Below are positions 1 through 63,154 of a DNA stretch of 63,154 nucleotides, in pieces (the stretch's first letter is position 1; each line of letters begins with the position of its first letter). Position numbers and translations under genes: made by a program. The notes under the pieces are model-generated. The model was not told the origin of the DNA, made no database searches, and saw only the letters and a program-made list of their open reading frames with translations. The stretch is from Neptuniibacter sp. UBA6509. GTDB taxonomy: Bacteria; Pseudomonadota; Gammaproteobacteria; Pseudomonadales; Balneatricaceae. The stretch lies in assembly GCA_002435145.1 (NCBI GenBank), contig DJLT01000132.1:1-63154 (forward strand), written 5' to 3'.

Positions 1-12
1 TAAAAACATCCA

Positions 13-1536
13 TTATGTTAATAGGTCAGGCTCTTCATCTTTAGACTGTTCTGGGCAGTGGTAGCTTTTACTGATGGTTCCGTCAGGAAAAACGGACTCC
101 AAGTGTATGTCAAAACCCCACAGCCTGTGAATGTGACGCAGAACTTCGGAGGATGTTTCACTCAATGGTTGCTTGTTATGGATAAAATGCCTGAGTGTTA
201 AACTGCGGTCTCCGCGAACATCAACATTAAAAATTTGAATATTAGGTTCTCTGTTACCTAAATTATATTGTGCGGCTAGGTCTTCTCTTATTTGTCGATA
301 GCCTGATTCGTTATGGATAGCAGTGACGGCTAAATTGGCTTTTTCAGAGTTATCCATAATAGTGAACAGGTGTAACTCTCTTATTAAGTGGGGTGAGAGA
401 TACTGCAAGATAAAGCTTTCATCCTTGTAGTTCCGCATAGCGTAATCGAGTGTTTTCTTCCAATCGCTCCCAGCTATTTCAGGAAACCATTCACGATCTT
501 CTTCAGTTGGGTTTTCGCATATACGTTTAATATCTTGCATCATGTTATAACCCAGCGTGTAAGGGTTAATACCATTGAAATAAGGACTATCGAAGGGAGG
601 TTGGTATACGACACTGGTATGGGAGTGAAGGAACTCCATCATAAAACCCTCAGAAGCTAGCCCTTCATTGTGAAGCTGATGCAGTAAAGTGTAATGCCAA
701 AAGCAGGCCCAACCCTCGTTCATGACTTGGGTTTGTTTTTGAGGGTAAAAATATTGTGCAACTTTACGGACTATACGTACTATCTCGCGCTGCCATGGTT
801 CTAAAAGGGGGGCGTTTTTTTCAATAAAGTAAAGGATGTTTTCTTCGGGTTCTTTGGGGAAGTGAGGAGCTTCTTGATTACTTTCTTCCTCTTTTTTGGG
901 GATTGTATTCCACAAATCATTTATATGACGCTGGATATATTCCTCGCGTGCTTGTTGCCTCTCTTTCTCTTCATCGGTGGTTAAAGGTTGAGGACGCATA
1001 TAGCGGTTAACGCCGTAGTTCATTAAGGCGTGGCAAGAGTCGAGTAACTCCTCAACGGCATCGACACCGTATCGTTCTTCGCAGTGGCTGATATAGCTTT
1101 TAGCGAAAAGAAGGTAGTCTATAATCGCTGAAGCATCGGTCCATGTTTTAAAGAGATAGTTGCCTTTGAAAAATGAGTTATGGCCATAGCAGGCATGGGC
1201 AATAACGAGCGCTTGCATCGTAATGGTATTTTCTTCCATTAAATAGGAGATGCAGGGATCAGAATTGATCACGATTTCGTAGGCCAAGCCCATACGGCCG
1301 CGTTTGTAGTTCTGGTGCGTTTCTACAAACTGCTTGCCGAATGACCAGTGGTTGTAGTTCAGCGGCATCCCGATGGAAGCATATGCATCCATCATCTGTT
1401 CCGACGTAATGACTTCAATTTGGTTGGGGTAAGTATCTAAACCAAATTCAGCGGCTATTCTTCCGATCTCTTTATCGTATTCAGCAATAAGGTCAAAGGT
1501 CCATTCGGAACCTGTAGATATAGGCTTTTTTTTCAT
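13..1536 (-). CDS. spoVR: SpoVR family protein
   Basis: A 507-residue member of the SpoVR/YcgB family, cytoplasmic proteins of unknown biochemical activity that accompany PrkA kinase and YeaH in many proteobacteria; the name comes from a Bacillus sporulation gene. The N-terminal core (about residues 10-190) contains the family-typical HWSFGK stretch near residue 63 and an [10 protein letters not shown] motif near 113; full length for the family. It is the last gene of the prkA-yeaH-spoVR operon, and its ATG overlaps the yeaH stop codon by four bases (ATGA), which suggests translational coupling. Expression in starvation or stationary phase is known for homologues and is only inferred here. 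Confidence 0.93.
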
Positions 1537-2819
1537 GCAGCCCCCTCAATTTTCTTCTCGAATAAGCTACGAAAAACGGGAAAGATATCGGCGGGTGTTT
1601 TAATCTGCTGCATTGCAAAGCATTCGGGCCATGCTGAGGTGAGTTTTTCATACTCATACCAGAGGTTCTGGTGAGCACCTGTGGTTATCTCTACATAAGC
1701 AAAATATTGAACCTGTTTTAGTATATTTTCACTTAATACTTGAGAGCATTTTGTAGAATCCCCATCCCAATTGTCTCCGTCAGAGGCTTGTGCAATGTAA
1801 ATGTTCCAATCTGAAGGTGAGTATCGTTTCTCTATGATCTCAGAGGAAAGGTCTAATGCACTGGAAACGATCGTACCACCAGTTTCTCGCGAATAGAAAA
1901 ACTCCTCTTCGTCTACCTCTTTTGCATGGGTATGGTGGCGGACAAAGACAACTTCAATCTGTTTGTAATTTCGTTTTAGAAAAAGATAGAGCAAGATAAA
2001 GAAGCGTTTGGCCATATCTTTAATGCTTTGTGTCATTGAGCCAGAAACATCCATGAGACAAAACATAACCGCTTTACTTGAAGGTACAGGGACTTTGATA
2101 AGATTGTTATATTTAATATCAAAGTCATCTAAGAAGGGGACTCGTTTTAGCTTTTTGGTTAACGAATCGATCTCCTCTTTCAACTGGTTTATTTGTTTTT
2201 CAATCTGTTCATTAGGGAGTAGGGGTTCTAATTCTGAAATCTCTTGTTTCAGCGCGCGAATCTTACGTCTATCTTTACCTGTTAGAGCGATTCGGCGTGC
2301 GTGTGCTGCTTTAAGCGAGCGAACGATATGTATTTTATCTGGGCTGCCAGCATTGGTGAAACCGGCTCTGCGTGTTTCATATTGAACGGTATTATTGAGC
2401 TGTTTTTTGACAAGGTATGGGAGCTCTAACCCATCAAACATAAAATCTAAAAACTCCTCTTGGTTGATTTGAAAGGTGAATTCATCTTCTCCCTCACCTT
2501 GATTACTTGCTTTACCTTCCCCAGGGCCACCACCTGAACCGCCCTGAGGGCGCTGGAATTCATCCCCTACAACAAACTCTTTGTTACCCGGGAATACCTT
2601 ATTTCGAATACCTCCTTCTCCGTGGTGAAAGACGGGTTCTGAAATATCTCTTCTAGGGATGGTTACATTGCCGCCCTGTTCAATGTCTTGAATTGAACGG
2701 TTATTGACGGCATCTTCTACGGCATCTTTAATATGCTTTTTATAGCGGCGTAGAAACCTTTGGCGGTTAACCGTACTCTTGTTCTTTGAGTTAAGGCGAC
2801 GATCGATGATGTAACTCAT
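1533..2819 (-). CDS. yeaH: YeaH/YhbH family protein (DUF444), VWA-like
   Basis: About 428 residues of the DUF444 family, partner of the PrkA kinase. A von Willebrand A-like half is visible: the MIDAS-type signature DVSGSM lies in the C-terminal half, after a glycine-rich, low-complexity linker ([10 protein letters not shown]) and a charged coiled segment. I chose the ATG at 2819, which gives the family N-terminus [15 protein letters not shown] and has a GGGGA Shine-Dalgarno upstream; a longer reading frame reaches 2876 but adds non-conserved residues. Second gene of the operon, between prkA and spoVR. The molecular role is not established in the family. Confidence 0.93.
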
Positions 2820-2908
2820 ACTTCTATCCCCAAGACGGCTGATAAAATGCCTGAATATAAAAATTGGGCAGGCCATTGCCCAATTGAATGTCTTATATAT
2901 TCATCTCG

Positions 2909-4831
2909 TTATTGCGACTTTCTTACGCGTATATACCATTCCGATAATAAACGGACTTGTTTTTCTGTGTAGCCACGTTTAATCATGCGTTTAACAAACT
3001 CACCATGTTTATTTTGCTCATCACTTGATCCTTTGGCATTGAAAGAGATCACTGGAAGCAGATCTTCTGTATTCGAGAACATTTTCTTCTCGATAACTGA
3101 GCGCATTTTTTCATACCCCATCCAAGAGGGGTTTTGCCCGTTATTATTGGCTCTAGCACGTAGTACAAAATTGACTATCTCATGACGGAAGTCTTTGGGG
3201 TTACTAATTCCTGCGGGTTTCTCAATTTTTTCGAGTTCTTCGTTAATGGCCTGTCTATCAAGAATATCACCGGTTTCAGGGTCTCGGTATTCTTGATCTT
3301 GAATCCAAAAATCTGCATATGTGACATAACGATCAAATATGTTCTGGCCGTACTCTGAGTAGGATTCCAAATAGGCGGTTTGTACCTCTTTTCCTAGGAA
3401 TTCAATGTATTTAGGTGCAATAAACTCTTTTAAGAATCCAAGGTAGCGTTCTTGTGTTTCTGCTGGAAATTGCTGTTGTTCTATCTCTTTTTCAAGTACA
3501 TAGAGAAGGTGCACAGGGTTTGCGGCAACTTCAGATGGATCAAAGTTGAATACTTTAGAGAGAATTTTGAAGGCGAAACGTGTGGATAGCCCATTCATCG
3601 CTTCATCAACGCCAGCAGAATCTTTATATTCCTGCATCGATTTGGCTTTAGGGTCAGTATCTTTTAAATTTTCCCCGTCATAAACTCGCATTTTTGAAAA
3701 GAGACTTGAGTTTTCAGGCTCTTTCATACGCGATAAAACGGTAAACTGTGCCAACATATTGAGCGTGTCTGGTGCACAGGGTGAATGATTCAATGAACTG
3801 TTTTCTAAAAGTTTTTCGTAAATATGAATCTCTTCAGTAACACGGCAGCAGTAGGGGACTTTGACGATATAAATACGGTCAATAAATGCTTCATTGGTTT
3901 TATTGTTTTTAAATGTTTGCCACTCTGATTCATTCGAGTGCGCTAGGAGTATGCCGTCATATGGGATCGCTCCCATTCCTTCGGTACTATTATAGTTTCC
4001 TTCCTGAGTTGCCGTTAAAAGTGGATGTAGCACTTTAATGGGTGCTTTAAACATCTCAACAAACTCCATCATTCCCTGATTTGCGCGGCATAGCGCACCA
4101 GAGAAACTGTATGCATCAGGGTCATGCTGAGGAAAATCTTCGAGCTTTCTGATATCAACTTTACCCACCAAGCTTGAGATGTCTTGGTTGTTCTCATCGC
4201 CGGGCTCTGTTTTGGCAATTGCGATCTGATCAAGGATCGAAGGGTATAGTTTTACGACACGGAATTTTGAGAGATCCCCACCGTATTCATGCAGTCTTTT
4301 TACCGCCCAAGGGGACATGATGCCTTTGATATAGCGCTTTGGGATGCCATATTCTTGTTCTAATATCTCGCCATCTTCTTCAGGTTTGAACAAACCTAAG
4401 GGTGATTCAAATACAGGTGAATCCTTAATGGCGTAAAACGGAATATTCTGCATTAGATATTTTAAACGCTCAGCCAGCGAGGATTTACCACCGCCAACAG
4501 GGCCTAATAAATAGAGTATTTGTTTGCGTTCCTCTAAGCCTTGAGCTGCATGCTTAAAGTAGGAAACAATATTCTCTATGGCTTCTTCCATACCATAGAA
4601 TTCACTAAAAGCAGGGTAACGCTTGATTAACTTATTCGAGAAGATACGACTGAGTCTAGGATCTGATGCGGTGTCGACCATCTCGGGTTCACCAATGGCT
4701 TTTAGCATTCGTTCAGAGGCATCCGCATAAATTGTTGGATCTTCTTTACAAAGCTGGAGGTACTCGTCCAAGCTATATTCTTCTTGCTGTACAGAATCAT
4801 AGCGGGCTTTATAATGGTCAAAGATACTCAT
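2909..4831 (-). CDS. prkA: PrkA family serine protein kinase / AAA+ protein
   Basis: About 640 residues, the usual length of PrkA/YeaG. The N-terminal AAA+ core has a Walker A motif GPVGGGKS at residues 110-117, and the C-terminal half matches the PrkA-specific kinase-like region. Family members are linked to nitrogen starvation and stationary-phase adaptation in enterics and to sporulation in Bacillus; both Ser kinase and protease activities have been proposed. I start at the ATG at 4831 because an AAGGTG Shine-Dalgarno sits eight bases upstream; a GTG at 4840 lies inside that ribosome site. First gene of the prkA-yeaH-spoVR operon; its promoter should lie in the 190 bp between it and the E2 gene. 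Confidence 0.95.
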   Translation of the reverse strand: MSIFDHYKARYDSVQQEEYSLDEYLQLCKEDPTIYADASERMLKAIGEPEMVDTASDPRLSRIFSNKLIKRYPAFSEFYGMEEAIENIVSYFKHAAQGLEERKQILYLLGPVGGGKSSLAERLKYLMQNIPFYAIKDSPVFESPLGLFKPEEDGEILEQEYGIPKRYIKGIMSPWAVKRLHEYGGDLSKFRVVKLYPSILDQIAIAKTEPGDENNQDISSLVGKVDIRKLEDFPQHDPDAYSFSGALCRANQGMMEFVEMFKAPIKVLHPLLTATQEGNYNSTEGMGAIPYDGILLAHSNESEWQTFKNNKTNEAFIDRIYIVKVPYCCRVTEEIHIYEKLLENSSLNHSPCAPDTLNMLAQFTVLSRMKEPENSSLFSKMRVYDGENLKDTDPKAKSMQEYKDSAGVDEAMNGLSTRFAFKILSKVFNFDPSEVAANPVHLLYVLEKEIEQQQFPAETQERYLGFLKEFIAPKYIEFLGKEVQTAYLESYSEYGQNIFDRYVTYADFWIQDQEYRDPETGDILDRQAINEELEKIEKPAGISNPKDFRHEIVNFVLRARANNNGQNPSWMGYEKMRSVIEKKMFSNTEDLLPVISFNAKGSSDEQNKHGEFVKRMIKRGYTEKQVRLLSEWYIRVRKSQ

Positions 4832-4931
4832 AGATGTCACCTTTTTGCAGCCTAGTGTTGCTATGGACTAAAGACTGTTTCGATCAAAAGTTTCTAGTAA
4901 AAAATATTCAGCCTATATTGTCAGTGTAGTT

Positions 4932-4948
4932 CAGAATTTTTAATTCTG
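4932..4948 (-). other. 7-bp perfect hairpin between E2 gene and prkA
   Basis: CAGAATT and AATTCTG form a perfect 7-bp inverted repeat with a 3-base loop, about 75 bases past the E2 stop codon and 100 bases before prkA. It has no clear U-tract, so it may be a weak terminator of the upstream operon or part of the prkA control region. Confidence 0.3.
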
Positions 4949-5021
4949 GCGGCTTAATGTTATTTCTTTGATTAATTTTTTCTCAAAATGTCTTTATAAA
5001 AAAGCCTTTTTAATTAAAGGG

Positions 5022-6158
5022 TTATATGGACTGTTTTTTTAAATCTTCAATTATTGTCATTAAAAAACGTGAAGCTTCCCCGCCTGTTAATGCCCGATGA
5101 TCAAAGCTAAGAGAGAGAGGAAGTATTTGTTGTATCTCTATACGGTCGTCAATGACGCAGGCTTCTTTACGGATGACGCCCGCACCTAAAATAGCTACCT
5201 GAGGTGGTACGATAATAGGATTGGCATAGCGGCCAGTCATAGTTCCAAAATTACTCAGAGTTATGGTTGATCCCTGCAGCTCTTTTGCTGGAATTGTGCG
5301 TTTTTTTACATCACTCCTTAGGAGGTCCAAGCCGGCCCTTAGGTCCGCCTGAGTTCGATTACCTATATCTCTTAGGACGGGTACAAAAAGCCCTTGTTCA
5401 GTATCAACCGCCACACCTAAATCGATTCTGCTATGTATTCGTCTACTCAAAGATTCTCCATCAAACCAGGCATTGAAAGAGGGTTGGATTTTGCAGCCTT
5501 CCGCAATGGCATGTATGAGTCGTATAGTCACGTCTGTCCCTTCGGGCCAGGCGTTGATATTAGCATCCTCGTTAATGGTGACCGGTACGACTTCTGAATG
5601 GGATTTAATCATCGCCAAGGCCATGTGTTTTCGAACACCGCGTAAAGGCTCTGCTTTACCATGGGCTTGTTCCAATTTTGCAGCTTTCTCAATATCAGCC
5701 GGTGTGATGTGCCCATCATGTCCACTGCCTTTGATATGTGACAGTTCAATGTTTAAACGTTTAGCTAAAGCTCTAACTGCGGGTGTGGCTCGGCTAGATG
5801 AACGGTTGAGGGCTTGAGTTGAACGTGTACTGGGTGCTGCTCCAATAATAAATTCGTCGCTACTGCCGTTGCCTTTTGCAGCTTGGGGTATCTCTCCTAC
5901 TACTGTGCCAGAATCTTGATCATCATTGCCTTCAAACTCGAGAAGAGGCTCGCCTGTATGGATTGTTTCACCGGGTTGGCCGAATAAATGAGCCACTTTA
6001 CCTTGCTGGGGGGAGGGTACTTCGATTATGGCTTTTGCAGTTTCTACTGATACAAGAGGCTGGTCTAAATCAACAGTATCACCTTCATTCACATGCCATT
6101 CTAGTATCTCTGCTTCAGGTAAACCTTCACCTAAATCGGGTAATTTGAAATATTTCAT
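5022..6158 (-). CDS. bkdB: Branched-chain 2-oxoacid dehydrogenase E2 (dihydrolipoamide acyltransferase)
   Basis: 378 residues with the E2 domain order: one lipoyl domain (residues 1-76, lipoyl lysine in ETAKA at K42), a peripheral-subunit-binding domain (about 118-155, TPAVRALAKRLN) and the catalytic acyltransferase domain (about 165-378). It would accept branched acyl groups from E1 and pass them to CoA. The usual catalytic DHRxxDG motif reads DHRALTGG here (H354, with Thr358 where Asp is usual), a visible departure. Its ATG overlaps the E1beta stop by four bases. Assignment to branched-chain rather than pyruvate dehydrogenase rests mainly on the amino-acid dehydrogenase heading the operon. 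No lipoamide dehydrogenase (E3) gene is present nearby. Confidence 0.85.
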   Translation of the reverse strand: MKYFKLPDLGEGLPEAEILEWHVNEGDTVDLDQPLVSVETAKAIIEVPSPQQGKVAHLFGQPGETIHTGEPLLEFEGNDDQDSGTVVGEIPQAAKGNGSSDEFIIGAAPSTRSTQALNRSSSRATPAVRALAKRLNIELSHIKGSGHDGHITPADIEKAAKLEQAHGKAEPLRGVRKHMALAMIKSHSEVVPVTINEDANINAWPEGTDVTIRLIHAIAEGCKIQPSFNAWFDGESLSRRIHSRIDLGVAVDTEQGLFVPVLRDIGNRTQADLRAGLDLLRSDVKKRTIPAKELQGSTITLSNFGTMTGRYANPIIVPPQVAILGAGVIRKEACVIDDRIEIQQILPLSLSFDHRALTGGEASRFLMTIIEDLKKQSI

Positions 6159-7138
6159 ACAAACTCCATTGTTTGGGTGACTGCATCTATAATATCTTGG
6201 CTGTTTGGAAGGTAATGATTTTCTAAGCGGAAATAGGGCATTATGGTGTCGTAGCCAGTCACACGTGCGATAGGCGCTTGAAGGTCAAGTAGTGCATTTT
6301 CGGCGACAGACGCTGAAATATCTGCGCCCACGCCGCCACTACGAGCGGCCTCATGAATAATGACTAAGCGCCCTGTTTTCTTAACAGAAGATAGGATTGT
6401 TTCCATATCAAGGGGATTTACGCTGGCAACATCGATAACTTCGCACTTGATATTACTGTCTGCCAGAGCCTCCGCTGCAGCAAGGGTTTCGCTGATCATT
6501 GCTCCCCAGCTGACGAGTGTGATATCGCTACCCTCCTTAAGGGTGAAGCAGCGTCCTATAGGAAGAGCAATGGCATTGTCATCTATCTCTTGTTGCTGAC
6601 TGCGGTAGATCCGTTTTGGCTCTAAAAATATGACTGGATCAGGGTCGCGTATAGCGGCTAATAGTAAACCGTATGCACGGGCAGGGGAGGAGGGAATTAC
6701 AACTTTGAGTCCGGGTATATGGGCCAGTAATGCTTCAGTACTTTCGGAATGATGTTCTGGCGCGTGAATACCTCCGCCAAACGGTGCACGAATGACGAGT
6801 GGGCAGCTTAAACGGCCGCGAGTACGGTTTCTGATTCGAGCCGCGTGACAGATGATCTGCTCTAATGCTGGAAAGATGAAGCCCATAAACTGGATTTCAG
6901 CGATAGGTTTCAAGCCCTGGCTTGCCATGCCTATACTCAGCCCTGCAATCATGGTTTCGGCTAAAGGAGTATCCATGACACGTTTAACGCCAAATTCATC
7001 TCTTAGGTTATCGGTGGCTCTAAAGACTCCACCGTTGACGCCTATATCTTCACCTAAGGTAATAATTTCTTCATCACGGCGCATCTCAGAAGCGAGTGCA
7101 AGATTAACCGCTTCAAGTAAACAGACGTTATGTTTCAT
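6155..7138 (-). CDS. bkdA2: 2-oxoacid dehydrogenase E1 component, beta subunit
   Basis: 327 residues, full length for the E1-beta family of branched-chain/pyruvate dehydrogenases. Visible family features are the N-terminal GEDIGVNGGVFRAT segment, the central IRAPFGGGIHAPEHHSES region and the C-terminal transketolase domain ending near RVTGYDTIMPYF. With the alpha subunit it forms the thiamine-diphosphate-dependent decarboxylase acting on 2-oxoacids. It overlaps the genes on both sides by four bases (ATGA at each junction), so the three subunits are very likely translated as a coupled set. Confidence 0.9.
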   Translation of the reverse strand: MKHNVCLLEAVNLALASEMRRDEEIITLGEDIGVNGGVFRATDNLRDEFGVKRVMDTPLAETMIAGLSIGMASQGLKPIAEIQFMGFIFPALEQIICHAARIRNRTRGRLSCPLVIRAPFGGGIHAPEHHSESTEALLAHIPGLKVVIPSSPARAYGLLLAAIRDPDPVIFLEPKRIYRSQQQEIDDNAIALPIGRCFTLKEGSDITLVSWGAMISETLAAAEALADSNIKCEVIDVASVNPLDMETILSSVKKTGRLVIIHEAARSGGVGADISASVAENALLDLQAPIARVTGYDTIMPYFRLENHYLPNSQDIIDAVTQTMEFV

Positions 7139-8220
7139 GACGACTCCCCTTCTTGATAGTGGCTCCCTCCAGTCATCGCACGAACTTCAGCCCAATCTCG
7201 CTGTTCTTGTAATTGCTCTGTAGGTTCGAAGTACAGATAATCAAACATACTGCTAACAGGTTGAGGCGGCATCGCAACATATTTATCAGCTGCGGTTTGC
7301 ACCAGTGTGCTGATCTTTTCATGCAAGGCTTGTTCTTTTGATTCATCCCATAACTGTTGGGACACTAAATAATTACGTAGTCGTTTTAGCGGCTCTTTTT
7401 CCCATGCGACTTTAAGCTCATCGCTAGGGCGATAACGGGTCGCATCATCTGCGGTTGTGTGGTCACTTAAACGATAACTGATCGCTTCAATCAGGGTTGC
7501 CCCTTTACCTTCATAAGCGCGGTTGAGTGCTTGTTGTACTGCTTGCTGCATAGCAATAGGGTCATTACCATCGACCTGCATACTGGGGATGCCTGCCGCT
7601 AGTCCTTTGTCAGCTAACTGAGCGGCGGCTGATTGAATATGACGCGGTACTGATATGGCCCATTGGTTATTATTGATAATAAAGACCACGGGTAGCTGCC
7701 ACACGCCTGCAACGTTCAGTGCTTCCATAAAATCACCTTTGGAGGTGCCGCCGTCTCCAATGAGTGTCACTGCTGCTCGTTTTTGGTTGCGAATTTTAAA
7801 TGCTGAAGCTACGCCACAGGCATGCAAACTTTGAGTTGCAATAGGTACCGCGTTTGGAAAATCCTGTTGCATTTTTTCGGCTGCATTACCTCGTTCATCT
7901 CCTCCCCAGTAGAGCAGAACCTCCTCAAGAGGAACGCCTCTCGTTATTTGACAAGCATGATTGCGATAGTAGGGCACGAGTACATCATTTTTTTGCATAG
8001 CTAAGGCTGTGGGGACATCAATAGCTTCAGATCCTAGAAGGGAAGCGTAGGTACCTAATTGCCCTGTTCGCTGAAGTGCAATTGCTTTTGTATCAAATTG
8101 ACGCGAAAGCACCATGAAGTGATAGCAGCGTAATAACCAGTCAGACGTGCAAGTGTTGGGCAAGTCTTGCGTCTTGTTTCCTTCAGGATCAAGGTACTGA
8201 AGTGGGTGAATGCTAGTCAT
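7135..8220 (-). CDS. bkdA1: 2-oxoacid dehydrogenase E1 component, alpha subunit
   Basis: 361 residues of the thiamine-diphosphate-binding E1-alpha family. The cofactor motif is intact: GDGGTSKGDF followed about 27 residues later by NNNQWAIS. The C-terminal third has the family DHTTADDATRYR loop that is phosphorylated in mitochondrial homologues. It begins 32 bp after the amino-acid dehydrogenase stop and overlaps the E1-beta start. Together they fit a pathway in which leucine, valine and isoleucine are deaminated and then oxidatively decarboxylated to branched acyl-CoA. Confidence 0.9.
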   Translation of the reverse strand: MTSIHPLQYLDPEGNKTQDLPNTCTSDWLLRCYHFMVLSRQFDTKAIALQRTGQLGTYASLLGSEAIDVPTALAMQKNDVLVPYYRNHACQITRGVPLEEVLLYWGGDERGNAAEKMQQDFPNAVPIATQSLHACGVASAFKIRNQKRAAVTLIGDGGTSKGDFMEALNVAGVWQLPVVFIINNNQWAISVPRHIQSAAAQLADKGLAAGIPSMQVDGNDPIAMQQAVQQALNRAYEGKGATLIEAISYRLSDHTTADDATRYRPSDELKVAWEKEPLKRLRNYLVSQQLWDESKEQALHEKISTLVQTAADKYVAMPPQPVSSMFDYLYFEPTEQLQEQRDWAEVRAMTGGSHYQEGESS

Positions 8221-8252
8221 TTTTTGCCTCCTGCCGTTGCCTAATTTACTGA

Positions 8253-9296
8253 TTAGGCGACAGAGTGAATTTCTTCAGATGCGTTGATAATCGCTTCTGC
8301 TTTTTCGTTAGCTATCCTGTGAATACTGTGTTCGCTGCGCTCTGAATCTCTATAGATTTGATGTAAAGATGGGCCAATCTGTAGGATCTTATGGTGTATA
8401 GCGGCTATTGATTTCTGTGCGTGCTGTAAGGATACAAATATGAGCCCGCCGGAATTAATTAGGTAATCTGGAGCGTATAAAATGCCGCGCTCTGAAAGCA
8501 GATCGCCATGTCGCTCTTTCTCTAATTGGTTGTTGGCCGATCCCGCTACAATAGAAACTTGTAGTTGTTTGATCGTGTCTGTATTTAGAATGGCGCCTAA
8601 ACCACAAGGGCAGAAAATATCTGCAGGAGTGTTGTAAATCTCTTCAGGCTCTACAGATTTTGCTGAGAAATGCTCTTTACATAGTTGAATTTTACTTGGG
8701 TCTATATCAGTCACGGTTAAGCGTGCGCCCGCTTGATGGAGTAACCTGGCAACTTCATAACCTACATGACCTAATCCTTGAATACTGACATGAAGGCCGG
8801 TTAGATCTTTTCTTCGTAGTTTGAATTCAACCGAAGCTTTAATACCTTCAAAGACTCCAAGTGCGGTATAGGGGGATGGATCTCCACTGGTACTTGTGCA
8901 GGTTACCCAATGGGTGCTTTTCTTGATTTGGTCCATATCAGTGACTTGGGTTCCGCTGTCCATTGCGGTGATATATTCCCCATTTAAGATATTGATATAT
9001 GCTCCAAAACTGCGCATTAATGCGGCTCGATCAAAAGGCTGATTTGGAACGATGACAACTGCTTTTCCTCCACCATGGGGGAGGCCTGCGAGAGCTGCTT
9101 TATAGCTCATACCTTGAGCCAGCCTTATAGCATCAGTTATTGCATCGGCATCGTCAGTGTAAGGAATAAACCGACAGCCACCGATGGCTGGACCGCGAAC
9201 CGTAGAATGAATAGCCACGATGGCTTTTAGTTTGGTTTCGGCATCGTTAAAAAAGTGTAAGCGTTGCGTTGCATAGCTTTCCATCTGTTTAAACAT
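8253..9296 (-). CDS. Leu/Val/Phe-type amino acid dehydrogenase
   Basis: About 347 residues of the Glu/Leu/Phe/Val dehydrogenase superfamily, closest in pattern to leucine dehydrogenase: GPAIGGCRF and LAGLPHGGGKAVV (catalytic lysine region), AMDSGTQV, and a C-terminal Rossmann domain with GLGHVGYEVA. It would catalyse NAD-dependent oxidative deamination of branched-chain amino acids to 2-oxoacids, feeding the dehydrogenase encoded directly downstream. I start at the ATG at 9296 (MFKQMESYATQ) because GGAGG stands eight bases upstream; a reading frame extending to 9356 adds 20 non-conserved residues with no better ribosome site. First gene of the four-gene operon. Confidence 0.9.
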   Translation of the reverse strand: MFKQMESYATQRLHFFNDAETKLKAIVAIHSTVRGPAIGGCRFIPYTDDADAITDAIRLAQGMSYKAALAGLPHGGGKAVVIVPNQPFDRAALMRSFGAYINILNGEYITAMDSGTQVTDMDQIKKSTHWVTCTSTSGDPSPYTALGVFEGIKASVEFKLRRKDLTGLHVSIQGLGHVGYEVARLLHQAGARLTVTDIDPSKIQLCKEHFSAKSVEPEEIYNTPADIFCPCGLGAILNTDTIKQLQVSIVAGSANNQLEKERHGDLLSERGILYAPDYLINSGGLIFVSLQHAQKSIAAIHHKILQIGPSLHQIYRDSERSEHSIHRIANEKAEAIINASEEIHSVA

Positions 9297-9707
9297 CACG
9301 GGGTCCTCCGTTAGTCGACAGGAAAATAGCCTGCTGCGTTCGCTCTTATTCATCATGGGTGGGTCACACTTTGATGATAAAATTGAACACGTTTCTTACT
9401 GGAGAGTTTTATAGGCTCTCTACTTTGGAATAGCACATCTTTAGGCAAAACCCCGAAGAAAAAATTCATTTTTTATCTGTTTTTTTGACTATTTTGATGT
9501 TTTTAGAGGGAGTTATACGCTCAAAAAATTAATTAAATCTTTGAGTTAAATGAAGTTTTGCGCATTTAAATTGGCAGGAAGAAAAAAAGCGGCGTTTTTT
9601 AGGGTATTCTGAATTGAAATAATCGCTTATCTGTATAAATTAAGTCCAATTATGAGTGAATATCGTTATAATCATGAACTAAATCGGTTTAAAGGTTATT
9701 TGGGCAA
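9297..9707. other. Divergent intergenic region
   Basis: 411 bp, strongly AT-rich, between the divergent amino-acid dehydrogenase and L,D-transpeptidase genes. No gene was seen. A perfect TATAAT box at 9667-9672 could be the -10 of the plus-strand gene starting at 9708, but I see no good -35 at the right distance. The promoter of the branched-chain operon must also lie here. Confidence 0.4.
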
Positions 9708-10925
9708 ATGAAGAAGGGATTAGTCTGTTCTCTGGTCGTATTTACGGCATTTATCTTATCCGGAAAGCTTGCCGCTGAAGGAACAACAGAGAGCCCCTAT
9801 GGTTTATCTGAAGGTAATGAAGAGCTTCTACTCAGCGGTTTAAAAAACCTAAGTACTCATGAGCTAGATTCTGCTTTAACTGATCTTAAACAGTTAACAG
9901 AGCGCCGCCCTGATTTTCGTCTTGCCCAACTAGTTTATGCCGATATCCTCGCTGCTCAGGCTCAGGGTTCTCCTCTTAGTAGTAGTGGCAGCAGTAATCA
10001 CCACAAAAAGAAGATAGATGGCCTCATCTCTGAAGCAAAAGTTCGTGTGCTTATGGAGATGGAGAAGCCTTCCAGCAATATGCTACCTGCGGATATGCTG
10101 AAGCTTGCGCCAGGGCAAAAACACATTATTGTTGTTGATACGCGTTTATCTCGTCTTTTCCTCTTTGAAAACCGTGAAGGAGTTCCTTTTCTGGTTAAAG
10201 ATTTTTATGCCTCTTATGGTCGAGGAGGCACAGGTAAAGAGAAGCGAGGCGATCTTAAAACCCCTCTGGGTGTTTATTTCATTACGAATCGTTTGGAGGA
10301 TGAAAACCTTCCATCTAGATACGGTTCTGGCGCATTACCCCTTAATTACCCCAATGTTTGGGATGAGCGCTTAGGGCGAACAGGCAGTGGAATTTGGTTA
10401 CATGGTTCACCGGTAGAAACCTACAGTCGGCCACCCAAAGCGAGTGAAGGTTGTATCTCTCTGACCAACCCTGATTTTATCGATCTGGATCTTGAAATAA
10501 GCTTTAAAGACACTCCCGTCCTTGTAGGAAATAACATACGTTGGATAGATAAAGCGGATTGGCTGGAGCAACGTCAACGGTTTAATGGCTTGATTGAGCG
10601 TTGGGCGGCTGATTGGGAAAGCCTAGATCATAACCGCTATATTGAAAATTATGCGAATGCTTATAGTGATGGGAAAAGAAATTTTACACAGTTTGCTAGC
10701 TATAAAAAACGTGTAAACGGTAGTAAGAAGTTTATTGATATTGGCGTAAATGATTTAAGTTTATATCGCTATCCGGATAACCCTGATCTAATTGTTGCTA
10801 CGTTTGTGCAAGATTATAACAGCAGTAATTTGAAGGGAAGTTCCGTTAAACGCCAATACTGGACGTTTGAAAATAATCGTTGGCGCATCGCCTATGAGGG
10901 CAAACCTTCTCAAGGTAAGCAATAA
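9708..10925 (+). CDS. L,D-transpeptidase (YkuD) with C-terminal NTF2-like domain
   Basis: 405 residues. A signal peptide (about 1-23) is followed by a short helical, TPR-like segment (35-85), a linker, and a YkuD catalytic domain (about 137-275). The catalytic motif is present: H232-G233 in WLHGSP and Cys249 in SEGCISL, with Glu where many family members have His. The enzyme would cross-link or modify peptidoglycan in the periplasm. Residues about 285-400 form an NTF2/SnoaL-like domain, as in transpeptidases of the Cds6 type. It abuts the next gene (no gap), so the two are probably one transcript. Similar C-terminal domains occur in the next two proteins. Confidence 0.9.
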   Translation: MKKGLVCSLVVFTAFILSGKLAAEGTTESPYGLSEGNEELLLSGLKNLSTHELDSALTDLKQLTERRPDFRLAQLVYADILAAQAQGSPLSSSGSSNHHKKKIDGLISEAKVRVLMEMEKPSSNMLPADMLKLAPGQKHIIVVDTRLSRLFLFENREGVPFLVKDFYASYGRGGTGKEKRGDLKTPLGVYFITNRLEDENLPSRYGSGALPLNYPNVWDERLGRTGSGIWLHGSPVETYSRPPKASEGCISLTNPDFIDLDLEISFKDTPVLVGNNIRWIDKADWLEQRQRFNGLIERWAADWESLDHNRYIENYANAYSDGKRNFTQFASYKKRVNGSKKFIDIGVNDLSLYRYPDNPDLIVATFVQDYNSSNLKGSSVKRQYWTFENNRWRIAYEGKPSQGKQ

Positions 10926-12365
10926 ATGACTGATTCAGGGATGAGCTCTGCAGAGCTTCTATTAAGTAATCTTAATGATCATCAGGTTATACGCATCGAA
11001 GGGCGTGTGGCGTGGATGACCAGTCTGGTGGGATTGATAAAGGAAGATCAGCCTGATCATATAGAGTTTACGGGTGAGCTCACACTTCAAGGTTTACAAG
11101 CCGAACTAGCGGATTATTTATCAGTTGAGCCGGGTGCATCTTTCATTCAACAAGCGCTTAAATTGCGTCTTGCTGCTGGAAATAAATTACTCCTTATTGT
11201 TAACAGTGAAGAAGTTGATACTCAAGCATTAACCTACCTTTTGGGCCTACCTTCGATTTGTGACGAAGAAGGCTCTGCGGTTACCGTTCTATTGTTAAGC
11301 ACACCCGATCTACTATCCGCTTTAAAGTCGACCCCTTCATTAGCTGCCAAACTTGATGGTTATTATCAAGAAGATAAGGATGACGTTGCGACGACAGGCT
11401 TGAATATCAATAAAACAGCAGTCGCTGCGGCGGTTTCTCTGTTAGTTATTGGTATAGGTGGTTGGTATATGACTCAGCAGTCCTCTATTGATATCGACCC
11501 ACCTTCACCGAACCTAGTGAATACAGACTCTTCCTCTAAAGAGAGCGCTAGTGTCGCGCAAAATAGCGTAAAAGAACCACAGAAAGAGCTTTTGTCTCAA
11601 CAAGAAATAGCATCTGAAAGCATTGCCGGTGGAGTTGTAGAATCTACAACCGGTACTGTCGAATCACCGTCTGTTGAGTCTAAGTTAGAGCCTGTAGCCG
11701 TTACAGTGCATGAAGCTTCAACTGTTGAAGGAAAAGTAGATGCAAATTTGGCCGCTGACTTAGCTGCCACAATAGAGCAAGCGAAAGCAAAAAAATCAGG
11801 TGAAGCGAAAATACTGACTGTTACTGCGGTTGAAGCGAACACCCGTAAAACGAATGTAAGTACTGAGCCGTCTAGTAAAAATATAGAAACGGCATTAAGA
11901 GATAACCCCACGCCAGAAATGCCTAAAATTAGAACTGAAGAAGCTGTGCCTCCGATGGTATTTAAGCCTGTTAAATCAGTCGCCAGCTTAAATAACGAAG
12001 CCGAAGTTCGAAAGGTTGTGGATAACTGGGGTAAAGCGTGGAAATCCCAAGATTGGGAATCTTATATTGGTAGCTATGTTCAACATACCAACTTATATGG
12101 TGTGAAAATGTCTATTGAAGAGTGGCGAGCATTTCGTAAAAAACGTTTGTTAACACCTGAATGGATTAAATTGGAGTTGGGTAAGCCTAAATATACTCGC
12201 CTAAATACCCACTGGTACCGTGTAGAATTTTATCAGCGCTTTGAAAAACCTGGTTATGCTGATGAGACAACAAAACGCTTAGAGTTAACGTTGACCTCTT
12301 ATGGCTGGAAGATTGCATCTGAAGCCGCAGACGGAACGATTGTTCTTAAGCGCCCTGGCGGATAG
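10926..12365 (+). CDS. Single-pass membrane protein with C-terminal NTF2-like domain
   Basis: 479 residues, no characterised family recognised with certainty. Residues 1-150 look like a compact alpha/beta domain reminiscent of the ATPase half of GspA/DamX-type proteins, but I see no Walker A motif. One transmembrane segment follows (about 163-183), then a long Ser/Glu/Val-rich periplasmic linker (about 190-350) and an NTF2-like domain (about 355-479, starting VRKVVDNWGKAW) resembling those of the transpeptidase upstream and the lipoprotein downstream. It starts immediately after the transpeptidase stop codon. Position suggests a role in envelope assembly; that is inference. Confidence 0.75.
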   Translation: MTDSGMSSAELLLSNLNDHQVIRIEGRVAWMTSLVGLIKEDQPDHIEFTGELTLQGLQAELADYLSVEPGASFIQQALKLRLAAGNKLLLIVNSEEVDTQALTYLLGLPSICDEEGSAVTVLLLSTPDLLSALKSTPSLAAKLDGYYQEDKDDVATTGLNINKTAVAAAVSLLVIGIGGWYMTQQSSIDIDPPSPNLVNTDSSSKESASVAQNSVKEPQKELLSQQEIASESIAGGVVESTTGTVESPSVESKLEPVAVTVHEASTVEGKVDANLAADLAATIEQAKAKKSGEAKILTVTAVEANTRKTNVSTEPSSKNIETALRDNPTPEMPKIRTEEAVPPMVFKPVKSVASLNNEAEVRKVVDNWGKAWKSQDWESYIGSYVQHTNLYGVKMSIEEWRAFRKKRLLTPEWIKLELGKPKYTRLNTHWYRVEFYQRFEKPGYADETTKRLELTLTSYGWKIASEAADGTIVLKRPGG

Positions 12366-12433
12366 TGGTTTAGAATTTTACTTGTAGAAACCCACCCGTA
12401 ATATACGTGTTTTTGGGTATAGTCCGAGGAACT

Positions 12434-12465
12434 AAAAAAAGCTGATGGATTACATCAGCTTTTTT
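12434..12465. terminator. Bidirectional intrinsic terminator
   Basis: A 7-bp stem GCTGATG/CATCAGC with a 5-base loop is flanked by seven A residues on the left and a T-run on the right, so it can act on both strands. It sits between two convergent genes ending at 12365 and 12490. Confidence 0.9.
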
Positions 12466-12489
12466 GTATGTGACTTAACTCTTTTTATA

Positions 12490-13956
12490 TTAACGGATCA
12501 AACCTAAGCTTTTCTCTAGGCTGATTTTCCACTGGCCGTTTGAATTGACGAGCATAACGCGTTTTCTCACAGCATCTTTGTAGGTGTCAGATTGATAGCG
12601 TTGCTCAAAGCGCGCTTCAGCTAGATTTTCTCGAAGCAGTTTTACACTGATATTATTGAGGCTAACTTTGATGAATTTAGGCTTAGTGATACGTTGCTCA
12701 CGCTGTTGAACCCATTGATTATGAGTCAACTTCGCATTAGGGCGGTAAACGTCTGTGTAGGTTGCGATGTAGCCTTTGTAATCTTTATTGCTCCACGCAT
12801 TTGCCCAATTCAGCAGGTTGTTTGTGATCTGCTGCTCTGCGGTATTCGCTTTAGGTTGATCCGTTGAAGTCACAACCTCTTGTGGCTTAGATGTTTCTTT
12901 CGCTTTAACAGGATTGATTACTTTATTCGGCTTTGTTTGAGTCTGTTCTTTAGTTACCGCAGCGGTGACCACGGCGGGTTCGTTTACAAGTGAGGTAACT
13001 TCAACTGTTTTGCTGGTGCCTGTTTCTACTTTAGCTGCAGATTTTACGGGCGCAGGAGTAACTACGGTAGCAAGCTGAGCCGGTTTTTTTACTACTTTGT
13101 TGGCTGCGACTACAACTAACTGTTCTGAAGTACTATTCGTAAGATCCCTAGGTAAACGGTTTATCATTGCCAACTCTGGGCCCGCTGACTCGCTGCCCAG
13201 GTCAAGTGCTTTGTTATAAGCTTGAGAGGCCAGCGTGGCATAAAGCTCTTTCAGGTTTGTGTGCACCTGAGCGTAACTTGGGTGTGTCTGGAAGGCCTGC
13301 TGTAATGTGTCAATTGCTTCTGGAAAGTTACCTTCCTCCGCATAAATGACCGCTAGATTATTAAACGCTTCTGGTCGACCAGGATAGGCTGTCATTAGCT
13401 GCTTGAATATTTGTTTTGCAGCGTTTCTATCACCTTTGTTACTAAGAATAATACCTTTGGCAAGCGTTGCCGATGCCATGTTTGGGTTGTCTCTAATAAT
13501 CACATCAAGACGGTTGAGTGCTTCCTGGTGCTTGCCTTGTTGGCTTAGACTAAGGATTTTTGTGAGTTCGGGAGAGCTATGCTGTGGCGTTTGAGTTGCG
13601 ATACTAACGGTGGATATGTAATTAGGGACTGCCACCGTTTTTGCTTCAATGGTGTTAGTTGGTTGAACTTTACCTTCGATGATCGCTTGTTTCTCTTGTT
13701 TCATCCAAGAGCGAACTTCAGCCAGTTTAGATGCCATCCATTCTTCATCAACTTCTGTAATACGTAAATCAGCTTGTGGGGCTGCTTTATCTTCATCGCA
13801 ACTATATTCATTTGCTCTGCCACCATTGTAGCAATAGCCACTCTCAGCTTGTTTTTGAGCTAAGGGAGCGCAGCCTGCAAGGACGGAAGTAGAAATCAGT
13901 ACGGTAATTGTATTACGTAATAAATTTTTTCTGGAATCTAGTTCAAATTTCAGCAT
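12490..13956 (-). CDS. TPR-containing lipoprotein with C-terminal NTF2-like domain
   Basis: 488 residues. An N-terminal lipoprotein signal ends in LAGC with Cys29 as the predicted lipidated residue. Tetratricopeptide repeats occupy about residues 130-245 (for example QEALNRLDVIIRDNP and AFNNLAVIYAEEGNFPEAI), followed by a Thr/Val/Lys-rich linker and an NTF2-like domain (about 365-488, LLNWANAWSNKDYKGY). The last domain resembles those ending the two plus-strand neighbours, with which this gene converges across a shared terminator. Probably an outer- or inner-membrane anchored periplasmic scaffold; precise role unknown. Confidence 0.8.
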   Translation of the reverse strand: MLKFELDSRKNLLRNTITVLISTSVLAGCAPLAQKQAESGYCYNGGRANEYSCDEDKAAPQADLRITEVDEEWMASKLAEVRSWMKQEKQAIIEGKVQPTNTIEAKTVAVPNYISTVSIATQTPQHSSPELTKILSLSQQGKHQEALNRLDVIIRDNPNMASATLAKGIILSNKGDRNAAKQIFKQLMTAYPGRPEAFNNLAVIYAEEGNFPEAIDTLQQAFQTHPSYAQVHTNLKELYATLASQAYNKALDLGSESAGPELAMINRLPRDLTNSTSEQLVVVAANKVVKKPAQLATVVTPAPVKSAAKVETGTSKTVEVTSLVNEPAVVTAAVTKEQTQTKPNKVINPVKAKETSKPQEVVTSTDQPKANTAEQQITNNLLNWANAWSNKDYKGYIATYTDVYRPNAKLTHNQWVQQREQRITKPKFIKVSLNNISVKLLRENLAEARFEQRYQSDTYKDAVRKRVMLVNSNGQWKISLEKSLGLIR

Positions 13957-14135
13957 GGGTTAAGGCATGTCAGGTGATTATTTAGCCCATGATTATACGC
14001 ATATAGAGATTTAAGTCATATTCAAACATGTGTTTTTCAATACTGGTTAGATAGACGAATAAGTGGGAGAATAATGAGCGGTTTTTCCTTTGATATTTAA
14101 CTGATAAATATACGCCGATTTAGGATGTTAGCTCC

Positions 14136-15788
14136 GTGACGAAATTGAGACAAAGTTTAGCCTTACTATTCGTTTTATCTCTTTCTTGTACCGCTTATTC
14201 GGAAACCGATAATGAGTGGGATTATGCGATGCAGCCGGGGGAGTCTTTATGGAGCATTGCGCATGAACTGCTAACAGATTGGCGAGAATGGAAAACAATA
14301 GAACGAATCAATAATGTAAATAATGATCGGCAGATGCTTCCTGGTACGGTTATTAAGATTCCTCGAAAGCTAATTAATGAGTATCGCTCAGATATAACCA
14401 TACTTGATGTAACAGGCACCGTAACTGCGCAAGTAGTGATGAATGAAGGCGGTGCGAAAGCGTATTTTCCATTAGTGCGCGGGCAAAGTTTAGGTCAGGG
14501 GGATGAGATAAAAACCTCTAAACAATCGTCAGTATTACTGGAGTTTGATGATGGAACTCAAGTCCTTATCTTGGAAAATAGCCTACTTAGAATTAAGCAG
14601 GCAACTGTTGTAGGTAATAAACGCAAAGTTGTTGATATCAAAGTTTTTTTACAAGAGGGAGAGGCTGAAGTTCGAGCTAATCCTACGAAAGTGCCGGGAT
14701 CCCAGTTTCTAATTGATACACCAGTGGCTTTCGCGACGACAAAAGGGACGACTTACAGAGTACGTGCTCAAGATAAGAGTACAGCGGCTGAAGTGATAGA
14801 AGGTCGTATTGGAGTGGGTAATGATCAAGGTCGCACGGCTGTACGTCAAGGCTTCGGGACGTTGACTAAAGAAAATAGCGCACCACAACCGCCCAAGAAG
14901 TTGCTGCCCGCGCCGGTTGTTCCAGATTTGAGCCAGCCTATACGTTATCTTCCGGGTAAGTTGGTTTGGGATACGCTGGACGGGGCAAAAGAGTACCGTG
15001 GTCAGATTTCACCGGATAAAGATTTCAACGCGATTGTTTATGATTCAGTATCAGCCCAGCCTAAAATGGGGCTGCCCGTTTCATTGTTGGATCAAACCTA
15101 TTGGTTACGAGTTAATGCGATAAGTGAAAACGGTTTACAGGGGTATTCATCTTTACAGCCTATTCGTATTGATGCGCATCCATTTCCACCGGTAAGGCAG
15201 GGGCCACGCTCCACGGATTCAATTTACGCAGGACTGGTTGATTTTTCATGGTCAAAACCAGAAGGGGCATCAACTTATCAGGTAGATATTGCACGTTCAG
15301 AAAAATTTACGGATCTATTAAAGTCTGTTGAAGGTATTGCGGATACTGCTCTTTCCACGGAAATTTTGCAGCCGGGGAATTATTACTGGCGTGTGACGAG
15401 TGTTACGGCTCAAAGTAAAATGGGGCCTGTTGGATTTGCGGGTAAGTTTACGGTGAAACCTGTGCCTCCTAAGCCAGAGATGAAGGAGCCTGTAAGTACT
15501 GAGAATGAGATATTTTTTAGCTGGCAGGAAGAGCAGGATATCAAGTTCTACCAGCTACAGTTGTCGAAGGACGAAGAGTTTATAGAATTGGTTGTGGATA
15601 AAGAAACAGATAAGGCGGAACTTGCGATCGATAAACCGCAAGCGGGTACTTACTACATGCGAGTTCGAGCTTTTGACTTTGATGACTATGCGGGTGAATG
15701 GACGGCCCCTCAACAGATTGAACAGCCAATTGAAAACTGGTGGCCTGTGATCTTTACGGGAGCGGCAACAGTGTTGTTAATGTTGTAA
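14136..15788 (+). CDS. LysM-FecR domain protein with fibronectin-like repeats
   Basis: 550 residues from a GTG start. Signal peptide about 1-22; a LysM peptidoglycan-binding domain at about 30-76 (QPGESLWSIAHELL); a FecR domain at about 120-245 (TPVAFATTKGTTYRVR); then three repeated beta-sandwich, fibronectin-like segments, each ending in a YYWRV/YYMRV/YWLRV pattern; and a hydrophobic C-terminal tail (VIFTGAATVLLML) that may anchor it. Unlike TonB-associated FecR proteins there is no sigma factor or receptor nearby. The stop codon overlaps the next start (TAATG), linking it tightly to the CHASE2 protein. Confidence 0.85.
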   Translation: MTKLRQSLALLFVLSLSCTAYSETDNEWDYAMQPGESLWSIAHELLTDWREWKTIERINNVNNDRQMLPGTVIKIPRKLINEYRSDITILDVTGTVTAQVVMNEGGAKAYFPLVRGQSLGQGDEIKTSKQSSVLLEFDDGTQVLILENSLLRIKQATVVGNKRKVVDIKVFLQEGEAEVRANPTKVPGSQFLIDTPVAFATTKGTTYRVRAQDKSTAAEVIEGRIGVGNDQGRTAVRQGFGTLTKENSAPQPPKKLLPAPVVPDLSQPIRYLPGKLVWDTLDGAKEYRGQISPDKDFNAIVYDSVSAQPKMGLPVSLLDQTYWLRVNAISENGLQGYSSLQPIRIDAHPFPPVRQGPRSTDSIYAGLVDFSWSKPEGASTYQVDIARSEKFTDLLKSVEGIADTALSTEILQPGNYYWRVTSVTAQSKMGPVGFAGKFTVKPVPPKPEMKEPVSTENEIFFSWQEEQDIKFYQLQLSKDEEFIELVVDKETDKAELAIDKPQAGTYYMRVRAFDFDDYAGEWTAPQQIEQPIENWWPVIFTGAATVLLML

Positions 15789-16918
15789 TGCAGCGCGGTA
15801 TTAGGCTCCTTCTTTTATTTATCCCGCCATTAATTGTTGTGATTATGGTGGGTGTTTCTCCTTTATCTGCTTGGTTTGACCGAGTGGTTTATGATCTGCT
15901 CAGTCAGCAATACAGGTCAGCATCACAGGTTGATACCGATGTAGTGATTGTCGATATTGATCAAGAGAGTATAGAAAAGCTCTCAGGTTGGCCTTTTAAC
16001 CGTGAAGTTCATGCTTCTGTAATTGAGGTGTTGACGGAATCCGAAGTCTCTTCCATCACTTATAATGTGGCTTTTGCTGCCCCTGATAGGGGCCCTAAGT
16101 CAGGTGATTCTAAGCTATTGAATGCTATTCAAGCGAGTGAACGTGTCGTTCTGCCTCTTATTGCTGAAGAGGGTAAAGAGTTAGGTCCTTTGGCTAGAAT
16201 GAAGTTAGAAGGGGCTGTGCTTGGGCATGCTGATATGCCTCTTGATAGCGATGGTCGTCTTAGGCGTAGTTATCTTTATGCGGGTATGGAATTTCCTCGT
16301 TGGCCTAGCTTAGCCTTAGCAACTTTGCATACCTATGCACCAGTTAAGGCTGATCTGTTTTCTGGTTTAAGAACGCCTTATCTTCATGTTGGGTTTTCTA
16401 AGCATTGGAGTCGTGATTATGAAGTGCTGGTTCCTTTTGGTTTAAATGAATTTGTTGAATCTATTGAGCGTATCTCTTTATTGGAATTGCTCTCTGGTGA
16501 AGTTGCTAGTGATCAATTGAGAAACAAAGCGGTCTTTGTGGGCTTAAAAGATGAGCGTATTGAGCGGAAACTTCAGGTCGCTGGGAATGGTCGATTTTCT
16601 GCAACTGAGCTTCATGCGTTTAACTTTAGTGCGCTCAGTCGTGACTACACACTTTCTCCTTCGTTGCCCGTTTGGGCGATTGTTTTAGGCGTGTTATTAA
16701 CTTTATGTTGGGGATGTTTCTTTTTAAAACTTGCCTTAAGTCTACGTATAATGGCGCTAGTCGCTTGTGTTGTAATAGCCTGTATACCCTGTTTTTTCCT
16801 AGCTATTGGCTACTGGATAAGTGTGCTGCCGATGTTGGTGGGAGTGGTTATGATGAGTGTGGCTGTATATATGCGTCGTTTACTTTTTCAACGAACGTTA
16901 AAGAGTGTGAACGCCTGA
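15788..16918 (+). CDS. CHASE2-domain membrane protein lacking an output domain
   Basis: 376 residues from the ATG at 15788, which overlaps the upstream stop as TAATG; a longer in-frame extension to 15740 lies inside the upstream gene and is unlikely. One N-terminal transmembrane helix, an extracytoplasmic CHASE2 domain (about 35-290, starting with DTDVVIVDIDQESIEKL), then about three C-terminal transmembrane helices ending at LLFQRTLKSVNA. CHASE2 usually feeds adenylate cyclase, GGDEF or kinase domains; none is present here, so any signal must pass to a separate protein or act within the envelope. Partner is probably the FecR protein encoded just upstream. Confidence 0.82.
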   Translation: MQRGIRLLLLFIPPLIVVIMVGVSPLSAWFDRVVYDLLSQQYRSASQVDTDVVIVDIDQESIEKLSGWPFNREVHASVIEVLTESEVSSITYNVAFAAPDRGPKSGDSKLLNAIQASERVVLPLIAEEGKELGPLARMKLEGAVLGHADMPLDSDGRLRRSYLYAGMEFPRWPSLALATLHTYAPVKADLFSGLRTPYLHVGFSKHWSRDYEVLVPFGLNEFVESIERISLLELLSGEVASDQLRNKAVFVGLKDERIERKLQVAGNGRFSATELHAFNFSALSRDYTLSPSLPVWAIVLGVLLTLCWGCFFLKLALSLRIMALVACVVIACIPCFFLAIGYWISVLPMLVGVVMMSVAVYMRRLLFQRTLKSVNA

Positions 16919-16948
16919 GATACATGACTTTTATTTGAGAACTTCAAT

Positions 16949-17002
16949 AAAAAAGGCCCCTAATTTAACCCGTATAAACAGGAAAAATTAGAGGCCTTTT
17001 TT
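16949..17002. terminator. Bidirectional intrinsic terminator
   Basis: AAGGCC-C-CTAATTT pairs with AAATTAG-A-GGCCTT around a loop, flanked by A-runs on the left and T-runs on the right. It lies between the convergent CHASE2 and purD genes. Confidence 0.88.
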
Positions 17003-17059
17003 GTCATAACTAGCAACTATAAGAAGTGGCTAGTTATGAACTATTTAAATCGTACTTCT

Positions 17060-18346
17060 TTAGCTGTTTTGTTCACGCGCAATCGCACGGTAAGCGATGT
17101 CAGTACGGAAATACGCACCTTCCCAGCTTACCTCTTCAAGCAGTTTATAAGCACGCTCTTGTGCTTCAGTCACTGTATCGCCAAGAGCGGTAACACATAA
17201 CACGCGTCCGCCAGCAGTCACAACATTGCCATCTACAAGCTTGGTGCCTGCATGGAATACTTTGCTGCCTTCAGGGCATTCAGCAGGGAAGCTAATAACA
17301 TCGCCTTTACCGTATTCTGCAGGGTAGCCGCCAGCAGCCATTACAACGCCAACGGCTTTGCGGTCATCCCACTCAGCTGTTGTTTCATCAAGCTTCTTAT
17401 CAAGTGCAGCGTTACACATATCAACCAAGCTAGATTTTAAACGTAGCATGATCGGTTGTGTTTCTGGATCGCCAAAGCGACAGTTATATTCGATAACTTT
17501 TGGTGTGCCGTCTTCTTGAATCATCAGGCCAGCATACAAAAAGCCGGTGTATTCATTGCCCTCAGCCTTCATGCCATTAACGGTAGGCATAATGACTTCG
17601 TCCATGATGCGCTGATCGATCTCAGGCGTAACGACAGGAGCAGGGGAGTATGCACCCATGCCGCCGGTGTTTGGTCCTGTATCACCATTGCCAACACGTT
17701 TGTGATCTTGGCTGGTTGCCATCGGGAGAACATTGTCGCCATCAACGATAACAATGTAAGACGCTTCTTCGCCCTCAAGGAACTCTTCGATCACAACGCG
17801 GCTGCCCGCTTCACCGAAAGCGTTGCCTGCTAGCATATCTTTGATCGCGTCTTCAGCTTCTTCAAGGGTCATCGCTACGATAACGCCTTTACCTGCCGCT
17901 AGGCCGTCTGCTTTAACAACAATCGGAGCACCTTTTTCACGAACGTACGCTAGGGCTGGTTCGATCTCTGTAAAGTTCTCATATTCTGCTGTTGGAATCT
18001 GCTGGCGTGCTAAGAAGTCTTTTGTGAATGCTTTAGAGCCCTCTAACTGTGCAGCGCCTTCCGTTGGGCCAAAGATGCGTAGGCCATCTTTTTGGAAGTG
18101 ATCTACAATACCGGCTACAAGCGGTGCTTCTGGGCCAACAATAGTTAGATCAATATTGTTCTCTTTAGCGAAAGAAGATAGGCCATCTAGATCTAATACA
18201 TCGATCTGAATGTTTTGCATTTTCTCTTCTTGCGCTGTTGCTGCATTACCCGGTGCAACAAAGATCTTTTTCACTTTTGTGTCTTGTGCCACTGACCATG
18301 CTAGGGCATGTTCACGACCACCGGAACCAATAATAAGTACGTTCAT
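17060..18346 (-). CDS. purD: Phosphoribosylamine-glycine ligase
   Basis: 428 residues, full length. ATP-grasp enzyme of de novo purine synthesis that joins glycine to phosphoribosylamine. The N-terminus MNVLIIGSGGREHALAW and the ATP-grasp segments VVKADGLAAGKGVIVA and EYNCRFGDPETQ are diagnostic. It follows purH on the same strand after a 109-bp gap that contains a hairpin, so it may be read both through purH and from its own promoter. Confidence 0.98.
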   Translation of the reverse strand: MNVLIIGSGGREHALAWSVAQDTKVKKIFVAPGNAATAQEEKMQNIQIDVLDLDGLSSFAKENNIDLTIVGPEAPLVAGIVDHFQKDGLRIFGPTEGAAQLEGSKAFTKDFLARQQIPTAEYENFTEIEPALAYVREKGAPIVVKADGLAAGKGVIVAMTLEEAEDAIKDMLAGNAFGEAGSRVVIEEFLEGEEASYIVIVDGDNVLPMATSQDHKRVGNGDTGPNTGGMGAYSPAPVVTPEIDQRIMDEVIMPTVNGMKAEGNEYTGFLYAGLMIQEDGTPKVIEYNCRFGDPETQPIMLRLKSSLVDMCNAALDKKLDETTAEWDDRKAVGVVMAAGGYPAEYGKGDVISFPAECPEGSKVFHAGTKLVDGNVVTAGGRVLCVTALGDTVTEAQERAYKLLEEVSWEGAYFRTDIAYRAIAREQNS

Positions 18347-18367
18347 TTATCTATTCCTCAAACAGTA

Positions 18368-18402
18368 AACCCCGCGCCTAGAATATCTAGACCGGGGTTT
18401 TA
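18368..18402 (-). terminator. Hairpin in the purH-purD gap
   Basis: CCCCG/CGGGG and CTAGA/TCTAG form a two-part stem with an internal bulge. Only three U residues follow on the minus strand, so it is probably a partial terminator or an mRNA-processing structure between purH and purD. Confidence 0.45.
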
Positions 18403-18455
18403 GGGCAATAAGCCTACTCAGGTTGAATCTTGTAACAGGCTTATCGCATATAAGC

Positions 18456-20036
18456 TTAGTGACGGAAGTGACGCATGCCTGTGAAGACCATTGCCATGCC
18501 GTGTTCATTTGCCGCATCAATAACTTCTTGATCTCGCATAGAGCCACCCGGCTGGATAACAGCCTTGATGCCCGCAGCTGCTGCAGAATCGATACCATCA
18601 CGGAATGGGAAGAAAGCATCAGATGCCATGACGGAACCTTTAACTTCTAAACCTTCATCTGCCGCTTTAATACCAGCAATTTTAGCGCTGTATACACGGC
18701 TCATCTGACCCGCGCCTATACCGATGGTTTGACCATCTTTAGCATACACAATGGCATTCGATTTAACCGCTTTAGCCACTTCCCAGCAGAATAATAGATC
18801 GCGGATCTCTTGTTCCGTTGGCTGAATTTTTGTTACCACTTTAAGTTCAGAAGCGTCGACACGACCTAGATCACGGTCTTGAACCAATAAACCACCATTC
18901 ACGCGTTTATAGTCAAAGCTATGTGCGCGATCAGCAGACCATTCGCCACACTGAAGTAGGCGAACATTGGGTTTAGTCGCAATAACGTCAGATGCCTCTT
19001 GGGTGACTGTTGGTGCAATAATCACTTCAACAAACTGACGCGCAACGATTGCTTCTGCTGTTTTACCATCAAGCTCTCTGTTGAACGCGATGATGCCACC
19101 AAAAGCAGATGTTGGATCAGTCTGGAAGGCACGATTGTATGCTTCTAGAATATCACCGCCAACTGCTACGCCACATGGGTTAGCGTGCTTAACGATTACA
19201 CATGCCGGCTCATTGAATGGCTTAACACATTCAAGTGCTGCATCAGTATCTGCAACGTTGTTGAAGGAAAGCTCTTTGCCTTGTAGCTGACGCGCTGTAG
19301 CAACAGATGCTTCGGCAGGGTTTTCTTCTACGTAGAACGCCGCGCGCTGGTGAGGGTTCTCTCCGTAACGCATATCCTGAGCTTTAATAAATTGAGTGTT
19401 GAAAGTACGAGGGAATGTTGCTGCTTTGTCCTCTTCACCTTCAACAATAGCGCCTAGGTAATTTGCAATCATGCCATCGTAACCGGCAGTATGCTCGAAA
19501 GCTTTAACGGCTAGGTTGAAACGAGTTGCGTGAGTTAGACCTTTTTGCTCATCTAGCTCAGACACGATGTTATCGTAATCAGATGCATTCACGACTATCG
19601 CAACATCTTTATGGTTCTTCGCAGCGGAGCGAACCATTGTTGGACCACCAATATCGATGTTTTCAATCGCCATAGGTAGATCGCAATCTGGACGAGCAAT
19701 CGTTGCAGCAAACGGGTAGAGGTTTACAACAACCATGTCGATTGGCTGGATATCATGTTCAGACATGATGCCGTCATCCTGACCGCGACGTCCTAAAATA
19801 CCACCGTGTACTTTAGGGTGTAGCGTTTTTACGCGGCCATCCATCATCTCTGGGAAGCCGGTGTAATCAGACACTTCTACTGCAGGGATATTATTCTCTT
19901 TTAGTAGTTTATAAGTGCCGCCAGTAGATAGGATCTCAACGCCGCGAGTATTAAGCGCTTGTGCGAATTCAACGATACCTGATTTGTCAGATACGCTGAT
20001 CAAAGCACGGCGAACGGAAGTGATGTTCTCAGCCAT
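18456..20036 (-). CDS. purH: Bifunctional AICAR transformylase/IMP cyclohydrolase
   Basis: About 526 residues carrying out the last two steps of IMP synthesis: formylation of AICAR and ring closure. The N-terminal MGS-like cyclohydrolase domain starts [17 protein letters not shown], and the C-terminal transformylase domain has [21 protein letters not shown] and the C-terminal [12 protein letters not shown] start at ATG 20036 ([12 protein letters not shown]), which matches the family; the frame extends to a TTG at 20060. It follows fis by about 36 bp, forming a dusB-fis-purH-purD string. Confidence 0.98.
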
Positions 20037-20072
20037 TTTGTCTGGATTCCGAATAGTCAAAAAAATGAGTGA

Positions 20073-20357
20073 TTAAAGCAGGTTGTACTGCTTCAGTTTT
20101 TTACGAAGCGTACCGCGGTTAAGGCCCAGTAACTGGGATGCTTTAGTCTGGTTGTCTTTCGTATAGGTCATTACAGTTTCGAAAAGTGGGGCTTCTATTT
20201 CAGAAAGCACCATCTGATAGACATCTGTTACCGGCTGTCCATCTAGCTGACGAAAATAGCTGTTTAATGACTGCTCTACGTTGTCACGAAGTGTGTGACT
20301 TGCAGCTTCAGCTGAATTGGGAGCGATTGTTGGTTGTTTAATTTCTTTATATTCCAC
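20073..20357 (-). CDS. fis: DNA-binding protein Fis
   Basis: 94 residues, the size of Fis. The C-terminal helix-turn-helix QTKASQLLGLNRGTLRKKLK and preceding PLFETVMTYTKDNQ are nearly invariant in the family. Fis bends DNA and controls rRNA, tRNA and many growth-phase genes. It lies 20 bp after dusB in the arrangement found throughout gammaproteobacteria, with purH directly behind. Confidence 0.98.
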   Translation of the reverse strand: MEYKEIKQPTIAPNSAEAASHTLRDNVEQSLNSYFRQLDGQPVTDVYQMVLSEIEAPLFETVMTYTKDNQTKASQLLGLNRGTLRKKLKQYNLL

Positions 20358-20377
20358 AGTACTAATTATCCAATCTA

Positions 20378-21364
20378 TTAGGCCGCCACACCGTTATTTA
20401 AAGCATTATCGAAGTATTCTTCGATAGCGGAGGCCTGTTCTGCTGCTGTTTCAATGATATTAAATCGTTTACGAAAATTGCTACCATCTGGCTTATTTTG
20501 CAAATACCACCCTACGTGTTTACGTGCGATACGAACGCCTAAGTAATCACCGTAGAATGAATGTAGCTCCTGCAAGTGAGCCAGTAATGTACTCTTTACT
20601 TCTTCCAATTTTGGAGGGGGCAGAATTGTACCTGTTCTTAGATAATGATCAATCTCTCTAAGGAGCCAAGGTCTGCCTTGAGCAGCTCTGCCGATCATTA
20701 CTGCGGAACATCCTGTATGCTGAAGAACCTTAAGTGCTTTCTCTGGTGATGTGATGTCACCATTTGCAAACACTGGAATTGAGATCGCTTCAGCAATACT
20801 GGCGATGGTGTCGTATTCAGCCTCTCCTTTATACCCACAACTTCGAGTACGGCCATGTACAGCGAGCGCTTGAATGCCTGCATCTTCTGCTATATGTGCG
20901 ACAGAAAGTGCATTTTTGTTGTTTGTATCCCAGCCTGTTCGGATTTTTAACGTAACAGGAACATCGACTGCTTCAGTCACAGCATGGAGAATGTCGCTTA
21001 CCAATTGCTCGTCTTTCAATAAAGCTGAACCCGCCGCTTTATTACAAACTTTTTTGGCAGGGCATCCCATATTGATATCAATAATTTGAGCGCCTCGTTG
21101 CACATTCATCACTGCCGCGTCAGCCATCATTTCCGGATCGCCACCTGCAATTTGAATGGAGCGAGGTTCTACTTCCCCTGTATGGTTCAAGCGATAAGTC
21201 GATTTACGTGATTTCCATAATCGCGTATCCGATGTCACCATTTCCGATACAACTAAGCCTGCCCCCATGCGTTTGCATAACTGGCGAAAAGGCCGGTCCG
21301 TTACACCTGCCATTGGTGCCAAAATTACCTGGCTATCAATGGTGTATGGGCCAATTTTAAACAT
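20378..21364 (-). CDS. dusB: tRNA-dihydrouridine synthase B
   Basis: 328 residues, flavin enzyme that reduces uridine in the tRNA D-loop. It starts MFKIGPYTIDSQVILAPMAG; the GCPAKKVCNKAAGSALL segment contains the catalytic cysteine, and VHGRTRSCGYKGEAEYD is the FMN-site region. The position immediately upstream of fis fixes the assignment to DusB rather than DusA or DusC. Confidence 0.97.
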   Translation of the reverse strand: MFKIGPYTIDSQVILAPMAGVTDRPFRQLCKRMGAGLVVSEMVTSDTRLWKSRKSTYRLNHTGEVEPRSIQIAGGDPEMMADAAVMNVQRGAQIIDINMGCPAKKVCNKAAGSALLKDEQLVSDILHAVTEAVDVPVTLKIRTGWDTNNKNALSVAHIAEDAGIQALAVHGRTRSCGYKGEAEYDTIASIAEAISIPVFANGDITSPEKALKVLQHTGCSAVMIGRAAQGRPWLLREIDHYLRTGTILPPPKLEEVKSTLLAHLQELHSFYGDYLGVRIARKHVGWYLQNKPDGSNFRKRFNIIETAAEQASAIEEYFDNALNNGVAA

Positions 21365-21517
21365 GCCTAGCCTTAAAAAATGGTTATAAAGACATCCTCA
21401 GCATCATTAAATGACACGGTCGATTGGGATATCAGGGAGGCGGATAATCATACTCCTAAGGTGGAGAGTCTCCAAGATATTTTTTGATGATTTTTTGTAC
21501 AATTTGCACTTGATTTT

Positions 21518-22453
21518 TTATAGTTCAGGCGCTATTAGCTCTGCTCTGTAGCTAAGTGCGCGCGTACCTGGAGACATGAGCTCAATTGAGATCGTGGTGG
21601 TTTTATTTATAGGAATCAGTCTATCTGTATTTTCTTTGAACGCTTCCGTCGATGCCCCTTCTGTTGAGGGAATGAAGTACTGGTTTGGTTGAAATAGGCG
21701 GTTGGCAACGGGGCGACCTTTTAAGTCAGAGAAGTGTAGGGCAAAGGCAGGGTAAGGTTGTTCGAAGTCCGCTGAATTATGTAGTGTTAAGTTGACCGTA
21801 ATAGCACCTTCTATCTCTGGATGAGGAGAGACGGTGAGTTGTTGATTTGTCAGCTTTTCTAGATTGAAACGTTGCGGGAGTTTGCATTCAATATGTTGAC
21901 AAAGGGTGTGGTAAAGAGGTTGATAGTGTTCTACCCAATAGAGTGTTGCTCGGTTGAACCATATATATTGTGAGGCGAGTCCGCCTAGGGTGATTATTAA
22001 TAGAAAAGACCAGACAAGGCTTCGTTGGTGAGGCTCTATTTTAGTATGGCTTAAGATGATCCTTTCACGTTGAATTGTGAGGGTTGGAATATCTTTTTCT
22101 GTCTGTGTAACTTCTTGTATAGGCCGTGAATGAGTGTTTCTAGCTTTGCTTAGGTCCGCGCTCGTTGTTTCTTTTTTGCTCTTATTTTTTTTTGCTATTT
22201 TCAATGGCTTGCTGTGCGAAGCCTGATGCAGAATATCATCCTCAGGGATGGGACTAACGGGATGACGTTTTTCGATTTCTGTTGAGGTCTTGTGATTAGG
22301 GGTATCTTCTCGCGGGATGTTATCAAGGGCGGAAAAAACATGAAGGCAGTTACCACAGCGGACCTGACCATCCGCTATTTTTAACTGCCCGGGAGTTACT
22401 TTAAAAAGCGCTATACAGTGAGGGCACTGGGTAATAATAGTTTCACTGCCCAT
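21518..22453 (-). CDS. Zinc-ribbon DUF3426 membrane protein
   Basis: 311 residues. The N-terminus carries an MJ0042-type zinc ribbon, with CPHC at about residue 9 and CGNC at about 33, followed by a charged disordered stretch, one transmembrane helix (about residues 145-165) and a C-terminal DUF3426 domain (about 185-311). Its start lies 3 bp after the prmA stop, so they are co-transcribed. Function is unknown; the same gene often sits between prmA and dusB in gammaproteobacteria. Confidence 0.9.
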   Translation of the reverse strand: MGSETIITQCPHCIALFKVTPGQLKIADGQVRCGNCLHVFSALDNIPREDTPNHKTSTEIEKRHPVSPIPEDDILHQASHSKPLKIAKKNKSKKETTSADLSKARNTHSRPIQEVTQTEKDIPTLTIQRERIILSHTKIEPHQRSLVWSFLLIITLGGLASQYIWFNRATLYWVEHYQPLYHTLCQHIECKLPQRFNLEKLTNQQLTVSPHPEIEGAITVNLTLHNSADFEQPYPAFALHFSDLKGRPVANRLFQPNQYFIPSTEGASTEAFKENTDRLIPINKTTTISIELMSPGTRALSYRAELIAPEL

Positions 22454-22456
22454 TAT

Positions 22457-23353
22457 CTAGCCACGTTTAGAGCCTGTAACTCTGATCCAGCCATCTTTTT
22501 CCGCAACTGGGTCTAAGTCAAACCATTGAGAATAGGCTTCTCTTATTTCGTTTTCTTGTGCTTCCAATAAACCTGACAAGCAAAGTTTCCCGCCAACCTT
22601 TACCAAATCAGCGAGTGTAGGCGCTAGTTCGACGAGCGGCCCTGCAAGAATATTGGCAATAAGAGTGTCTGCTTTATCGTTGGGCGTATTTTCCGGTAGG
22701 AATACATGCAGAATGTCGTCAGGTTGATTATTGCGTAGTAAGTTATCTTTGGTTGCTTGCAGGGCTTGTGGATCAATATCGACACCAATCGCTTTTTCTG
22801 CACCGAGAAGTAAGCCGGCTATGCCTAATATCCCTGACCCGCAACCGTAATCAATAAGGTATTCATCTTCTAATGCTTGCGAATCAAGCCATTCTAAGCA
22901 TAAGGCGGTCGTTGGGTGTGTTCCTGTACCAAAAGCTAAGCCTGGATCGAGCATAAGATTAATCGCATCTGGATTAGGGGCGTCACACCAGCTAGGACAG
23001 ACCCAAAGGCGCTCACCGAACTGCATCGGATGATAGTTATCCATCCACTCTCGTTCCCAATCTTTATCTTCTAAAATCTCTGACTTTACAGATGGCAATG
23101 GTGTATCGGGAAAAAGTTGTTGATGCCCTTGTTTGATGAAACGAAGAGTCTCTTCGAGGTTGTGCTCTGTGGCGAAGAGTCCCGTTATTGTTGTATTACT
23201 CCATAATGGAGTAGTACCCAGATCAGGCTCAAAAATAGGTTGGTCTTCACTGTCTTCGAAAGTAACGGCTGCACATCCTGCACTGAGTAATAGATCTTCA
23301 TAAGATTCTGATAGATCAGGGGTCGTTCTAATTTTAATTTGCAGCCAAGGCAT
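22457..23353 (-). CDS. prmA: Ribosomal protein L11 methyltransferase
   Basis: 298 residues. The N-terminal L11-recognition domain (MPWLQIKIRT) is followed by a class I S-adenosylmethionine methyltransferase domain with motif I DYGCGSGILGIAGLLLGA, GTGTHPTT and NILAGPL. It trimethylates ribosomal protein L11. It heads prmA-DUF3426, with a strong terminator of accC just upstream. Confidence 0.98.
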   Translation of the reverse strand: MPWLQIKIRTTPDLSESYEDLLLSAGCAAVTFEDSEDQPIFEPDLGTTPLWSNTTITGLFATEHNLEETLRFIKQGHQQLFPDTPLPSVKSEILEDKDWEREWMDNYHPMQFGERLWVCPSWCDAPNPDAINLMLDPGLAFGTGTHPTTALCLEWLDSQALEDEYLIDYGCGSGILGIAGLLLGAEKAIGVDIDPQALQATKDNLLRNNQPDDILHVFLPENTPNDKADTLIANILAGPLVELAPTLADLVKVGGKLCLSGLLEAQENEIREAYSQWFDLDPVAEKDGWIRVTGSKRG

Positions 23354-23442
23354 AATGATTATTCCATATCAAACAGTTAGACGGCTTAATAGTATCAGTC
23401 ATCGTATGGGGGATGAATAGATAGAGGAGGTTTCTAGAAAAG

Positions 23443-23470
23443 AAAAAACCCGCTTTAAAGCGGGTTTTTT
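23443..23470 (-). terminator. Intrinsic terminator after accC
   Basis: Perfect 16-bp palindrome CCCGCTTTAAAGCGGG between an A-run and a T-run, 14 bp past the accC stop. It is symmetric, but the gene arrangement implies use on the minus strand. Confidence 0.93.
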
Positions 23471-23483
23471 GCAAGAGCATGTT

Positions 23484-24824
23484 TTATAAACCGAGCTTTT
23501 TCTCAAGGTAATGGATATTTACACCACCTTCTTGGAAGTTAGGGTCTTTGACAATCTCTTGTTGTAGAGGAATGTTGCTTCTAATGCCATCTACTAGCAT
23601 TTCGTCTAGTGCAATGCTCATGCGTTTTAACGCAGTTTCACGATCTTCACCAAAGCTAATGAGCTTAGCAATCAGTGAATCATAATGAGGAGGTACGGTA
23701 TAACCGTTGTAGATATGAGAGTCTACACGGATGCCGATGCCGCCAGGTGCATGGAAGTGCTTGATCGTACCAGGGCATGGAAGGAATGTTTTAGAATCTT
23801 CCGCATTGATACGGCATTCAAACGAATGACCTTGGACTTTAATGTCTTCTTGTTTAAGGGACAGTGGTAAGCCAGAAGCGATACGTAGCTGTTCTTTAAC
23901 AATATCAACACCCGTTATCATTTCGGTAACTGGGTGTTCAACTTGAACGCGGGTATTCATTTCAATGAAATAGAAACCACCGTTCTCATATAAGAACTCA
24001 AATGTCCCCGCGCCGCGGTAACCGATTTTAATGCATGCATCAACACAAGATTGTAATACCTGAGCGCGTGCATCTTCATCAAGGTGGGGAGCTGGTGCCT
24101 CTTCAACAACTTTCTGATGACGACGTTGCATGGAGCAATCACGGTCATAAAGATGGATAGCATTCCCTTGACCGTCTGCCAGTACTTGTACTTCTACATG
24201 GCGTGGGTTTTCAAGGTATTTCTCCATGTATACAGTGTCATCACCAAACGCAGCAGCCGCTTCTGATTGTGTAACACGGATGGAGTTACTCAGCGCTGCT
24301 TCAGAATGAACAACACGCATGCCACGTCCGCCACCACCTGAAGCTGCTTTGATGATAACAGGGTAGCCAATACGTTTAGCAATCGCTTGGATTTCTTCTG
24401 GATCTTCAGATAATGCGCCATCTGAACCAGGTACCGTAGGCACGCCAGCTACTTTCATCGCTTCAATAGCCGAAACTTTGTCACCCATTAAACGGATAGT
24501 TTCAGCTTTAGGGCCTATAAAGGCGAAGCCAGAACGTTCTACTTGTTCAGCAAAGTCTGCATTCTCAGCCAAAAAACCATAGCCTGGGTGAATGCCTACT
24601 GCGTCAGTAACTTCAGCTGCAGCAATGATAGAAGGTACATTTAAATAGCTTTTTGCTGATTGAGCCGGCCCAATGCAAACAGCTTCGTCTGCCAAGCGGA
24701 CATGCATTAGATCTTTATCAGCCTGAGAGTGGATAGCAACGGTCTTAATACCCAACTCTTTACAAGCTCGCAGAATACGAAGCGCTATTTCGCCTCGGTT
24801 CGCTATAACTACTTTATCGAGCAT
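23484..24824 (-). CDS. accC: Acetyl-CoA carboxylase, biotin carboxylase subunit
   Basis: 446 residues, full length. ATP-grasp enzyme that carboxylates the biotin on AccB, the first step of fatty acid synthesis. Diagnostic segments are [34 protein letters not shown] and [16 protein letters not shown]. It follows accB by 31 bp in the aroQ-accB-accC operon. Confidence 0.99.
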
Positions 24825-24855
24825 CGAAGGTGATCCTTGTTTATGCGTTAAAGGC

Positions 24856-25308
24856 TTAAACGATTGTTACTATAGGTTGATCGTATTCAACCGGCTGGCC
24901 ATCTTCAACAAGGATAGCTTCAATAACGCCAGCTTTATCCGCTTCAATCTGGTTCATCATTTTCATTGCTTCAACGATGCAGATTACGTCACCAGCTTTC
25001 ACTGTTTTTCCTACTTCAATGAAAGCAGGGGAGCTAGGTGAAGGCGCTGTGTAGAATGTGCCTACCATAGGTGATTTAACTACGTGGCCATTGGATACAG
25101 GCGCTTCCGGAGCCGCTTCAACAGCAGGAGCTGCAGCAACCGGTGCTGGAGCAACCGGTGCTGCTACAGGTGCTGTAGGGTAAGGTGCAGCAACAACTTG
25201 TGATCCGCGGCTGATACGTACGGATTCTTCACCTTCTTTGATTTCGATTTCGTTGATGTTGGATTCTTCCAACAATTCAATCAGTTTTTTGACTTTGCGA
25301 ATGTCCAT
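24856..25308 (-). CDS. accB: Acetyl-CoA carboxylase, biotin carboxyl carrier protein
   Basis: 150 residues. An N-terminal helix region ([16 protein letters not shown]) is followed by a Pro/Ala-rich flexible linker (about 40-72) and a biotinyl domain with the attachment motif EAMKM, lysine 116. It carries carboxybiotin between AccC and the carboxyltransferase. Between aroQ and accC, as is usual. Confidence 0.98.
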
Positions 25309-25347
25309 TCTGATCTCAATCTCTCTAAAGCTTACAATAAATAGATA

Positions 25348-25785
25348 TTAAGCAATCTGCTTGACAGCAGATTGCAAAGCAAATTCGTACCCTTGAGCAC
25401 CAAAACCGCAGATTACTCCTTGCGCTACATCCGATAGATATGAATGGTGGCGAAAGGATTCTCGAGCATGCACATTGGATAAATGAACTTCAATAAAAGG
25501 AATATTCACTCCTAATAATGCGTCACGCAATGCAATGCTTGAGTGTGTAAAAGCGGCCGGGTTAATAATAATGAAAGCAACTTTTTCTTCTTGAGCTTGA
25601 TGGATCCGCTCAATCAAAACGTATTCTCTATTGCTTTGACAATGTAATAGCTCATGGCCGTGATCTTGTGTCTGCCGGGCTAGCTTTTGGCAAATATCAT
25701 CGAGTGTATCGGTGCCGTAAACCTCAGGTTCACGCCTTCCTAACAAATTTAAATTAGGACCGTTTAGTAACAGGATCTTTGCCAT
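25348..25785 (-). CDS. aroQ: 3-dehydroquinate dehydratase, type II
   Basis: 145 residues, type II size. Shikimate-pathway enzyme forming 3-dehydroshikimate. [19 protein letters not shown] contains the catalytic tyrosine (Y23), [10 protein letters not shown] is the substrate-binding stretch and [11 protein letters not shown] follows. First gene of the aroQ-accB-accC operon. Confidence 0.98.
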
Positions 25786-26102
25786 AGTCTTTTCCTGAAA
25801 ATAGGCAGAACAACTAAATCAACCTCCCTAGTTTGCCGGAGTCTTTTTCCATTGTCTATAACTTAGCATTTTTTTAGTGTTTTCCATCATTTTTGGCGAA
25901 ATTACCTCCTAAATCGTTGCTAAGACTGTATGTAAAGTGAATATTTACTGCGTTTGTGTATTAGTTTTTATTAATATTAGGTCTTTTGGTTATGCTTTAT
26001 GTTATTTAGCATCAAGATTGTTGACGTTGGCTTCATTATTATGGATATTGCAACGCGGAAGTCTTGTTTTTAGTGTGTGATTTAAGGTTAAGGGTAATAG
26101 CG
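25786..26102. other. Divergent intergenic region, aroQ/parA-like
   Basis: 317 bp of AT-rich DNA between divergent genes; no gene was seen. It holds a good candidate promoter for the plus-strand ParA gene (listed separately) and must hold the aroQ-accBC promoter on the other strand. Confidence 0.4.
26021..26049 (+). promoter_or_regulatory. Candidate sigma70 promoter for the ParA-like gene
   Basis: TTGACG (26021-26026) and GATATT (26044-26049) are separated by exactly 17 bp. The -35 matches five of six and the -10 four of six consensus bases; transcription would start about 50 bases before the ATG at 26103. Confidence 0.4.
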
Positions 26103-26873
26103 ATGATTAAGCGCGTAGTTTTCAACCAAAAAGGTGGGGTTGGTAAATCCAGCATTGCTGTGAATTTAGCAGCCATAAGCGCTACGCGAGGTCAGCGTAC
26201 GTTAGTGATTGATCTGGATCCGCAGTGTAATTCTAGTCATTACCTATTAGGTGAAGACTATTTAGATGTGAAGCCTGATATTAAAGGTTTCTTCGAGCAG
26301 GCGCTGACTTTTCAAATGAAGCCTAACGGACCTGATTACTATGTGCATGCAACGCCTTATGAAAATTTAAGTCTCATTCCGGCTAACCCCGATTTGGGGG
26401 ATCTACAGTCAAAGCTAGAATCAAAGCATAAAATTTATAAGTTAAGGGATGCAATCGATAAGCTGGCAGATGATTATGATGCTGTTTATATTGATACGCC
26501 GCCCGCTTTTAACTTTTTTACCTTATCCGCTTTGGTCGCGTCAGAGCGTTGCCTAATACCGTTTGACTGCGATGAATTTGCAAGGCAGGCGCTATATAGT
26601 TTGCTGGCAAATGTTCATGAAACACGTGAAGATCACAATGAAGCTCTGAGTGTTGAAGGTATTGTTGTTAATCAATACCAGCCTCGTGCGAGCCTGCCAC
26701 AGCGAATTGTGGATGAGTTGCTTGATGATGACCTGCCTGTACTTAATGCTAAAATTTCATCTTCAGTGAAGATGAAAGAGTCACATGATGAGACATGTCC
26801 ACTTGTGCATATGGCGCCCAAGCATAAACTGACGCAACAATTTGTTGAGCTGTTTGAGGAGTTGTCACACTAG
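26103..26873 (+). CDS. Orphan ParA/MinD-type ATPase
   Basis: 256 residues from the ATG at 26103, which has an AAGG ribosome site; the frame extends upstream to 26064 with no conserved residues. The deviant Walker A motif KGGVGKSS (residues 10-17), LVIDLDPQCNSSH, and YIDTPPAFNFFTLSAL are typical of ParA-family ATPases. The chromosomal ParA at the origin normally lies beside parB, and plasmid types do too; no ParB-like gene or obvious centromere repeat is seen here, so this may position some other cargo (for example a chemoreceptor array or protein cluster). Cargo unknown. Confidence 0.85.
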   Translation: MIKRVVFNQKGGVGKSSIAVNLAAISATRGQRTLVIDLDPQCNSSHYLLGEDYLDVKPDIKGFFEQALTFQMKPNGPDYYVHATPYENLSLIPANPDLGDLQSKLESKHKIYKLRDAIDKLADDYDAVYIDTPPAFNFFTLSALVASERCLIPFDCDEFARQALYSLLANVHETREDHNEALSVEGIVVNQYQPRASLPQRIVDELLDDDLPVLNAKISSSVKMKESHDETCPLVHMAPKHKLTQQFVELFEELSH

Positions 26874-26899
26874 CTTGTTATGAGGTCTGTTCGGGCGTA

Positions 26900-26995
26900 C
26901 TAGTTTTGCTCTTTAGTGCACTCATCTTTTTTAAGGCTCGCAATCCAAATGATTAATAGTGGGATACTGATTGCAAGTATGATTATTTCAGCCAT
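26900..26995 (-). CDS. Possible 31-residue single-span membrane protein
   Basis: A short frame reads MAEIIILAISIPLLIIWIAS followed by LKKDECTKEQN. An uninterrupted hydrophobic stretch of about 18 residues, a positively charged flank and a hydrophilic tail look like a small membrane protein rather than noise. A weak GGAA ribosome site precedes the ATG. It is too short for standard gene finding and is convergent with the ParA-like gene. Existence is uncertain; comparison with related genomes would decide. Confidence 0.4.
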   Translation of the reverse strand: MAEIIILAISIPLLIIWIASLKKDECTKEQN

Positions 26996-27140
26996 TAAGC
27001 TTCCATCTAAATTTTAGAATCTTTGATTCTAATTATATTTATCAGATGAACAATAGAATTTTTTTCATGCGAATGGCTCAAGCATACGTATGATTCATAT
27101 AAAGTGCGGTGTTTCTGGAATATGTCTAAAGGGAGGGGGA

Positions 27141-27169
27141 AATTAAGCATCTATACTAGATGCTTAATT
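27141..27169. terminator. Perfect 13-bp hairpin, terminator-like
   Basis: AATTAAGCATCTA and TAGATGCTTAATT pair perfectly around the loop TAC, 24 bp past the stop of the minus-strand gene ending at 27193. There is no clean U-tract on the minus strand, so it may stabilise the mRNA 3' end rather than terminate. Confidence 0.5.
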
Positions 27170-27192
27170 ATAAGTTTTTGATTATAAAGATT

Positions 27193-27660
27193 TTAGCAAG
27201 ATGTTTTACTGTCTTTCTGGCCGTTACAAGCAAGCGACTCTGCTGCAACTACTGCGCTACCAATTTTCATCTGCCCGTTATGATCACCTACGAACAGTTG
27301 GGTGGTGGTGCGCTTCCCTTTGTTGCTAATGTAAATAATATTAAGTTGCCCTGTTGGTACTAGGTTTAACTCATATGTTTTACCGTTCTGTACGTATGAT
27401 GGCGTATTCCCTTCTGCGATAGGATCAATATAAATACGACGTATTTGGCGGCCTTTGAAACCAGACTTGATATATTTTTGTAGTGAGTTGCGTGATTCTT
27501 TATCAACCCCTTCCCAATTGATTAATTGGAAGATGCTTTCTGCATCACGACTGGCGAAAGAATTAAGGTAGTTCTGAACAAACAGGCTGTTTTTATCAGC
27601 GAGTGCTGATGTGGAAACCAAAAGAGTAATAACGCAGACGAATAGTTTGCGAAGTATCAT
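27193..27660 (-). CDS. Small secreted protein, unknown function
   Basis: 155 residues with a clear signal peptide (MILRKLFVCVITLLVSTSALA, cleavage after ALA). The mature part is basic and mixed alpha/beta, with a predicted helix LFVQNYLNSFASRDAESIF that resembles the start of NTF2-like domains. The C-terminal end has two cysteines (CNGQKDSKTSC). Monocistronic, flanked by hairpins. No family recognised. Confidence 0.75.
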   Translation of the reverse strand: MILRKLFVCVITLLVSTSALADKNSLFVQNYLNSFASRDAESIFQLINWEGVDKESRNSLQKYIKSGFKGRQIRRIYIDPIAEGNTPSYVQNGKTYELNLVPTGQLNIIYISNKGKRTTTQLFVGDHNGQMKIGSAVVAAESLACNGQKDSKTSC

Positions 27661-27774
27661 ATTTCACCTCAAATCTTAAAATTTTCCTGAGACAGCTGAT
27701 CATAAGTATATCTTTTTTTATTCATACGGGAAGTGCTAGCTTTTAAATATTTAGACTTGAACGCTTTTTTTGCA

Positions 27775-27803
27775 ATAAAAAACCCCGCATAAGCGAGGTT
27801 TTT
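27775..27803 (-). terminator. Intrinsic terminator after ppa
   Basis: On the minus strand AACCTCGC-TTAT-GCGGGGTT forms an 8-bp stem with one U-G pair, followed by a T-run. Its position just past the ppa stop codon supports the call. Confidence 0.85.
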
Positions 27804-27826
27804 AATCTACTAAAAAGACAGTTGTC

Positions 27827-28360
27827 TTATTTAGCGTCTTCGTAAGCTTTAGCTGCTACAACAATCGCTTCGCGAGCTGCGTCGGCGTTGTCCCAGCCGT
27901 CAACCTTGACCCATTTGCCTTCTTCAAGACCTTTGTAGTTTTCGAAGAAGTGCTTAATGCGGTCTAGTTCTAGCTGTGGAAGGTCGTTAATGTCATTAAC
28001 GTCACGGTAAGCTTTAGTTAGCTTGTCGTGAGGAACTGCTACTAGCTTAGCGTCTTCGCCTGCTTCGTCAGTCATGTTTAGAACGCCAACTGGACGACAG
28101 CGGATAACAGAGCCAGCAATAACTGGGTATGGCGTTATAACCAGTACGTCAAGAGCATCGCCGTCATCAGCAAGGGTATTGTTGATATAACCGTAGTTTG
28201 CTGGGTAAAACATTGGCGCAGCCATGAAGCGGTCTACGTAGATTGAGTTGTCTTCTTTCTCAATCTCATACTTAACCGGAGAGCTATCTGCCGGGATTTC
28301 AATGATTACATACAGATCGTTTGGTAGATCTTTACCTGCTGGTACTTGTGCGAAGCCCAT
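27827..28360 (-). CDS. ppa: Inorganic pyrophosphatase
   Basis: 177 residues, family I bacterial enzyme that hydrolyses pyrophosphate and so pulls biosynthetic reactions forward. [40 protein letters not shown] (containing the metal-binding Asp residues) and [12 protein letters not shown] are diagnostic. It has its own terminator; a TATAAT box lies upstream on the minus strand, inside the loop of a hairpin at 28399-28433. Confidence 0.98.
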
Positions 28361-28398
28361 GATTGTCTTCCTGTAAACAGTTTAAAAGAGGTTATATC

Positions 28399-28433
28399 TA
28401 AGCCCGAATTATAATCACAGCAAGGCGGGCTTA
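28399..28433 (-). promoter_or_regulatory. Hairpin enclosing a -10-like box upstream of ppa
   Basis: TAAGCCCG and CGGGCTTA form a perfect 8-bp inverted repeat. Read on the minus strand, the 19-base loop contains TATAAT, a perfect -10 box about 60 bases before the ppa start. It may be the ppa promoter, the fbp 3' hairpin, or both. Confidence 0.35.
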
Positions 28434-28464
28434 TGAATACTACTTAAAGCTGAAACTGATGCTT

Positions 28465-29466
28465 TTAAGTATTTAATTTTGCTGCACGGCCATCATTTGA
28501 CTCAGAATGATATGTCAGTAGTGTTTCTACTTCATTGCTAGAGCCTAGCGCTACGGAGCAGCGTTGATGTATATGTTTTGGCTCTAAATCAAGAATGTTT
28601 TTATAGCATGTGCTCGAAATGCCGCCTGCTTGCTCAATAAGCATGCTCATCGGGTTGCCTTCATACATTAAACGTAGCTTACCTGGTTTATTTGTATCTC
28701 GGCTGTCCCATGGGTAAATAAAAATGCCGCCACGCGTTAACACTCGGTGCACTTCTGCGACCATAGACGCGATCCAGCGCATGTTGAAATTCTTTTCGCG
28801 TGGGCCTTCAGAACCTTGGAGTAAGTCGCCAATATAACCACGCATCTCATCTTCCCAGAAACGATGGTTTGACATATTGATGGCAAACTCTTTTGTGTCT
28901 TTCGGGATCGTAACTTGTTCGCGAGTGAGAATGAAATCACCGGTGTGTGCCAATGTGAAGAAGTTGACACCATGACCTGTTGTCAGCGATAGAATGGATG
29001 ATTGGCCATATAAAACATATCCCGCTGCGACTTGTTTACGGCCGCATTGGAGGTAAGCCTTATCTTTATTTGGATCCATTCCCTCTTCAAGTTCAAGAAC
29101 GGAAAAGATAGTGCCTACAGAAACGTTAACATCAATGTTAGAAGAACCGTCCAGAGGGTCGAAGATAACAAGGTACTTACCGTCTGGATTTCCGCCGACA
29201 GGATTATCTTCTTCTTCTGAAGCAATGCCTGCAACCAATGGGTTGTCTAATAAGAATTTTTTAAGCAGGTCATTGGATATTACGTCCATTTTTTTCTGGG
29301 TTTCACCCTGAATATTTGTAATATCTGCGGACCCTAAAACTCCAGCTAATTCACCTTCACGAAGTTGGATTGCAACTTCTTTACAGGCAAGCATTAAAGT
29401 GCCAATCAAATCGACTAATTTGTCTTCGGTTTCCTGCTGTTTCAGGAACTGGCTCAGGAGAAGCAT
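28465..29466 (-). CDS. fbp: Fructose-1,6-bisphosphatase, class I
   Basis: 333 residues, the gluconeogenic phosphatase. Metal and substrate motifs are visible: IASEEEDNP, VIFDPLDGSSNIDVNVSVGTI (shown in part), YLQCGRK and the C-terminal GKLRLMYEGNPMSMLIEQAGG. Full length for the class. It is divergent from mpl across a 343-bp region and separated from ppa by about 100 bp. Confidence 0.98.
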   Translation of the reverse strand: MLLLSQFLKQQETEDKLVDLIGTLMLACKEVAIQLREGELAGVLGSADITNIQGETQKKMDVISNDLLKKFLLDNPLVAGIASEEEDNPVGGNPDGKYLVIFDPLDGSSNIDVNVSVGTIFSVLELEEGMDPNKDKAYLQCGRKQVAAGYVLYGQSSILSLTTGHGVNFFTLAHTGDFILTREQVTIPKDTKEFAINMSNHRFWEDEMRGYIGDLLQGSEGPREKNFNMRWIASMVAEVHRVLTRGGIFIYPWDSRDTNKPGKLRLMYEGNPMSMLIEQAGGISSTCYKNILDLEPKHIHQRCSVALGSSNEVETLLTYHSESNDGRAAKLNT

Positions 29467-29809
29467 TCTCGTATTATCTCTCAGATAGAGTGGTTTGAAA
29501 GTTGGGTGTGAATTTTACGTGAATCTTCTGCGAAATGCATTATTTGTAGGGCAGCTAATGACGAATAAGTTTGCAATGATCTATATATGTTTTCTTGCAT
29601 GTACCGTCCAGCGATAAACAGGGTCGCTTATTTATGGTGGTGTTTTTGGTCGGTTCGGTTGAATAGTCTATTTGTGTCTAACTATTTGTAGGCTATAGAA
29701 AGATCAATAATGGGTTGCATAACGCTATATGGGTAACCCTCTTAGCAAAACTGTTATAGTAGGGTTTGTTACTTTTTCTGTCTGTTTAGTAAATTCGGGG
29801 GTAGATAGC
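29467..29809. other. Divergent intergenic region, fbp/mpl
   Basis: 343 bp. Besides the promoters it must contain, I see only TTGTGT (29672-29677) and TATAGA (29694-29699) with 16-bp spacing, a modest candidate for mpl. No gene or strong hairpin was seen. Confidence 0.35.
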
Positions 29810-31186
29810 TTGCATATTCACATTTTAGGTATCTGTGGGACTTTTATGGGCTCACTGGCTATTTTAGCAAAGCAGCTTGGTCACAAAGTGACAGGCTCAG
29901 ATCAAAATGTGTACCCCCCGATGAGTACTCAATTAAAAGCGCAAGGAATTGAATTAATCCAAGGGTATGATCCGCAGCAGTTTGATCCTGAACCAGATCT
30001 AATTGTCGTGGGTAATGCGATGTCGCGTGGTAATCCCGCAATAGAATACATGTTGGATAAAGGACTGAATTATACTTCTGGACCGCAATGGTTGTCAGAG
30101 CATCTGTTGAAAGATAAATGGGTGCTTGCGGTTGCGGGTACGCATGGTAAAACAACGACCTCAACAATGTTGGCCTGGATTTTAGAGCATGCGGGAATGA
30201 AACCCGGTTTCTTGATAGGTGGGGTGCCATTGGATTTTGGCGTATCAGCAAGGGTTGGGGATTCCGTTTTCTTTGTCATAGAAGCTGACGAATATGATAC
30301 TGCGTTTTTTGATAAGCGTTCTAAATTTGTCCATTATCACCCGCGTACGTTAGTGATGAATAATCTTGAGTATGATCATGCGGATATCTTCCCAGATTTA
30401 GCGGCTATTCAGCGTCAATTTCATCATGTGATTAGGATTGTCCCCGGTAATGGTCAGATCATATATCCTCAGGGGGAAAGAGCGCTTGATGAGGTTGTTG
30501 ACATGGGGGCTTGGTCTGATATTTCGCGAACTGGCATAGTGCAAGCTGGAGATAATGGCGGTGAATGTGAGTGGCAGGCAAGGCTGCTTAATGAAGATGG
30601 TACTCAATTTGACGTGTTGCATGAAGGCCGCTTGGTAGGATGTGTTGAATGGGGTATGACTGGTCAGCACAGTGTTAATAATGCTCTTGCTTCTATTGCC
30701 GCCGCGCGTAATGTTGGAGTTCAACCAGAGCATGCTATCGATGCGCTAAACGAATTTAAAGGCGTTAAACGTAGGATGGAACTTTTAGATACGGTGAATG
30801 GAGTTAAAGTCTATGATGATTTTGCCCACCACCCAACGGCGATTGAGACGACATTGCAAGGTATTCGTGCACAGGTCGGTTCTGAGAAAATTGTTGCAGT
30901 TATTGAGCCGCGTTCAAATACGATGCGCTTAGGTACGCATCAATCACTACTGGCGGATTCAGTGACTAATGCGGATTCAGTGTATTGGTTCCAGCCTCAA
31001 GGAATGGATTGGTCATTAGAGAGTATAGTGAAGCAGAGTTCCGTGCCTGCCGCCGTTTATTCTGATACTGATAAGCTAATTTCAGACCTTAAAACGTCAC
31101 TAGAGCCTGATTGCCATGTGGTGATTATGAGTAATGGCGATTTTGAGGGTATTCATCAGCGCCTTTTAACGGCATTACGAGGCTAA
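29810..31186 (+). CDS. mpl: UDP-N-acetylmuramate:tripeptide ligase (Mpl)
   Basis: 458 residues from a TTG start at 29810 giving the family N-terminus (L/M)[20 protein letters not shown] stands eight bases upstream, whereas an ATG 27 codons earlier (29729) would add a non-conserved hydrophobic leader. Mpl recycles murein by attaching L-Ala-gamma-D-Glu-meso-diaminopimelate to UDP-MurNAc. The ATP loop [12 protein letters not shown] and the Mur ligase [13 protein letters not shown] and [11 protein letters not shown] motifs are intact. It is followed at 17 bp by ubiX, a pairing seen in many gammaproteobacteria. Confidence 0.96.
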
Positions 31187-31203
31187 CTGAGCAGTATTAT
31201 TGT

Positions 31204-31827
31204 ATGAGTAACTTAACAGAAGAAACAATTACATTGGCGATTACGGGGGCTTCTGGAGCGCAGTATGGTTTACGTTTGCTGCAATGCCTTTTACAAGCAG
31301 ATAAACGTGTTTTTGTCATGATTTCACGTGCCGCGCAGGTGGTTATTAATACTGAAACAGACCTTAAAATGCCGGGTACGCCCTCGGATCAAGAGCTTTT
31401 TTTGAGCCAGTTATATGATGCGAAACCTGATCAACTAAAGGTTTTTGGTCGAGAGCAGTGGATGGCGCCAGTTGCTTCTGGCTCCGGTGCTCCAAGTAAA
31501 ATGGTTGTATGTCCATGCAGTACAGGTTCTTTGTCTGCAATTGCTGCGGGTGCAAGTAATAATCTAATTGAACGGGCTGCGGATGTGGCTTTGAAAGAAA
31601 GACGTCAACTCATTATGGTCCCAAGAGAGGCACCGTATTCTGAGATTCACTTAGAGCATATGCTGAAGTTAACCCGCATGGGCGTGGTTATGATCCCAGC
31701 AAGTCCAGGGTTTTATAATCGACCAGAAAGTGTCGAAGATATGATTGATTTTGTCGTTGCGCGTATTCTAAATCAACTGGGAATAGAGCAGCAATTGTTG
31801 CCACGTTGGGGTGAAGGATTAATTTGA
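31204..31827 (+). CDS. ubiX: Flavin prenyltransferase
   Basis: 207 residues. It makes the prenylated FMN cofactor used by the UbiD decarboxylase in ubiquinone synthesis. Family features: [20 protein letters not shown] at the N-terminus, [20 protein letters not shown], and [20 protein letters not shown]. Co-transcribed with mpl by spacing. Confidence 0.96.
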
Positions 31828-31926
31828 CCTTATGTTAGATGAAATCATGCTCGCACAAGAGTAGAATCCGCATTCAGTTTGTTTTCGCTTTTCTTTATAG
31901 CTTTTTCTTTTAAGTGACCTAGTTAA

Positions 31927-32607
31927 ATGTCAAAAATTTTAGCCCTAGATACATCTACTGATGCCTGTTCAGTTGCGTTGAGTTTGAACGGTGAAACAAA
32001 GGAAGATTTTCGTATAATTCCCCGCCAGCATACGCAACAGTTATTGCCTATGGTTGAATTGATGCTGTCTGAGGCCGGTGTTTCCGTTTCTGAATTAGAT
32101 GCGGTTGCTTTTGGGCGAGGGCCGGGTTCTTTTGCGGGTATTCGCATTGCGACAGGGGTGGCGCAGGGATTAGCTTATGGCGCAGACCTTCCGGTAATAC
32201 CTGTATCTACGCTTGAGGCTTTGGCTGTATCAGCTGCTGTTGAGGGTGTGGATAACATCGCCGCGGCACTAGATGCGCGGATGAATGAAATCTATGTGGC
32301 GAGTTACCGTATAGAAAATGGCTTACCTGTTGCTGAGCTTAATGAAAGAGTGACAGCGCCGAATGCGTTAGAGTTATCTGGAAAAAATTATTTGGCTGTC
32401 GGAAGTGGCTGGTGTTATCTAGACGATATGTCAAAAGAGGTTAAAAGCGCGGTTAAGGTAAGTTCAGAGACTTACTACCCGTCGGCTCAGAGCATGCTAG
32501 TACTTGCTCAGCATGCTTGGAACGAAGGGAAAGCAGTTTCACCTGAGTTAGCACTTCCTGTTTATTTACGTGATCAAGTGGCTTGGAAAAAGAAAGATCA
32601 GCAGTAA
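31927..32607 (+). CDS. tsaB: tRNA N6-threonylcarbamoyladenosine protein TsaB
   Basis: 226 residues. TsaB partners TsaD in making the t6A base of tRNA. ILALDTSTDACSVAL at the N-terminus, AFGRGPGSFAGIRIATGVAQGLA and DARMNEIYVASY are diagnostic of the ASKHA-fold protein. It lacks the metal site of TsaD, as expected. Upstream 99 bp has no recognised element. Confidence 0.96.
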   Translation: MSKILALDTSTDACSVALSLNGETKEDFRIIPRQHTQQLLPMVELMLSEAGVSVSELDAVAFGRGPGSFAGIRIATGVAQGLAYGADLPVIPVSTLEALAVSAAVEGVDNIAAALDARMNEIYVASYRIENGLPVAELNERVTAPNALELSGKNYLAVGSGWCYLDDMSKEVKSAVKVSSETYYPSAQSMLVLAQHAWNEGKAVSPELALPVYLRDQVAWKKKDQQ

Positions 32608-32679
32608 AGGCTGATTAGGTGCATCACTTTATAAATAAGGTTGTTGAAAATGGAATTTATTGAAATGGGGCTTAACTAA

Positions 32680-33483
32680 ATGGAATTGTTTCAGGTCGTA
32701 ATTTTGGCCTTGCTGCAGGGACTGACAGAATTTTTACCGATCAGTAGTTCTGCGCATCTAATATTACCTTCTCAGCTTTTAGGCTGGCCTGACCAGGGTT
32801 TGGCATTTGATGTAGGTGTGCATGTTGGTACTTTAATAGCGGTTGTGGCGTATTTTCGCCAAGACCTGCGTTCCATGTTTTCTGCCTGGAGCTTAAGTTT
32901 TACTGGGGAACGTAGTCAAGATGCTAAGTTGGCTTGGCTCACTATTTTGGCGACATTTCCAGCCCTGATTGTTGGTTTAGTATTAAATGATTTTATTGAT
33001 CAGAATTTAAGGTCTATCTTAGTTATAGCGGGTACCACACTTGTCTTTGGCGGAATGCTTTGTTGGGCCGATCTATTTCGGGTTGAAACGCGTTCGTTAA
33101 CGGTTTTGACGATAAAAGACGCTCTTATCATTGGTTGTTCTCAGGCTTTGGCACTTATTCCAGGCACGTCACGTAGTGGAATCACGATTTCCACTGCTTT
33201 GATGCTGGGGTTTGAGCGTCAGGCTGCCGCTAGGTTCTCTTTCTTACTTTCTATTCCGGTTATTTTGGGCGCGGGCCTAATAAAAGGAATAGACCTCTAC
33301 GCAGTGGGTGAGAGTGCGCCTTGGGTAATGGTTGCCTTAGGTACTTTGATCGCTGGTATTAGTGCCTTTAGCTGTATTCATCTCTTTTTGAAGTGGCTTG
33401 ATCGTATTGGTATGCAACCTTTTGTAGTGTATCGAATGATTCTAGGTGTGTTTTTACTTGTTATTTGGTTCACCACAGGCTGA
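32680..33483 (+). CDS. uppP: Undecaprenyl-diphosphatase
   Basis: 267 residues, polytopic inner-membrane protein of the BacA/UppP family that recycles undecaprenyl carrier lipid; overexpression gives bacitracin resistance in other bacteria. The two signature segments are present: QGLTEFLPISSSAHL and IPGTSRSGITIS. About eight hydrophobic spans. Confidence 0.97.
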   Translation: MELFQVVILALLQGLTEFLPISSSAHLILPSQLLGWPDQGLAFDVGVHVGTLIAVVAYFRQDLRSMFSAWSLSFTGERSQDAKLAWLTILATFPALIVGLVLNDFIDQNLRSILVIAGTTLVFGGMLCWADLFRVETRSLTVLTIKDALIIGCSQALALIPGTSRSGITISTALMLGFERQAAARFSFLLSIPVILGAGLIKGIDLYAVGESAPWVMVALGTLIAGISAFSCIHLFLKWLDRIGMQPFVVYRMILGVFLLVIWFTTG

Positions 33484-33523
33484 AATTCTAGTCTGTAAAA
33501 TGTATTAGGAAAGCGACGTAAAT

Positions 33524-34354
33524 ATGTCTGACTCTTGTTCAAACTCTCAAGCTGGATTAGCCAATAAAGCTGAAAATAGCTTGGTTGCCGTGATTGCTTT
33601 AGATGCGCAATCGATTGAAAGAGCGAACATATTAGCGACTGAATTAGTTTTACCGCTGGTGGATAGCAGTCACGCTTCAGATTATGATCTTTTATTGCAG
33701 TTGTCTTCGGATGGATTGAAACTGCAGCCTACAGGTAAAAAAGCACCGGGTGCTACATACGCCGATTTTGTTTCGGGTGCGGTTGCTCATCGTCGACAGT
33801 TTGGTGGCGGTAAAGGTCAGATGATTGCTAAAGCAGTTGGGATTAAAGGCGGGATTAAACCTCAAATTCTTGACGCTACTGCAGGCTTAGGAAAAGACGC
33901 TTTCGTTTTAGCGACATTAGGTTGTGAGATGACTTTGCTTGAGCGCTCTCCAATTATTCACCAGTTGCTGAAAGATGGAATCGAGCGCGCTTCTGAAACA
34001 GATGTGAGTGATATTATTCAGCGGATGACGTTGCACCATGCGAATAGTATTGAGTGGATGGTAGAGCAGACTGGGCAAAATGAGCGCTTTCAAGTGGTTT
34101 ATCTTGATCCTATGTTTCCTCATAATGAGAAAAGTGCACTTGTTAAGAAAGAGATGAGATGCTTTAGGCCGATTGTTGGTGATGATTTAGATGCAGATGA
34201 GCTATTGGATGCTGCGCTATCAATCGCTGAAAATCGGGTGGTAGTTAAAAGACCAAGAAAAGCACCCTTTTTAGCAAATAGGAAACCGTCTTTGCAGTTT
34301 GAAGGAAAATCTAGCCGTTATGATATTTATCCTTTGAAAAAGCTAGAAAATTAA
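33524..34354 (+). CDS. rsmJ: 16S rRNA (guanine1516-N2)-methyltransferase
   Basis: 276 residues of the RsmJ family. The S-adenosylmethionine site reads [19 protein letters not shown] and the catalytic motif [20 protein letters not shown]. The N-terminal ~60 residues are variable. It converges with plsB, with only nine bases between stops and no obvious hairpin, so transcripts may overlap. Confidence 0.95.
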
Positions 34355-34363
34355 ACTGTCGTT

Positions 34364-36685
34364 CTATGCGATGTTTATTCGGAGCTTGGCGTCGATAATC
34401 GATATCATGTGAGGTCGTAATATTTTATTGGCCTGCAAGAACAATATATCCGTATCAAAGTTACACTTCAGTCTGTCCTCCTCTCCTGTTAAAAAATCCA
34501 TTGTTTGTAGCTGTTTGATAAATGATTCCAATACTCGATTATCTTTATATTCGGGTGTGCTATACCCATACTCACTATGTATATGCTCAGCAATGTTTTG
34601 GCTGGTTTCAATGAGGTCGCTTCGGCTCATCTGTTTGTAACGTGAGAGAGTGCGAATCACAATGTAGTAGCGAAGTAAGATCGGTTCAGCAGTGAGTATG
34701 AGAGTATTAACCAATGGGTTAGTCGTCGTTTTCCAGCTATTCTCTGCTGACGCTTCAAGGAGGTTATGTTCAAGCAAAGTTGCCCTCATTGAACGCAGTG
34801 TTTTCGTGAGATCTTCAATATTCCAGTTTAGAAAAAGCTCTGCTTGAATAAAAGGGTAAATCATACGGATCGTACGATTGATCACTTGGGCATTGGTATT
34901 TTCAAGTCGGTGTACTAGCAGGAGGTACATACTGGGAAGAATTAGTAAGTGCTGAATGTTATTTCTGTAGAAGCATAGTTCTTGAGCTTGAGTTTGGTCT
35001 ATTTCAAGCAAATTCATTTTTTGGTTTAGTTGTCCCATTTTGGCCGCTTCGTTAATCCAGTCTGATGGTTTGCCTTCGGGGGTTAACGTAGCGCTTGGAT
35101 GGAGCTCTTTAATGAGCTTTAACAGTCTAGAGCTCTTATCGCTTAGTTCTGCAGTTGATTGTAAGTGGCTACCTCCAAGCATGCAGGTGGCTAATAAGCT
35201 GCTTTGGGTTATTTCAGCTGCTTGGTTGATTCCACTCATTACTTTAGCTGAGATGTTTTTAACATCAGAGTCAAGAGGAGCTGAATGGTTTATATGATCT
35301 TCTAGCAGAATAGGTTGACCAAAACTTAGGAGTGTACTGCCAAATTTTTCATTAAGAATCTGTGAAGTGTTGAGTAAATTCGCAATTGACTCTTTCTGCT
35401 TTGTGCCGCCTGAGAGCTCGCTTTGGTAGCTTTTACTTTCGACTAAGCGGTCATAGCCGATCCATATTGGAATTAGCGCTACAGGTTTTTGTGGGTTATC
35501 GCGATAGGAGTCGATACTCATGGATAATAAGCCGGTTTTAGCCGGAAGGAGTCTACCTGTTCGGCTGCGTCCTCCCTCAATAAAGTATTCGAGTGAGTGG
35601 CCTCTATGCGTCATCTGTTCAAGGTAGGTCTTGTACAAGCAAGCATAGAGAGGGTCTCCATGAAATTTGCGTCGCATAAAAATAGCGCCGCCGCGTTTTA
35701 AAATGGGGCCGATAATTGGAATGTTGAGGTTATCGCCTGCCGCAACATGTGGGAGCATGAGGGCGTGACGATAAAGTGCCCAGGAGAGCAATAAATAGTC
35801 CATATGACTACGGTGGCAGGGTAAGTAGATTAGCTGGTGGCTCTTTGATGTTTCTTGAATTCGAGCGATGTTGCTAATCCGTACATCTTTATATAAGCGC
35901 TTCCAGAGCCAGTTAAGCAAAGGGTCAACAAGACGTGTGGTGGTTGGACTAAAGTTTGCGGCGATGCTATCTAGTGTTTTGACACAATGACGTTCAATGC
36001 GATGCCTGCTGGTACCGCGCTCGGTTGCTTGTTGATCTATCGCCTTTTGAACAGCGGGGTTATTGAGCACGAGATTAATTAATGTTCGGCGGTGGGACAG
36101 ATCTGGGCCAATAATCGAGTGACGAATAATACTGAAATGTGTTCTAAGGACTCTGGCGGCTTTCCTTGTCGCTGTTTCATCATCGCTTTCCTGTTCTAGT
36201 AGTTGTTTCAGCTCCAGCGGCTTATCTATCTGTACGAGTGTTTGTCGACCATTAACTAATAGCTGAAATGCGCTACCAATTTTCCCAGCGCGGTGCCATG
36301 TTTCAGCGTATAGAAGGTTGAGCCAGGATTTCTCTCTATGGGGAAGGCGGCCATGAAAAATGGCAACAGGTACTATCAGTGTATTTAAACTATGGTTACT
36401 GCGCTGGGTTTTAACCAATTCGGCAAGAATTTCTCGTAACGGTGTTTTTCCTTTCGAATCTGCGAATAGTATCTGCTCATCACTTATTCCGCGCTGTTGT
36501 TTTTGTAAAAGGTCGCGCAGTAGTAGTTTATGGCTCAGTCTGTTGGATTCAAGAATGTAGAAAACTGAATCTGAGGGTGATCTCGCAGGTAAAAGTAGTT
36601 GAGGATTAACCAGTTTCGGCCGAGTTACTGATTTGATAAAGAGGCTGCCAACTTTATAAATACCACGTTTAAATATTGAGATCAT
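34364..36685 (-). CDS. plsB: Glycerol-3-phosphate 1-O-acyltransferase
   Basis: 773 residues, a little shorter than the roughly 807-residue E. coli enzyme. It acylates glycerol-3-phosphate at the membrane, the first step of phospholipid synthesis. The catalytic HX4D motif is at H291 and D296 in PCHRSHMDYLLLSW, and the substrate-binding segments GGAIFMRRKF and FIEGGRSRTGRLL follow. Its start is about 12 bp after the slyX stop. Confidence 0.97.
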   Translation of the reverse strand: MISIFKRGIYKVGSLFIKSVTRPKLVNPQLLLPARSPSDSVFYILESNRLSHKLLLRDLLQKQQRGISDEQILFADSKGKTPLREILAELVKTQRSNHSLNTLIVPVAIFHGRLPHREKSWLNLLYAETWHRAGKIGSAFQLLVNGRQTLVQIDKPLELKQLLEQESDDETATRKAARVLRTHFSIIRHSIIGPDLSHRRTLINLVLNNPAVQKAIDQQATERGTSRHRIERHCVKTLDSIAANFSPTTTRLVDPLLNWLWKRLYKDVRISNIARIQETSKSHQLIYLPCHRSHMDYLLLSWALYRHALMLPHVAAGDNLNIPIIGPILKRGGAIFMRRKFHGDPLYACLYKTYLEQMTHRGHSLEYFIEGGRSRTGRLLPAKTGLLSMSIDSYRDNPQKPVALIPIWIGYDRLVESKSYQSELSGGTKQKESIANLLNTSQILNEKFGSTLLSFGQPILLEDHINHSAPLDSDVKNISAKVMSGINQAAEITQSSLLATCMLGGSHLQSTAELSDKSSRLLKLIKELHPSATLTPEGKPSDWINEAAKMGQLNQKMNLLEIDQTQAQELCFYRNNIQHLLILPSMYLLLVHRLENTNAQVINRTIRMIYPFIQAELFLNWNIEDLTKTLRSMRATLLEHNLLEASAENSWKTTTNPLVNTLILTAEPILLRYYIVIRTLSRYKQMSRSDLIETSQNIAEHIHSEYGYSTPEYKDNRVLESFIKQLQTMDFLTGEEDRLKCNFDTDILFLQANKILRPHMISIIDAKLRINIA

Positions 36686-36697
36686 GGACCCTGTACC

Positions 36698-36910
36698 TTA
36701 GTAATGTGGAGGAGGGGGTTCGTCCTCAGGTCGGTTTGTTGGCATATCTATAGAAAGGTTTTTAACCTGCTGGCTAAAGACTTTCATCATGCGTGTTAAT
36801 TTTTGAATCTCAATCTCTTGCGAGGAAACGATACTGTTCAGCTTATCTAATGTGTCTTCTTGGAATGCGACGCGAGTTTCTAACTCATCAATACGTTCTT
36901 GGTCTGTCAT
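36698..36910 (-). CDS. slyX: SlyX family coiled-coil protein
   Basis: 70 residues, nearly all predicted coiled coil (heptads from RIDELETRVAFQEDTLDKLN onward) ending in the typical proline-rich DEPPPPHY tail. The function is unknown in the family. Directly upstream of plsB on the same strand, probably one operon. Confidence 0.92.
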   Translation of the reverse strand: MTDQERIDELETRVAFQEDTLDKLNSIVSSQEIEIQKLTRMMKVFSQQVKNLSIDMPTNRPEDEPPPPHY

Positions 36911-37353
36911 CTATGTTTCCGGCTTTTACGCAATCGAGAGTGAAGTGGAGAGTAATTAGCCGTATTTAGAATGCACTAATGAAAAGTCGGCAATTACACT
37001 GTGGTAGCCTAGCTTAATGGGTAGTGCTTTCCAAGCAAGTTGCATAAAAATGTAGAGTAATTTAAGAGGGGAACGCTCAGCGAAAGGTAGCGTTTTTTGT
37101 GCTTAATTATTTATTAAGAGACTTGATTTAGAGTAAATATTAACAGGTTGGATTCTTTGTATTGAAAATTGGTGTCATCCTAAAGAATACCTTAAATGCT
37201 TAAATGTTGAGCTAATCTCTCGTCTATTAGTGTTTATTTTAGTTAAGCTGTTGAAAAAAATCATAAAATTAGATATACCTCTCTAATTGGCAGGGATATT
37301 AATTTACGCTGTCAATACAAGTGCTTTTAATGTGATAAATGACAATATAATAA
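36911..37353. other. Divergent intergenic region, slyX/cold-shock-domain gene
   Basis: 443 bp, very AT-rich, no gene seen. A good promoter candidate (37251-37279) faces the downstream cold-shock-domain gene and would leave a leader of about 70 bases. The remainder shows only scattered AT-rich direct repeats. Confidence 0.4.
37251..37279 (+). promoter_or_regulatory. Candidate sigma70 promoter for the cold-shock-domain gene
   Basis: TTGAAA (37251-37256) and TATACC (37274-37279) are separated by exactly 17 bp (-35 matches 5/6 and -10 4/6 bases). It precedes the coding start by about 75-90 bases. Confidence 0.45.
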
Positions 37354-37800
37354 ATGAGGGTTAATCAGTTGATTCGTAGTCTGATTGTGAGTGCTATCGC
37401 CGCTGTTTTGGTTCCTGTTCTGTTAGGTTCGGTAGCTGGTATAGAAGTTGAGTTATCTAATATTGCTGCAATCGCAGTTGTGTTTGTTGTGACATTTGCT
37501 GCATCTTTTATTGCTGCTTCTGGTAACAATACTCCATCTGAGGCTCCAGCTTTTAATGGTGCTGAAGAAGAGTATATTGATGAGAATGATGATCGTGAGC
37601 AGGGCACTGTAAAGTGGTTTAATGTGTCTAAAGGTTTCGGTTTCATTACTCGTGGCGAAGATGATGATGTTTTTGTTCATTTTCGTAATATCCGTGGTCG
37701 TGGCCACCGTTCTTTGGCGGAAGGTCAAAAGGTGCGTTTTCATGTTCGTGAAAGCGACAAAGGCCTACAGGCTGAAGACGTTTCAGTTGTTCGTGACTGA
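37354..37800 (+). CDS. Membrane-tethered cold-shock-domain protein
   Basis: 148 residues. Two hydrophobic segments (about 7-28 and 36-55), an acidic linker ([10 protein letters not shown]), then a complete cold-shock domain (about 82-147) with RNP1 KGFGFI (93-98) and RNP2 VFVHF (106-110). The fold binds single-stranded RNA or DNA, so this is a nucleic-acid binder held at the inner membrane. The ATG at 37354 has no visible ribosome site, whereas a TTG at 37369 (start of LIRSLIVSA) has GAGGG eight bases upstream; the shorter form is quite possible. Monocistronic. Confidence 0.85.
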
Positions 37801-37869
37801 ATAAGCGTCGAGCGAGGTTGATTCGTCAGCCTCGCTATTTTTATCCCCCTTTGTTTTTCCTTCCTGTAT

Positions 37870-38508
37870 TTAGTTTTTCCTCTGCTCTTTAGCTATCTGT
37901 TCAACTCTTTTTATAGTTTTTTCTGTGTCGCTATAGCCGTAGCATAAAGGAGTAATCCCCGCTTTTGTTTGTATAAACAGGCTTGGGAACCCTTGAACGC
38001 CTAATCTATGTGCTTGGTTTATTTGCTGCTCTAATAACTGTTTGGTGTTTGTGCTGTTCAATTCTGCAGAAAACTGAGCTGTATTAAGCCCTAATTGTTC
38101 CGCTAAATTAATAAGGGTTATATCGTCGGAAGGGTTTTGTGCATCTTGGTAATAAGCTTTTTGGATCAGCTGAACCATATTGTAACTGCTACCAGATAAT
38201 AGTTTTTCGGCAGTTATAACAGCGCGGCAAGCTGGGTATGTACTTCTGCGTGGTGTGTTTTTTATCCAGAAATCGTGGTTAAAAGGTGTGCCTGTTTGTT
38301 GCTCAATATGCATCCATATAGATTGTAGTTTAAGTTGCATCTCAGACGGCATCGGCTCATTACTATCTGGAGCAAGGCCGCCTAATAAAAACTCCCACTT
38401 ATAATCGGGGTAAGTGTTTTTGAGCGTTTCTATTGTTGGTTTGAATGCCCAGCACCAGCTACACATTGGATCAAGAACATAGATAAAGCGAGGCTGATCT
38501 GATTTCAA
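37870..38508 (-). CDS. DsbA-family thioredoxin-fold protein
   Basis: 212 residues without a signal peptide, so cytoplasmic. A thioredoxin CXXC motif (CSWC, C16 and C19) is followed by the helical DsbA insertion and a cis-proline region (LGVQGFPSLFI). It resembles the FrnE/DsbA-like group and the ClpXP-adaptor YjbH-type relatives in layout. Likely a thiol oxidoreductase; substrate unknown. Monocistronic and convergent with the cold-shock-domain gene. Confidence 0.85.
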   Translation of the reverse strand: MKSDQPRFIYVLDPMCSWCWAFKPTIETLKNTYPDYKWEFLLGGLAPDSNEPMPSEMQLKLQSIWMHIEQQTGTPFNHDFWIKNTPRRSTYPACRAVITAEKLLSGSSYNMVQLIQKAYYQDAQNPSDDITLINLAEQLGLNTAQFSAELNSTNTKQLLEQQINQAHRLGVQGFPSLFIQTKAGITPLCYGYSDTEKTIKRVEQIAKEQRKN

Positions 38509-38845
38509 GAGAGTTAACCGTTTGGAATTAAGTTTATGAACATAATACTCTAGGCTCGCTAGTGCTTAAGATAAGTGCTTAGGTAAGTGCTTTGTGTTGT
38601 ATTAAGATGGCCCTAACAATTAATGTGAGTTATATAGAGTGCGATGACTCTACTTAGTTCCCTTATGAGATGAAATAAACATCATTTTCTAGTCACTACG
38701 ACCTAACTTGCATCGCGGTAATCTCACGGTGTATTCCATAATGTTCTATTTTAGTGAATAGATCCTTCTCTACAATCTATTAGTGTTGTTCGGCAGCTGT
38801 GTATAAGCTTAGGTTTCTTTATTTCATGCGTTAAGGAGATCAGCG
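38509..38845. other. Divergent intergenic region with 12-bp tandem repeats
   Basis: 337 bp between the DsbA-like gene and the tautomerase gene. It contains three tandem 12-bp units (38560-38595) and a 6-bp hairpin TAGAGT/ACTCTA with loop GCGATG (38635-38652). No gene was seen. Confidence 0.45.
38560..38595. repeat. Three tandem 12-bp repeats
   Basis: Units TAGTGCTTAAGA, TAAGTGCTTAGG and TAAGTGCTTTGT follow each other without gaps. They lie about 50 bp upstream of the DsbA-like start and might be a regulator-binding array. Confidence 0.6.
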
Positions 38846-39049
38846 ATGCCCTATGTAAATATTAAGATTACTGATGAAGGTGTAACAGCTGCACAGAAAA
38901 AGCAGCTAATAGAGGGGACTACCCAGTTGTTGGTTGATGTTCTGAATAAGAACCCTGCAACGACAGTTGTTGTTATAGATGAAGTAAACACAGACAATTG
39001 GGGTGTTGCTGGAGAGGTTATTACTGAACGCCGTAAACAAGGAAAGTAG
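38846..39049 (+). CDS. 4-oxalocrotonate tautomerase family protein
   Basis: 67 residues of the tautomerase superfamily. Pro2 (MPYVNIKITDEG), the catalytic base after Met removal, is present, followed by the typical VLNKNPATTVVVIDEV strand. A strong AAGGAG ribosome site precedes it. The physiological substrate cannot be told from sequence; no aromatic-degradation genes are near. Confidence 0.93.
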   Translation: MPYVNIKITDEGVTAAQKKQLIEGTTQLLVDVLNKNPATTVVVIDEVNTDNWGVAGEVITERRKQGK

Positions 39050-39106
39050 TTATTTATATTCGTAATAATTGGCCCTGTAACTGTTAGCGATTACCGGGTG
39101 ATGTGT

Positions 39107-39146
39107 GTTGATCAATAAGAAGCAGTTAGCTGTCTTATTGATCAAC
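39107..39146. repeat. 14-bp perfect inverted repeat between convergent genes
   Basis: GTTGATCAATAAGA and TCTTATTGATCAAC pair perfectly around a 12-base loop that itself begins AGC and ends GCTG. It lies between the tautomerase stop and the DHH-family stop. There is no U-tract, so it is an unusually long hairpin that may still act as a bidirectional terminator or 3' stabiliser. Confidence 0.7.
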
Positions 39147-39155
39147 GAGCTGTTT

Positions 39156-40088
39156 CTATCCGTCTGTAGTGATGGTACTAATAAGCGCATTGAGCGTTTT
39201 TTCTGAGTCGTCATTACTGACTTGGCAAGTGCCTGCCGCTTGATGACCGCCACCCCCATATTTCAACATGAGCTCACCCACGTTTGTCTGAGAGTTTCTG
39301 TCAAAAATCGATTTACCGGTAGCGAACACGGTATTTTGCTGTTTTAGTCCCCACATGACATGAATAGAAATATTACATTGTGGATAAAGGGCATAAATCA
39401 TAAAGCGATTACCAGCCCAGATGGTTTCTTCGTTGCGAAGGTCTAGGACAACTAAATTATCATGTACTGTGGAGCAGCGTTGTATCTGTTCTTTGAATTT
39501 TGTTTCCTGCTCAAAGTAGAGATCAACACGTTCTTTAACGTCGGGAAGGGCAAGAATTTCATCGATATTATGATTTTTGCAATAATCGATGAGATCCATC
39601 ATTAGATCATAATTCGATATGCGGAACTCTCGGAAGCGACCTAAGCCTGTGCGTGCATCCATGAGGAAATTAAGGAGCACCCAATCTTCTGCATTAAGTA
39701 CTTCTTCCTTATCAAATTGAGCGGAATCACCTTTATCAACCGCTTCCATCATCTCGTCCCAGCTCGCAGGGAACGCGTCATGGCCACCATAGTGCTGCCA
39801 AACTACACGGGCGGCAGAGGGAACTTCAGGTAGAATAATATGATTGTCTCTTTGTCCTTCATTACGGATGGTTTCAGATAGGTGATGGTCAAAGGATAGG
39901 TGTACCCCAGGCACATAGGGGAGGTTAGTTGTAATATCTCTATTAGATATATCAACTTTACCATCTTGCATATCTTTAGGGTGAACAAACTTAATATCAT
40001 CAATTAAGTCTAAATGTTTAAGTAGTACCGCACATACAAGCCCATCGAAATCGCTACGGGTCACTAATCGAAACTTATTATCTTCCAT
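39156..40088 (-). CDS. DHH/DHHA1 family phosphoesterase
   Basis: 310 residues. N-terminal DHH domain: RSDFDGLVCAVLLKHL at the start and SFDHHLSE around residue 70 carry the metal-binding Asp/His residues. C-terminal DHHA1 domain ends with GGGGHQAAGTC. The family covers exopolyphosphatase-like enzymes, oligoribonucleases and cyclic-dinucleotide phosphodiesterases; the particular substrate is not evident. Monocistronic. Confidence 0.88.
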   Translation of the reverse strand: MEDNKFRLVTRSDFDGLVCAVLLKHLDLIDDIKFVHPKDMQDGKVDISNRDITTNLPYVPGVHLSFDHHLSETIRNEGQRDNHIILPEVPSAARVVWQHYGGHDAFPASWDEMMEAVDKGDSAQFDKEEVLNAEDWVLLNFLMDARTGLGRFREFRISNYDLMMDLIDYCKNHNIDEILALPDVKERVDLYFEQETKFKEQIQRCSTVHDNLVVLDLRNEETIWAGNRFMIYALYPQCNISIHVMWGLKQQNTVFATGKSIFDRNSQTNVGELMLKYGGGGHQAAGTCQVSNDDSEKTLNALISTITTDG

Positions 40089-40450
40089 ACTGAGTTCACT
40101 CTAGTAATAATTTTTTATTGTTTTAAATAAAGGTATCACAGCCTAAGGGACCTGTGAACAAGTCCCTAGTTTTCTACAGTAGGTATAAAAAATAGCTTAA
40201 AATATGACAAAAGTCCTTCTTCTAGGGAGGTTATCTTTAGGGCAGATAATTCTATAAAATTACATTCTTGCCTCTGTCCCGATTGAGAAGGGGTAATACA
40301 TGGGCGGATTATTAATCGCTGCTACGTGGGATCTTAAGTTTAATCTCTACCCACTATGCTGTTTCTGTTTTATAGTCGAGTTCTATGGAAGGAATGATAG
40401 GTAGATCAATAGTCATTTCTTAGATCGTCATGTTTAGGAAGGAGTCAGCA
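40089..40450. other. Divergent intergenic region, DHH/lemA
   Basis: 362 bp. The only item seen is a 34-codon frame on the plus strand at 40300-40404, preceded by AAGGGG. Otherwise AT-rich and empty. Confidence 0.4.
40300..40404 (+). CDS. Possible 34-residue peptide upstream of lemA
   Basis: ATG at 40300 follows AAGGGG with a six-base spacer. The peptide begins MGGLLIAATWDLKFNLYPLC and is rich in aromatic residues and cysteine. It ends about 45 bases before lemA. Could be a leader peptide or chance; only conservation would tell. Confidence 0.2.
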   Translation: MGGLLIAATWDLKFNLYPLCCFCFIVEFYGRNDR

Positions 40451-41044
40451 ATGGAAGTCGGTACAATTGTTTTTTTAGTGATCGTGCTTGGTGCAGTATT
40501 TTATGTCGTCAGTATTTATAACCAGCTCGTTACTTTGAAGAATCGGCATCAAAATGCATTTTCTCAAATCGAAGTGCAATTAAAACGCCGATACGATCTT
40601 ATACCTAACCTAGTAGAAACCGCTAAAGGCTACATGAGTCATGAGCGTGAAACTCTGGAAGCGGTCATTAATGCGCGTAACGAAGCGTCTGCTTTATTGA
40701 AAGGTGCAGCAGCTACCCTGACAGATGATGCGATTCAGCAACTGTCGGGGGCTGAGAATGCATTGCAAAGCGCCCTTGGGCGAATGAATATTGTGATGGA
40801 AGATTATCCTGACCTAAAAGCTAATGAAAATATGATGCAGCTTTCTGAAGAGTTAACGTCTACGGAAAACCGCGTTGCTTTCTCTCGCCAAGCCTTTAAT
40901 GATGCGGTAACGGCATTCAATACCTACCGCCAGTCTTTCCCTCCTGTGTTTTTTGCGTCCATGTTTGGACACCCGCGTGATGCATCTTTGTTAGAGTTTG
41001 AAGATAGTCAGGAGATTCAGTCTGCCCCTAAAATCAGTTTTTAA
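40451..41044 (+). CDS. lemA: LemA family protein
   Basis: 197 residues from the ATG at 40451, which has AGGAAGGAG six bases upstream; a frame seven codons longer overlaps that ribosome site. One N-terminal transmembrane helix (about 4-22) with the rest helical and cytoplasmic, including the family signature YNQLVTLKNRHQNAFSQIEV, KRRYDLIPNLVETAKGYM and AFNTYRQSFPPVFFA. LemA proteins commonly pair with a membrane M48 protease, as here. Function is unsettled. Confidence 0.94.
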   Translation: MEVGTIVFLVIVLGAVFYVVSIYNQLVTLKNRHQNAFSQIEVQLKRRYDLIPNLVETAKGYMSHERETLEAVINARNEASALLKGAAATLTDDAIQQLSGAENALQSALGRMNIVMEDYPDLKANENMMQLSEELTSTENRVAFSRQAFNDAVTAFNTYRQSFPPVFFASMFGHPRDASLLEFEDSQEIQSAPKISF

Positions 41045-41119
41045 TTTTTGCATTCATATTGCAGCTCCCTGAGCTGCCTAAATAAATTGAATGCGATGTT
41101 AACTTTAGGTTAAAACAGA

Positions 41120-43066
41120 ATGGATTTTTTTACACAACAGGATAAAGCGCGTAAGAATACTGGGCGACTAGTACTTCTGTTCTTGGTAGCTGTGTTTAGT
41201 CTTATTATGCTGACCAATATCCTTATAGGGCTTACTTTTTGGTTTGTGACCCAAGAGGAGAATGTGCAGCGCGGTATCAGTGTGATTTCATCTACGGACA
41301 CCCGCACAATTGCGGGCCTGTTTTCTTGGCGTTCCTTTGGTTTAATCAGCCTTGCTGTTGGTGGCAGTGTTCTGTGTGCAATTCTATATAAATGGGCGCA
41401 ACTCAGTGCAGGCGGAAAGGCTGTTGCTGAATCGCTCGGCGGGGTACGTCTCTATCCTAATTCAGATGACCCTAATCACCAGCAAGTATTAAATGTCGTA
41501 GAGGAGATGGCGCTGGCGTCAGGTATGCCAGTGCCTCCAGTTTACCTTTTAGAGCATGAGCTTGGGATCAATGCGTTTGCTGCGGGTAATACACCCGCGG
41601 ATGCGGTGATAGGAGTGACTAAAGGTGCTGTAGAGCATTTCAAGCGCGATGAACTTCAAGGCGTTATTGCGCATGAATTTAGTCATATCTTAAATGGAGA
41701 TATGCGCTTAAATCTTCGTTTAATTGCTTTACTACATGGCATTGTCTTTATTGGGATAATGGGTGAAATGCTTGCTCGGGGAAGTGGCCATCGTCGTTCG
41801 GATGGTCGAGCCGCCTTGCTTGGCATTGCCCTGATGTTTATCGGTTGGCTTGGTACCTTTTTTGGTAATCTGATTAAGGCTGCTGTAAGTAGACAGCGTG
41901 AGTTTTTGGCTGATGCGAGTGCTGTTCAATTTACGCGTAATCCCGAGGGGATATCAAATGCACTGAAGCTGATCGGTGGTTATGGTAGCGGCACTGAAAT
42001 CAATGCTTCTCACCGTAGTGAGGTGAGTCATCTCTTCTTTGGCCAGGCGATCCAGCATCTGAGCAGTATGATGGCAACCCATCCACCGCTTGTAGATAGA
42101 ATTTTAAAAGTTGATCCTGATTGGGATGGTAATTATCTTCACCGAACTCCACCTACGCGACAGCGTAAGCAAGAGGGTGATGAAGAGACGCGACAGCAAA
42201 AAAAGGAACGGTTTGTTGAAACGGTGATGACCGGTGCTGCTGTCACCGCTGGGGTCGACTCTCAAGACCTATTTTCTGGTAGTTCTGATCTAGATCAGTT
42301 ACGCAATGAAATTGATGGCATACCCGCTGAATTGCATAAGCAAGCTCATGACCCTTTAGGTGCGATTGCAATATGTTACGCATTTCTGCTCCATGCAGAG
42401 CCTAGTTTGCAACAGAAGCAGTTGGTGTTGGTTGAAAAGAGTGGCTTCTCAGGTTTAGTGGAACTGACAAAAAAGCTGCATCCTTTAATTGAGCCTGTAG
42501 GCGTAGGCTCTCGCTTGCCGCTTATTGAACTGCTTTTACCTGCGCTGAAATGCATGTCTAAAGAACAATATGTTTCTTTTAAACGCACATTATTACTGCT
42601 CATACGTGCAGATAAAAGAACGGATCTATTTGAATGGTGTTTATATCAGCTTATCCGTCATTATTTGGTGGGTGAATTTGAGCCGCGTAAAGAGATTAAA
42701 TATAAATTTAAAAAAGCATCTCAGGTGTCAGGTGAGTACCAGCTAGTATTATCACTACTTGCCCATTATGGTCATGAGAGTGAAGAGCTAGCTGAAAGGG
42801 CGTTTAACCGTGGAGCGGGATCAGCGGGTTTATATAACATAAGCTTGTTGTCTAAGAGCGAGTGTGATCAAGAAGGTTTTATTCAATCGGTTAACAAACT
42901 TAGTAGTAGTTACCCAGCTTTAAAACCCCGCTTACTCACGGGAATTAAAAACTGTATTTATCAAGATGGTGTGGTCAGTGCGCTAGAGCGCGAAATAGTG
43001 TCAACCATTGCTGTTGTTATGGATGCCCCCATCCCTTTGTTTTCTGAAGACGATACTAAAACATAA
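41120..43066 (+). CDS. M48-family membrane metallopeptidase with C-terminal extension
   Basis: 648 residues. Two N-terminal transmembrane helices (about 17-43 and 72-90), then an HtpX-like M48 catalytic domain: zinc motif HEFSH (H185, E186, H189) and downstream SRQREFLADASAVQF supplying the third ligand, with another hydrophobic pair at about 205-255. Residues about 340-648 form a soluble helical extension absent from HtpX and of unknown function. The partner LemA is encoded 75 bp upstream. It converges with the next gene with one base between stops. Confidence 0.92.
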   Translation: MDFFTQQDKARKNTGRLVLLFLVAVFSLIMLTNILIGLTFWFVTQEENVQRGISVISSTDTRTIAGLFSWRSFGLISLAVGGSVLCAILYKWAQLSAGGKAVAESLGGVRLYPNSDDPNHQQVLNVVEEMALASGMPVPPVYLLEHELGINAFAAGNTPADAVIGVTKGAVEHFKRDELQGVIAHEFSHILNGDMRLNLRLIALLHGIVFIGIMGEMLARGSGHRRSDGRAALLGIALMFIGWLGTFFGNLIKAAVSRQREFLADASAVQFTRNPEGISNALKLIGGYGSGTEINASHRSEVSHLFFGQAIQHLSSMMATHPPLVDRILKVDPDWDGNYLHRTPPTRQRKQEGDEETRQQKKERFVETVMTGAAVTAGVDSQDLFSGSSDLDQLRNEIDGIPAELHKQAHDPLGAIAICYAFLLHAEPSLQQKQLVLVEKSGFSGLVELTKKLHPLIEPVGVGSRLPLIELLLPALKCMSKEQYVSFKRTLLLLIRADKRTDLFEWCLYQLIRHYLVGEFEPRKEIKYKFKKASQVSGEYQLVLSLLAHYGHESEELAERAFNRGAGSAGLYNISLLSKSECDQEGFIQSVNKLSSSYPALKPRLLTGIKNCIYQDGVVSALEREIVSTIAVVMDAPIPLFSEDDTKT

Positions 43067-43067
43067 T

Positions 43068-43574
43068 TTAGATGGCTGTGGCGCTCTTGGTATCTAAGCG
43101 CTCTAGTTCATGCTCAAGGTGCTCTGGGGAATAGTCTATGAATCTTCTCCCTTGAATTAGTCGGCTTAATGAGCGCCCTTCAAAGTGAACATAAACGCTA
43201 TCATGTGAGCAGTGAAAGTTGATCTGTTCCCCTTGTTGATCGCGTTCAAAATGGCCATCGGCTGCGATCTTGTCCAATTGCACCACAACTTTGTATTTGT
43301 CTTCATGGTTGATCACGGTCGCAGGTATTGAATGGCCTTTTTCTAAAATAGTCACGCCTTCGCCCACGCGATAGTCGGCAAACATATCCTCTGCTTTGCG
43401 TTGTAAAAGTTCATCGATGACATCCACAAGAATTGAGGCGACGATATCATGCTCATTGAGAGGGCCAATTAAGGATTGGCTAAAGGCTCTATGGTCGTTT
43501 GAGGAGAACCATTGAGCGGCGTTTTCTTTATTTATTACTTCGCGAACAAGACAATTAATCTGGTTAATATCCAT
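43068..43574 (-). CDS. Conserved-looking protein of unknown function
   Basis: 168 residues, acidic, soluble, no signal peptide. An N-terminal helical part (1-70) is followed by a beta-rich part (70-130) with the pattern GEGVTILEKGHSIPATVIN, then a basic helix-rich tail. I do not recognise the family. Good coding character and a normal start (CAT reversed at 43574) support it as a gene. Convergent with the M48 peptidase gene. Confidence 0.75.
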   Translation of the reverse strand: MDINQINCLVREVINKENAAQWFSSNDHRAFSQSLIGPLNEHDIVASILVDVIDELLQRKAEDMFADYRVGEGVTILEKGHSIPATVINHEDKYKVVVQLDKIAADGHFERDQQGEQINFHCSHDSVYVHFEGRSLSRLIQGRRFIDYSPEHLEHELERLDTKSATAI

Positions 43575-43774
43575 CTAACCCTCTCTCTGAGATATGTTTA
43601 TCCATGTGTCCGAATATAGATCAAGGTTAGAAGGGAATGAGAAAAATACAAGAAATTGTATGAAATAAAGGCGCTGTTGTTAGGAGGTCTGAGTCGTTAG
43701 TTACGTTTTCAATTACTTAGTTTAGGCTGCACAGGGAGCACTCAACGGTAAATGCTAAGAGGGCAGGGGGCCCC

Positions 43775-44137
43775 TTAGTCTTTATTCCATTCAAGTGATA
43801 ACGACACAGAATCAGCAAACCTTAGTGCGTGAGGCTTATCGATTGTAACTTTAGCGTATCGCGTCCAAGGGTGGACAGTACATATTTCTAGAACATCAGA
43901 AACGAGCTTTTCCAACAGCAAGAATCGACCTTCTTCTACATGCTGAATAATTTCTTTGGTAATTGTTTTGTAGTTAAGGGCCTTCTCGACATCATCATCT
44001 GCAAAGCCCTTACTAGCGGGGTATTGAATCTCAATATTAATGACAACATCTTGCTGCTTCTTCATTTCATCAGGATTAAAACCAATAAACGTACGTAGTC
44101 GAAGGTTAGTGATATTAATGATGGCGTTGCTAAGCAT
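43775..44137 (-). CDS. folX: Dihydroneopterin triphosphate 2'-epimerase
   Basis: 120 residues of the FolB/FolX fold. The pattern AIINITNLRLRTFIGFNPDE, ALNYKTITKEIIQHVEEGRF and LHALRFADSVSLSL-like ending follow E. coli FolX more closely than FolB. It epimerises dihydroneopterin triphosphate in the pterin pathway. It lies 73 bp downstream of the H-NOX-associated kinase on the same strand and may be read from that operon, but a functional link is not evident. Confidence 0.9.
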   Translation of the reverse strand: MLSNAIINITNLRLRTFIGFNPDEMKKQQDVVINIEIQYPASKGFADDDVEKALNYKTITKEIIQHVEEGRFLLLEKLVSDVLEICTVHPWTRYAKVTIDKPHALRFADSVSLSLEWNKD

Positions 44138-44210
44138 TAAGACAATTTCCTTTTTTATGGCTGTTGGAATTAGCGTGGACTTCCTTGGTGCCTCGCTTAA
44201 AAAGCTGAGA

Positions 44211-45155
44211 CTAGTTTATCGGGAGTTTAATGGTAAAGGTAGTCCCTTCGCCTTCTATACTGCTGACACTTATTTCGCCATTATGATCTTTAATGATACC
44301 GTGAGCGATTGCTAGTCCCATTCCGGTGCCATCTCCGACTGGTTTAGTCGTAAAGAAAGGTACAAATATTTCTTTCTGTACGGCTTCACTCATGCCAGAA
44401 CCATTGTCAGAAATTTTAATAACAATTTCAGAATCAATCTGATCGCTAGATATTGTAATAGTTGGACGTTTTTGATCTGCTGTTGCTTGCTTAGCATTGA
44501 TAATTAAGTTGAGGAATACTTGATTTAATTCATTGGGGTTGCAAGATATATCTGGGAGTGGATTTAGGTTTAATTGCATATTAACTGAATTTTTTAGCTC
44601 GCTATGCAGTAGCTTAAGAGTGCTTTTTATGCCATCGACTAGCTTAGCTGTAGAACGGTCAGTTGATTGTGTTCGCGCAAAGCTTCGTAGGTTCATGACG
44701 ATATCTCGAACCCGTGTTAGGCCTTCGACGGTATCCGTCATGAGTTCTGGAAGGTCTTCTTGAATAAACTCTATATCTTCTTCGTCGAATAGTTTCGTTA
44801 GTTTAGTTTGTGTGCCTTTTGGTAAGTCATTAGTCGCTTCTTGAATAAAAGAAACGAGTCGCGAATAAGACGTATGGTATTTCGTTAATGATTCAATATT
44901 ACTTTTAACGAAGGCAAGGGGGTTGTTGATTTCATGAGCCATGCCGGCTGCTAGCGTTCCTAATGTGGCTAATTTCTCATTTTGTAGCATTACAGCTTGT
45001 TGCTTTTGTAACAAATCATAACTCTCTTGAAGGCGCTCATTCTTCAGAAAGAGTTCTCTTGATTTGTTTTCTAGGATCTCTTCTGCTTTTAAGCGGGCGC
45101 GCTTTTCACGTTCATATGCGGCTTCGTAAGCATTATTTTGTGTTTGTTCGTCCAT
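44211..45155 (-). CDS. H-NOX-associated cytoplasmic sensor histidine kinase
   Basis: 314 residues with no transmembrane helix: an N-terminal coiled coil (about 5-60), then a HisKA-type dimerisation segment with phospho-acceptor H74 in GMAHEINNPLAF, and a HATPase domain with N, G1 and G2 boxes (NLIINAKQA, ISDNGSGMS, GDGTGMGLAIAHGI). Its ATG overlaps the H-NOX stop as TAATG, the arrangement of HnoK/HahK kinases whose autophosphorylation is inhibited by NO-bound H-NOX in Shewanella and Vibrio. Predicted targets are the REC proteins of this cluster. Confidence 0.92.
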   Translation of the reverse strand: MDEQTQNNAYEAAYEREKRARLKAEEILENKSRELFLKNERLQESYDLLQKQQAVMLQNEKLATLGTLAAGMAHEINNPLAFVKSNIESLTKYHTSYSRLVSFIQEATNDLPKGTQTKLTKLFDEEDIEFIQEDLPELMTDTVEGLTRVRDIVMNLRSFARTQSTDRSTAKLVDGIKSTLKLLHSELKNSVNMQLNLNPLPDISCNPNELNQVFLNLIINAKQATADQKRPTITISSDQIDSEIVIKISDNGSGMSEAVQKEIFVPFFTTKPVGDGTGMGLAIAHGIIKDHNGEISVSSIEGEGTTFTIKLPIN

Positions 45156-45691
45156 TACAAAAACTTCACGATTAAATCGCAGTGATCAGAGCCTTTATGC
45201 ATACAAACTGGGTGATCTATCGTAATTTGGGTGTCGTAATGGCTTGCTGCTCCACGAATGAGACCTTCTGCTAGGATGCAGAGCTTTCTTGGGGAACGGT
45301 ATCGCATTAGTAAAGTATCATCGGCGCCATCTTCATATTCAAAGTCAGGCAAGTTAGGGTTTTCATAGAGCTTGCGAACTTCAATATGGATGACGTCATG
45401 AACACTTTTTAAAAAGCCTTTTAGTGTACTCTCCGCATCAATAAACATAGGGTTTCGATCGGCTAGCCCTTTAAATAAACGTTCGCCAAAGGCACCGACT
45501 AAGGTTTCGGCTGGAATACCAGTCTGTTTGGAAATGCAGTCGACTAGGCCAAATAAATCACTGTCAGGGTAGCTTTCACCTGCTGTATATATGCCCTCAA
45601 GCGCTTGGCTTTCAAGTATTTCATTCCACGCAAGCATACCGCACTGCTCTATAACCATTTCTTCAAGAACATTAAACACAACGCCTTTCAT
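45155..45691 (-). CDS. H-NOX heme nitric-oxide sensor
   Basis: 178 residues, full-length stand-alone H-NOX domain. The start MKGVVFNVLEEMVIE is typical; the proximal heme ligand falls exactly at H102 (DVIHIEVRKLY) and the porphyrin-binding YxSxR motif at Y131, S133, R135 (YRSPR), matching the canonical numbering. The protein should bind NO, and possibly CO, through ferrous heme and regulate the kinase that overlaps it by one base. It belongs to a minus-strand string of four: REC/HD-GYP-like, REC, H-NOX, kinase. Distal-pocket O2 versus NO preference was not resolved by eye. Confidence 0.96.
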   Translation of the reverse strand: MKGVVFNVLEEMVIEQCGMLAWNEILESQALEGIYTAGESYPDSDLFGLVDCISKQTGIPAETLVGAFGERLFKGLADRNPMFIDAESTLKGFLKSVHDVIHIEVRKLYENPNLPDFEYEDGADDTLLMRYRSPRKLCILAEGLIRGAASHYDTQITIDHPVCMHKGSDHCDLIVKFL

Positions 45692-45709
45692 AACTAGCTC
45701 CTTAGTTTA

Positions 45710-46222
45710 TTATTCTACCTCAACCCAGCCCATTTCATTTCTTCGCACTTTAGTAATGCCAGGACTCATCTGTTCGAGTAGTTTTTCATTCCACTGTATG
45801 AATTCAGCTTTAGTCATTGTTTTCTTTTTTAGGTACTGAAGTTGCCCCATATTCTGTTTGAATGCTATTAGTCCTTGTTCCATCTCTTGAGCTAATTGTT
45901 TGTTATCCCAGGGTTTATGTAGGAAACGGTTAATTTCTGCAATATTTATCGCATCCCCCATTGCTTGAATATCAGCCTGACCACTGAGCATGATTTTAAA
46001 TGAGTATGGCTGCGTTTTATTGAATTGCCTCAAAAAGTCCACGCCATTCATTTCTGGCATTCGGTAGTCTGAAATAACTACCGGGAAAACTCCATACTTG
46101 GCGTAATCTAGAGCAGTTTCGGGATTGTTAAAAGCGATAACCCTCCAGTTTTTTCTTACAAGATGTCGTTGAAGTGCCTTCAGAACTTGAGTTTCATCAT
46201 CAATGATCATGACATTTTTCAT
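45710..46222 (-). CDS. Response regulator receiver protein with short tail
   Basis: 170 residues from the ATG at 46222, with GGAG seven bases upstream. A complete receiver domain (phospho-acceptor D52 in SDYRMPEM, conserved KPW at about 102) is followed by only ~50 residues of helix (KAEFIQWNEKLLEQ) and no DNA-binding or enzymatic output. It may be a phosphate sink, connector or adaptor in the H-NOX cascade. Its start is 10 bp past the preceding regulator's stop. Confidence 0.88.
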   Translation of the reverse strand: MKNVMIIDDETQVLKALQRHLVRKNWRVIAFNNPETALDYAKYGVFPVVISDYRMPEMNGVDFLRQFNKTQPYSFKIMLSGQADIQAMGDAINIAEINRFLHKPWDNKQLAQEMEQGLIAFKQNMGQLQYLKKKTMTKAEFIQWNEKLLEQMSPGITKVRRNEMGWVEVE

Positions 46223-46232
46223 AGGGTGGCTC

Positions 46233-47576
46233 CTAAGTAAGAACAAAAATTTCTACAGGATTATTGTCAGCCGTTAGAAACTTGTTTAAACGCATCAATG
46301 AGTCAGCATTAAAAGTATGTCCTTCTGGCAGTAGTAATATATTGTTGCTGTTTAGCACGTCACGTGACAAAGACATGCCTGGGGTAATATCGCTGATTGC
46401 GATTATTCTCTCGTTTTTTGCCAGAGTATTATGATTAATTACGTCGATTACTTGAGGTAAAAGGTTAACAATCTGGGGATCATATTGTTGATTCGCACGC
46501 TGAGTAAGATATTCAATAGCCCCTTGTGAGCTGAGTCGCGCGGTATGTAGACGACCGGAGGTGGCATAGACATAGTCTCGGGCAACAGAAAGGATTCTTG
46601 AGCCTAAAGGTATTTCATCTGCGCTTAAGTGATTAGGGCAGCCCTCGCCTGAAAAAACTTCATGCTGATATAAGATAATAGTCGCTACATCCTTAAGAGG
46701 TGTGGCAGGGCTTAAAGCTAGATAAGCTTGCTGTGATGATGATTGATAGATCTTTTTAAGATCAATGGATAGTTCCTCAATAGGGGTATTCCATATCTCA
46801 TCATTCATGCTTAGCATGCCGAGTTCACATAAAAGACCTGCAAGTTGAATGTCTTTAATTGCTTTGGGTGAATCCAGCATTTTATGGGCTATTTGCGAGC
46901 ATAGTTCACTGATTATTAAAGAGGATTTACCACCTAAATACGGATTTAAGCTGATTAAATTATAAAATGAACGAATGGTGGCGTTTAGGTTATTTTTGAT
47001 AACTGAATTAGCCGACTTTAACTTACCAAGAGTAGTGCGGATCTGTAGTGTTCTTTGTTTAACCTTTTCTTCTAGCGAATTATTTAACGACGCTAGTGAG
47101 CGGTTCTTCTTTTCAATTTCGCTGACTAAGCGGCGGTTTTCATTTTCTAGTATTAGCTTTTCAGAGCATTGTGAAACGGTGAGTAAGAGTTCTTCATTAT
47201 TCCATGGCTTTTGTAAATAACAGGATATTTTTCCGCTATTAACAGCAGCTATTGTTGAACTCAGGTCAGAATACCCAGTCAGAAGTATGCGCACCGTATA
47301 TGGGTAAGCTTTGGCTATATGGCTAAGGAATTCTGCGCCGTCCATCTCAGGCATTCTCATGTCTGAAATGATGATATCGATAGATTCTTTGCTTGCGATC
47401 TCAAGCCCTTCATGACCATTACATGCAGTGAAGATTCGATAATGTGGTGATCTTAGAAGACGCTTTAGTGCCTTCAGCACGCTGACTTCGTCATCTACAC
47501 ACAAAACACAGAGCTGACTATTCGAAAGCTTCAGTTCTGTTTTCTCACTGGAGAAGTGTGAGCTAATGGCTGTCAT
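46233..47576 (-). CDS. Response regulator with degenerate HD-GYP domain (HnoD-like)
   Basis: 447 residues from the ATG at 47576, chosen because GAGG lies six bases upstream; the frame reaches 47633 through non-conserved residues. Receiver domain with D72 (SDMRMPEMDG) and KPW, then a coiled coil (about 150-185, ENENRRLVSEIEKKNRSL) and an HD-GYP-fold region. The catalytic HD is replaced (LLCELGML) and GYP reads GCP, so it should be enzymatically dead. This recalls HnoD of Shewanella, a degenerate HD-GYP that allosterically controls the HnoB phosphodiesterase. First gene of the minus-strand H-NOX operon. Confidence 0.88.
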   Translation of the reverse strand: MTAISSHFSSEKTELKLSNSQLCVLCVDDEVSVLKALKRLLRSPHYRIFTACNGHEGLEIASKESIDIIISDMRMPEMDGAEFLSHIAKAYPYTVRILLTGYSDLSSTIAAVNSGKISCYLQKPWNNEELLLTVSQCSEKLILENENRRLVSEIEKKNRSLASLNNSLEEKVKQRTLQIRTTLGKLKSANSVIKNNLNATIRSFYNLISLNPYLGGKSSLIISELCSQIAHKMLDSPKAIKDIQLAGLLCELGMLSMNDEIWNTPIEELSIDLKKIYQSSSQQAYLALSPATPLKDVATIILYQHEVFSGEGCPNHLSADEIPLGSRILSVARDYVYATSGRLHTARLSSQGAIEYLTQRANQQYDPQIVNLLPQVIDVINHNTLAKNERIIAISDITPGMSLSRDVLNSNNILLLPEGHTFNADSLMRLNKFLTADNNPVEIFVLT

Positions 47577-47830
47577 AAGTTGCCTCTTACTGTACATGCT
47601 GTGTCTGCTAAGGTCTCGATATAATATAGTCAAAATGCGCTAATGTCGCAAATGTCATTATGGTGTTATCTCGTTTTCCTTAAAAAACAATGGCTTATAC
47701 TTTTAGTTCTATTTTTTGTTGCTGGTGTTAATGTTTTTGGTGACAAATGCGACATTTGTGCTATTCTTGTAACCATATTCATTTTAAGGCTAATTAAGGC
47801 TGAGTTTTAGTTAGATAAGGTGTTAAACCG
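47577..47830. promoter_or_regulatory. Divergent control region of the NO/c-di-GMP cluster
   Basis: 254 bp between the two halves of the cluster. It contains AATGTCGCAAATGTC (two AATGTC units nine bases apart, 47642-47656) and a perfect palindrome ACAAATG-CGA-CATTTGT (47743-47759). Both share the core TGCGACATT in opposite orientation. Placement and relatedness suggest paired operators; the HTH response regulator at 47831 is the natural candidate protein. Confidence 0.5.
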
Positions 47831-48424
47831 ATGAAAACCTTTTCAACCGGTGACATTGCAAAATACTGCGATGTGAACTTGAGAACAGTTATTCGATGGA
47901 TAGATAAAGGAGAGCTCGAGGGCTTTAAGTTGCCTGGAAGAGGGAATAATCGAGTAACTGAAGAGGCATTTCTTGCCTTTTTACATCGCCACAATATTCC
48001 CGTGCCAGATGATTTAAGGGAAGTTGAAGTAGTTAATAGCAATCGGATCTTAATTGTTGATGATGAAGTGCAAATTGCCAAAGCTATTCAGCGTGTACTT
48101 CGAGGAGCAGGTTATGAAACTGCGCTAGCGCAAGATGGCTTTAGGGCAGGAAGTAGGCTAGTAAAAGATAAGCCGGCTTTAATGACATTGGATCTAAGTA
48201 TGCCAGGGATTGATGGATATGAGGTGATTAAATTTGTGAGAGAAACCCCAGGGATTTGTCATACCCGCATATTGGTTATTTCGGCCTTGGAGGATGACAA
48301 GCTGCAGGAAGCATTAGAAGTCGGGGCGGATGCTTACTTGCAGAAACCGTTTGCAAATTCGGAACTACTCGCAAGCATTGAGAAAATGCTTGAGTCACCT
48401 CAGGGATTAATTGTTAATAACTAG
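47831..48424 (+). CDS. HTH-receiver transcriptional response regulator (HnoC-like)
   Basis: 197 residues with an inverted order: an N-terminal MerR/excisionase-type helix-turn-helix (about 4-50, FSTGDIAKYCDVNLRTVIRW) and a C-terminal receiver (about 72-190, phospho-acceptor D121 in TLDLSMPG, KPF at about 173). Response regulators usually have the receiver first. It likely controls the divergent promoters it flanks. A transcriptional regulator, HnoC, completes the Shewanella H-NOX network, so this is the probable counterpart; equivalence is inferred. Confidence 0.85.
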   Translation: MKTFSTGDIAKYCDVNLRTVIRWIDKGELEGFKLPGRGNNRVTEEAFLAFLHRHNIPVPDDLREVEVVNSNRILIVDDEVQIAKAIQRVLRGAGYETALAQDGFRAGSRLVKDKPALMTLDLSMPGIDGYEVIKFVRETPGICHTRILVISALEDDKLQEALEVGADAYLQKPFANSELLASIEKMLESPQGLIVNN

Positions 48425-48471
48425 ATCCATGTTTGATTGTGAATTAATGGATAAACCAAAGGGCTTAGGTC

Positions 48472-50472
48472 ATGGAAAAATCTCTCCTGCTTGTAGATGA
48501 TGAATCATCAATATTAAGGTCACTTAAACGAATTTTCCATCGATCAGGTTTTCACGTCACTACCGCTAATAGCCCTGAAGAAGCCTTAGAACTTGTCGAT
48601 AAACAGGCCTTTCCTGTCGTTCTGTCTGACTACCGTATGCCTCATAAAACTGGGGGTGAATTACTCATTGAGATCAAAGAAAAACATCCAGAGACCTTAG
48701 GTCTGATTTTGAGTGGTTACGCTGACCTAGAATCTGTTATTGCTGCATTAAATAGTGGCGCAGTGTATAAATTTTTAGAGAAACCTTGGAATGAATCTCA
48801 ATTAATAGAAACGGTTGAAGATGCCTTTAAGCACTGGGAAACATCCCAAGATATTGAAGAAAAAGAGATATTGTCAACCTGCATAACAATAAACGAGATG
48901 GGCAGGGTTATTGCCGGAGGAATAGATTCTGGAGATTTTTTCAAGTGTAGTGATTTTCAATTGATAGGCTCTTCGTTAACTCAGCTCTTACCTTACCTTT
49001 CTATACGAGAGCAGCAAAATTTATGCTTATCCGATCCGGTTGAAATGGAAGTGATTGAACCTATTACTCAGGGTATCTTGAAGATTGTTTCAAGACCGGC
49101 AGCTTACCGTCGTTGGGAGTTTGAACTAACACTTATTCAATCGGGTTGTCATCATCCTATTAAAAAGAATAGAAATGGGAGTGGCGTGTCGGTTAAAACG
49201 ATGTTTATGGACCATGTAGCACAGAGATTGAGTGGTGAAGAGGTTCAGACATTAATATATTTAGATATTCGTCATTTCCGCCATTTTAATGATAGTTTTG
49301 GCTATCAAAAGTCAGATGAATTACTGCAACATATCGCATCTATTTTTCATGATACGACCCCTGAAGGGGTTGAGTTTAGTCAGATGAATGGTGCAGATTT
49401 TGTGTTTTTAGTACCAAGAGTTCTTTCAGAGCAGTCAGCTTTAGATTTAATTGACTCTCTTATTTCCCCTTTTCAGCAGTTAATTGAGTTTGACAACCGT
49501 GAAGTGATGCTAACGTTTAGTGCAGGCTTTTCGGTAGCCCCCCACGATGCTAAACAACCAGAAAAGCTTATTCGGGCTGCTCAGATTGCGGCAAATTATA
49601 GTAAAGAGAAAGGCTTTAATTGTTATCCACGTTATCAAGATAAAATGGATTTTCGCCAAGACGATATGGTGAGTTTACAGAGTGAGTTGTGTCATGCGTT
49701 AAATCGAGAGGAGTTTTCACTCTATTACCAACCTAAGATTTCATTAAGGAGCGGTGAGATTTTAGGTGCTGAAGCGCTCATCCGGTGGCAGCATTCTGAA
49801 AGAGGAATGATCTCGCCGGACCGTTTTATCCCGCTGGCTGAATTAACGGGGTTAATTGGCCCCATTGGTGAGTGGGTGTTATCTACGGCAAGTATTCAAA
49901 GCGCCTGTTGGCAAAAAGAGGGATTGCCTAAATTTATTATGTCAGTGAATGTATCGGGGCGGCAGCTGACAGAACATGATCTTGTAGAGACGGTCAGGGG
50001 AATTATCGAGCGTAGTGGCTTGCTGCCAGAGTCTCTTGAGTTAGAAGTAACAGAAACATTTCTGATGCAAGATATTGAACACAGTATTACGGTGTTAGAA
50101 CAGATTAAAAACTTAGGTGTAAAAATTGCCATAGATGATTTTGGAACAGGTTATTCCTCTCTTAATTATCTGACTCGCTTGCCTGTTGATACATTAAAGG
50201 TCGACCGGTCTTTTATATCAGAGCTTTCAGATACCGAAGAAAAAAATAGTCTCGTAAAAAATATGATCACTATGTCGCATGATTTGGGGTTAAGGGTTGT
50301 AGCCGAAGGTGTTGAGACTGTTGAGCAGTTAACGCACTTGCAGAAAATGAAATGCGATGAAGTGCAGGGCTATTATTTTAGTCCTCCAGTTACGGCAGAG
50401 AAGTTTAGAGAATTATTATCACAAAATTATTGGGGTGATATCGCTCATTCTAATAGTGTGGCTATACAGTAG
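48472..50472 (+). CDS. REC-GGDEF-EAL cyclic-di-GMP phosphodiesterase (HnoB-like)
   Basis: 666 residues: receiver (1-120, D53 in SDYRMPHK), a PAS-like middle (about 130-225), a degenerate GGDEF domain (about 245-395; active-site loop reads NGADF at 306-310) and an EAL domain (about 400-655). The EAL site looks complete: E434 of EALIRW, N493, E528, D555-D556 in IDDFGTGYSS, K576, E612 and Q632. Prediction: phosphorylation-gated c-di-GMP hydrolysis with no cyclase activity, as in HnoB. It lies 47 bp after the HTH regulator. Confidence 0.92.
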   Translation: MEKSLLLVDDESSILRSLKRIFHRSGFHVTTANSPEEALELVDKQAFPVVLSDYRMPHKTGGELLIEIKEKHPETLGLILSGYADLESVIAALNSGAVYKFLEKPWNESQLIETVEDAFKHWETSQDIEEKEILSTCITINEMGRVIAGGIDSGDFFKCSDFQLIGSSLTQLLPYLSIREQQNLCLSDPVEMEVIEPITQGILKIVSRPAAYRRWEFELTLIQSGCHHPIKKNRNGSGVSVKTMFMDHVAQRLSGEEVQTLIYLDIRHFRHFNDSFGYQKSDELLQHIASIFHDTTPEGVEFSQMNGADFVFLVPRVLSEQSALDLIDSLISPFQQLIEFDNREVMLTFSAGFSVAPHDAKQPEKLIRAAQIAANYSKEKGFNCYPRYQDKMDFRQDDMVSLQSELCHALNREEFSLYYQPKISLRSGEILGAEALIRWQHSERGMISPDRFIPLAELTGLIGPIGEWVLSTASIQSACWQKEGLPKFIMSVNVSGRQLTEHDLVETVRGIIERSGLLPESLELEVTETFLMQDIEHSITVLEQIKNLGVKIAIDDFGTGYSSLNYLTRLPVDTLKVDRSFISELSDTEEKNSLVKNMITMSHDLGLRVVAEGVETVEQLTHLQKMKCDEVQGYYFSPPVTAEKFRELLSQNYWGDIAHSNSVAIQ

Positions 50473-50493
50473 GTGGATATGGAGGTCAGTACT

Positions 50494-51594
50494 ATGAATG
50501 TGAATCAAGCGTCAGTTTATTTTCTCGATGATGAATCTCAAGTACTAGGAGCATTGCGACGAGCACTACGCTTACGTTTGAAAGGTTGGACAATGGTCTT
50601 TGAATCATCGCCAAGTAGAACGTTGGATTTGATGTCGCATTCAACACCTTGGGTTGTTGTAGTTGACAAAAAAATGCCTGAGATTGATGGGGCTGAATTC
50701 CTGAATGAAATTAAAACGTTATACCCTGATGCGGTTAGGGTCATATTGTCCGGTGATATTAGCCATGAAACGGTAGTGGAGTCTGCGGGTATTGCGCACT
50801 TGCTATTATCAAAACCTTTTGAGTTAGATGAAATCGTTGCGGTGATTGAAAGAGCCGTGTGCCTGCGCACTTTCCAGCTAGATGATGAATTACGTGCAGG
50901 CATTGGGAATATCGATAATTTACCTATACTGCCAGCTAATTATGATGCACTTGTTACCTATTTGAATTCTGTTGATGAACCCGATTATGTATGTGTAGCT
51001 GAGCTTATCAGTCATGATATAGCGGTACTTTCAAAAATTTTACAGTTAGCGAATTCAGCTTTTTTTGGGGCTGCTGTGCCTGCTTATTCCGCTCATGATG
51101 CAGTGGTTCGTTTAGGCCATGATTTAGTTCGTAAATTAGTACTGTGTTTTGAACTATATACCGCGAAAGGAGATTTGGATCTGCATAATCAGCTACTTAA
51201 AAGTTCTGAGCGAATAGCTGAAGGATGTGTGAAGCTAGCTACTGCATCACAATTAAGTAGAGAAGATACAGAACGAGCATATTTCACAGGGCTTTTACAT
51301 AACATTGGTGAATTGGTTCTCGCAGGTCAAAATTCCAATATTAGTTCTGATCTTGCAGGTAGTTTTTTACTTAAGCTGTGGGGATTTGATCAACGTATTG
51401 TTGATGCCGTTCGTCATCAATCATCGCCGGGAAAAAACCAAGAGACAGACCCCGTTATCTATCAGCTTAATCTCGTGAAAACACTTGTTAAAGGTGACAG
51501 TAGCCTTATGGAGATGGATGTTTTTTTAGAAAGTTTAGATCCTAATTTACTTAAGAATGCTCAATTATCTGACTACGTCGGGAGTTTCTCATGA
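50494..51594 (+). CDS. REC-HDOD protein
   Basis: 366 residues from the ATG at 50494, which has GGAGG eight bases upstream; a GTG at 50473 lies immediately after the previous stop and is less likely. Receiver domain with D58 (VVDKKMPEIDG) and KPF at about 107, then an HDOD domain (about 140-330, containing LSKILQLANSAFFG and HNIGELVLAGQ). HDOD proteins are non-enzymatic relatives of HD domains tied to c-di-GMP and stress signalling. The stop overlaps the next start by four bases. Confidence 0.9.
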   Translation: MNVNQASVYFLDDESQVLGALRRALRLRLKGWTMVFESSPSRTLDLMSHSTPWVVVVDKKMPEIDGAEFLNEIKTLYPDAVRVILSGDISHETVVESAGIAHLLLSKPFELDEIVAVIERAVCLRTFQLDDELRAGIGNIDNLPILPANYDALVTYLNSVDEPDYVCVAELISHDIAVLSKILQLANSAFFGAAVPAYSAHDAVVRLGHDLVRKLVLCFELYTAKGDLDLHNQLLKSSERIAEGCVKLATASQLSREDTERAYFTGLLHNIGELVLAGQNSNISSDLAGSFLLKLWGFDQRIVDAVRHQSSPGKNQETDPVIYQLNLVKTLVKGDSSLMEMDVFLESLDPNLLKNAQLSDYVGSFS

Positions 51595-52415
51595 AAAATA
51601 GATTAGCTTATTTAGTTTTGATTACCTTATTAATATCACCTTCCGCTTGGGCTGATACTTTAAGTTTTGGCATTGTTCCACAGCAATCAGCCAAAAAGCT
51701 GGCTAAATTATGGACACCTATCAATGCTTATTTGAGTAAGAAAATCGGTGTAAAAGTCTTATTTAGTACTGCAAATGATATTCCTACGTTTGAAAAACGA
51801 GTATTGGCTGGGGAGTATGATATCGCTTACATGAATCCCTATCACTATACAGTATTTCATCAAAAGCCTGGTTATGAAGCGATTGCTAAGCAAAAAGACA
51901 AACAGATTAAGGGCATTATCGTTGTAGCAAAAGATAGCCCTTTGACCTCATTAGAAGAATTAACTAGCGAAACTTTAGCGTTTCCTGCTCCCGCAGCATT
52001 TGCTGCTAGTGTATTGCCTCGAGCAAAAATGGCTAAAGATGGAATCGATATTACGCCTAAGTATGTATCATCCCATGATTCAGTCTATCTAACGGTTTCA
52101 CGAGGCCTATTCCCCGCAGGTGGAGGCGTAATGAGAACGTTTAATAACACAGCGCCAGAAGTTAGAGAAGGTCTTCGCGTTTTATGGAGTACACCTGGTT
52201 ATACCCCTCACGCAATTGCCGTGCATCCAAGGCTTTCACATGACCTAAAAACTAAAATTCAGCAAGCGCTACTGGGTATGAATGATGATCCTGAAGGGCA
52301 GGAGCTTTTAGCATCGATCAATTTTAAAGCTTTAGCGATGGCTGAGGATAAAGATTGGGATGATGTAAGGGAGCTAAATATTAAGCTGTTAGAGCATCTC
52401 TTGTTAGCTGAATAG
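51591..52415 (+). CDS. PhnD-like periplasmic binding protein
   Basis: 274 residues. A signal peptide ends at about SAWA (22), giving a soluble periplasmic protein of the PhnD/SsuA/transferrin superfamily (phosphate, phosphite or phosphonate-type binding). LSFGIVPQQSAKKLAKLWTP opens the mature domain, and GEYDIAYMNPYHYTVFHQKP and SHDSVYLTVSRGLFPAGGG are family features. No ABC permease or ATPase is encoded near, but a transmembrane kinase is next, so it probably works as a sensor subunit. Ligand unknown. It overlaps the HDOD gene by ATGA. Confidence 0.88.
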   Translation: MKNRLAYLVLITLLISPSAWADTLSFGIVPQQSAKKLAKLWTPINAYLSKKIGVKVLFSTANDIPTFEKRVLAGEYDIAYMNPYHYTVFHQKPGYEAIAKQKDKQIKGIIVVAKDSPLTSLEELTSETLAFPAPAAFAASVLPRAKMAKDGIDITPKYVSSHDSVYLTVSRGLFPAGGGVMRTFNNTAPEVREGLRVLWSTPGYTPHAIAVHPRLSHDLKTKIQQALLGMNDDPEGQELLASINFKALAMAEDKDWDDVRELNIKLLEHLLLAE

Positions 52416-52437
52416 TGGTTTAGAAAAGGGATTTATT

Positions 52438-54069
52438 GTGTCATTACGACTTAAAACCATTTTAGGGATCGCTATTATTGAGGCAATCTTATTGTTGCTC
52501 TTAATTTCTATGACATTGGATTATTTAAGAGAGACAAACTATGAAGGCCTCATTAAACGTGCATCGACGACTGCAACGTTGTTTGCGACGACGTCTAAAA
52601 ATGCTGTTTTGAGCTATGACTTAGCCTCATTAGAGTCATTTGTGAATGAAGTTTTGAAAAACCCTGATCTAGTTTATGCCAGAGTGTTGGGGCCGGGAGG
52701 GCAGGTTTTTGCTGAAGCCGGTGATAAAAATGCTTTAGCAACTCCTTTCCATTCAGATACAGAAGTTGAAACCGTTCATGACAGTATTTTTGATACCTTT
52801 GCTGATATTAGCGAAGGTGGTGAAACCTATGGTCGGGTTGAAATTGGGCTAGATATAAAAAGTTTAAAATCAACAATTGATGAGGCCCAGAATAAGAGCG
52901 CCACTATTGCTGCATTAGAGATGAGCTTAGTGGCGTTGTTTTCCTTAATCTTAGGTACTTATCTAACGCGTCAACTTAAGTTCCTCAGTGCTGCCGCTAA
53001 ATCTATTTCCTCAGGTGACTTAGGGGTGCAAATTCCAGTAAAAGGGCAGGATGAAATTGCTGAAGTGGCGCATGCATTTAATGCAATGGCTTTTAGTTTA
53101 AAAGAGGTAAGTGAACGAAGAGATGAGGTTGAAAGCCAGCTGAAAGAACTGAACCGTTCCTTGGAAGAGCGCGTATCCCAACGTACTGAAGAACTCGTCT
53201 TAAAAAATTCAGAACTTGAACATGCCAATCGTGAGATAAAAGATGCGCAAGCCAAACTGCTGCAATCGGAAAAAATGGCTTCAGTGGGTGTGCTTGCTGC
53301 CGGTGTTGCTCATGAAATTAATAACCCACTCGGTTTTGTGATAAGTAACCTAACTACATTAGAAAACTATGTGAATAACTACCGGGTATTGGTAGCGGAG
53401 TATCAAAAGCTATTTGAACTAAAAGATTCAATGGCGCGTAAGGAGCAGTACCTGAGGATACAGCAGAGCATTAACGATTTTGATTTAGAGTTCATGAATG
53501 AAGATTTGACGGAGCTGTTGCGTGATACACAAGAGGGATCCGTTAGGGTTAAAGATATTGTTAAGGGCCTCAAAGCGTTTTCACATGTCGATCAATCAGA
53601 TGAGATGCAGTTAGCAGATATAAACGAGTGCATAACTACGACTTTAAAAGTAGCAAATAATGAACTCAAATATCACTGCCAACTTGATTTGCAGTTGGGT
53701 GAGCTTCCTAAGACGTATTGCTTACCGGGTCAGATTAAACAGGTATTGTTAAACCTATTTATGAATGCGAGCCATGCAATACAAGAAAAAGGTGTAATAA
53801 ACGTATCTAGTTCTCTCGAGGGTGACAATATAGAGATCAGTGTCCGTGATAATGGTTGCGGTATACCGAAAGAGAGTATCAGTAAATTGTTTGACCCGTT
53901 CTTTACGACGAAACAGGTAGGAGAGGGCACAGGGCTTGGTCTTGCAATCTCTTACGGTATTATCGTAGATGAGCATAAGGGTGATATTCGTGTTACTAGT
54001 GTAGAGGGGGAAGGCACTTGCTTTACAGTTGTTCTTCCGCTGAAACCGAATCTGTCGGATCCTACCTAA
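52438..54069 (+). CDS. Transmembrane sensor histidine kinase with HAMP
   Basis: 543 residues from a GTG start with AAGGG seven bases upstream. Two transmembrane helices (about 7-28 and 155-175) enclose a small periplasmic sensor (about 30-153); HAMP follows (about 176-230, ISSGDLGVQIPVKGQDEIAEV), then a coiled coil (225-275), HisKA with H292 (GVAHEINNPLGF) and a complete HATPase domain (NLFMNASHAI, VRDNGCGIP, GEGTGLGLAISYGI). The C-terminal kinase core closely resembles that of the H-NOX-linked kinase. Probably reads the PhnD-like protein encoded 22 bp upstream. Confidence 0.92.
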   Translation: MSLRLKTILGIAIIEAILLLLLISMTLDYLRETNYEGLIKRASTTATLFATTSKNAVLSYDLASLESFVNEVLKNPDLVYARVLGPGGQVFAEAGDKNALATPFHSDTEVETVHDSIFDTFADISEGGETYGRVEIGLDIKSLKSTIDEAQNKSATIAALEMSLVALFSLILGTYLTRQLKFLSAAAKSISSGDLGVQIPVKGQDEIAEVAHAFNAMAFSLKEVSERRDEVESQLKELNRSLEERVSQRTEELVLKNSELEHANREIKDAQAKLLQSEKMASVGVLAAGVAHEINNPLGFVISNLTTLENYVNNYRVLVAEYQKLFELKDSMARKEQYLRIQQSINDFDLEFMNEDLTELLRDTQEGSVRVKDIVKGLKAFSHVDQSDEMQLADINECITTTLKVANNELKYHCQLDLQLGELPKTYCLPGQIKQVLLNLFMNASHAIQEKGVINVSSSLEGDNIEISVRDNGCGIPKESISKLFDPFFTTKQVGEGTGLGLAISYGIIVDEHKGDIRVTSVEGEGTCFTVVLPLKPNLSDPT

Positions 54070-54139
54070 AGTGACGATTAATGGATGAAACTGTTTTTCT
54101 CAGTAGTTGAGAGCGATTAAATTAGGGATGCATTAAACG

Positions 54140-55417
54140 ATGGAATATAAAGACAACAGTATTCTTTTAGTGGACGACGAGCCTGCGGTATTAAGTTCGC
54201 TCAAACGTTTGTTACGTGTATTTAAATGTAAAATAATCACTACAGTTTCACCTATTGAAGCGCTAGAGCTATTAAAGAATGAACCGGTTGATATTGTGAT
54301 CAGCGATATGCGTATGCCTGAGATGGGAGGGGAGTGCTTTTTAGAGAAAGTTGCAGCGCTGTACCCTGAAACCGAGCGTATTGTTATTTCAGGTTACTCT
54401 GATGCCCAAGCGACTATTGATGCAATTAACCGCGGCAAGGTTAGTCGTTTTATGTTGAAACCATGGGAGGACGAAGATGTTCTCAAAATGGTTAAAAAAG
54501 GGTTTGAACTTGCTATTCTGAAGCAGGATAACCAACGTTTAACGACTGAAGCTCACGAAAAAAACCGAGAGCTTGAGGAGCTGAACATCTCCTTGGATGA
54601 GAAGGTCCAAGCGAGGACTGATCAGCTTAAGCACGCTAATGCGCGTATAAAAAATAGTTATCGTTCAGTTGTTCGCATGTTTTCGTCTCTAACGGCTAGG
54701 CGGTTAGGTGTAAAAGCTTCTAAACAGCACCATATATTAAATCGAATTTTAGTAACCGTAGGCTCGCGTTTAGGCTTAGCCGGAGTTGATTTAAAGCAGC
54801 TTTATTATGCGTGGCAGCTACGACAAATAGGTAAATTAAGTTTTTCAGATGACCTTTTAAAAACGCCTTACCTAAAGTTAGAGCCGGTGCAACAGCGAGA
54901 GTATGAAACCCACCCCTTGTTAGCTCAAGCAGCAAGTTTAATGGTTAAACCTCTGTTTCCTGCAGGCCAGATAATTTTGCAGCACAAAGAGTATCTAGAC
55001 GGCACAGGCTATCCGAAGGGCTTAAAGGGAGAGGAAATTAGCCTAAGAGCTCAAGTACTTTGTGTCGTAACTGATTATGTAGAACTGGTATCTGGGTCCT
55101 ATGATGAGCGTCAATACAGCACTACCGAAGCGATCGGGTATATGCAGAATACGGCCCCGGAGCGTTATAACCAAGAGGTTGTGGGCATTTTAGCTGAAGT
55201 GAGTGAGTTACTCGGTAAGTCAGGGGATATGCTGAGTGATAAAACGATTCATACGGATCAACTTAGAAAGGGAATGAAGTTGAGTCGTGACTTAATTAGT
55301 GAAGAGGGAATTCTGCTGCTAAGTGCTGATCAACTGTTAGATGACATAGCCATTGAGCGAATTAGAGAGATTGAGTTTAACCTAGAAGAAACGTTTGAAG
55401 TGTACATCTCAGATTAA
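54140..55417 (+). CDS. Response regulator with partly degenerate HD-GYP domain
   Basis: 425 residues: receiver (1-120, D56 in SDMRMPEMGG, KPW at about 108), coiled coil (about 130-172), HD-GYP-fold region (about 175-420). The metal-binding HD of the usual HDIGK reads RQIGK (228-232), so catalysis is unlikely, although the later GTGYPKGL segment (the GYP part, 290-292) is kept. It resembles the minus-strand REC/HD-GYP protein at 46233-47576 in overall layout but is less degenerate. Last gene of the plus-strand half of the cluster. Confidence 0.88.
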   Translation: MEYKDNSILLVDDEPAVLSSLKRLLRVFKCKIITTVSPIEALELLKNEPVDIVISDMRMPEMGGECFLEKVAALYPETERIVISGYSDAQATIDAINRGKVSRFMLKPWEDEDVLKMVKKGFELAILKQDNQRLTTEAHEKNRELEELNISLDEKVQARTDQLKHANARIKNSYRSVVRMFSSLTARRLGVKASKQHHILNRILVTVGSRLGLAGVDLKQLYYAWQLRQIGKLSFSDDLLKTPYLKLEPVQQREYETHPLLAQAASLMVKPLFPAGQIILQHKEYLDGTGYPKGLKGEEISLRAQVLCVVTDYVELVSGSYDERQYSTTEAIGYMQNTAPERYNQEVVGILAEVSELLGKSGDMLSDKTIHTDQLRKGMKLSRDLISEEGILLLSADQLLDDIAIERIREIEFNLEETFEVYISD

Positions 55418-55627
55418 AATGCGGGTACGCGTAGTTTTTCAGGTATTAGGGAGTTCTCATCTTTTTAAACAGTGCTTAACGAGACCTATTTCGTGCTCTC
55501 GCTAACGGGTCTTCTATTTTAAATAGCGTTTGTTGCTCTATGTTATCGGTGAGCTTTAGCGCTAGATTAATAAAAGCTATTGTATAAGATCGGGGCGAGT
55601 AATTCAGGTCAAATAGCTCTGGTCAAT

Positions 55628-56380
55628 TTATTGATGGGTAAAGGCATCTATCTCTTCAAGGGTTAAAAAACGCCATTGGCCTTCCTTGACATCCAAATGA
55701 ATAGGGCCGATTTGTTCACGATGTAACTGCAACACTTTATTACCGACTGCGGCAAACATACGCTTTACTTGATGGAAGCGTCCCTCTGTAATTGTTAGCA
55801 GTACTTCAGTTCTCTTGTTTTCAGTAGCTTTAACTTCATTGCTTTTAAAGTCTGTGCTTTTAACCTCAGAGCTTTCAACGACAGTCAGTTTTGCGGGGCG
55901 CGTCGGTTTTTCCTCTCCTTGGAGCAATATACCTTGGGTAAGTGCTAATTCCGCCTTTTCAGTGAGTGGCGAGCGTAAGCGAACTCGGTAGACCTTTTCA
56001 CATAAATAATTAGGTTGCGTAATTTGATAGGACCAGCGGCCATCATCCGTGATTAAAACAAGCCCTGTAGTATCTGCATCAAGGCGTCCGGCAATGTGCA
56101 GTTCTGAGGCTTTATCTATACTGATGTAATTAAATAGGGAAGGGTAGGCTTCATCAATATTAGAGCAGATTGTATTCGCAGGCTTATGCATAAGAATGTA
56201 GCGTGGAGGCCGAGGTCTGAGTTCAACCCCCTTAAGTGTAATTAAATTGTTCTCATGAACTTGCACTCTCGGGTCATGAATCGCGGAACTGTTTACGTAT
56301 ACCTGCCCGGTTTTTATCGTTTGTGTTGCCTGTTCTTTACTGAGGTCAGTGCTTCTACAGATAAATCTATCTAGGCGCAT
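55628..56380 (-). CDS. rsuA: RsuA-family ribosomal pseudouridine synthase
   Basis: 250 residues. N-terminal S4 RNA-binding domain (MRLDRFICRSTDLSKEQA, 1-55) and a pseudouridine synthase domain with the catalytic aspartate in GRLDADTTGLVL (D101) and EGRFHQVKRMFAAVGN. The S4 start fits RsuA (16S rRNA position 516) better than the RluE or RluF types, but this is a family-level call. A charged insertion at about 170-191 (SEVKSTDFKSNEVKATENKR) contains an imperfect repeat and lengthens a loop. Confidence 0.85.
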   Translation of the reverse strand: MRLDRFICRSTDLSKEQATQTIKTGQVYVNSSAIHDPRVQVHENNLITLKGVELRPRPPRYILMHKPANTICSNIDEAYPSLFNYISIDKASELHIAGRLDADTTGLVLITDDGRWSYQITQPNYLCEKVYRVRLRSPLTEKAELALTQGILLQGEEKPTRPAKLTVVESSEVKSTDFKSNEVKATENKRTEVLLTITEGRFHQVKRMFAAVGNKVLQLHREQIGPIHLDVKEGQWRFLTLEEIDAFTHQ

Positions 56381-56420
56381 GGGCGGGTATCGTATTACAA
56401 GAATGAAGGAATTGAGTCGT

Positions 56421-56460
56421 TATTATCTATTCAGGACTGTTATCTATTCAAGACTATTAT
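56421..56460. repeat. Tandem duplication of a 17-bp unit
   Basis: TTATCTATTCAGGACTG is directly followed by TTATCTATTCAAGACTA in the gap upstream of the pseudouridine synthase gene. A small local duplication of unknown significance. Confidence 0.5.
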
Positions 56461-56638
56461 TTCTAAACTGAATCTCTCGAATAGAAAACCCTGCGTTAGA
56501 GAGTATTGCTATGAATAGTAGCGTATGATCCCTGTTTTTATGTACCGCCCTTGATAGCTATCCAGACGGTTGCTTTGCAGTCCTTCACTTTGGCCATCTT
56601 TGCGCCTAATACGACCTGAATTTACACTGGAGATAGCG

Positions 56639-57199
56639 ATGCCTAATTGTAATTTTTATGCGGCAGATAATGATTTTAAAATGATTTTGGATCTCATTTT
56701 TAATGAGCTGAAATGTAATGTTTATCAAAAATACTCTGAACCGGATACGGAATTAGTACAGTTTCATAATAGTGCAGAGGTGATTAAGTATTATCAGCTT
56801 AATAATTTCTCTTCGCAGTTAGGCAAAACAGCGACATTGATGTTGTGGCCTACTGAAGCGTCGGATAACTTCGTTATTACACAGCAGGTTGTGACGTCTC
56901 GAAAGTTTAAAGGTGCAACACGCTATCGTGCGGAAGGTTGGGGCCTTATTCAGTTAGAACTTAAGAGTAATAGTGTGAAAGGGCTGAATGCTAGCCAAAC
57001 CAATAACAGCACTGAAAAACGTGCGAAAGCTTGGGAACCTAAAAGCCAAGATAGCCTTGGTTTAGTTGAAGAGTGGAAATGGAATGTGGTTGTCCGCACA
57101 GCTAAAAAGTTGAATGACTACATCTTGAATAAATCGAATAAAAAAGTTGGCTCTGTTGCAGTCATGCCTTGCGCTGAGAAACTCGCTTTGGCTGAATAA
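56639..57199 (+). CDS. Protein of unknown function
   Basis: 186 residues from the ATG at 56639, supported by GGAG six bases upstream; the frame extends upstream to a TTG at 56570. Soluble, no signal peptide. It begins MPNCNFYAADNDFKMILDLI and has a Trp-rich middle (YRAEGWGLIQLEL, EEWKWNVVVRTAKKLN). No family recognised. Immediately downstream lies a decayed GGDEF fragment. Confidence 0.75.
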   Translation: MPNCNFYAADNDFKMILDLIFNELKCNVYQKYSEPDTELVQFHNSAEVIKYYQLNNFSSQLGKTATLMLWPTEASDNFVITQQVVTSRKFKGATRYRAEGWGLIQLELKSNSVKGLNASQTNNSTEKRAKAWEPKSQDSLGLVEEWKWNVVVRTAKKLNDYILNKSNKKVGSVAVMPCAEKLALAE

Positions 57200-57233
57200 G
57201 TAAGAAGGGGAGAGAGCGTTCTATTTAGGTTCC

Positions 57234-57401
57234 TTAGTTAGGCATGAGTTTTACATTGTTCCTATTTAAATCTTTTGCTTGATAGAGCGCTTGGTCCATT
57301 CGTGAGAAGATACTGTCACCATTATCGTGAGTATTAAATTCGGTGACGCCAAAGCTACAAGTGACTTGTATGTTTTGATGGCTTCTAAGGTCATAAATAT
57401 A
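57234..57401 (-). pseudogene. Remnant of a GGDEF-domain (diguanylate cyclase) gene
   Basis: Read on the minus strand, about 50 codons give the C-terminal end of a GGDEF domain: IQVTCSFGVTEFN followed by MDQALYQAKDLNRNNVKLMP and a stop codon. SFGV and the ALYQAK-xx-N-RN pattern are the last conserved blocks of the family. Reading upstream, the frame hits TAG at about 57402 and the GGDEF active site is missing. The break lies about 55 bp from the Lrp gene's stop, which hints that insertion of the Lrp-leuA segment removed the rest. Confidence 0.75.
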
Positions 57402-57456
57402 TGACTAATCTCACCGTGTGAAGCCTAGTGTGGAAATTACCCTGATTCAAAAAATC

Positions 57457-57945
57457 TCAACGCTCAACGTAATCCAGTGGCATAGCGGTGCTGTCCACGA
57501 CTTTACGCATAATAAACGCGGATTTAACCCCCGTTACGCCGCGTATACGGGTGATTTTCCCTAACAAAATATCTTGGTATCTATCCATATCGGGCACCGC
57601 TACTTTCAGTTGGTAGTCAGCGTCGTGCCCTGTAATGAGGTAGCACTCCATCACTTCGGGCAGTGATTGAATCGTACGCTCAAACTCCTCAAATCGCTCA
57701 GGGATATGTTTATCCATACTGATATGCAGTAGAGCGAACAGATTAAGATCGATCGCCTTCTCATTTAAACGAAAGACCCTGTCACGAATAACCCCGGACT
57801 CTTCCAATGCTTTCACTCTGCGTGAGCAAGGAGCCGCGGTTAAACCGACCCGATCGGCCAGATCTTGATTGGAGAGGTCGCCGTTCTCTTGTAACTCGTG
57901 CAATATTTTTAGATCAAAGCGGTCAAGTGAGACAGAAGATTTCAT
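57457..57945 (-). CDS. Lrp/AsnC family transcriptional regulator
   Basis: 162 residues, typical Lrp size. N-terminal helix-turn-helix (DRFDLKILHELQENGDLSNQ and RVGLTAAPCSRRVKALEESG) and C-terminal RAM ligand domain (VMECYLITGHDADYQLKV). It is divergent from leuA across 508 bp, so it probably senses leucine or a related amino acid and controls leuA; this is inference from context. Confidence 0.93.
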   Translation of the reverse strand: MKSSVSLDRFDLKILHELQENGDLSNQDLADRVGLTAAPCSRRVKALEESGVIRDRVFRLNEKAIDLNLFALLHISMDKHIPERFEEFERTIQSLPEVMECYLITGHDADYQLKVAVPDMDRYQDILLGKITRIRGVTGVKSAFIMRKVVDSTAMPLDYVER

Positions 57946-58453
57946 GGTTTTTATCTTGATAGCAATTATTGTTGAGTATTTAGAATAATTGCTTTTGTTT
58001 AATTGCGCAAATTGTTAAAAGTTGGCTGATTAAGAACGGTAATTGCGCACAATGCGCTATAAACTTATCTTCATCGGTTGAGAACTTATTTAAAGGCAAT
58101 TTTAAGGACGTAGAGAAAGCGAACTTAAAGCAAGTTTTAAATAGGGAGGTTATAAATCACATACCAATCAGTATGTGAGGGAGCAATCACCAAAAGTGAG
58201 CGTCACCAGCCAAACAGGGTTTATCGAACTCTCTCTCAGTGTCACAAGCGCAAGCTGATTAGAACGACCTGCTAAAAAAGAATCGGCTAAGAAAACACCG
58301 GATTCAATACCCCGCTGTCTTGTTTGTTATCAATCTAGACAGTGGGTTTAGCACGCCCTTCATACAAAAAATTAATCATTAGGTTTTAATCGATCTAATA
58401 GATAGCACTACTAAATAGACAGCACTACTAATAGCACAGCATAGGAAAGCGTT
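57946..58453. other. Lrp/leuA divergent control region and leuA leader
   Basis: 508 bp with no gene. Structured elements: a perfect 7-bp hairpin CACATAC/GTATGTG (58159-58178) and a 10-bp stem at 58311-58346 (listed separately), then near-repeats of AGCACTACTA (about 58404-58433) close to the leuA ribosome site. I found no leucine-codon-rich leader peptide. It could be a structured leader of the kind reported upstream of leuA in Halomonas, but I cannot confirm that. Confidence 0.45.
58311..58346 (+). promoter_or_regulatory. Stem-loop in the leuA leader
   Basis: CCCGCTGTCT pairs with AGACAGTGGG (one G-U pair, 10 bp) around a 16-base loop, about 110 bases before the leuA start. It is followed by TTTA, so it is not a strong terminator but might be an attenuator-like element. 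Confidence 0.45.
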
Positions 58454-60124
58454 ATGTTTGATCATCGCAAATATCGTCGTTTTGAAACTGTCCGTTTGAC
58501 TGACCGTACATGGCCAGATCAAGAGATAAATAAAGCACCAGATTGGTGTAGTGTGGATCTGCGAGACGGCAATCAGGCGCTGATCAACCCTATGTCAGTT
58601 GAACAAAAAACTAAAATGTTCACGCTATTGGTTAAGCTTGGTTTTAAAGAGATCGAAGTCGGTTTTCCCTCGGCATCTCAGCCAGATTTTGATTTTGTGC
58701 GTAAATTGATCGAAGAGAAGCGCATTCCTGAAGACGTAACCATTCAGGTGTTAACGCAAGCACGGGAAGCGTTGATCAAACGTACCTATGAAGCGTTAGA
58801 CGGTGCGAAACGCGCGATTGTACATGTGTATAACTCCACCTCGGTTGTACAGCGTGAACAAGTTTTCAATATGAGCCGCGATGAAATCAAAACGATTGCT
58901 GTTCAGGGGGCATCATGGGTGCGAGATTATGCGGCTCAATACCCTGCAACCCAATGGCAGTTTCAATACTCCCCCGAAAGCTTTACCGGCACAGAGATGG
59001 ATTACGCCGTAGAGGTGTGTGATGCCGTCATTACGCAATGGAAACAAACAGCCGATCAGAAAGTTGTGATTAACCTACCGGCGACGGTAGAGATGTCGAG
59101 CCCCAATGTATTTGCCGATCAGGTTGAATACTTTTGCCGCCACTTAAAACAGCGCGATCAAGTACGTATTAGCCTACATACCCATAATGATCGGGGTTGT
59201 GGTGTTGCCGCTGCTGAATTGGGTGTAATGGCCGGTGCAGACCGTGTCGAAGGCACGCTGATGGGTAATGGCGAGCGCACTGGTAACATGGATATCATCA
59301 CCATGGGTATGAACTTGTACTCACAAGGGATCGATCCTGAATTGGATTTCTCGGATATTCCAGAGATTATCGAAGTTGTAGAATACTGTAATGAGCTTCC
59401 TGTTGCCGCACGTCACCCGTGGGCTGGTGAACTGGTTTATACCGCTTTTTCTGGAAGCCATCAGGATGCGATTCGTAAATCCGTTAACTATCACAAAGAG
59501 CACAATCAACTGCACTGGGATGTGGCCTACTTGCCGATCGACCCGCGTGATATTAGCCGTGAATATGAAGCGGTTGTACGTATCAACAGTCAAAGCGGAA
59601 AAGGCGGCGTCGCACTGGTACTAGAGCGTGATTTTGGTATTGAGCTACCTAAATGGATGCACACGCCTTTAAGTAAAAAAGTACAAAGTGCCGCAGAGGA
59701 GCAAGGGATAGAGGTATCGCCGAGCTCTATTAAAGCGATCTACGAACAATCTTTTGTAACGGTGGCACCTCAGTGGCAGTTAAGTGATTACGAACTGCAT
59801 ACAGAATCAAGCCAAGTCACTGCCCAGTTCACGATTGGCAGCACCCAATTTTCAGGCAAAGGCGCAGGCGCTTTAGAAGCTCTTTGCGATGCGCTAGCGT
59901 CCGAATACCGCTGCACCATTGAGGTTAGCCAGTTTGACGAACATTCAATTGGGGCAGGAACCGATGCGCAAGCGCTGGCTTCAATTTGTGTCGCGATTAA
60001 TGGTGCTGTGGAATATGCGGTAGCGACTAATGAGGATACTTCGGCTGCGGCGCTTCAAGCGATGTTGACGGCGTTTAGTCGCGGACGGGTTGGTGCGGAG
60101 AAGGAAGCAGAAAGGGTGGCTTGA
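58454..60124 (+). CDS. leuA: 2-isopropylmalate synthase
   Basis: 556 residues, the longer class of LeuA found in Pseudomonas and Corynebacterium. First step of leucine synthesis: acetyl-CoA plus 2-oxoisovalerate. Catalytic metal-site motif WCSVDLRDGNQAL, central SLHTHNDRGCGVAAAELG, and a C-terminal regulatory domain (about 430-556) that would bind leucine. AGGA seven bases before ATG. The gene looks somewhat more GC-rich than its neighbours by eye. No leuBCD nearby. Confidence 0.97.
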   Translation: MFDHRKYRRFETVRLTDRTWPDQEINKAPDWCSVDLRDGNQALINPMSVEQKTKMFTLLVKLGFKEIEVGFPSASQPDFDFVRKLIEEKRIPEDVTIQVLTQAREALIKRTYEALDGAKRAIVHVYNSTSVVQREQVFNMSRDEIKTIAVQGASWVRDYAAQYPATQWQFQYSPESFTGTEMDYAVEVCDAVITQWKQTADQKVVINLPATVEMSSPNVFADQVEYFCRHLKQRDQVRISLHTHNDRGCGVAAAELGVMAGADRVEGTLMGNGERTGNMDIITMGMNLYSQGIDPELDFSDIPEIIEVVEYCNELPVAARHPWAGELVYTAFSGSHQDAIRKSVNYHKEHNQLHWDVAYLPIDPRDISREYEAVVRINSQSGKGGVALVLERDFGIELPKWMHTPLSKKVQSAAEEQGIEVSPSSIKAIYEQSFVTVAPQWQLSDYELHTESSQVTAQFTIGSTQFSGKGAGALEALCDALASEYRCTIEVSQFDEHSIGAGTDAQALASICVAINGAVEYAVATNEDTSAAALQAMLTAFSRGRVGAEKEAERVA

Positions 60125-60547
60125 GTTAGTTTTCGGAGATAAGGATATATCTTAGATAAATAGAGCCTGCTTTTTTGTGAAAGCGGGCTTTTTTGTGTTT
60201 GGGGTCTGTTTTGGGTTTGAGGCTTAATTCTCAGTAAGTCATATTTAGTCTAGGTGTGCGTCTAAAGAGGTAGCTGGGTTTGTTGTTTTGACAGCCTTGT
60301 TGCGTTACAAATGTATGTAAATTAGACAGATGGAAGTCGGGCGAGGGTCGAGTTACGGAGCCTTTGTGAGAAGAGCATGTAGATCAATTGATTTACAGCA
60401 TGCGCGGTTTGTCAGGGAAGGTGTCTGTGTTTTTCTATAGTTTTTCCTTCCTTTTCAAAATGTTATGTTTGGTTTTGGTTTATTGCGGGGTGGGTACACG
60501 GAGCCCTGTGTATGCAAATGTTATGCATTTCGAGAGTACAGGTGTAC
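60125..60547. other. Intergenic region after leuA
   Basis: 423 bp. It holds the leuA terminator and then AT-rich DNA without a convincing gene. A 77-codon frame at 60388-60621 overlaps the next gene in another frame and lacks a ribosome site; rejected. Confidence 0.4.
60162..60195 (+). terminator. Intrinsic terminator after leuA
   Basis: GCCTGCTT and AAGCGGGC pair (one wobble) around a short loop, followed by a run of T residues, about 40 bp past the leuA stop. Confidence 0.88.
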
Positions 60548-61117
60548 ATGGAACATTTAGTAAAAATAATAGATTCAGTCGTATGGCCAATTGCGGCTGT
60601 TTGGCTTGGTTATATATTTAAAGGTGAACTTAGGGCACTTCTTGGAAGAATGTCTCAGTTTAAATATAAAGATGTAGAAGCAAAGTTTGATAAACAACTT
60701 AATAAAGCTGAAATTACAGCAAGTAATTTGAAAAAAGAGCTTCCAAAAAATTGGGAGAAGGCAACAACTCGAGCTGCTTTAACTCAATATGAACAATTTA
60801 AACGTATAGCAGAGGCATCGCCAAGAGCCGCAATCCTTGAAGCTTGGTTAGATGTCGAAATTGCTGTTTCTGCGGCAGCTGAAAAAGCTGGTCTTGAATC
60901 TAATCCGCGATCACCCGCTTTGCTTGCTGAACATTTAATAGCATTGAAGCATATCCCAGAAGAAACATTGTCGGTGTTCCACAGTTTGAGAAAACTAAGG
61001 AATCAAGCTACACATATGCCTGATTTTACTCTTACAGAGGAAGAGGCTGAAAGGTATTTAGACTTAGCATTAAAAGTGGCAAATACATTCCGAAGCTATG
61101 CCGTAAAAAATGTCTAA
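60548..61117 (+). CDS. Membrane-anchored protein with HEPN-type RX4H motif, unknown function
   Basis: 189 residues from the ATG at 60548 (AGG about five bases upstream); the frame also runs upstream to 60512. One N-terminal transmembrane helix (about 10-24), a helical linker (35-75), then a helix bundle (about 85-185) ending in RKLRNQATHMPDF. R151-xxxx-H156 matches the RX4H signature of HEPN-fold proteins, many of which are RNases, and the context RN-xx-TH is like DUF4145-type HEPN proteins. First of two such genes; no known family assigned. Confidence 0.72.
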   Translation: MEHLVKIIDSVVWPIAAVWLGYIFKGELRALLGRMSQFKYKDVEAKFDKQLNKAEITASNLKKELPKNWEKATTRAALTQYEQFKRIAEASPRAAILEAWLDVEIAVSAAAEKAGLESNPRSPALLAEHLIALKHIPEETLSVFHSLRKLRNQATHMPDFTLTEEEAERYLDLALKVANTFRSYAVKNV

Positions 61118-61133
61118 AAAGCTGTTCAAGTGG

Positions 61134-61196
61134 GATAAATAACGGTTGGCTGGTTCTGCTTCGTTATACATTTGAGCCAACTACAGGGCGTTAGGC
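61134..61196. other. attC-like imperfect inverted repeat
   Basis: Between the two HEPN-type genes. Outer arms TAACG and CGTTA and inner arms TTGGCT and AGCCAA form a long imperfect hairpin ending in GCGTTAGGC, which fits the integron core site GTTRRRY. It starts 17 bp after one stop codon and ends 55 bp before the next start, as attC sites do. The left arm departs from the consensus RYYYAAC and its spacer is short, so this could be a decayed site. Confidence 0.4.
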
Positions 61197-61251
61197 ATCC
61201 GTAACATCAAGTTGCTTTGCAACACGAAAAAGTTATTTAAGTTGTGAATAT

Positions 61252-62256
61252 ATGGATATTTTAAAAGAAATTAAGAATAAAATTGACTTAGTTAATGAAG
61301 GAGATCGGCCTAATGGAATTAAGGCGGTTCTAGTTCATATAGAAGTATCGGAAAGGTATTACGGCTTAGGCCTTGAAGGTAGCGACTATTATTTTACTGA
61401 TGTTGTATATAGAACAAACCATGCTTTTGAAGGAATTTTGAAAGAAGCCTATGAAATCCTAGAGGACCAAAACGCTTCAAGAAAAACACCTTACGAAATA
61501 GAACAGTATTTGTCCGAGAGTTCCATACTTAATGGACGTGTGATGGCATTATTTTCTAACTATAGACAGAACTGGAGAAATCCATCAACTCACGATTACC
61601 AGCTTTCATTTGATAGTCATGAAGCATTTATGGCGATTGTTACTGTTTCATCGTTCGTAAACATACTACTAGATCAAATTGTTGAAAAACTATCCTTTAA
61701 ATCAACATTAAGAAGAACTGCCAGTTTTATTGAATCCGAAAAGAAATCTTTGGAACATTATACTGAATTAAGCTTCTTTAAAAAGTTGGTTGAAGTCTTA
61801 AAGAGCTATTCGTCGTTCTATATCAGGAACCATGAAAGTCTCTCAAAATATCCTGAAGCTGAGCTGTTGGGGTCATTATCAGGTTATGTCTCTTCTTTTG
61901 AACCGAACTGGACGTTATCAACTAACGAAAAAATAGAAATAGGTAGTAGCAGGGTATATATCGATTTAGTTGTATCTGATAGTCAAGAAAAAGTGATAGT
62001 TGAACTGAAACGGGGGAGGGACTATAGCGCATTCTATGATCACATTAATACTGCCGAAGAGCAGGTTAAAAACTATATGTCCGCAAGCGGAATAGAGTGT
62101 GGGATTGCGTTCTATACTCCAGTTAAAACTGATGATGAAATAATTACTACCAATGAGCTAGGCAAGGCTGACAGCCTAGTTATCATTCACTCTGTGCCAC
62201 CGGGTGCTATACCTACAAAAGAAGAAATAGAGGAAATGGATAGGTTCTACGAATAA
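61252..62256 (+). CDS. HEPN-like / PD-(D/E)XK nuclease-like protein
   Basis: 334 residues, soluble. The N-terminal half (about 1-150) is helical and contains RNPSTH (R109 to H114), an RX4H HEPN signature. The C-terminal half (about 225-300) has the restriction-endonuclease core: YIDLVV (D238), VIVELKRG (E251, K253), then QVKNYM with Q271. Together these suggest an RNase-like or nucleotide-sensing HEPN domain joined to a DNA nuclease. The start codon has no clear ribosome site. AT-rich codon use, accessory neighbourhood. Not matched to a named defence system; function is inferred only. Confidence 0.75.
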   Translation: MDILKEIKNKIDLVNEGDRPNGIKAVLVHIEVSERYYGLGLEGSDYYFTDVVYRTNHAFEGILKEAYEILEDQNASRKTPYEIEQYLSESSILNGRVMALFSNYRQNWRNPSTHDYQLSFDSHEAFMAIVTVSSFVNILLDQIVEKLSFKSTLRRTASFIESEKKSLEHYTELSFFKKLVEVLKSYSSFYIRNHESLSKYPEAELLGSLSGYVSSFEPNWTLSTNEKIEIGSSRVYIDLVVSDSQEKVIVELKRGRDYSAFYDHINTAEEQVKNYMSASGIECGIAFYTPVKTDDEIITTNELGKADSLVIIHSVPPGAIPTKEEIEEMDRFYE

Positions 62257-62573
62257 AGAATAAAGTAAGAAGAGACAGGCACTCTTCAAGAAGAGCTATT
62301 AGTTTCTAATTCGATGCATGTGTATTTCTTCGGTTGTTAGGTAGGATTGGTTAGGTGGGTGGTTTAAGAAGCTATTTGTGCGTTTAGGTCCTTTTTAGCT
62401 CGATAGCCTTCCTCAGCGGTTTAGCTGATTCCTTTTGGCTGCTGGTGGTTCTTCTTTTTTATTCTTCAGGGTTTAGAGGAGAATAAGAAGGGACAGACAC
62501 TTTTCAAATAGTAGAATGTCAGAATTTGGAAGTGTTTATACTTCCGTAGACACTACCGGAGTTGTTTTGAGTG
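62257..62573. other. Intergenic region with repeat copies
   Basis: 317 bp holding one full copy (62268-62322) and one partial copy (62486-62507) of the 55-bp repeat family. The rest is AT-rich; a GTTAGGT at 62336 partly resembles an integron core but has no partner arm. Confidence 0.5.
62268..62322 (+). repeat. 55-bp direct repeat, copy 1
   Basis: Starts AGAAGAGACAGGCACTCTTC and ends TCGATGCATGTG. Internally CTCTTC-AA-GAAGAG is self-complementary. Nearly identical to copies at 62910, 62970, 63029 and 63100. Confidence 0.85.
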
Positions 62574-62882
62574 ATGGGCAATAATAAAAACTATTTGGTT
62601 TGGGGCATAGGTATTCTTTTCTTTATCATGTTCCCCATAGTCGCTGGCTACTCCGTAGTTCTTTTTGATGGGGAATGGTTTGTTTTCTTAGGTTTGTATG
62701 TATTTTTCTTTCATTGGGTGGTTAATATTTTACTAGGAAAAAATATTACCTTACCGTATGGAGGAGAAGAATTAATTGCTGGGAGTAATTCGGTGATACG
62801 AACTATTGTTTTTTTACTGTCATTATCAATGTGTGGAGCAGTTATGGTGGCTGTTGTAAATCAGTTAAATAAGTCAGGATAA
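62574..62882 (+). CDS. Small polytopic membrane protein, unknown
   Basis: About 102 residues. Three hydrophobic spans (about 8-27, 33-53, 76-95) and short charged loops; begins MGNNKNYLVWGIGILFF. The ATG at 62574 is preceded by GTG at 62571, and GGAG lies about 10-13 bases upstream, so either could initiate. Its stop codon coincides with the start of a repeat copy. No family recognised. Confidence 0.6.
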   Translation: MGNNKNYLVWGIGILFFIMFPIVAGYSVVLFDGEWFVFLGLYVFFFHWVVNILLGKNITLPYGGEELIAGSNSVIRTIVFLLSLSMCGAVMVAVVNQLNKSG

Positions 62883-63154
62883 GAAGGGACAGGCACTTTT
62901 CAAGAAATAAGAAGGGACAGGCGCTCTTTAAGAAGGTCTGTGAATTTCTAATTCGATGCATGTGAAATTAGAAGGGACAGGCGCTCTTCAAGAAGGTCTG
63001 TTAATTTCTAATTCGATGCCTGGAGATAAGAAGGGACAGGCACTCTTCAAGAAGAGCTATTAGTTTCTAATTTGATGCATGTGTATTTTTCCGAAGATAA
63101 GAAGGGACAGGCACTCTTCAAGAAGAGCTATTAGTTTCTAATTTGATGCATGTG
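62879..63154 (+). repeat. Array of 55-bp direct repeats (partial plus four full copies)
   Basis: One partial unit (about 62879-62907) and full 55-bp copies at 62910-62964, 62970-63024, 63029-63083 and 63100-63154, all on the same strand, starting AGAAGGGACAGGC and ending near GATGCATGTG. Gaps between copies are 5, 4 and 16 bases. The array reaches the window edge. Copies differ by a few substitutions (CACTCTTC versus CGCTCTTC; AAGAGCTATTAG versus AAGGTCTGTTAA), giving two sub-types. Confidence 0.9.

Follow-up and report, generated by a model that had tools for sequence, protein, structure and literature searches.

Ten adjacent genes at positions 44211 to 55417 of a 63,154-nucleotide stretch of Neptuniibacter sp. 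UBA6509 DNA (the window) probably form a single signalling system in which two inputs converge on one hub. The best reading of the locus is a Shewanella HnoK/HnoS-HnoBCD network in which the second input has been swapped for an AioX/ArrX-like receptor-kinase pair, with HnoC repressing both operons.

Composition of the divergent locus

The initial annotation described a ten-gene cluster in two divergent runs, and every open reading frame (ORF) was found where it had been placed. A Pfam profile search of the ten proteins agreed, returning HNOB, HisKA/HATPase, Response_reg, HD_5 (twice), HTH_17 with Response_reg, GGDEF with EAL, HDOD, Phosphonate-bd, and HAMP with HATPase; the Pfam and NCBIfam families and the residue states support the assignment of the proteins to HnoX, HnoK, HnoB, HnoC, and HnoD. 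Rfam and tRNA scans gave no match. The features are as follows.

44211..45155, minus strand: hnoK-like soluble histidine kinase, H-NOX-coupled, 314 aa, HEINN box (HisKA and HATPase_c)
45155..45691, minus strand: hnoX, H-NOX NO sensor, 178 aa (PF07700, 131.5 bits)
45710..46222, minus strand: lone receiver protein, 170 aa, start ATG 46222 (Response_reg)
46233..47576, minus strand: hnoD1, REC with degenerate HD-GYP, 447 aa from ATG 47576 (NF053512, 470.2 bits)
Hexamers 47651 to 47623, minus strand: promoter-like element of the hnoD1-rec-hnoX-hnoK run
47644..47656, plus strand: candidate HnoC operator 1, TGTCGCAAATGTC, overlying the -35 of the promoter-like element just listed
47742..47754, minus strand: candidate HnoC operator 2, TGTCGCATTTGTC, overlying the -35 of the promoter-like element listed next
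47740 to 47767, plus strand: promoter-like element of the hnoC run
47831..48424, plus strand: hnoC, HTH_17-REC transcription factor, 197 aa (Pfam domains)
48472..50472, plus strand: hnoB, REC-GGDEF-EAL (Pfam domains, residue check)
50491..51594, plus strand: REC-HDOD protein, 367 aa, alternative GTG start 50473 (PF08668 and Response_reg)
51591..52415, plus strand: phnD, PhnD/PtxB/ArrX-fold receptor, 274 aa (PF12974, 220 bits)
52438..54069, plus strand: second kinase HK2, with HAMP, coiled coil, HEINN box, and HATPase (Pfam domains, model)
54140..55417, plus strand: hnoD2, REC with degenerate HD-GYP, 425 aa (NF053512, 437.5 bits)

In the H-NOX protein, the heme ligand H102 and YRSPR at 131-135 are intact on residue check, as had been claimed. 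H102 aligns with a His of 2kii, the best PDB match, and the gene for this protein with proximal His and YxSxR adjoins the histidine kinase gene hnoK, as in the HnoX/K/B/C/D network. Residues C138, H160, C163, and C171 are also present, and look like an intact H-NOX zinc set, which consists of three Cys and one His (PMC12329717, in excerpt). Zinc-site oxidation activates the Vc and Cc H-NOX proteins, and NO does not activate the Cc protein (PMC12329717, in excerpt). With these four residues intact, the H-NOX could be chiefly an oxidant sensor acting via its zinc-cysteine site and not an NO sensor, the remaining network being unchanged. This is quite improbable, however, as 4u9b and 4u99, solved structures of near relatives, are annotated as sensor proteins that bind NO, and HnoK is reported to be inhibited by NO in S. 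oneidensis (PMC8846402, in excerpt).

Two REC proteins with dead HD-GYP domains had been reported, and both are indeed without the HD. In HnoD1, HD is replaced by CE and GYP by GCP; in HnoD2, HD is replaced by RQ and GYP is kept. HD is intact in one of the 106 sequences compared. Both proteins score over the curated cut-off of 400 bits for NF053512 (NosR family), and they share merely 35% identity with one another. The hnoD1 ORF as listed extends to TTG 47633; the ATG at 47576 is the more likely start, because the TTG falls within a promoter-like element. HnoB has a degenerate GGDEF (NGADF), and EAL, N, E/E, DDFGTG, K, E/E, and Q are all present, which we take to be the EAL catalytic set and which, judged by these residues, is intact. 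In HnoC, the block KLPGRGNNRV is invariant across the 12 sequences of an alignment (A1).

Paralogy within the genome links the two runs. Leaving out the self-match, the HnoD1 receiver is most similar to HnoD2, HnoB, and the lone receiver, all in the cluster; the HnoC and REC-HDOD receivers are farther away, ranking 16th and 8th among 33 matches. The closest paralogue of HnoK is HK2 (43% over 295 aa), and the two are reciprocal best paralogues, at 227 and 220 bits with the next at 152 and 177. Kinase specificity residues were dropped as evidence; among HnoK/HK2-family kinases position +12 is N in 188/188 and +11 is S in 170/188, and residues so near to invariant, set against four outside kinases, are not informative.

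The PhnD-fold receptor and the second kinase

The PhnD protein (model pLDDT 94.4) matched PtxB, ArrX, PhnD, and AioX in a fold search of the PDB and is probably periplasmic, export being judged by eye. It contains no Cys, and by alignment (52 sequences for conservation) A136-F137-A138 stands where transporter relatives have the oxyanion Ser-Thr-Ser. In HK2 (model pLDDT 80.8, pTM 0.38), two membrane helices likely flank an alpha/beta domain, as read from the model and by eye; a fold search with HK2 listed mostly kinase cores and gave no identification for the periplasmic domain. The phnD gene adjoins an HnoK/HK2-family kinase in 50 of the 51 loci that contain it; the remaining one, L194, spans only 10.4 kb.

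It is very improbable that this protein serves phosphonate or phosphite transport and is in the cluster by happenstance. Such a role would suit the PF12974 domain, the matches to TIGR03431 and TIGR01098 (both below cut-off), and PDB relatives that are mostly transport binding proteins. Against it are the alanines in place of the oxyanion serines and the kinase that is almost always alongside, and no ABC permease or ATPase ORF was recognized by eye at 42000-58500. A PhnD-fold protein next to a membrane kinase is instead the AioX/ArrX-type arrangement, with the helices and export read by eye. The AioX ligand residues Cys106, Ser161, and Ser163 were sought in PhnD and are absent, the serine positions being Ala, and it is therefore not filed as an AioX/ArrX member. 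For want of any Cys, arsenite sensing of the AioX type was rejected. By analogy, PhnD may still work like an AioX/ArrX receptor.

Direct repeats and recurrence among relatives

Of 83 distinct regions upstream of hnoC, 70 contain the direct repeat TGTC-N5-TGTC, compared with 16 of 415 random stretches; no repeat site was found in 14 of 84 hnoC upstream regions, the two sets differing in start trimming. The strict form occurs exactly twice in the 3.88-Mb assembly, both times inside the divergent gap, and each site overlies a promoter-like -35. The gap region has three promoter-like matches against 1.2 (sd 1.1) in shuffles. Within the window, TGTC-N5-TGTC is no commoner than chance (two found, 1.51 expected) and the strict form with one mismatch is in weak excess (two against an expected 0.55, with two or more in 9 of 100 shuffles). 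A scan of 116 genomes gave 93 matches to the strict pattern and 193 to a reversed-pattern control. The evidential value of the repeat is its position, not its number.

Four other loci (L053, L056, L057, and L058) carry an hnoD1-rec-hnoX-hnoK run divergent from hnoB, and the gap between the two contains a strict site at 17-53 bases from the hnoD1 start. In three of these loci hnoC lies some 8-10 kb off along the contig, and in the fourth it is on a different contig. L107 has a strict site at 84 bases from the start of a gene of the FIST (NosP) type, which is followed by a kinase gene. HnoC is the presumed binder of the direct repeats, and these candidate operators over both divergent promoters are a new lead.

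All ten kinds of gene are found together in three further genomes (G059, G068, and, in a different arrangement, G108). The related marine species Neptuniibacter caesariensis carries the complete set. Chance adjacency was rejected in view of recurrence in relatives. For type-1 H-NOX (50% identity or more with the window protein), all 37 loci in the family have an HnoK-family kinase within 10 kb, and 26 of the 37 have one or more of hnoC, hnoB, hdod, hnoD, and phnD inside that distance. For type-2 H-NOX, hnoC, hnoB, or hnoD is within 10 kb in 0/21. The H-NOX loci without hub genes include contig-end cases (L022 from G009, L042, and L039). In L022 the H-NOX gene meets the contig end, and the remainder lies next to hnoC and hnoD on a separate contig; L042 spans merely 3.3 kb and L039 stops about 2 kb behind the H-NOX gene.

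Across 116 genomes of the family (both/first only/second only/neither; Fisher tests, uncorrected for shared ancestry), hnoX occurs with hnoC in the pattern 34/20/12/50 (p 1.8e-6), with phnD in the pattern 36/18/8/54 (p 2.6e-9; orthologues of at least 50% identity, 44 of 55 genomes with a match), and with HnoD over cut-off in the pattern 40/14/11/51 (p 8e-10; 51 of 57 matched genomes). The HMM score thresholds for locus, co-occurrence, and upstream counts were chosen by us.

Some of these distributions suit two separate neighbours, hnoXK-rec-hnoD1 for NO and hnoC-B-hdod-phnD-HK2-hnoD2 as an insulated periplasmic-ligand pathway, adjacent through shared ancestry or horizontal gain. Of the 80 HnoC loci examined (from 114 confirmed HnoC relatives), 63 are without H-NOX in the fetched stretch and 31 have a complete hnoC-phnD-kinase-hnoD core without it. 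In many genomes phnD-kinase has no H-NOX nearby; 8/44 phnD-orthologue genomes and 12/46 hnoC genomes have no H-NOX match, and G001 and G011 have a complete hnoD1-hnoC-hnoB-hdod-phnD-HK2 and no H-NOX anywhere. The initial annotation had regarded regular occurrence of the plus-strand genes without H-NOX as half of the case for unrelated neighbours, and such occurrence is what was seen. Also, each half has its own HnoD, and therefore each HnoD could serve its own kinase; the two are the 35%-identical pair described above.

We nevertheless consider two separate pathways unlikely. The two strict sites are in a single common gap, strict sites precede hnoD1-rec-hnoX-hnoK in four loci without an adjoining hnoC, HnoK and HK2 are sister kinases, and the minus-strand half has neither hnoC nor hnoB. 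H-NOX of any type is found elsewhere in 36 of 48 searched genomes whose HnoC locus is without it (49 of the 63 loci taken, L187 left out). The two halves look like parts of one system despite their separate occurrence. The claim of one integrated cluster is supported by the paralogy of its kinases and of its receivers, by co-occurrence, and by operator-like sites common to both halves, but the cluster is not confined to this genome, given the type-1 loci, and its core is often apart from H-NOX.

Gene content, residue states, paralogy, co-occurrence, and the occurrence of the strict repeats here and nowhere else in the genome were computed; the signs of regulation in the proposed one-hub mechanism are borrowed from the Shewanella system. 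The periplasmic PhnD-fold protein would take a small ligand and, through a predicted contact, act on the periplasmic domain of HK2, as is thought for AioX/AioS. HnoK and HK2, which are sister paralogues, would pass phosphate to common receivers, namely HnoB, HnoD1, HnoD2, REC-HDOD, the lone receiver, and HnoC. HnoB would degrade the biofilm messenger c-di-GMP through its EAL domain, held back by HnoD1 and HnoD2 until these are phosphorylated. Unphosphorylated HnoC on the repeats over both -35 boxes would repress both operons; its release on phosphorylation would therefore create positive feedback.

A broader proposal, on which we are almost evenly divided and lean slightly against, is that an ArrX/AioX-fold receptor without oxyanion serines, with one conserved ligand, is the standard second input of a marine NO/c-di-GMP hub in Oceanospirillales and Alteromonadales, and that the HnoC direct-repeat operator rules sensor modules (H-NOX, PhnD-kinase, and NosP in one genome), making sensors swappable onto fixed receivers.

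The Shewanella work, in excerpt, left unsettled the signal of the second kinase and the reason for merging two signals (PMC6335343). Here the second input is a recognizable receptor with a conserved pocket, and therefore ligand screening could address what acts alongside NO in the control of marine biofilms. With the candidate operator as a DNA handle, the HnoC regulon could be defined across genomes, and modular sensor exchange offers a natural test of input merging by two-component systems. The parts are already known; new leads come from the ligand of PhnD and from the DNA switch sites.

Comparison with known systems

In Shewanella the hno parts lie at two sites, and HnoS is now linked to NosP. 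The same kinds of component are present here as in the S. oneidensis HnoX-HnoK/HnoS-HnoBCD network, but in one divergent locus, with a PhnD-fold receptor and membrane kinase as the second input and with REC-HDOD, the lone receiver, and the second HnoD as extras. In S. oneidensis, HnoK and HnoS converge on HnoB, HnoC, and HnoD (PMC6335343, in excerpt), and the inputs beyond Shewanella that had been claimed for this cluster are therefore not new in principle, although the second differs in kind. Repression by Shewanella HnoC is lifted by phosphorylation (PMC8738867, in excerpt).

HnoD1 and HnoD2, in exceeding the NosR-family cut-off, resemble the NosP-NosK-NosR system of Burkholderia and NosP-NahK-NarR of Legionella, and the HD-GYP of NosR is likewise dead (HG-GTP; PMC12570481, in excerpt). 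Unlike in the NosP systems, no FIST domain was found by Pfam in any of the ten cluster proteins; the genome has six FIST matches, and the five listed are all on other contigs.

No publication was found linking PhnD receptors and a histidine kinase to c-di-GMP, on Neptuniibacter H-NOX, or on H-NOX with a phosphonate or periplasmic receptor, which is weak evidence of absence as most subscription literature lies outside the coverage. In AioX/ArrX systems, the gene for a PhnD-fold periplasmic protein accompanies one for a sensor histidine kinase (PMC5908839, in excerpt), and this pairing is common to AioX-AioS-AioR, ArrX-ArrS-ArrR, and the present locus. The cluster PhnD differs from AioX in its lack of any cysteine, and therefore of Cys106 chemistry, and in the alanines that alignment puts at Ser161 and Ser163; the output here is a c-di-GMP hub, not arsenic enzymes.

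Gene content and residues of the hub locus

The hub locus (window 44211-55417) is genuine, conserved, and coherent as a signalling locus, with ten ORFs in two divergent runs. Its neighbours are, by eye, housekeeping-like ORFs (M48 peptidase-like, folX-like, pseudouridine synthase-like, Lrp-like, and leuA-like). A tRNA scan of the window found none, and an Rfam scan of the window gave nothing at gathering score. The genome assembly is 3.88 Mb in 134 contigs and 91 % complete.

Genes of the hub locus (ORFs, with Pfam and NCBIfam in agreement)
Minus strand, in order of distance from the gap: hnoD1 (REC with dead HD-GYP), lone REC, hnoX, hnoK
Plus strand: hnoC (HTH-REC), hnoB (REC-GGDEF-EAL), REC-HDOD, phnD, HK2 (HAMP-containing kinase), hnoD2

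The H-NOX protein retains H102 and Y131-S133-R135, and likewise C138, H160, C163, and C171; its top solved-structure relatives are 2kii and 4u9b/4u99. HnoD1 has CE in place of HD and GCP in place of GYP, while HnoD2 has RQ in place of HD, with GYP present; only one of 106 distinct HnoD sequences, both window proteins counted, retains HD. HnoB carries NGADF where GGDEF is expected, GGDEF or SGDEF often being retained in other HnoB proteins. All 46 aligned HnoB sequences have the first E of EAL together with N, E/E, K, E/E, and Q, and 45 of the 46 have DD.

Within this genome, HnoK and HK2, the second kinase, are each other's best non-self match (227 bits from HnoK, next 152; 220 bits from HK2, next 177). 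The HnoD1 receiver has 33 matching places including itself, the best being HnoD2 (50 %), HnoB (42 %), and the lone REC (38 %), with REC-HDOD ranking 8th and HnoC 16th. The third closest kinase to this pair, on contig C65 (L125, 9361-13139), adjoins genes that by eye resemble those for the two subunits, small and large, of a sensor hydrogenase, and is a possible H2-sensing member of the family.

Occurrence with and without H-NOX

H-NOX is present in 54 of the 116 family genomes. The 58 H-NOX loci fetched, window excluded, comprise 37 of type 1 (at least 50 % identity to the window protein) and 21 of the more distant type 2. Within 10 kb, all 37 type-1 loci have an HnoK/HK2-family kinase, 24 hnoD, 16 hnoB, 14 phnD, 13 hnoC, 13 hdod, and eight a lone REC; at least one of hnoC, hnoB, hdod, hnoD, and phnD is found in 26. 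The remaining 11 have hnoX and the kinase alone, some being cut by contig ends (L022, L039, L042). The complete set of ten gene kinds is together in three other genomes (G059, G068, G108). Across the family, the presence of H-NOX goes with that of hnoC, phnD, and HnoD, by a statistic that ignores phylogeny.

None of the 21 type-2 loci has hnoC, hnoB, or hnoD within 10 kb; hdod and an HnoK/HK2-family kinase were each found once, FIST twice, and a phnD-like gene four times. A second, distant H-NOX (34 % identical) in the window's own genome (L007 9705; G000:C37:13600-33500) has as neighbours two kinases (a 794-aa hybrid and one of 949 aa), a REC-HD-GYP protein with HD and GYP both intact, and a further PhnD-like protein (about 40 %). 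Since four type-2 loci have a PhnD neighbour, as here, there seems to be a second setting that brings H-NOX together with PhnD-type receptors.

Scanning with an alignment of HnoC yielded 114 confirmed relatives, and 80 named loci were kept, with phnD in 51, H-NOX in 17, both in 14, and neither in 26. The order hnoC-phnD-kinase-hnoD is present in 38 of the 80. The initial annotation had proposed that the cluster would be two unrelated neighbours if the plus-strand genes regularly occurred without H-NOX and the receivers were not phosphorylated by the H-NOX-linked kinase. The first half of this is borne out: 31 of the 38 have no H-NOX in the fetched stretch, and among Alteromonas-titled loci the four-gene order is found in 21 of 24 and H-NOX in none of the 24 stretches, therefore it is common for the plus-strand core to stand without H-NOX beside it. 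In two members of the family (G001, G011), hnoD1-hnoC-hnoB-hdod-phnD-HK2 is present while the genome as a whole gives no H-NOX match. Two results point the other way: the family-wide co-occurrence given above, and the finding of H-NOX of some type elsewhere in 36 of 48 genomes searched, for which 49 of the 63 H-NOX-less HnoC loci were submitted.

The PhnD-like receptor and apparently exchangeable sensors

In 50 of 51 loci, phnD adjoins an HnoK/HK2-family kinase. The window's PhnD-like protein has, by eye, a signal-peptide-like N-terminal start, its model is confident (pLDDT 94.4), and it matches PtxB, PhnD, ArrX, and AioX. PMC5908839 presents AioX and its orthologue ArrX as the first component of a sensor-kinase system. 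Whereas PtxB and ArrX have S-T-S or S-F-S at the oxyanion position, in our reading of the alignment this is A136-F137-A138 in the window protein. Across 33 PhnD-like sequences F137, A138, and A139 are invariant, as are H162, R182, W199, T205, and H207, and A135/A136 are nearly so. Because of the Ala-Phe-Ala and these invariant residues, the ligand is probably common to these genera, and probably held otherwise than phosphite or arsenate.

In one genome (L094, which reappears as L155) the phnD-HK2 place is taken by a CheC-like protein and a kinase, and in another (L107, which reappears as L154) a kinase and a FIST protein are near the hub. The pattern resembles a constant set of receivers whose sensors can be exchanged, the CheC-like and FIST cases being one genome each. 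The small CheC-like protein (207-210 aa, by eye), directly before an HnoK/HK2-family kinase and near HnoD genes, may be a further sensor module belonging to the hub.

CheC-like gene plus kinase (label by eye)
L094 14680-16577
L099 7238-9176
L116 7395-9306

A candidate HnoC operator

Spaced-word counting upstream of hnoC identified ATGTC-N4-ATGTC, a direct repeat with a period of 9. Of 83 distinct regions upstream of hnoC, 70 contain the core TGTC-N5-TGTC, versus 16 of 415 random stretches from the same loci, and 80 of 94 sites are 60-105 bases before hnoC. Upstream of other genes the core was found for hnoX in 5/67, hnoD 10/105, hnoB 6/45, lone REC 2/14, FIST 1/7, kinase 2/159, phnD 0/83, hdod 0/32, and CheC-like 0/4. 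Taken by itself, the window shows no excess of the bare repeat over shuffles. Direct-repeat binding reportedly has a precedent in BldC, an HTH_17-type regulator.

In its strict form, TGTCRCAWWTGTC, the repeat has two copies in the window's own genome (47644-47656 and 47742-47754), both inside the 198-base gap; the reversed-pattern control gave no matches in that genome. Both sites overlap a promoter-like -35, one per run (promoter-like matches: 3 versus 1.2 in shuffles). The listed TTG start of hnoD1 (46233-47633) falls at 47633 within the promoter-like element TTGCGA-17-TATATT (minus strand, 47651-47623) and also overlaps the candidate operator; judged by eye, ATG 47576, preceded by AGAGG, is the more likely start.

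The 116 genomes together contain 93 strict sites, of which 30 lie no more than 350 bases from the start of hnoC and 63 elsewhere; 23 of 48 hnoC genes have such a site. Because the reversed-pattern control gives a higher total (193) and 63 sites lie elsewhere, many strict sites are chance and the argument is carried by position only. Among 66 distinct strict sites in the fetched loci, ten are either over 400 bases away from the start of hnoC or in a stretch lacking hnoC, two of them re-fetched copies of the window's own (L209). Four (L053, L056, L057, L058) are 17-53 bases from the start of hnoD1, followed by rec-hnoX-hnoK, with hnoB 426-570 bases away across the gap. Another (L107 1999; G104:C1:33492) is 84 bases upstream of the start of the FIST (NosP-type) gene, with the kinase behind it, so that this NosP module would also come under HnoC. 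Those in L041, L148, and L189 have no obvious link. That runs away from hnoC bear the strict site argues that HnoC may govern distant H-NOX runs.

The signs of regulation in the proposed model are borrowed from the Shewanella oneidensis system, for which there are reviews (PMC8738867, PMC8846402, PMC6335343). The parts and logic of the hub locus are already known; what is new is that a second input of the PhnD type is a standing partner, along with the candidate operator and how far module swapping extends.
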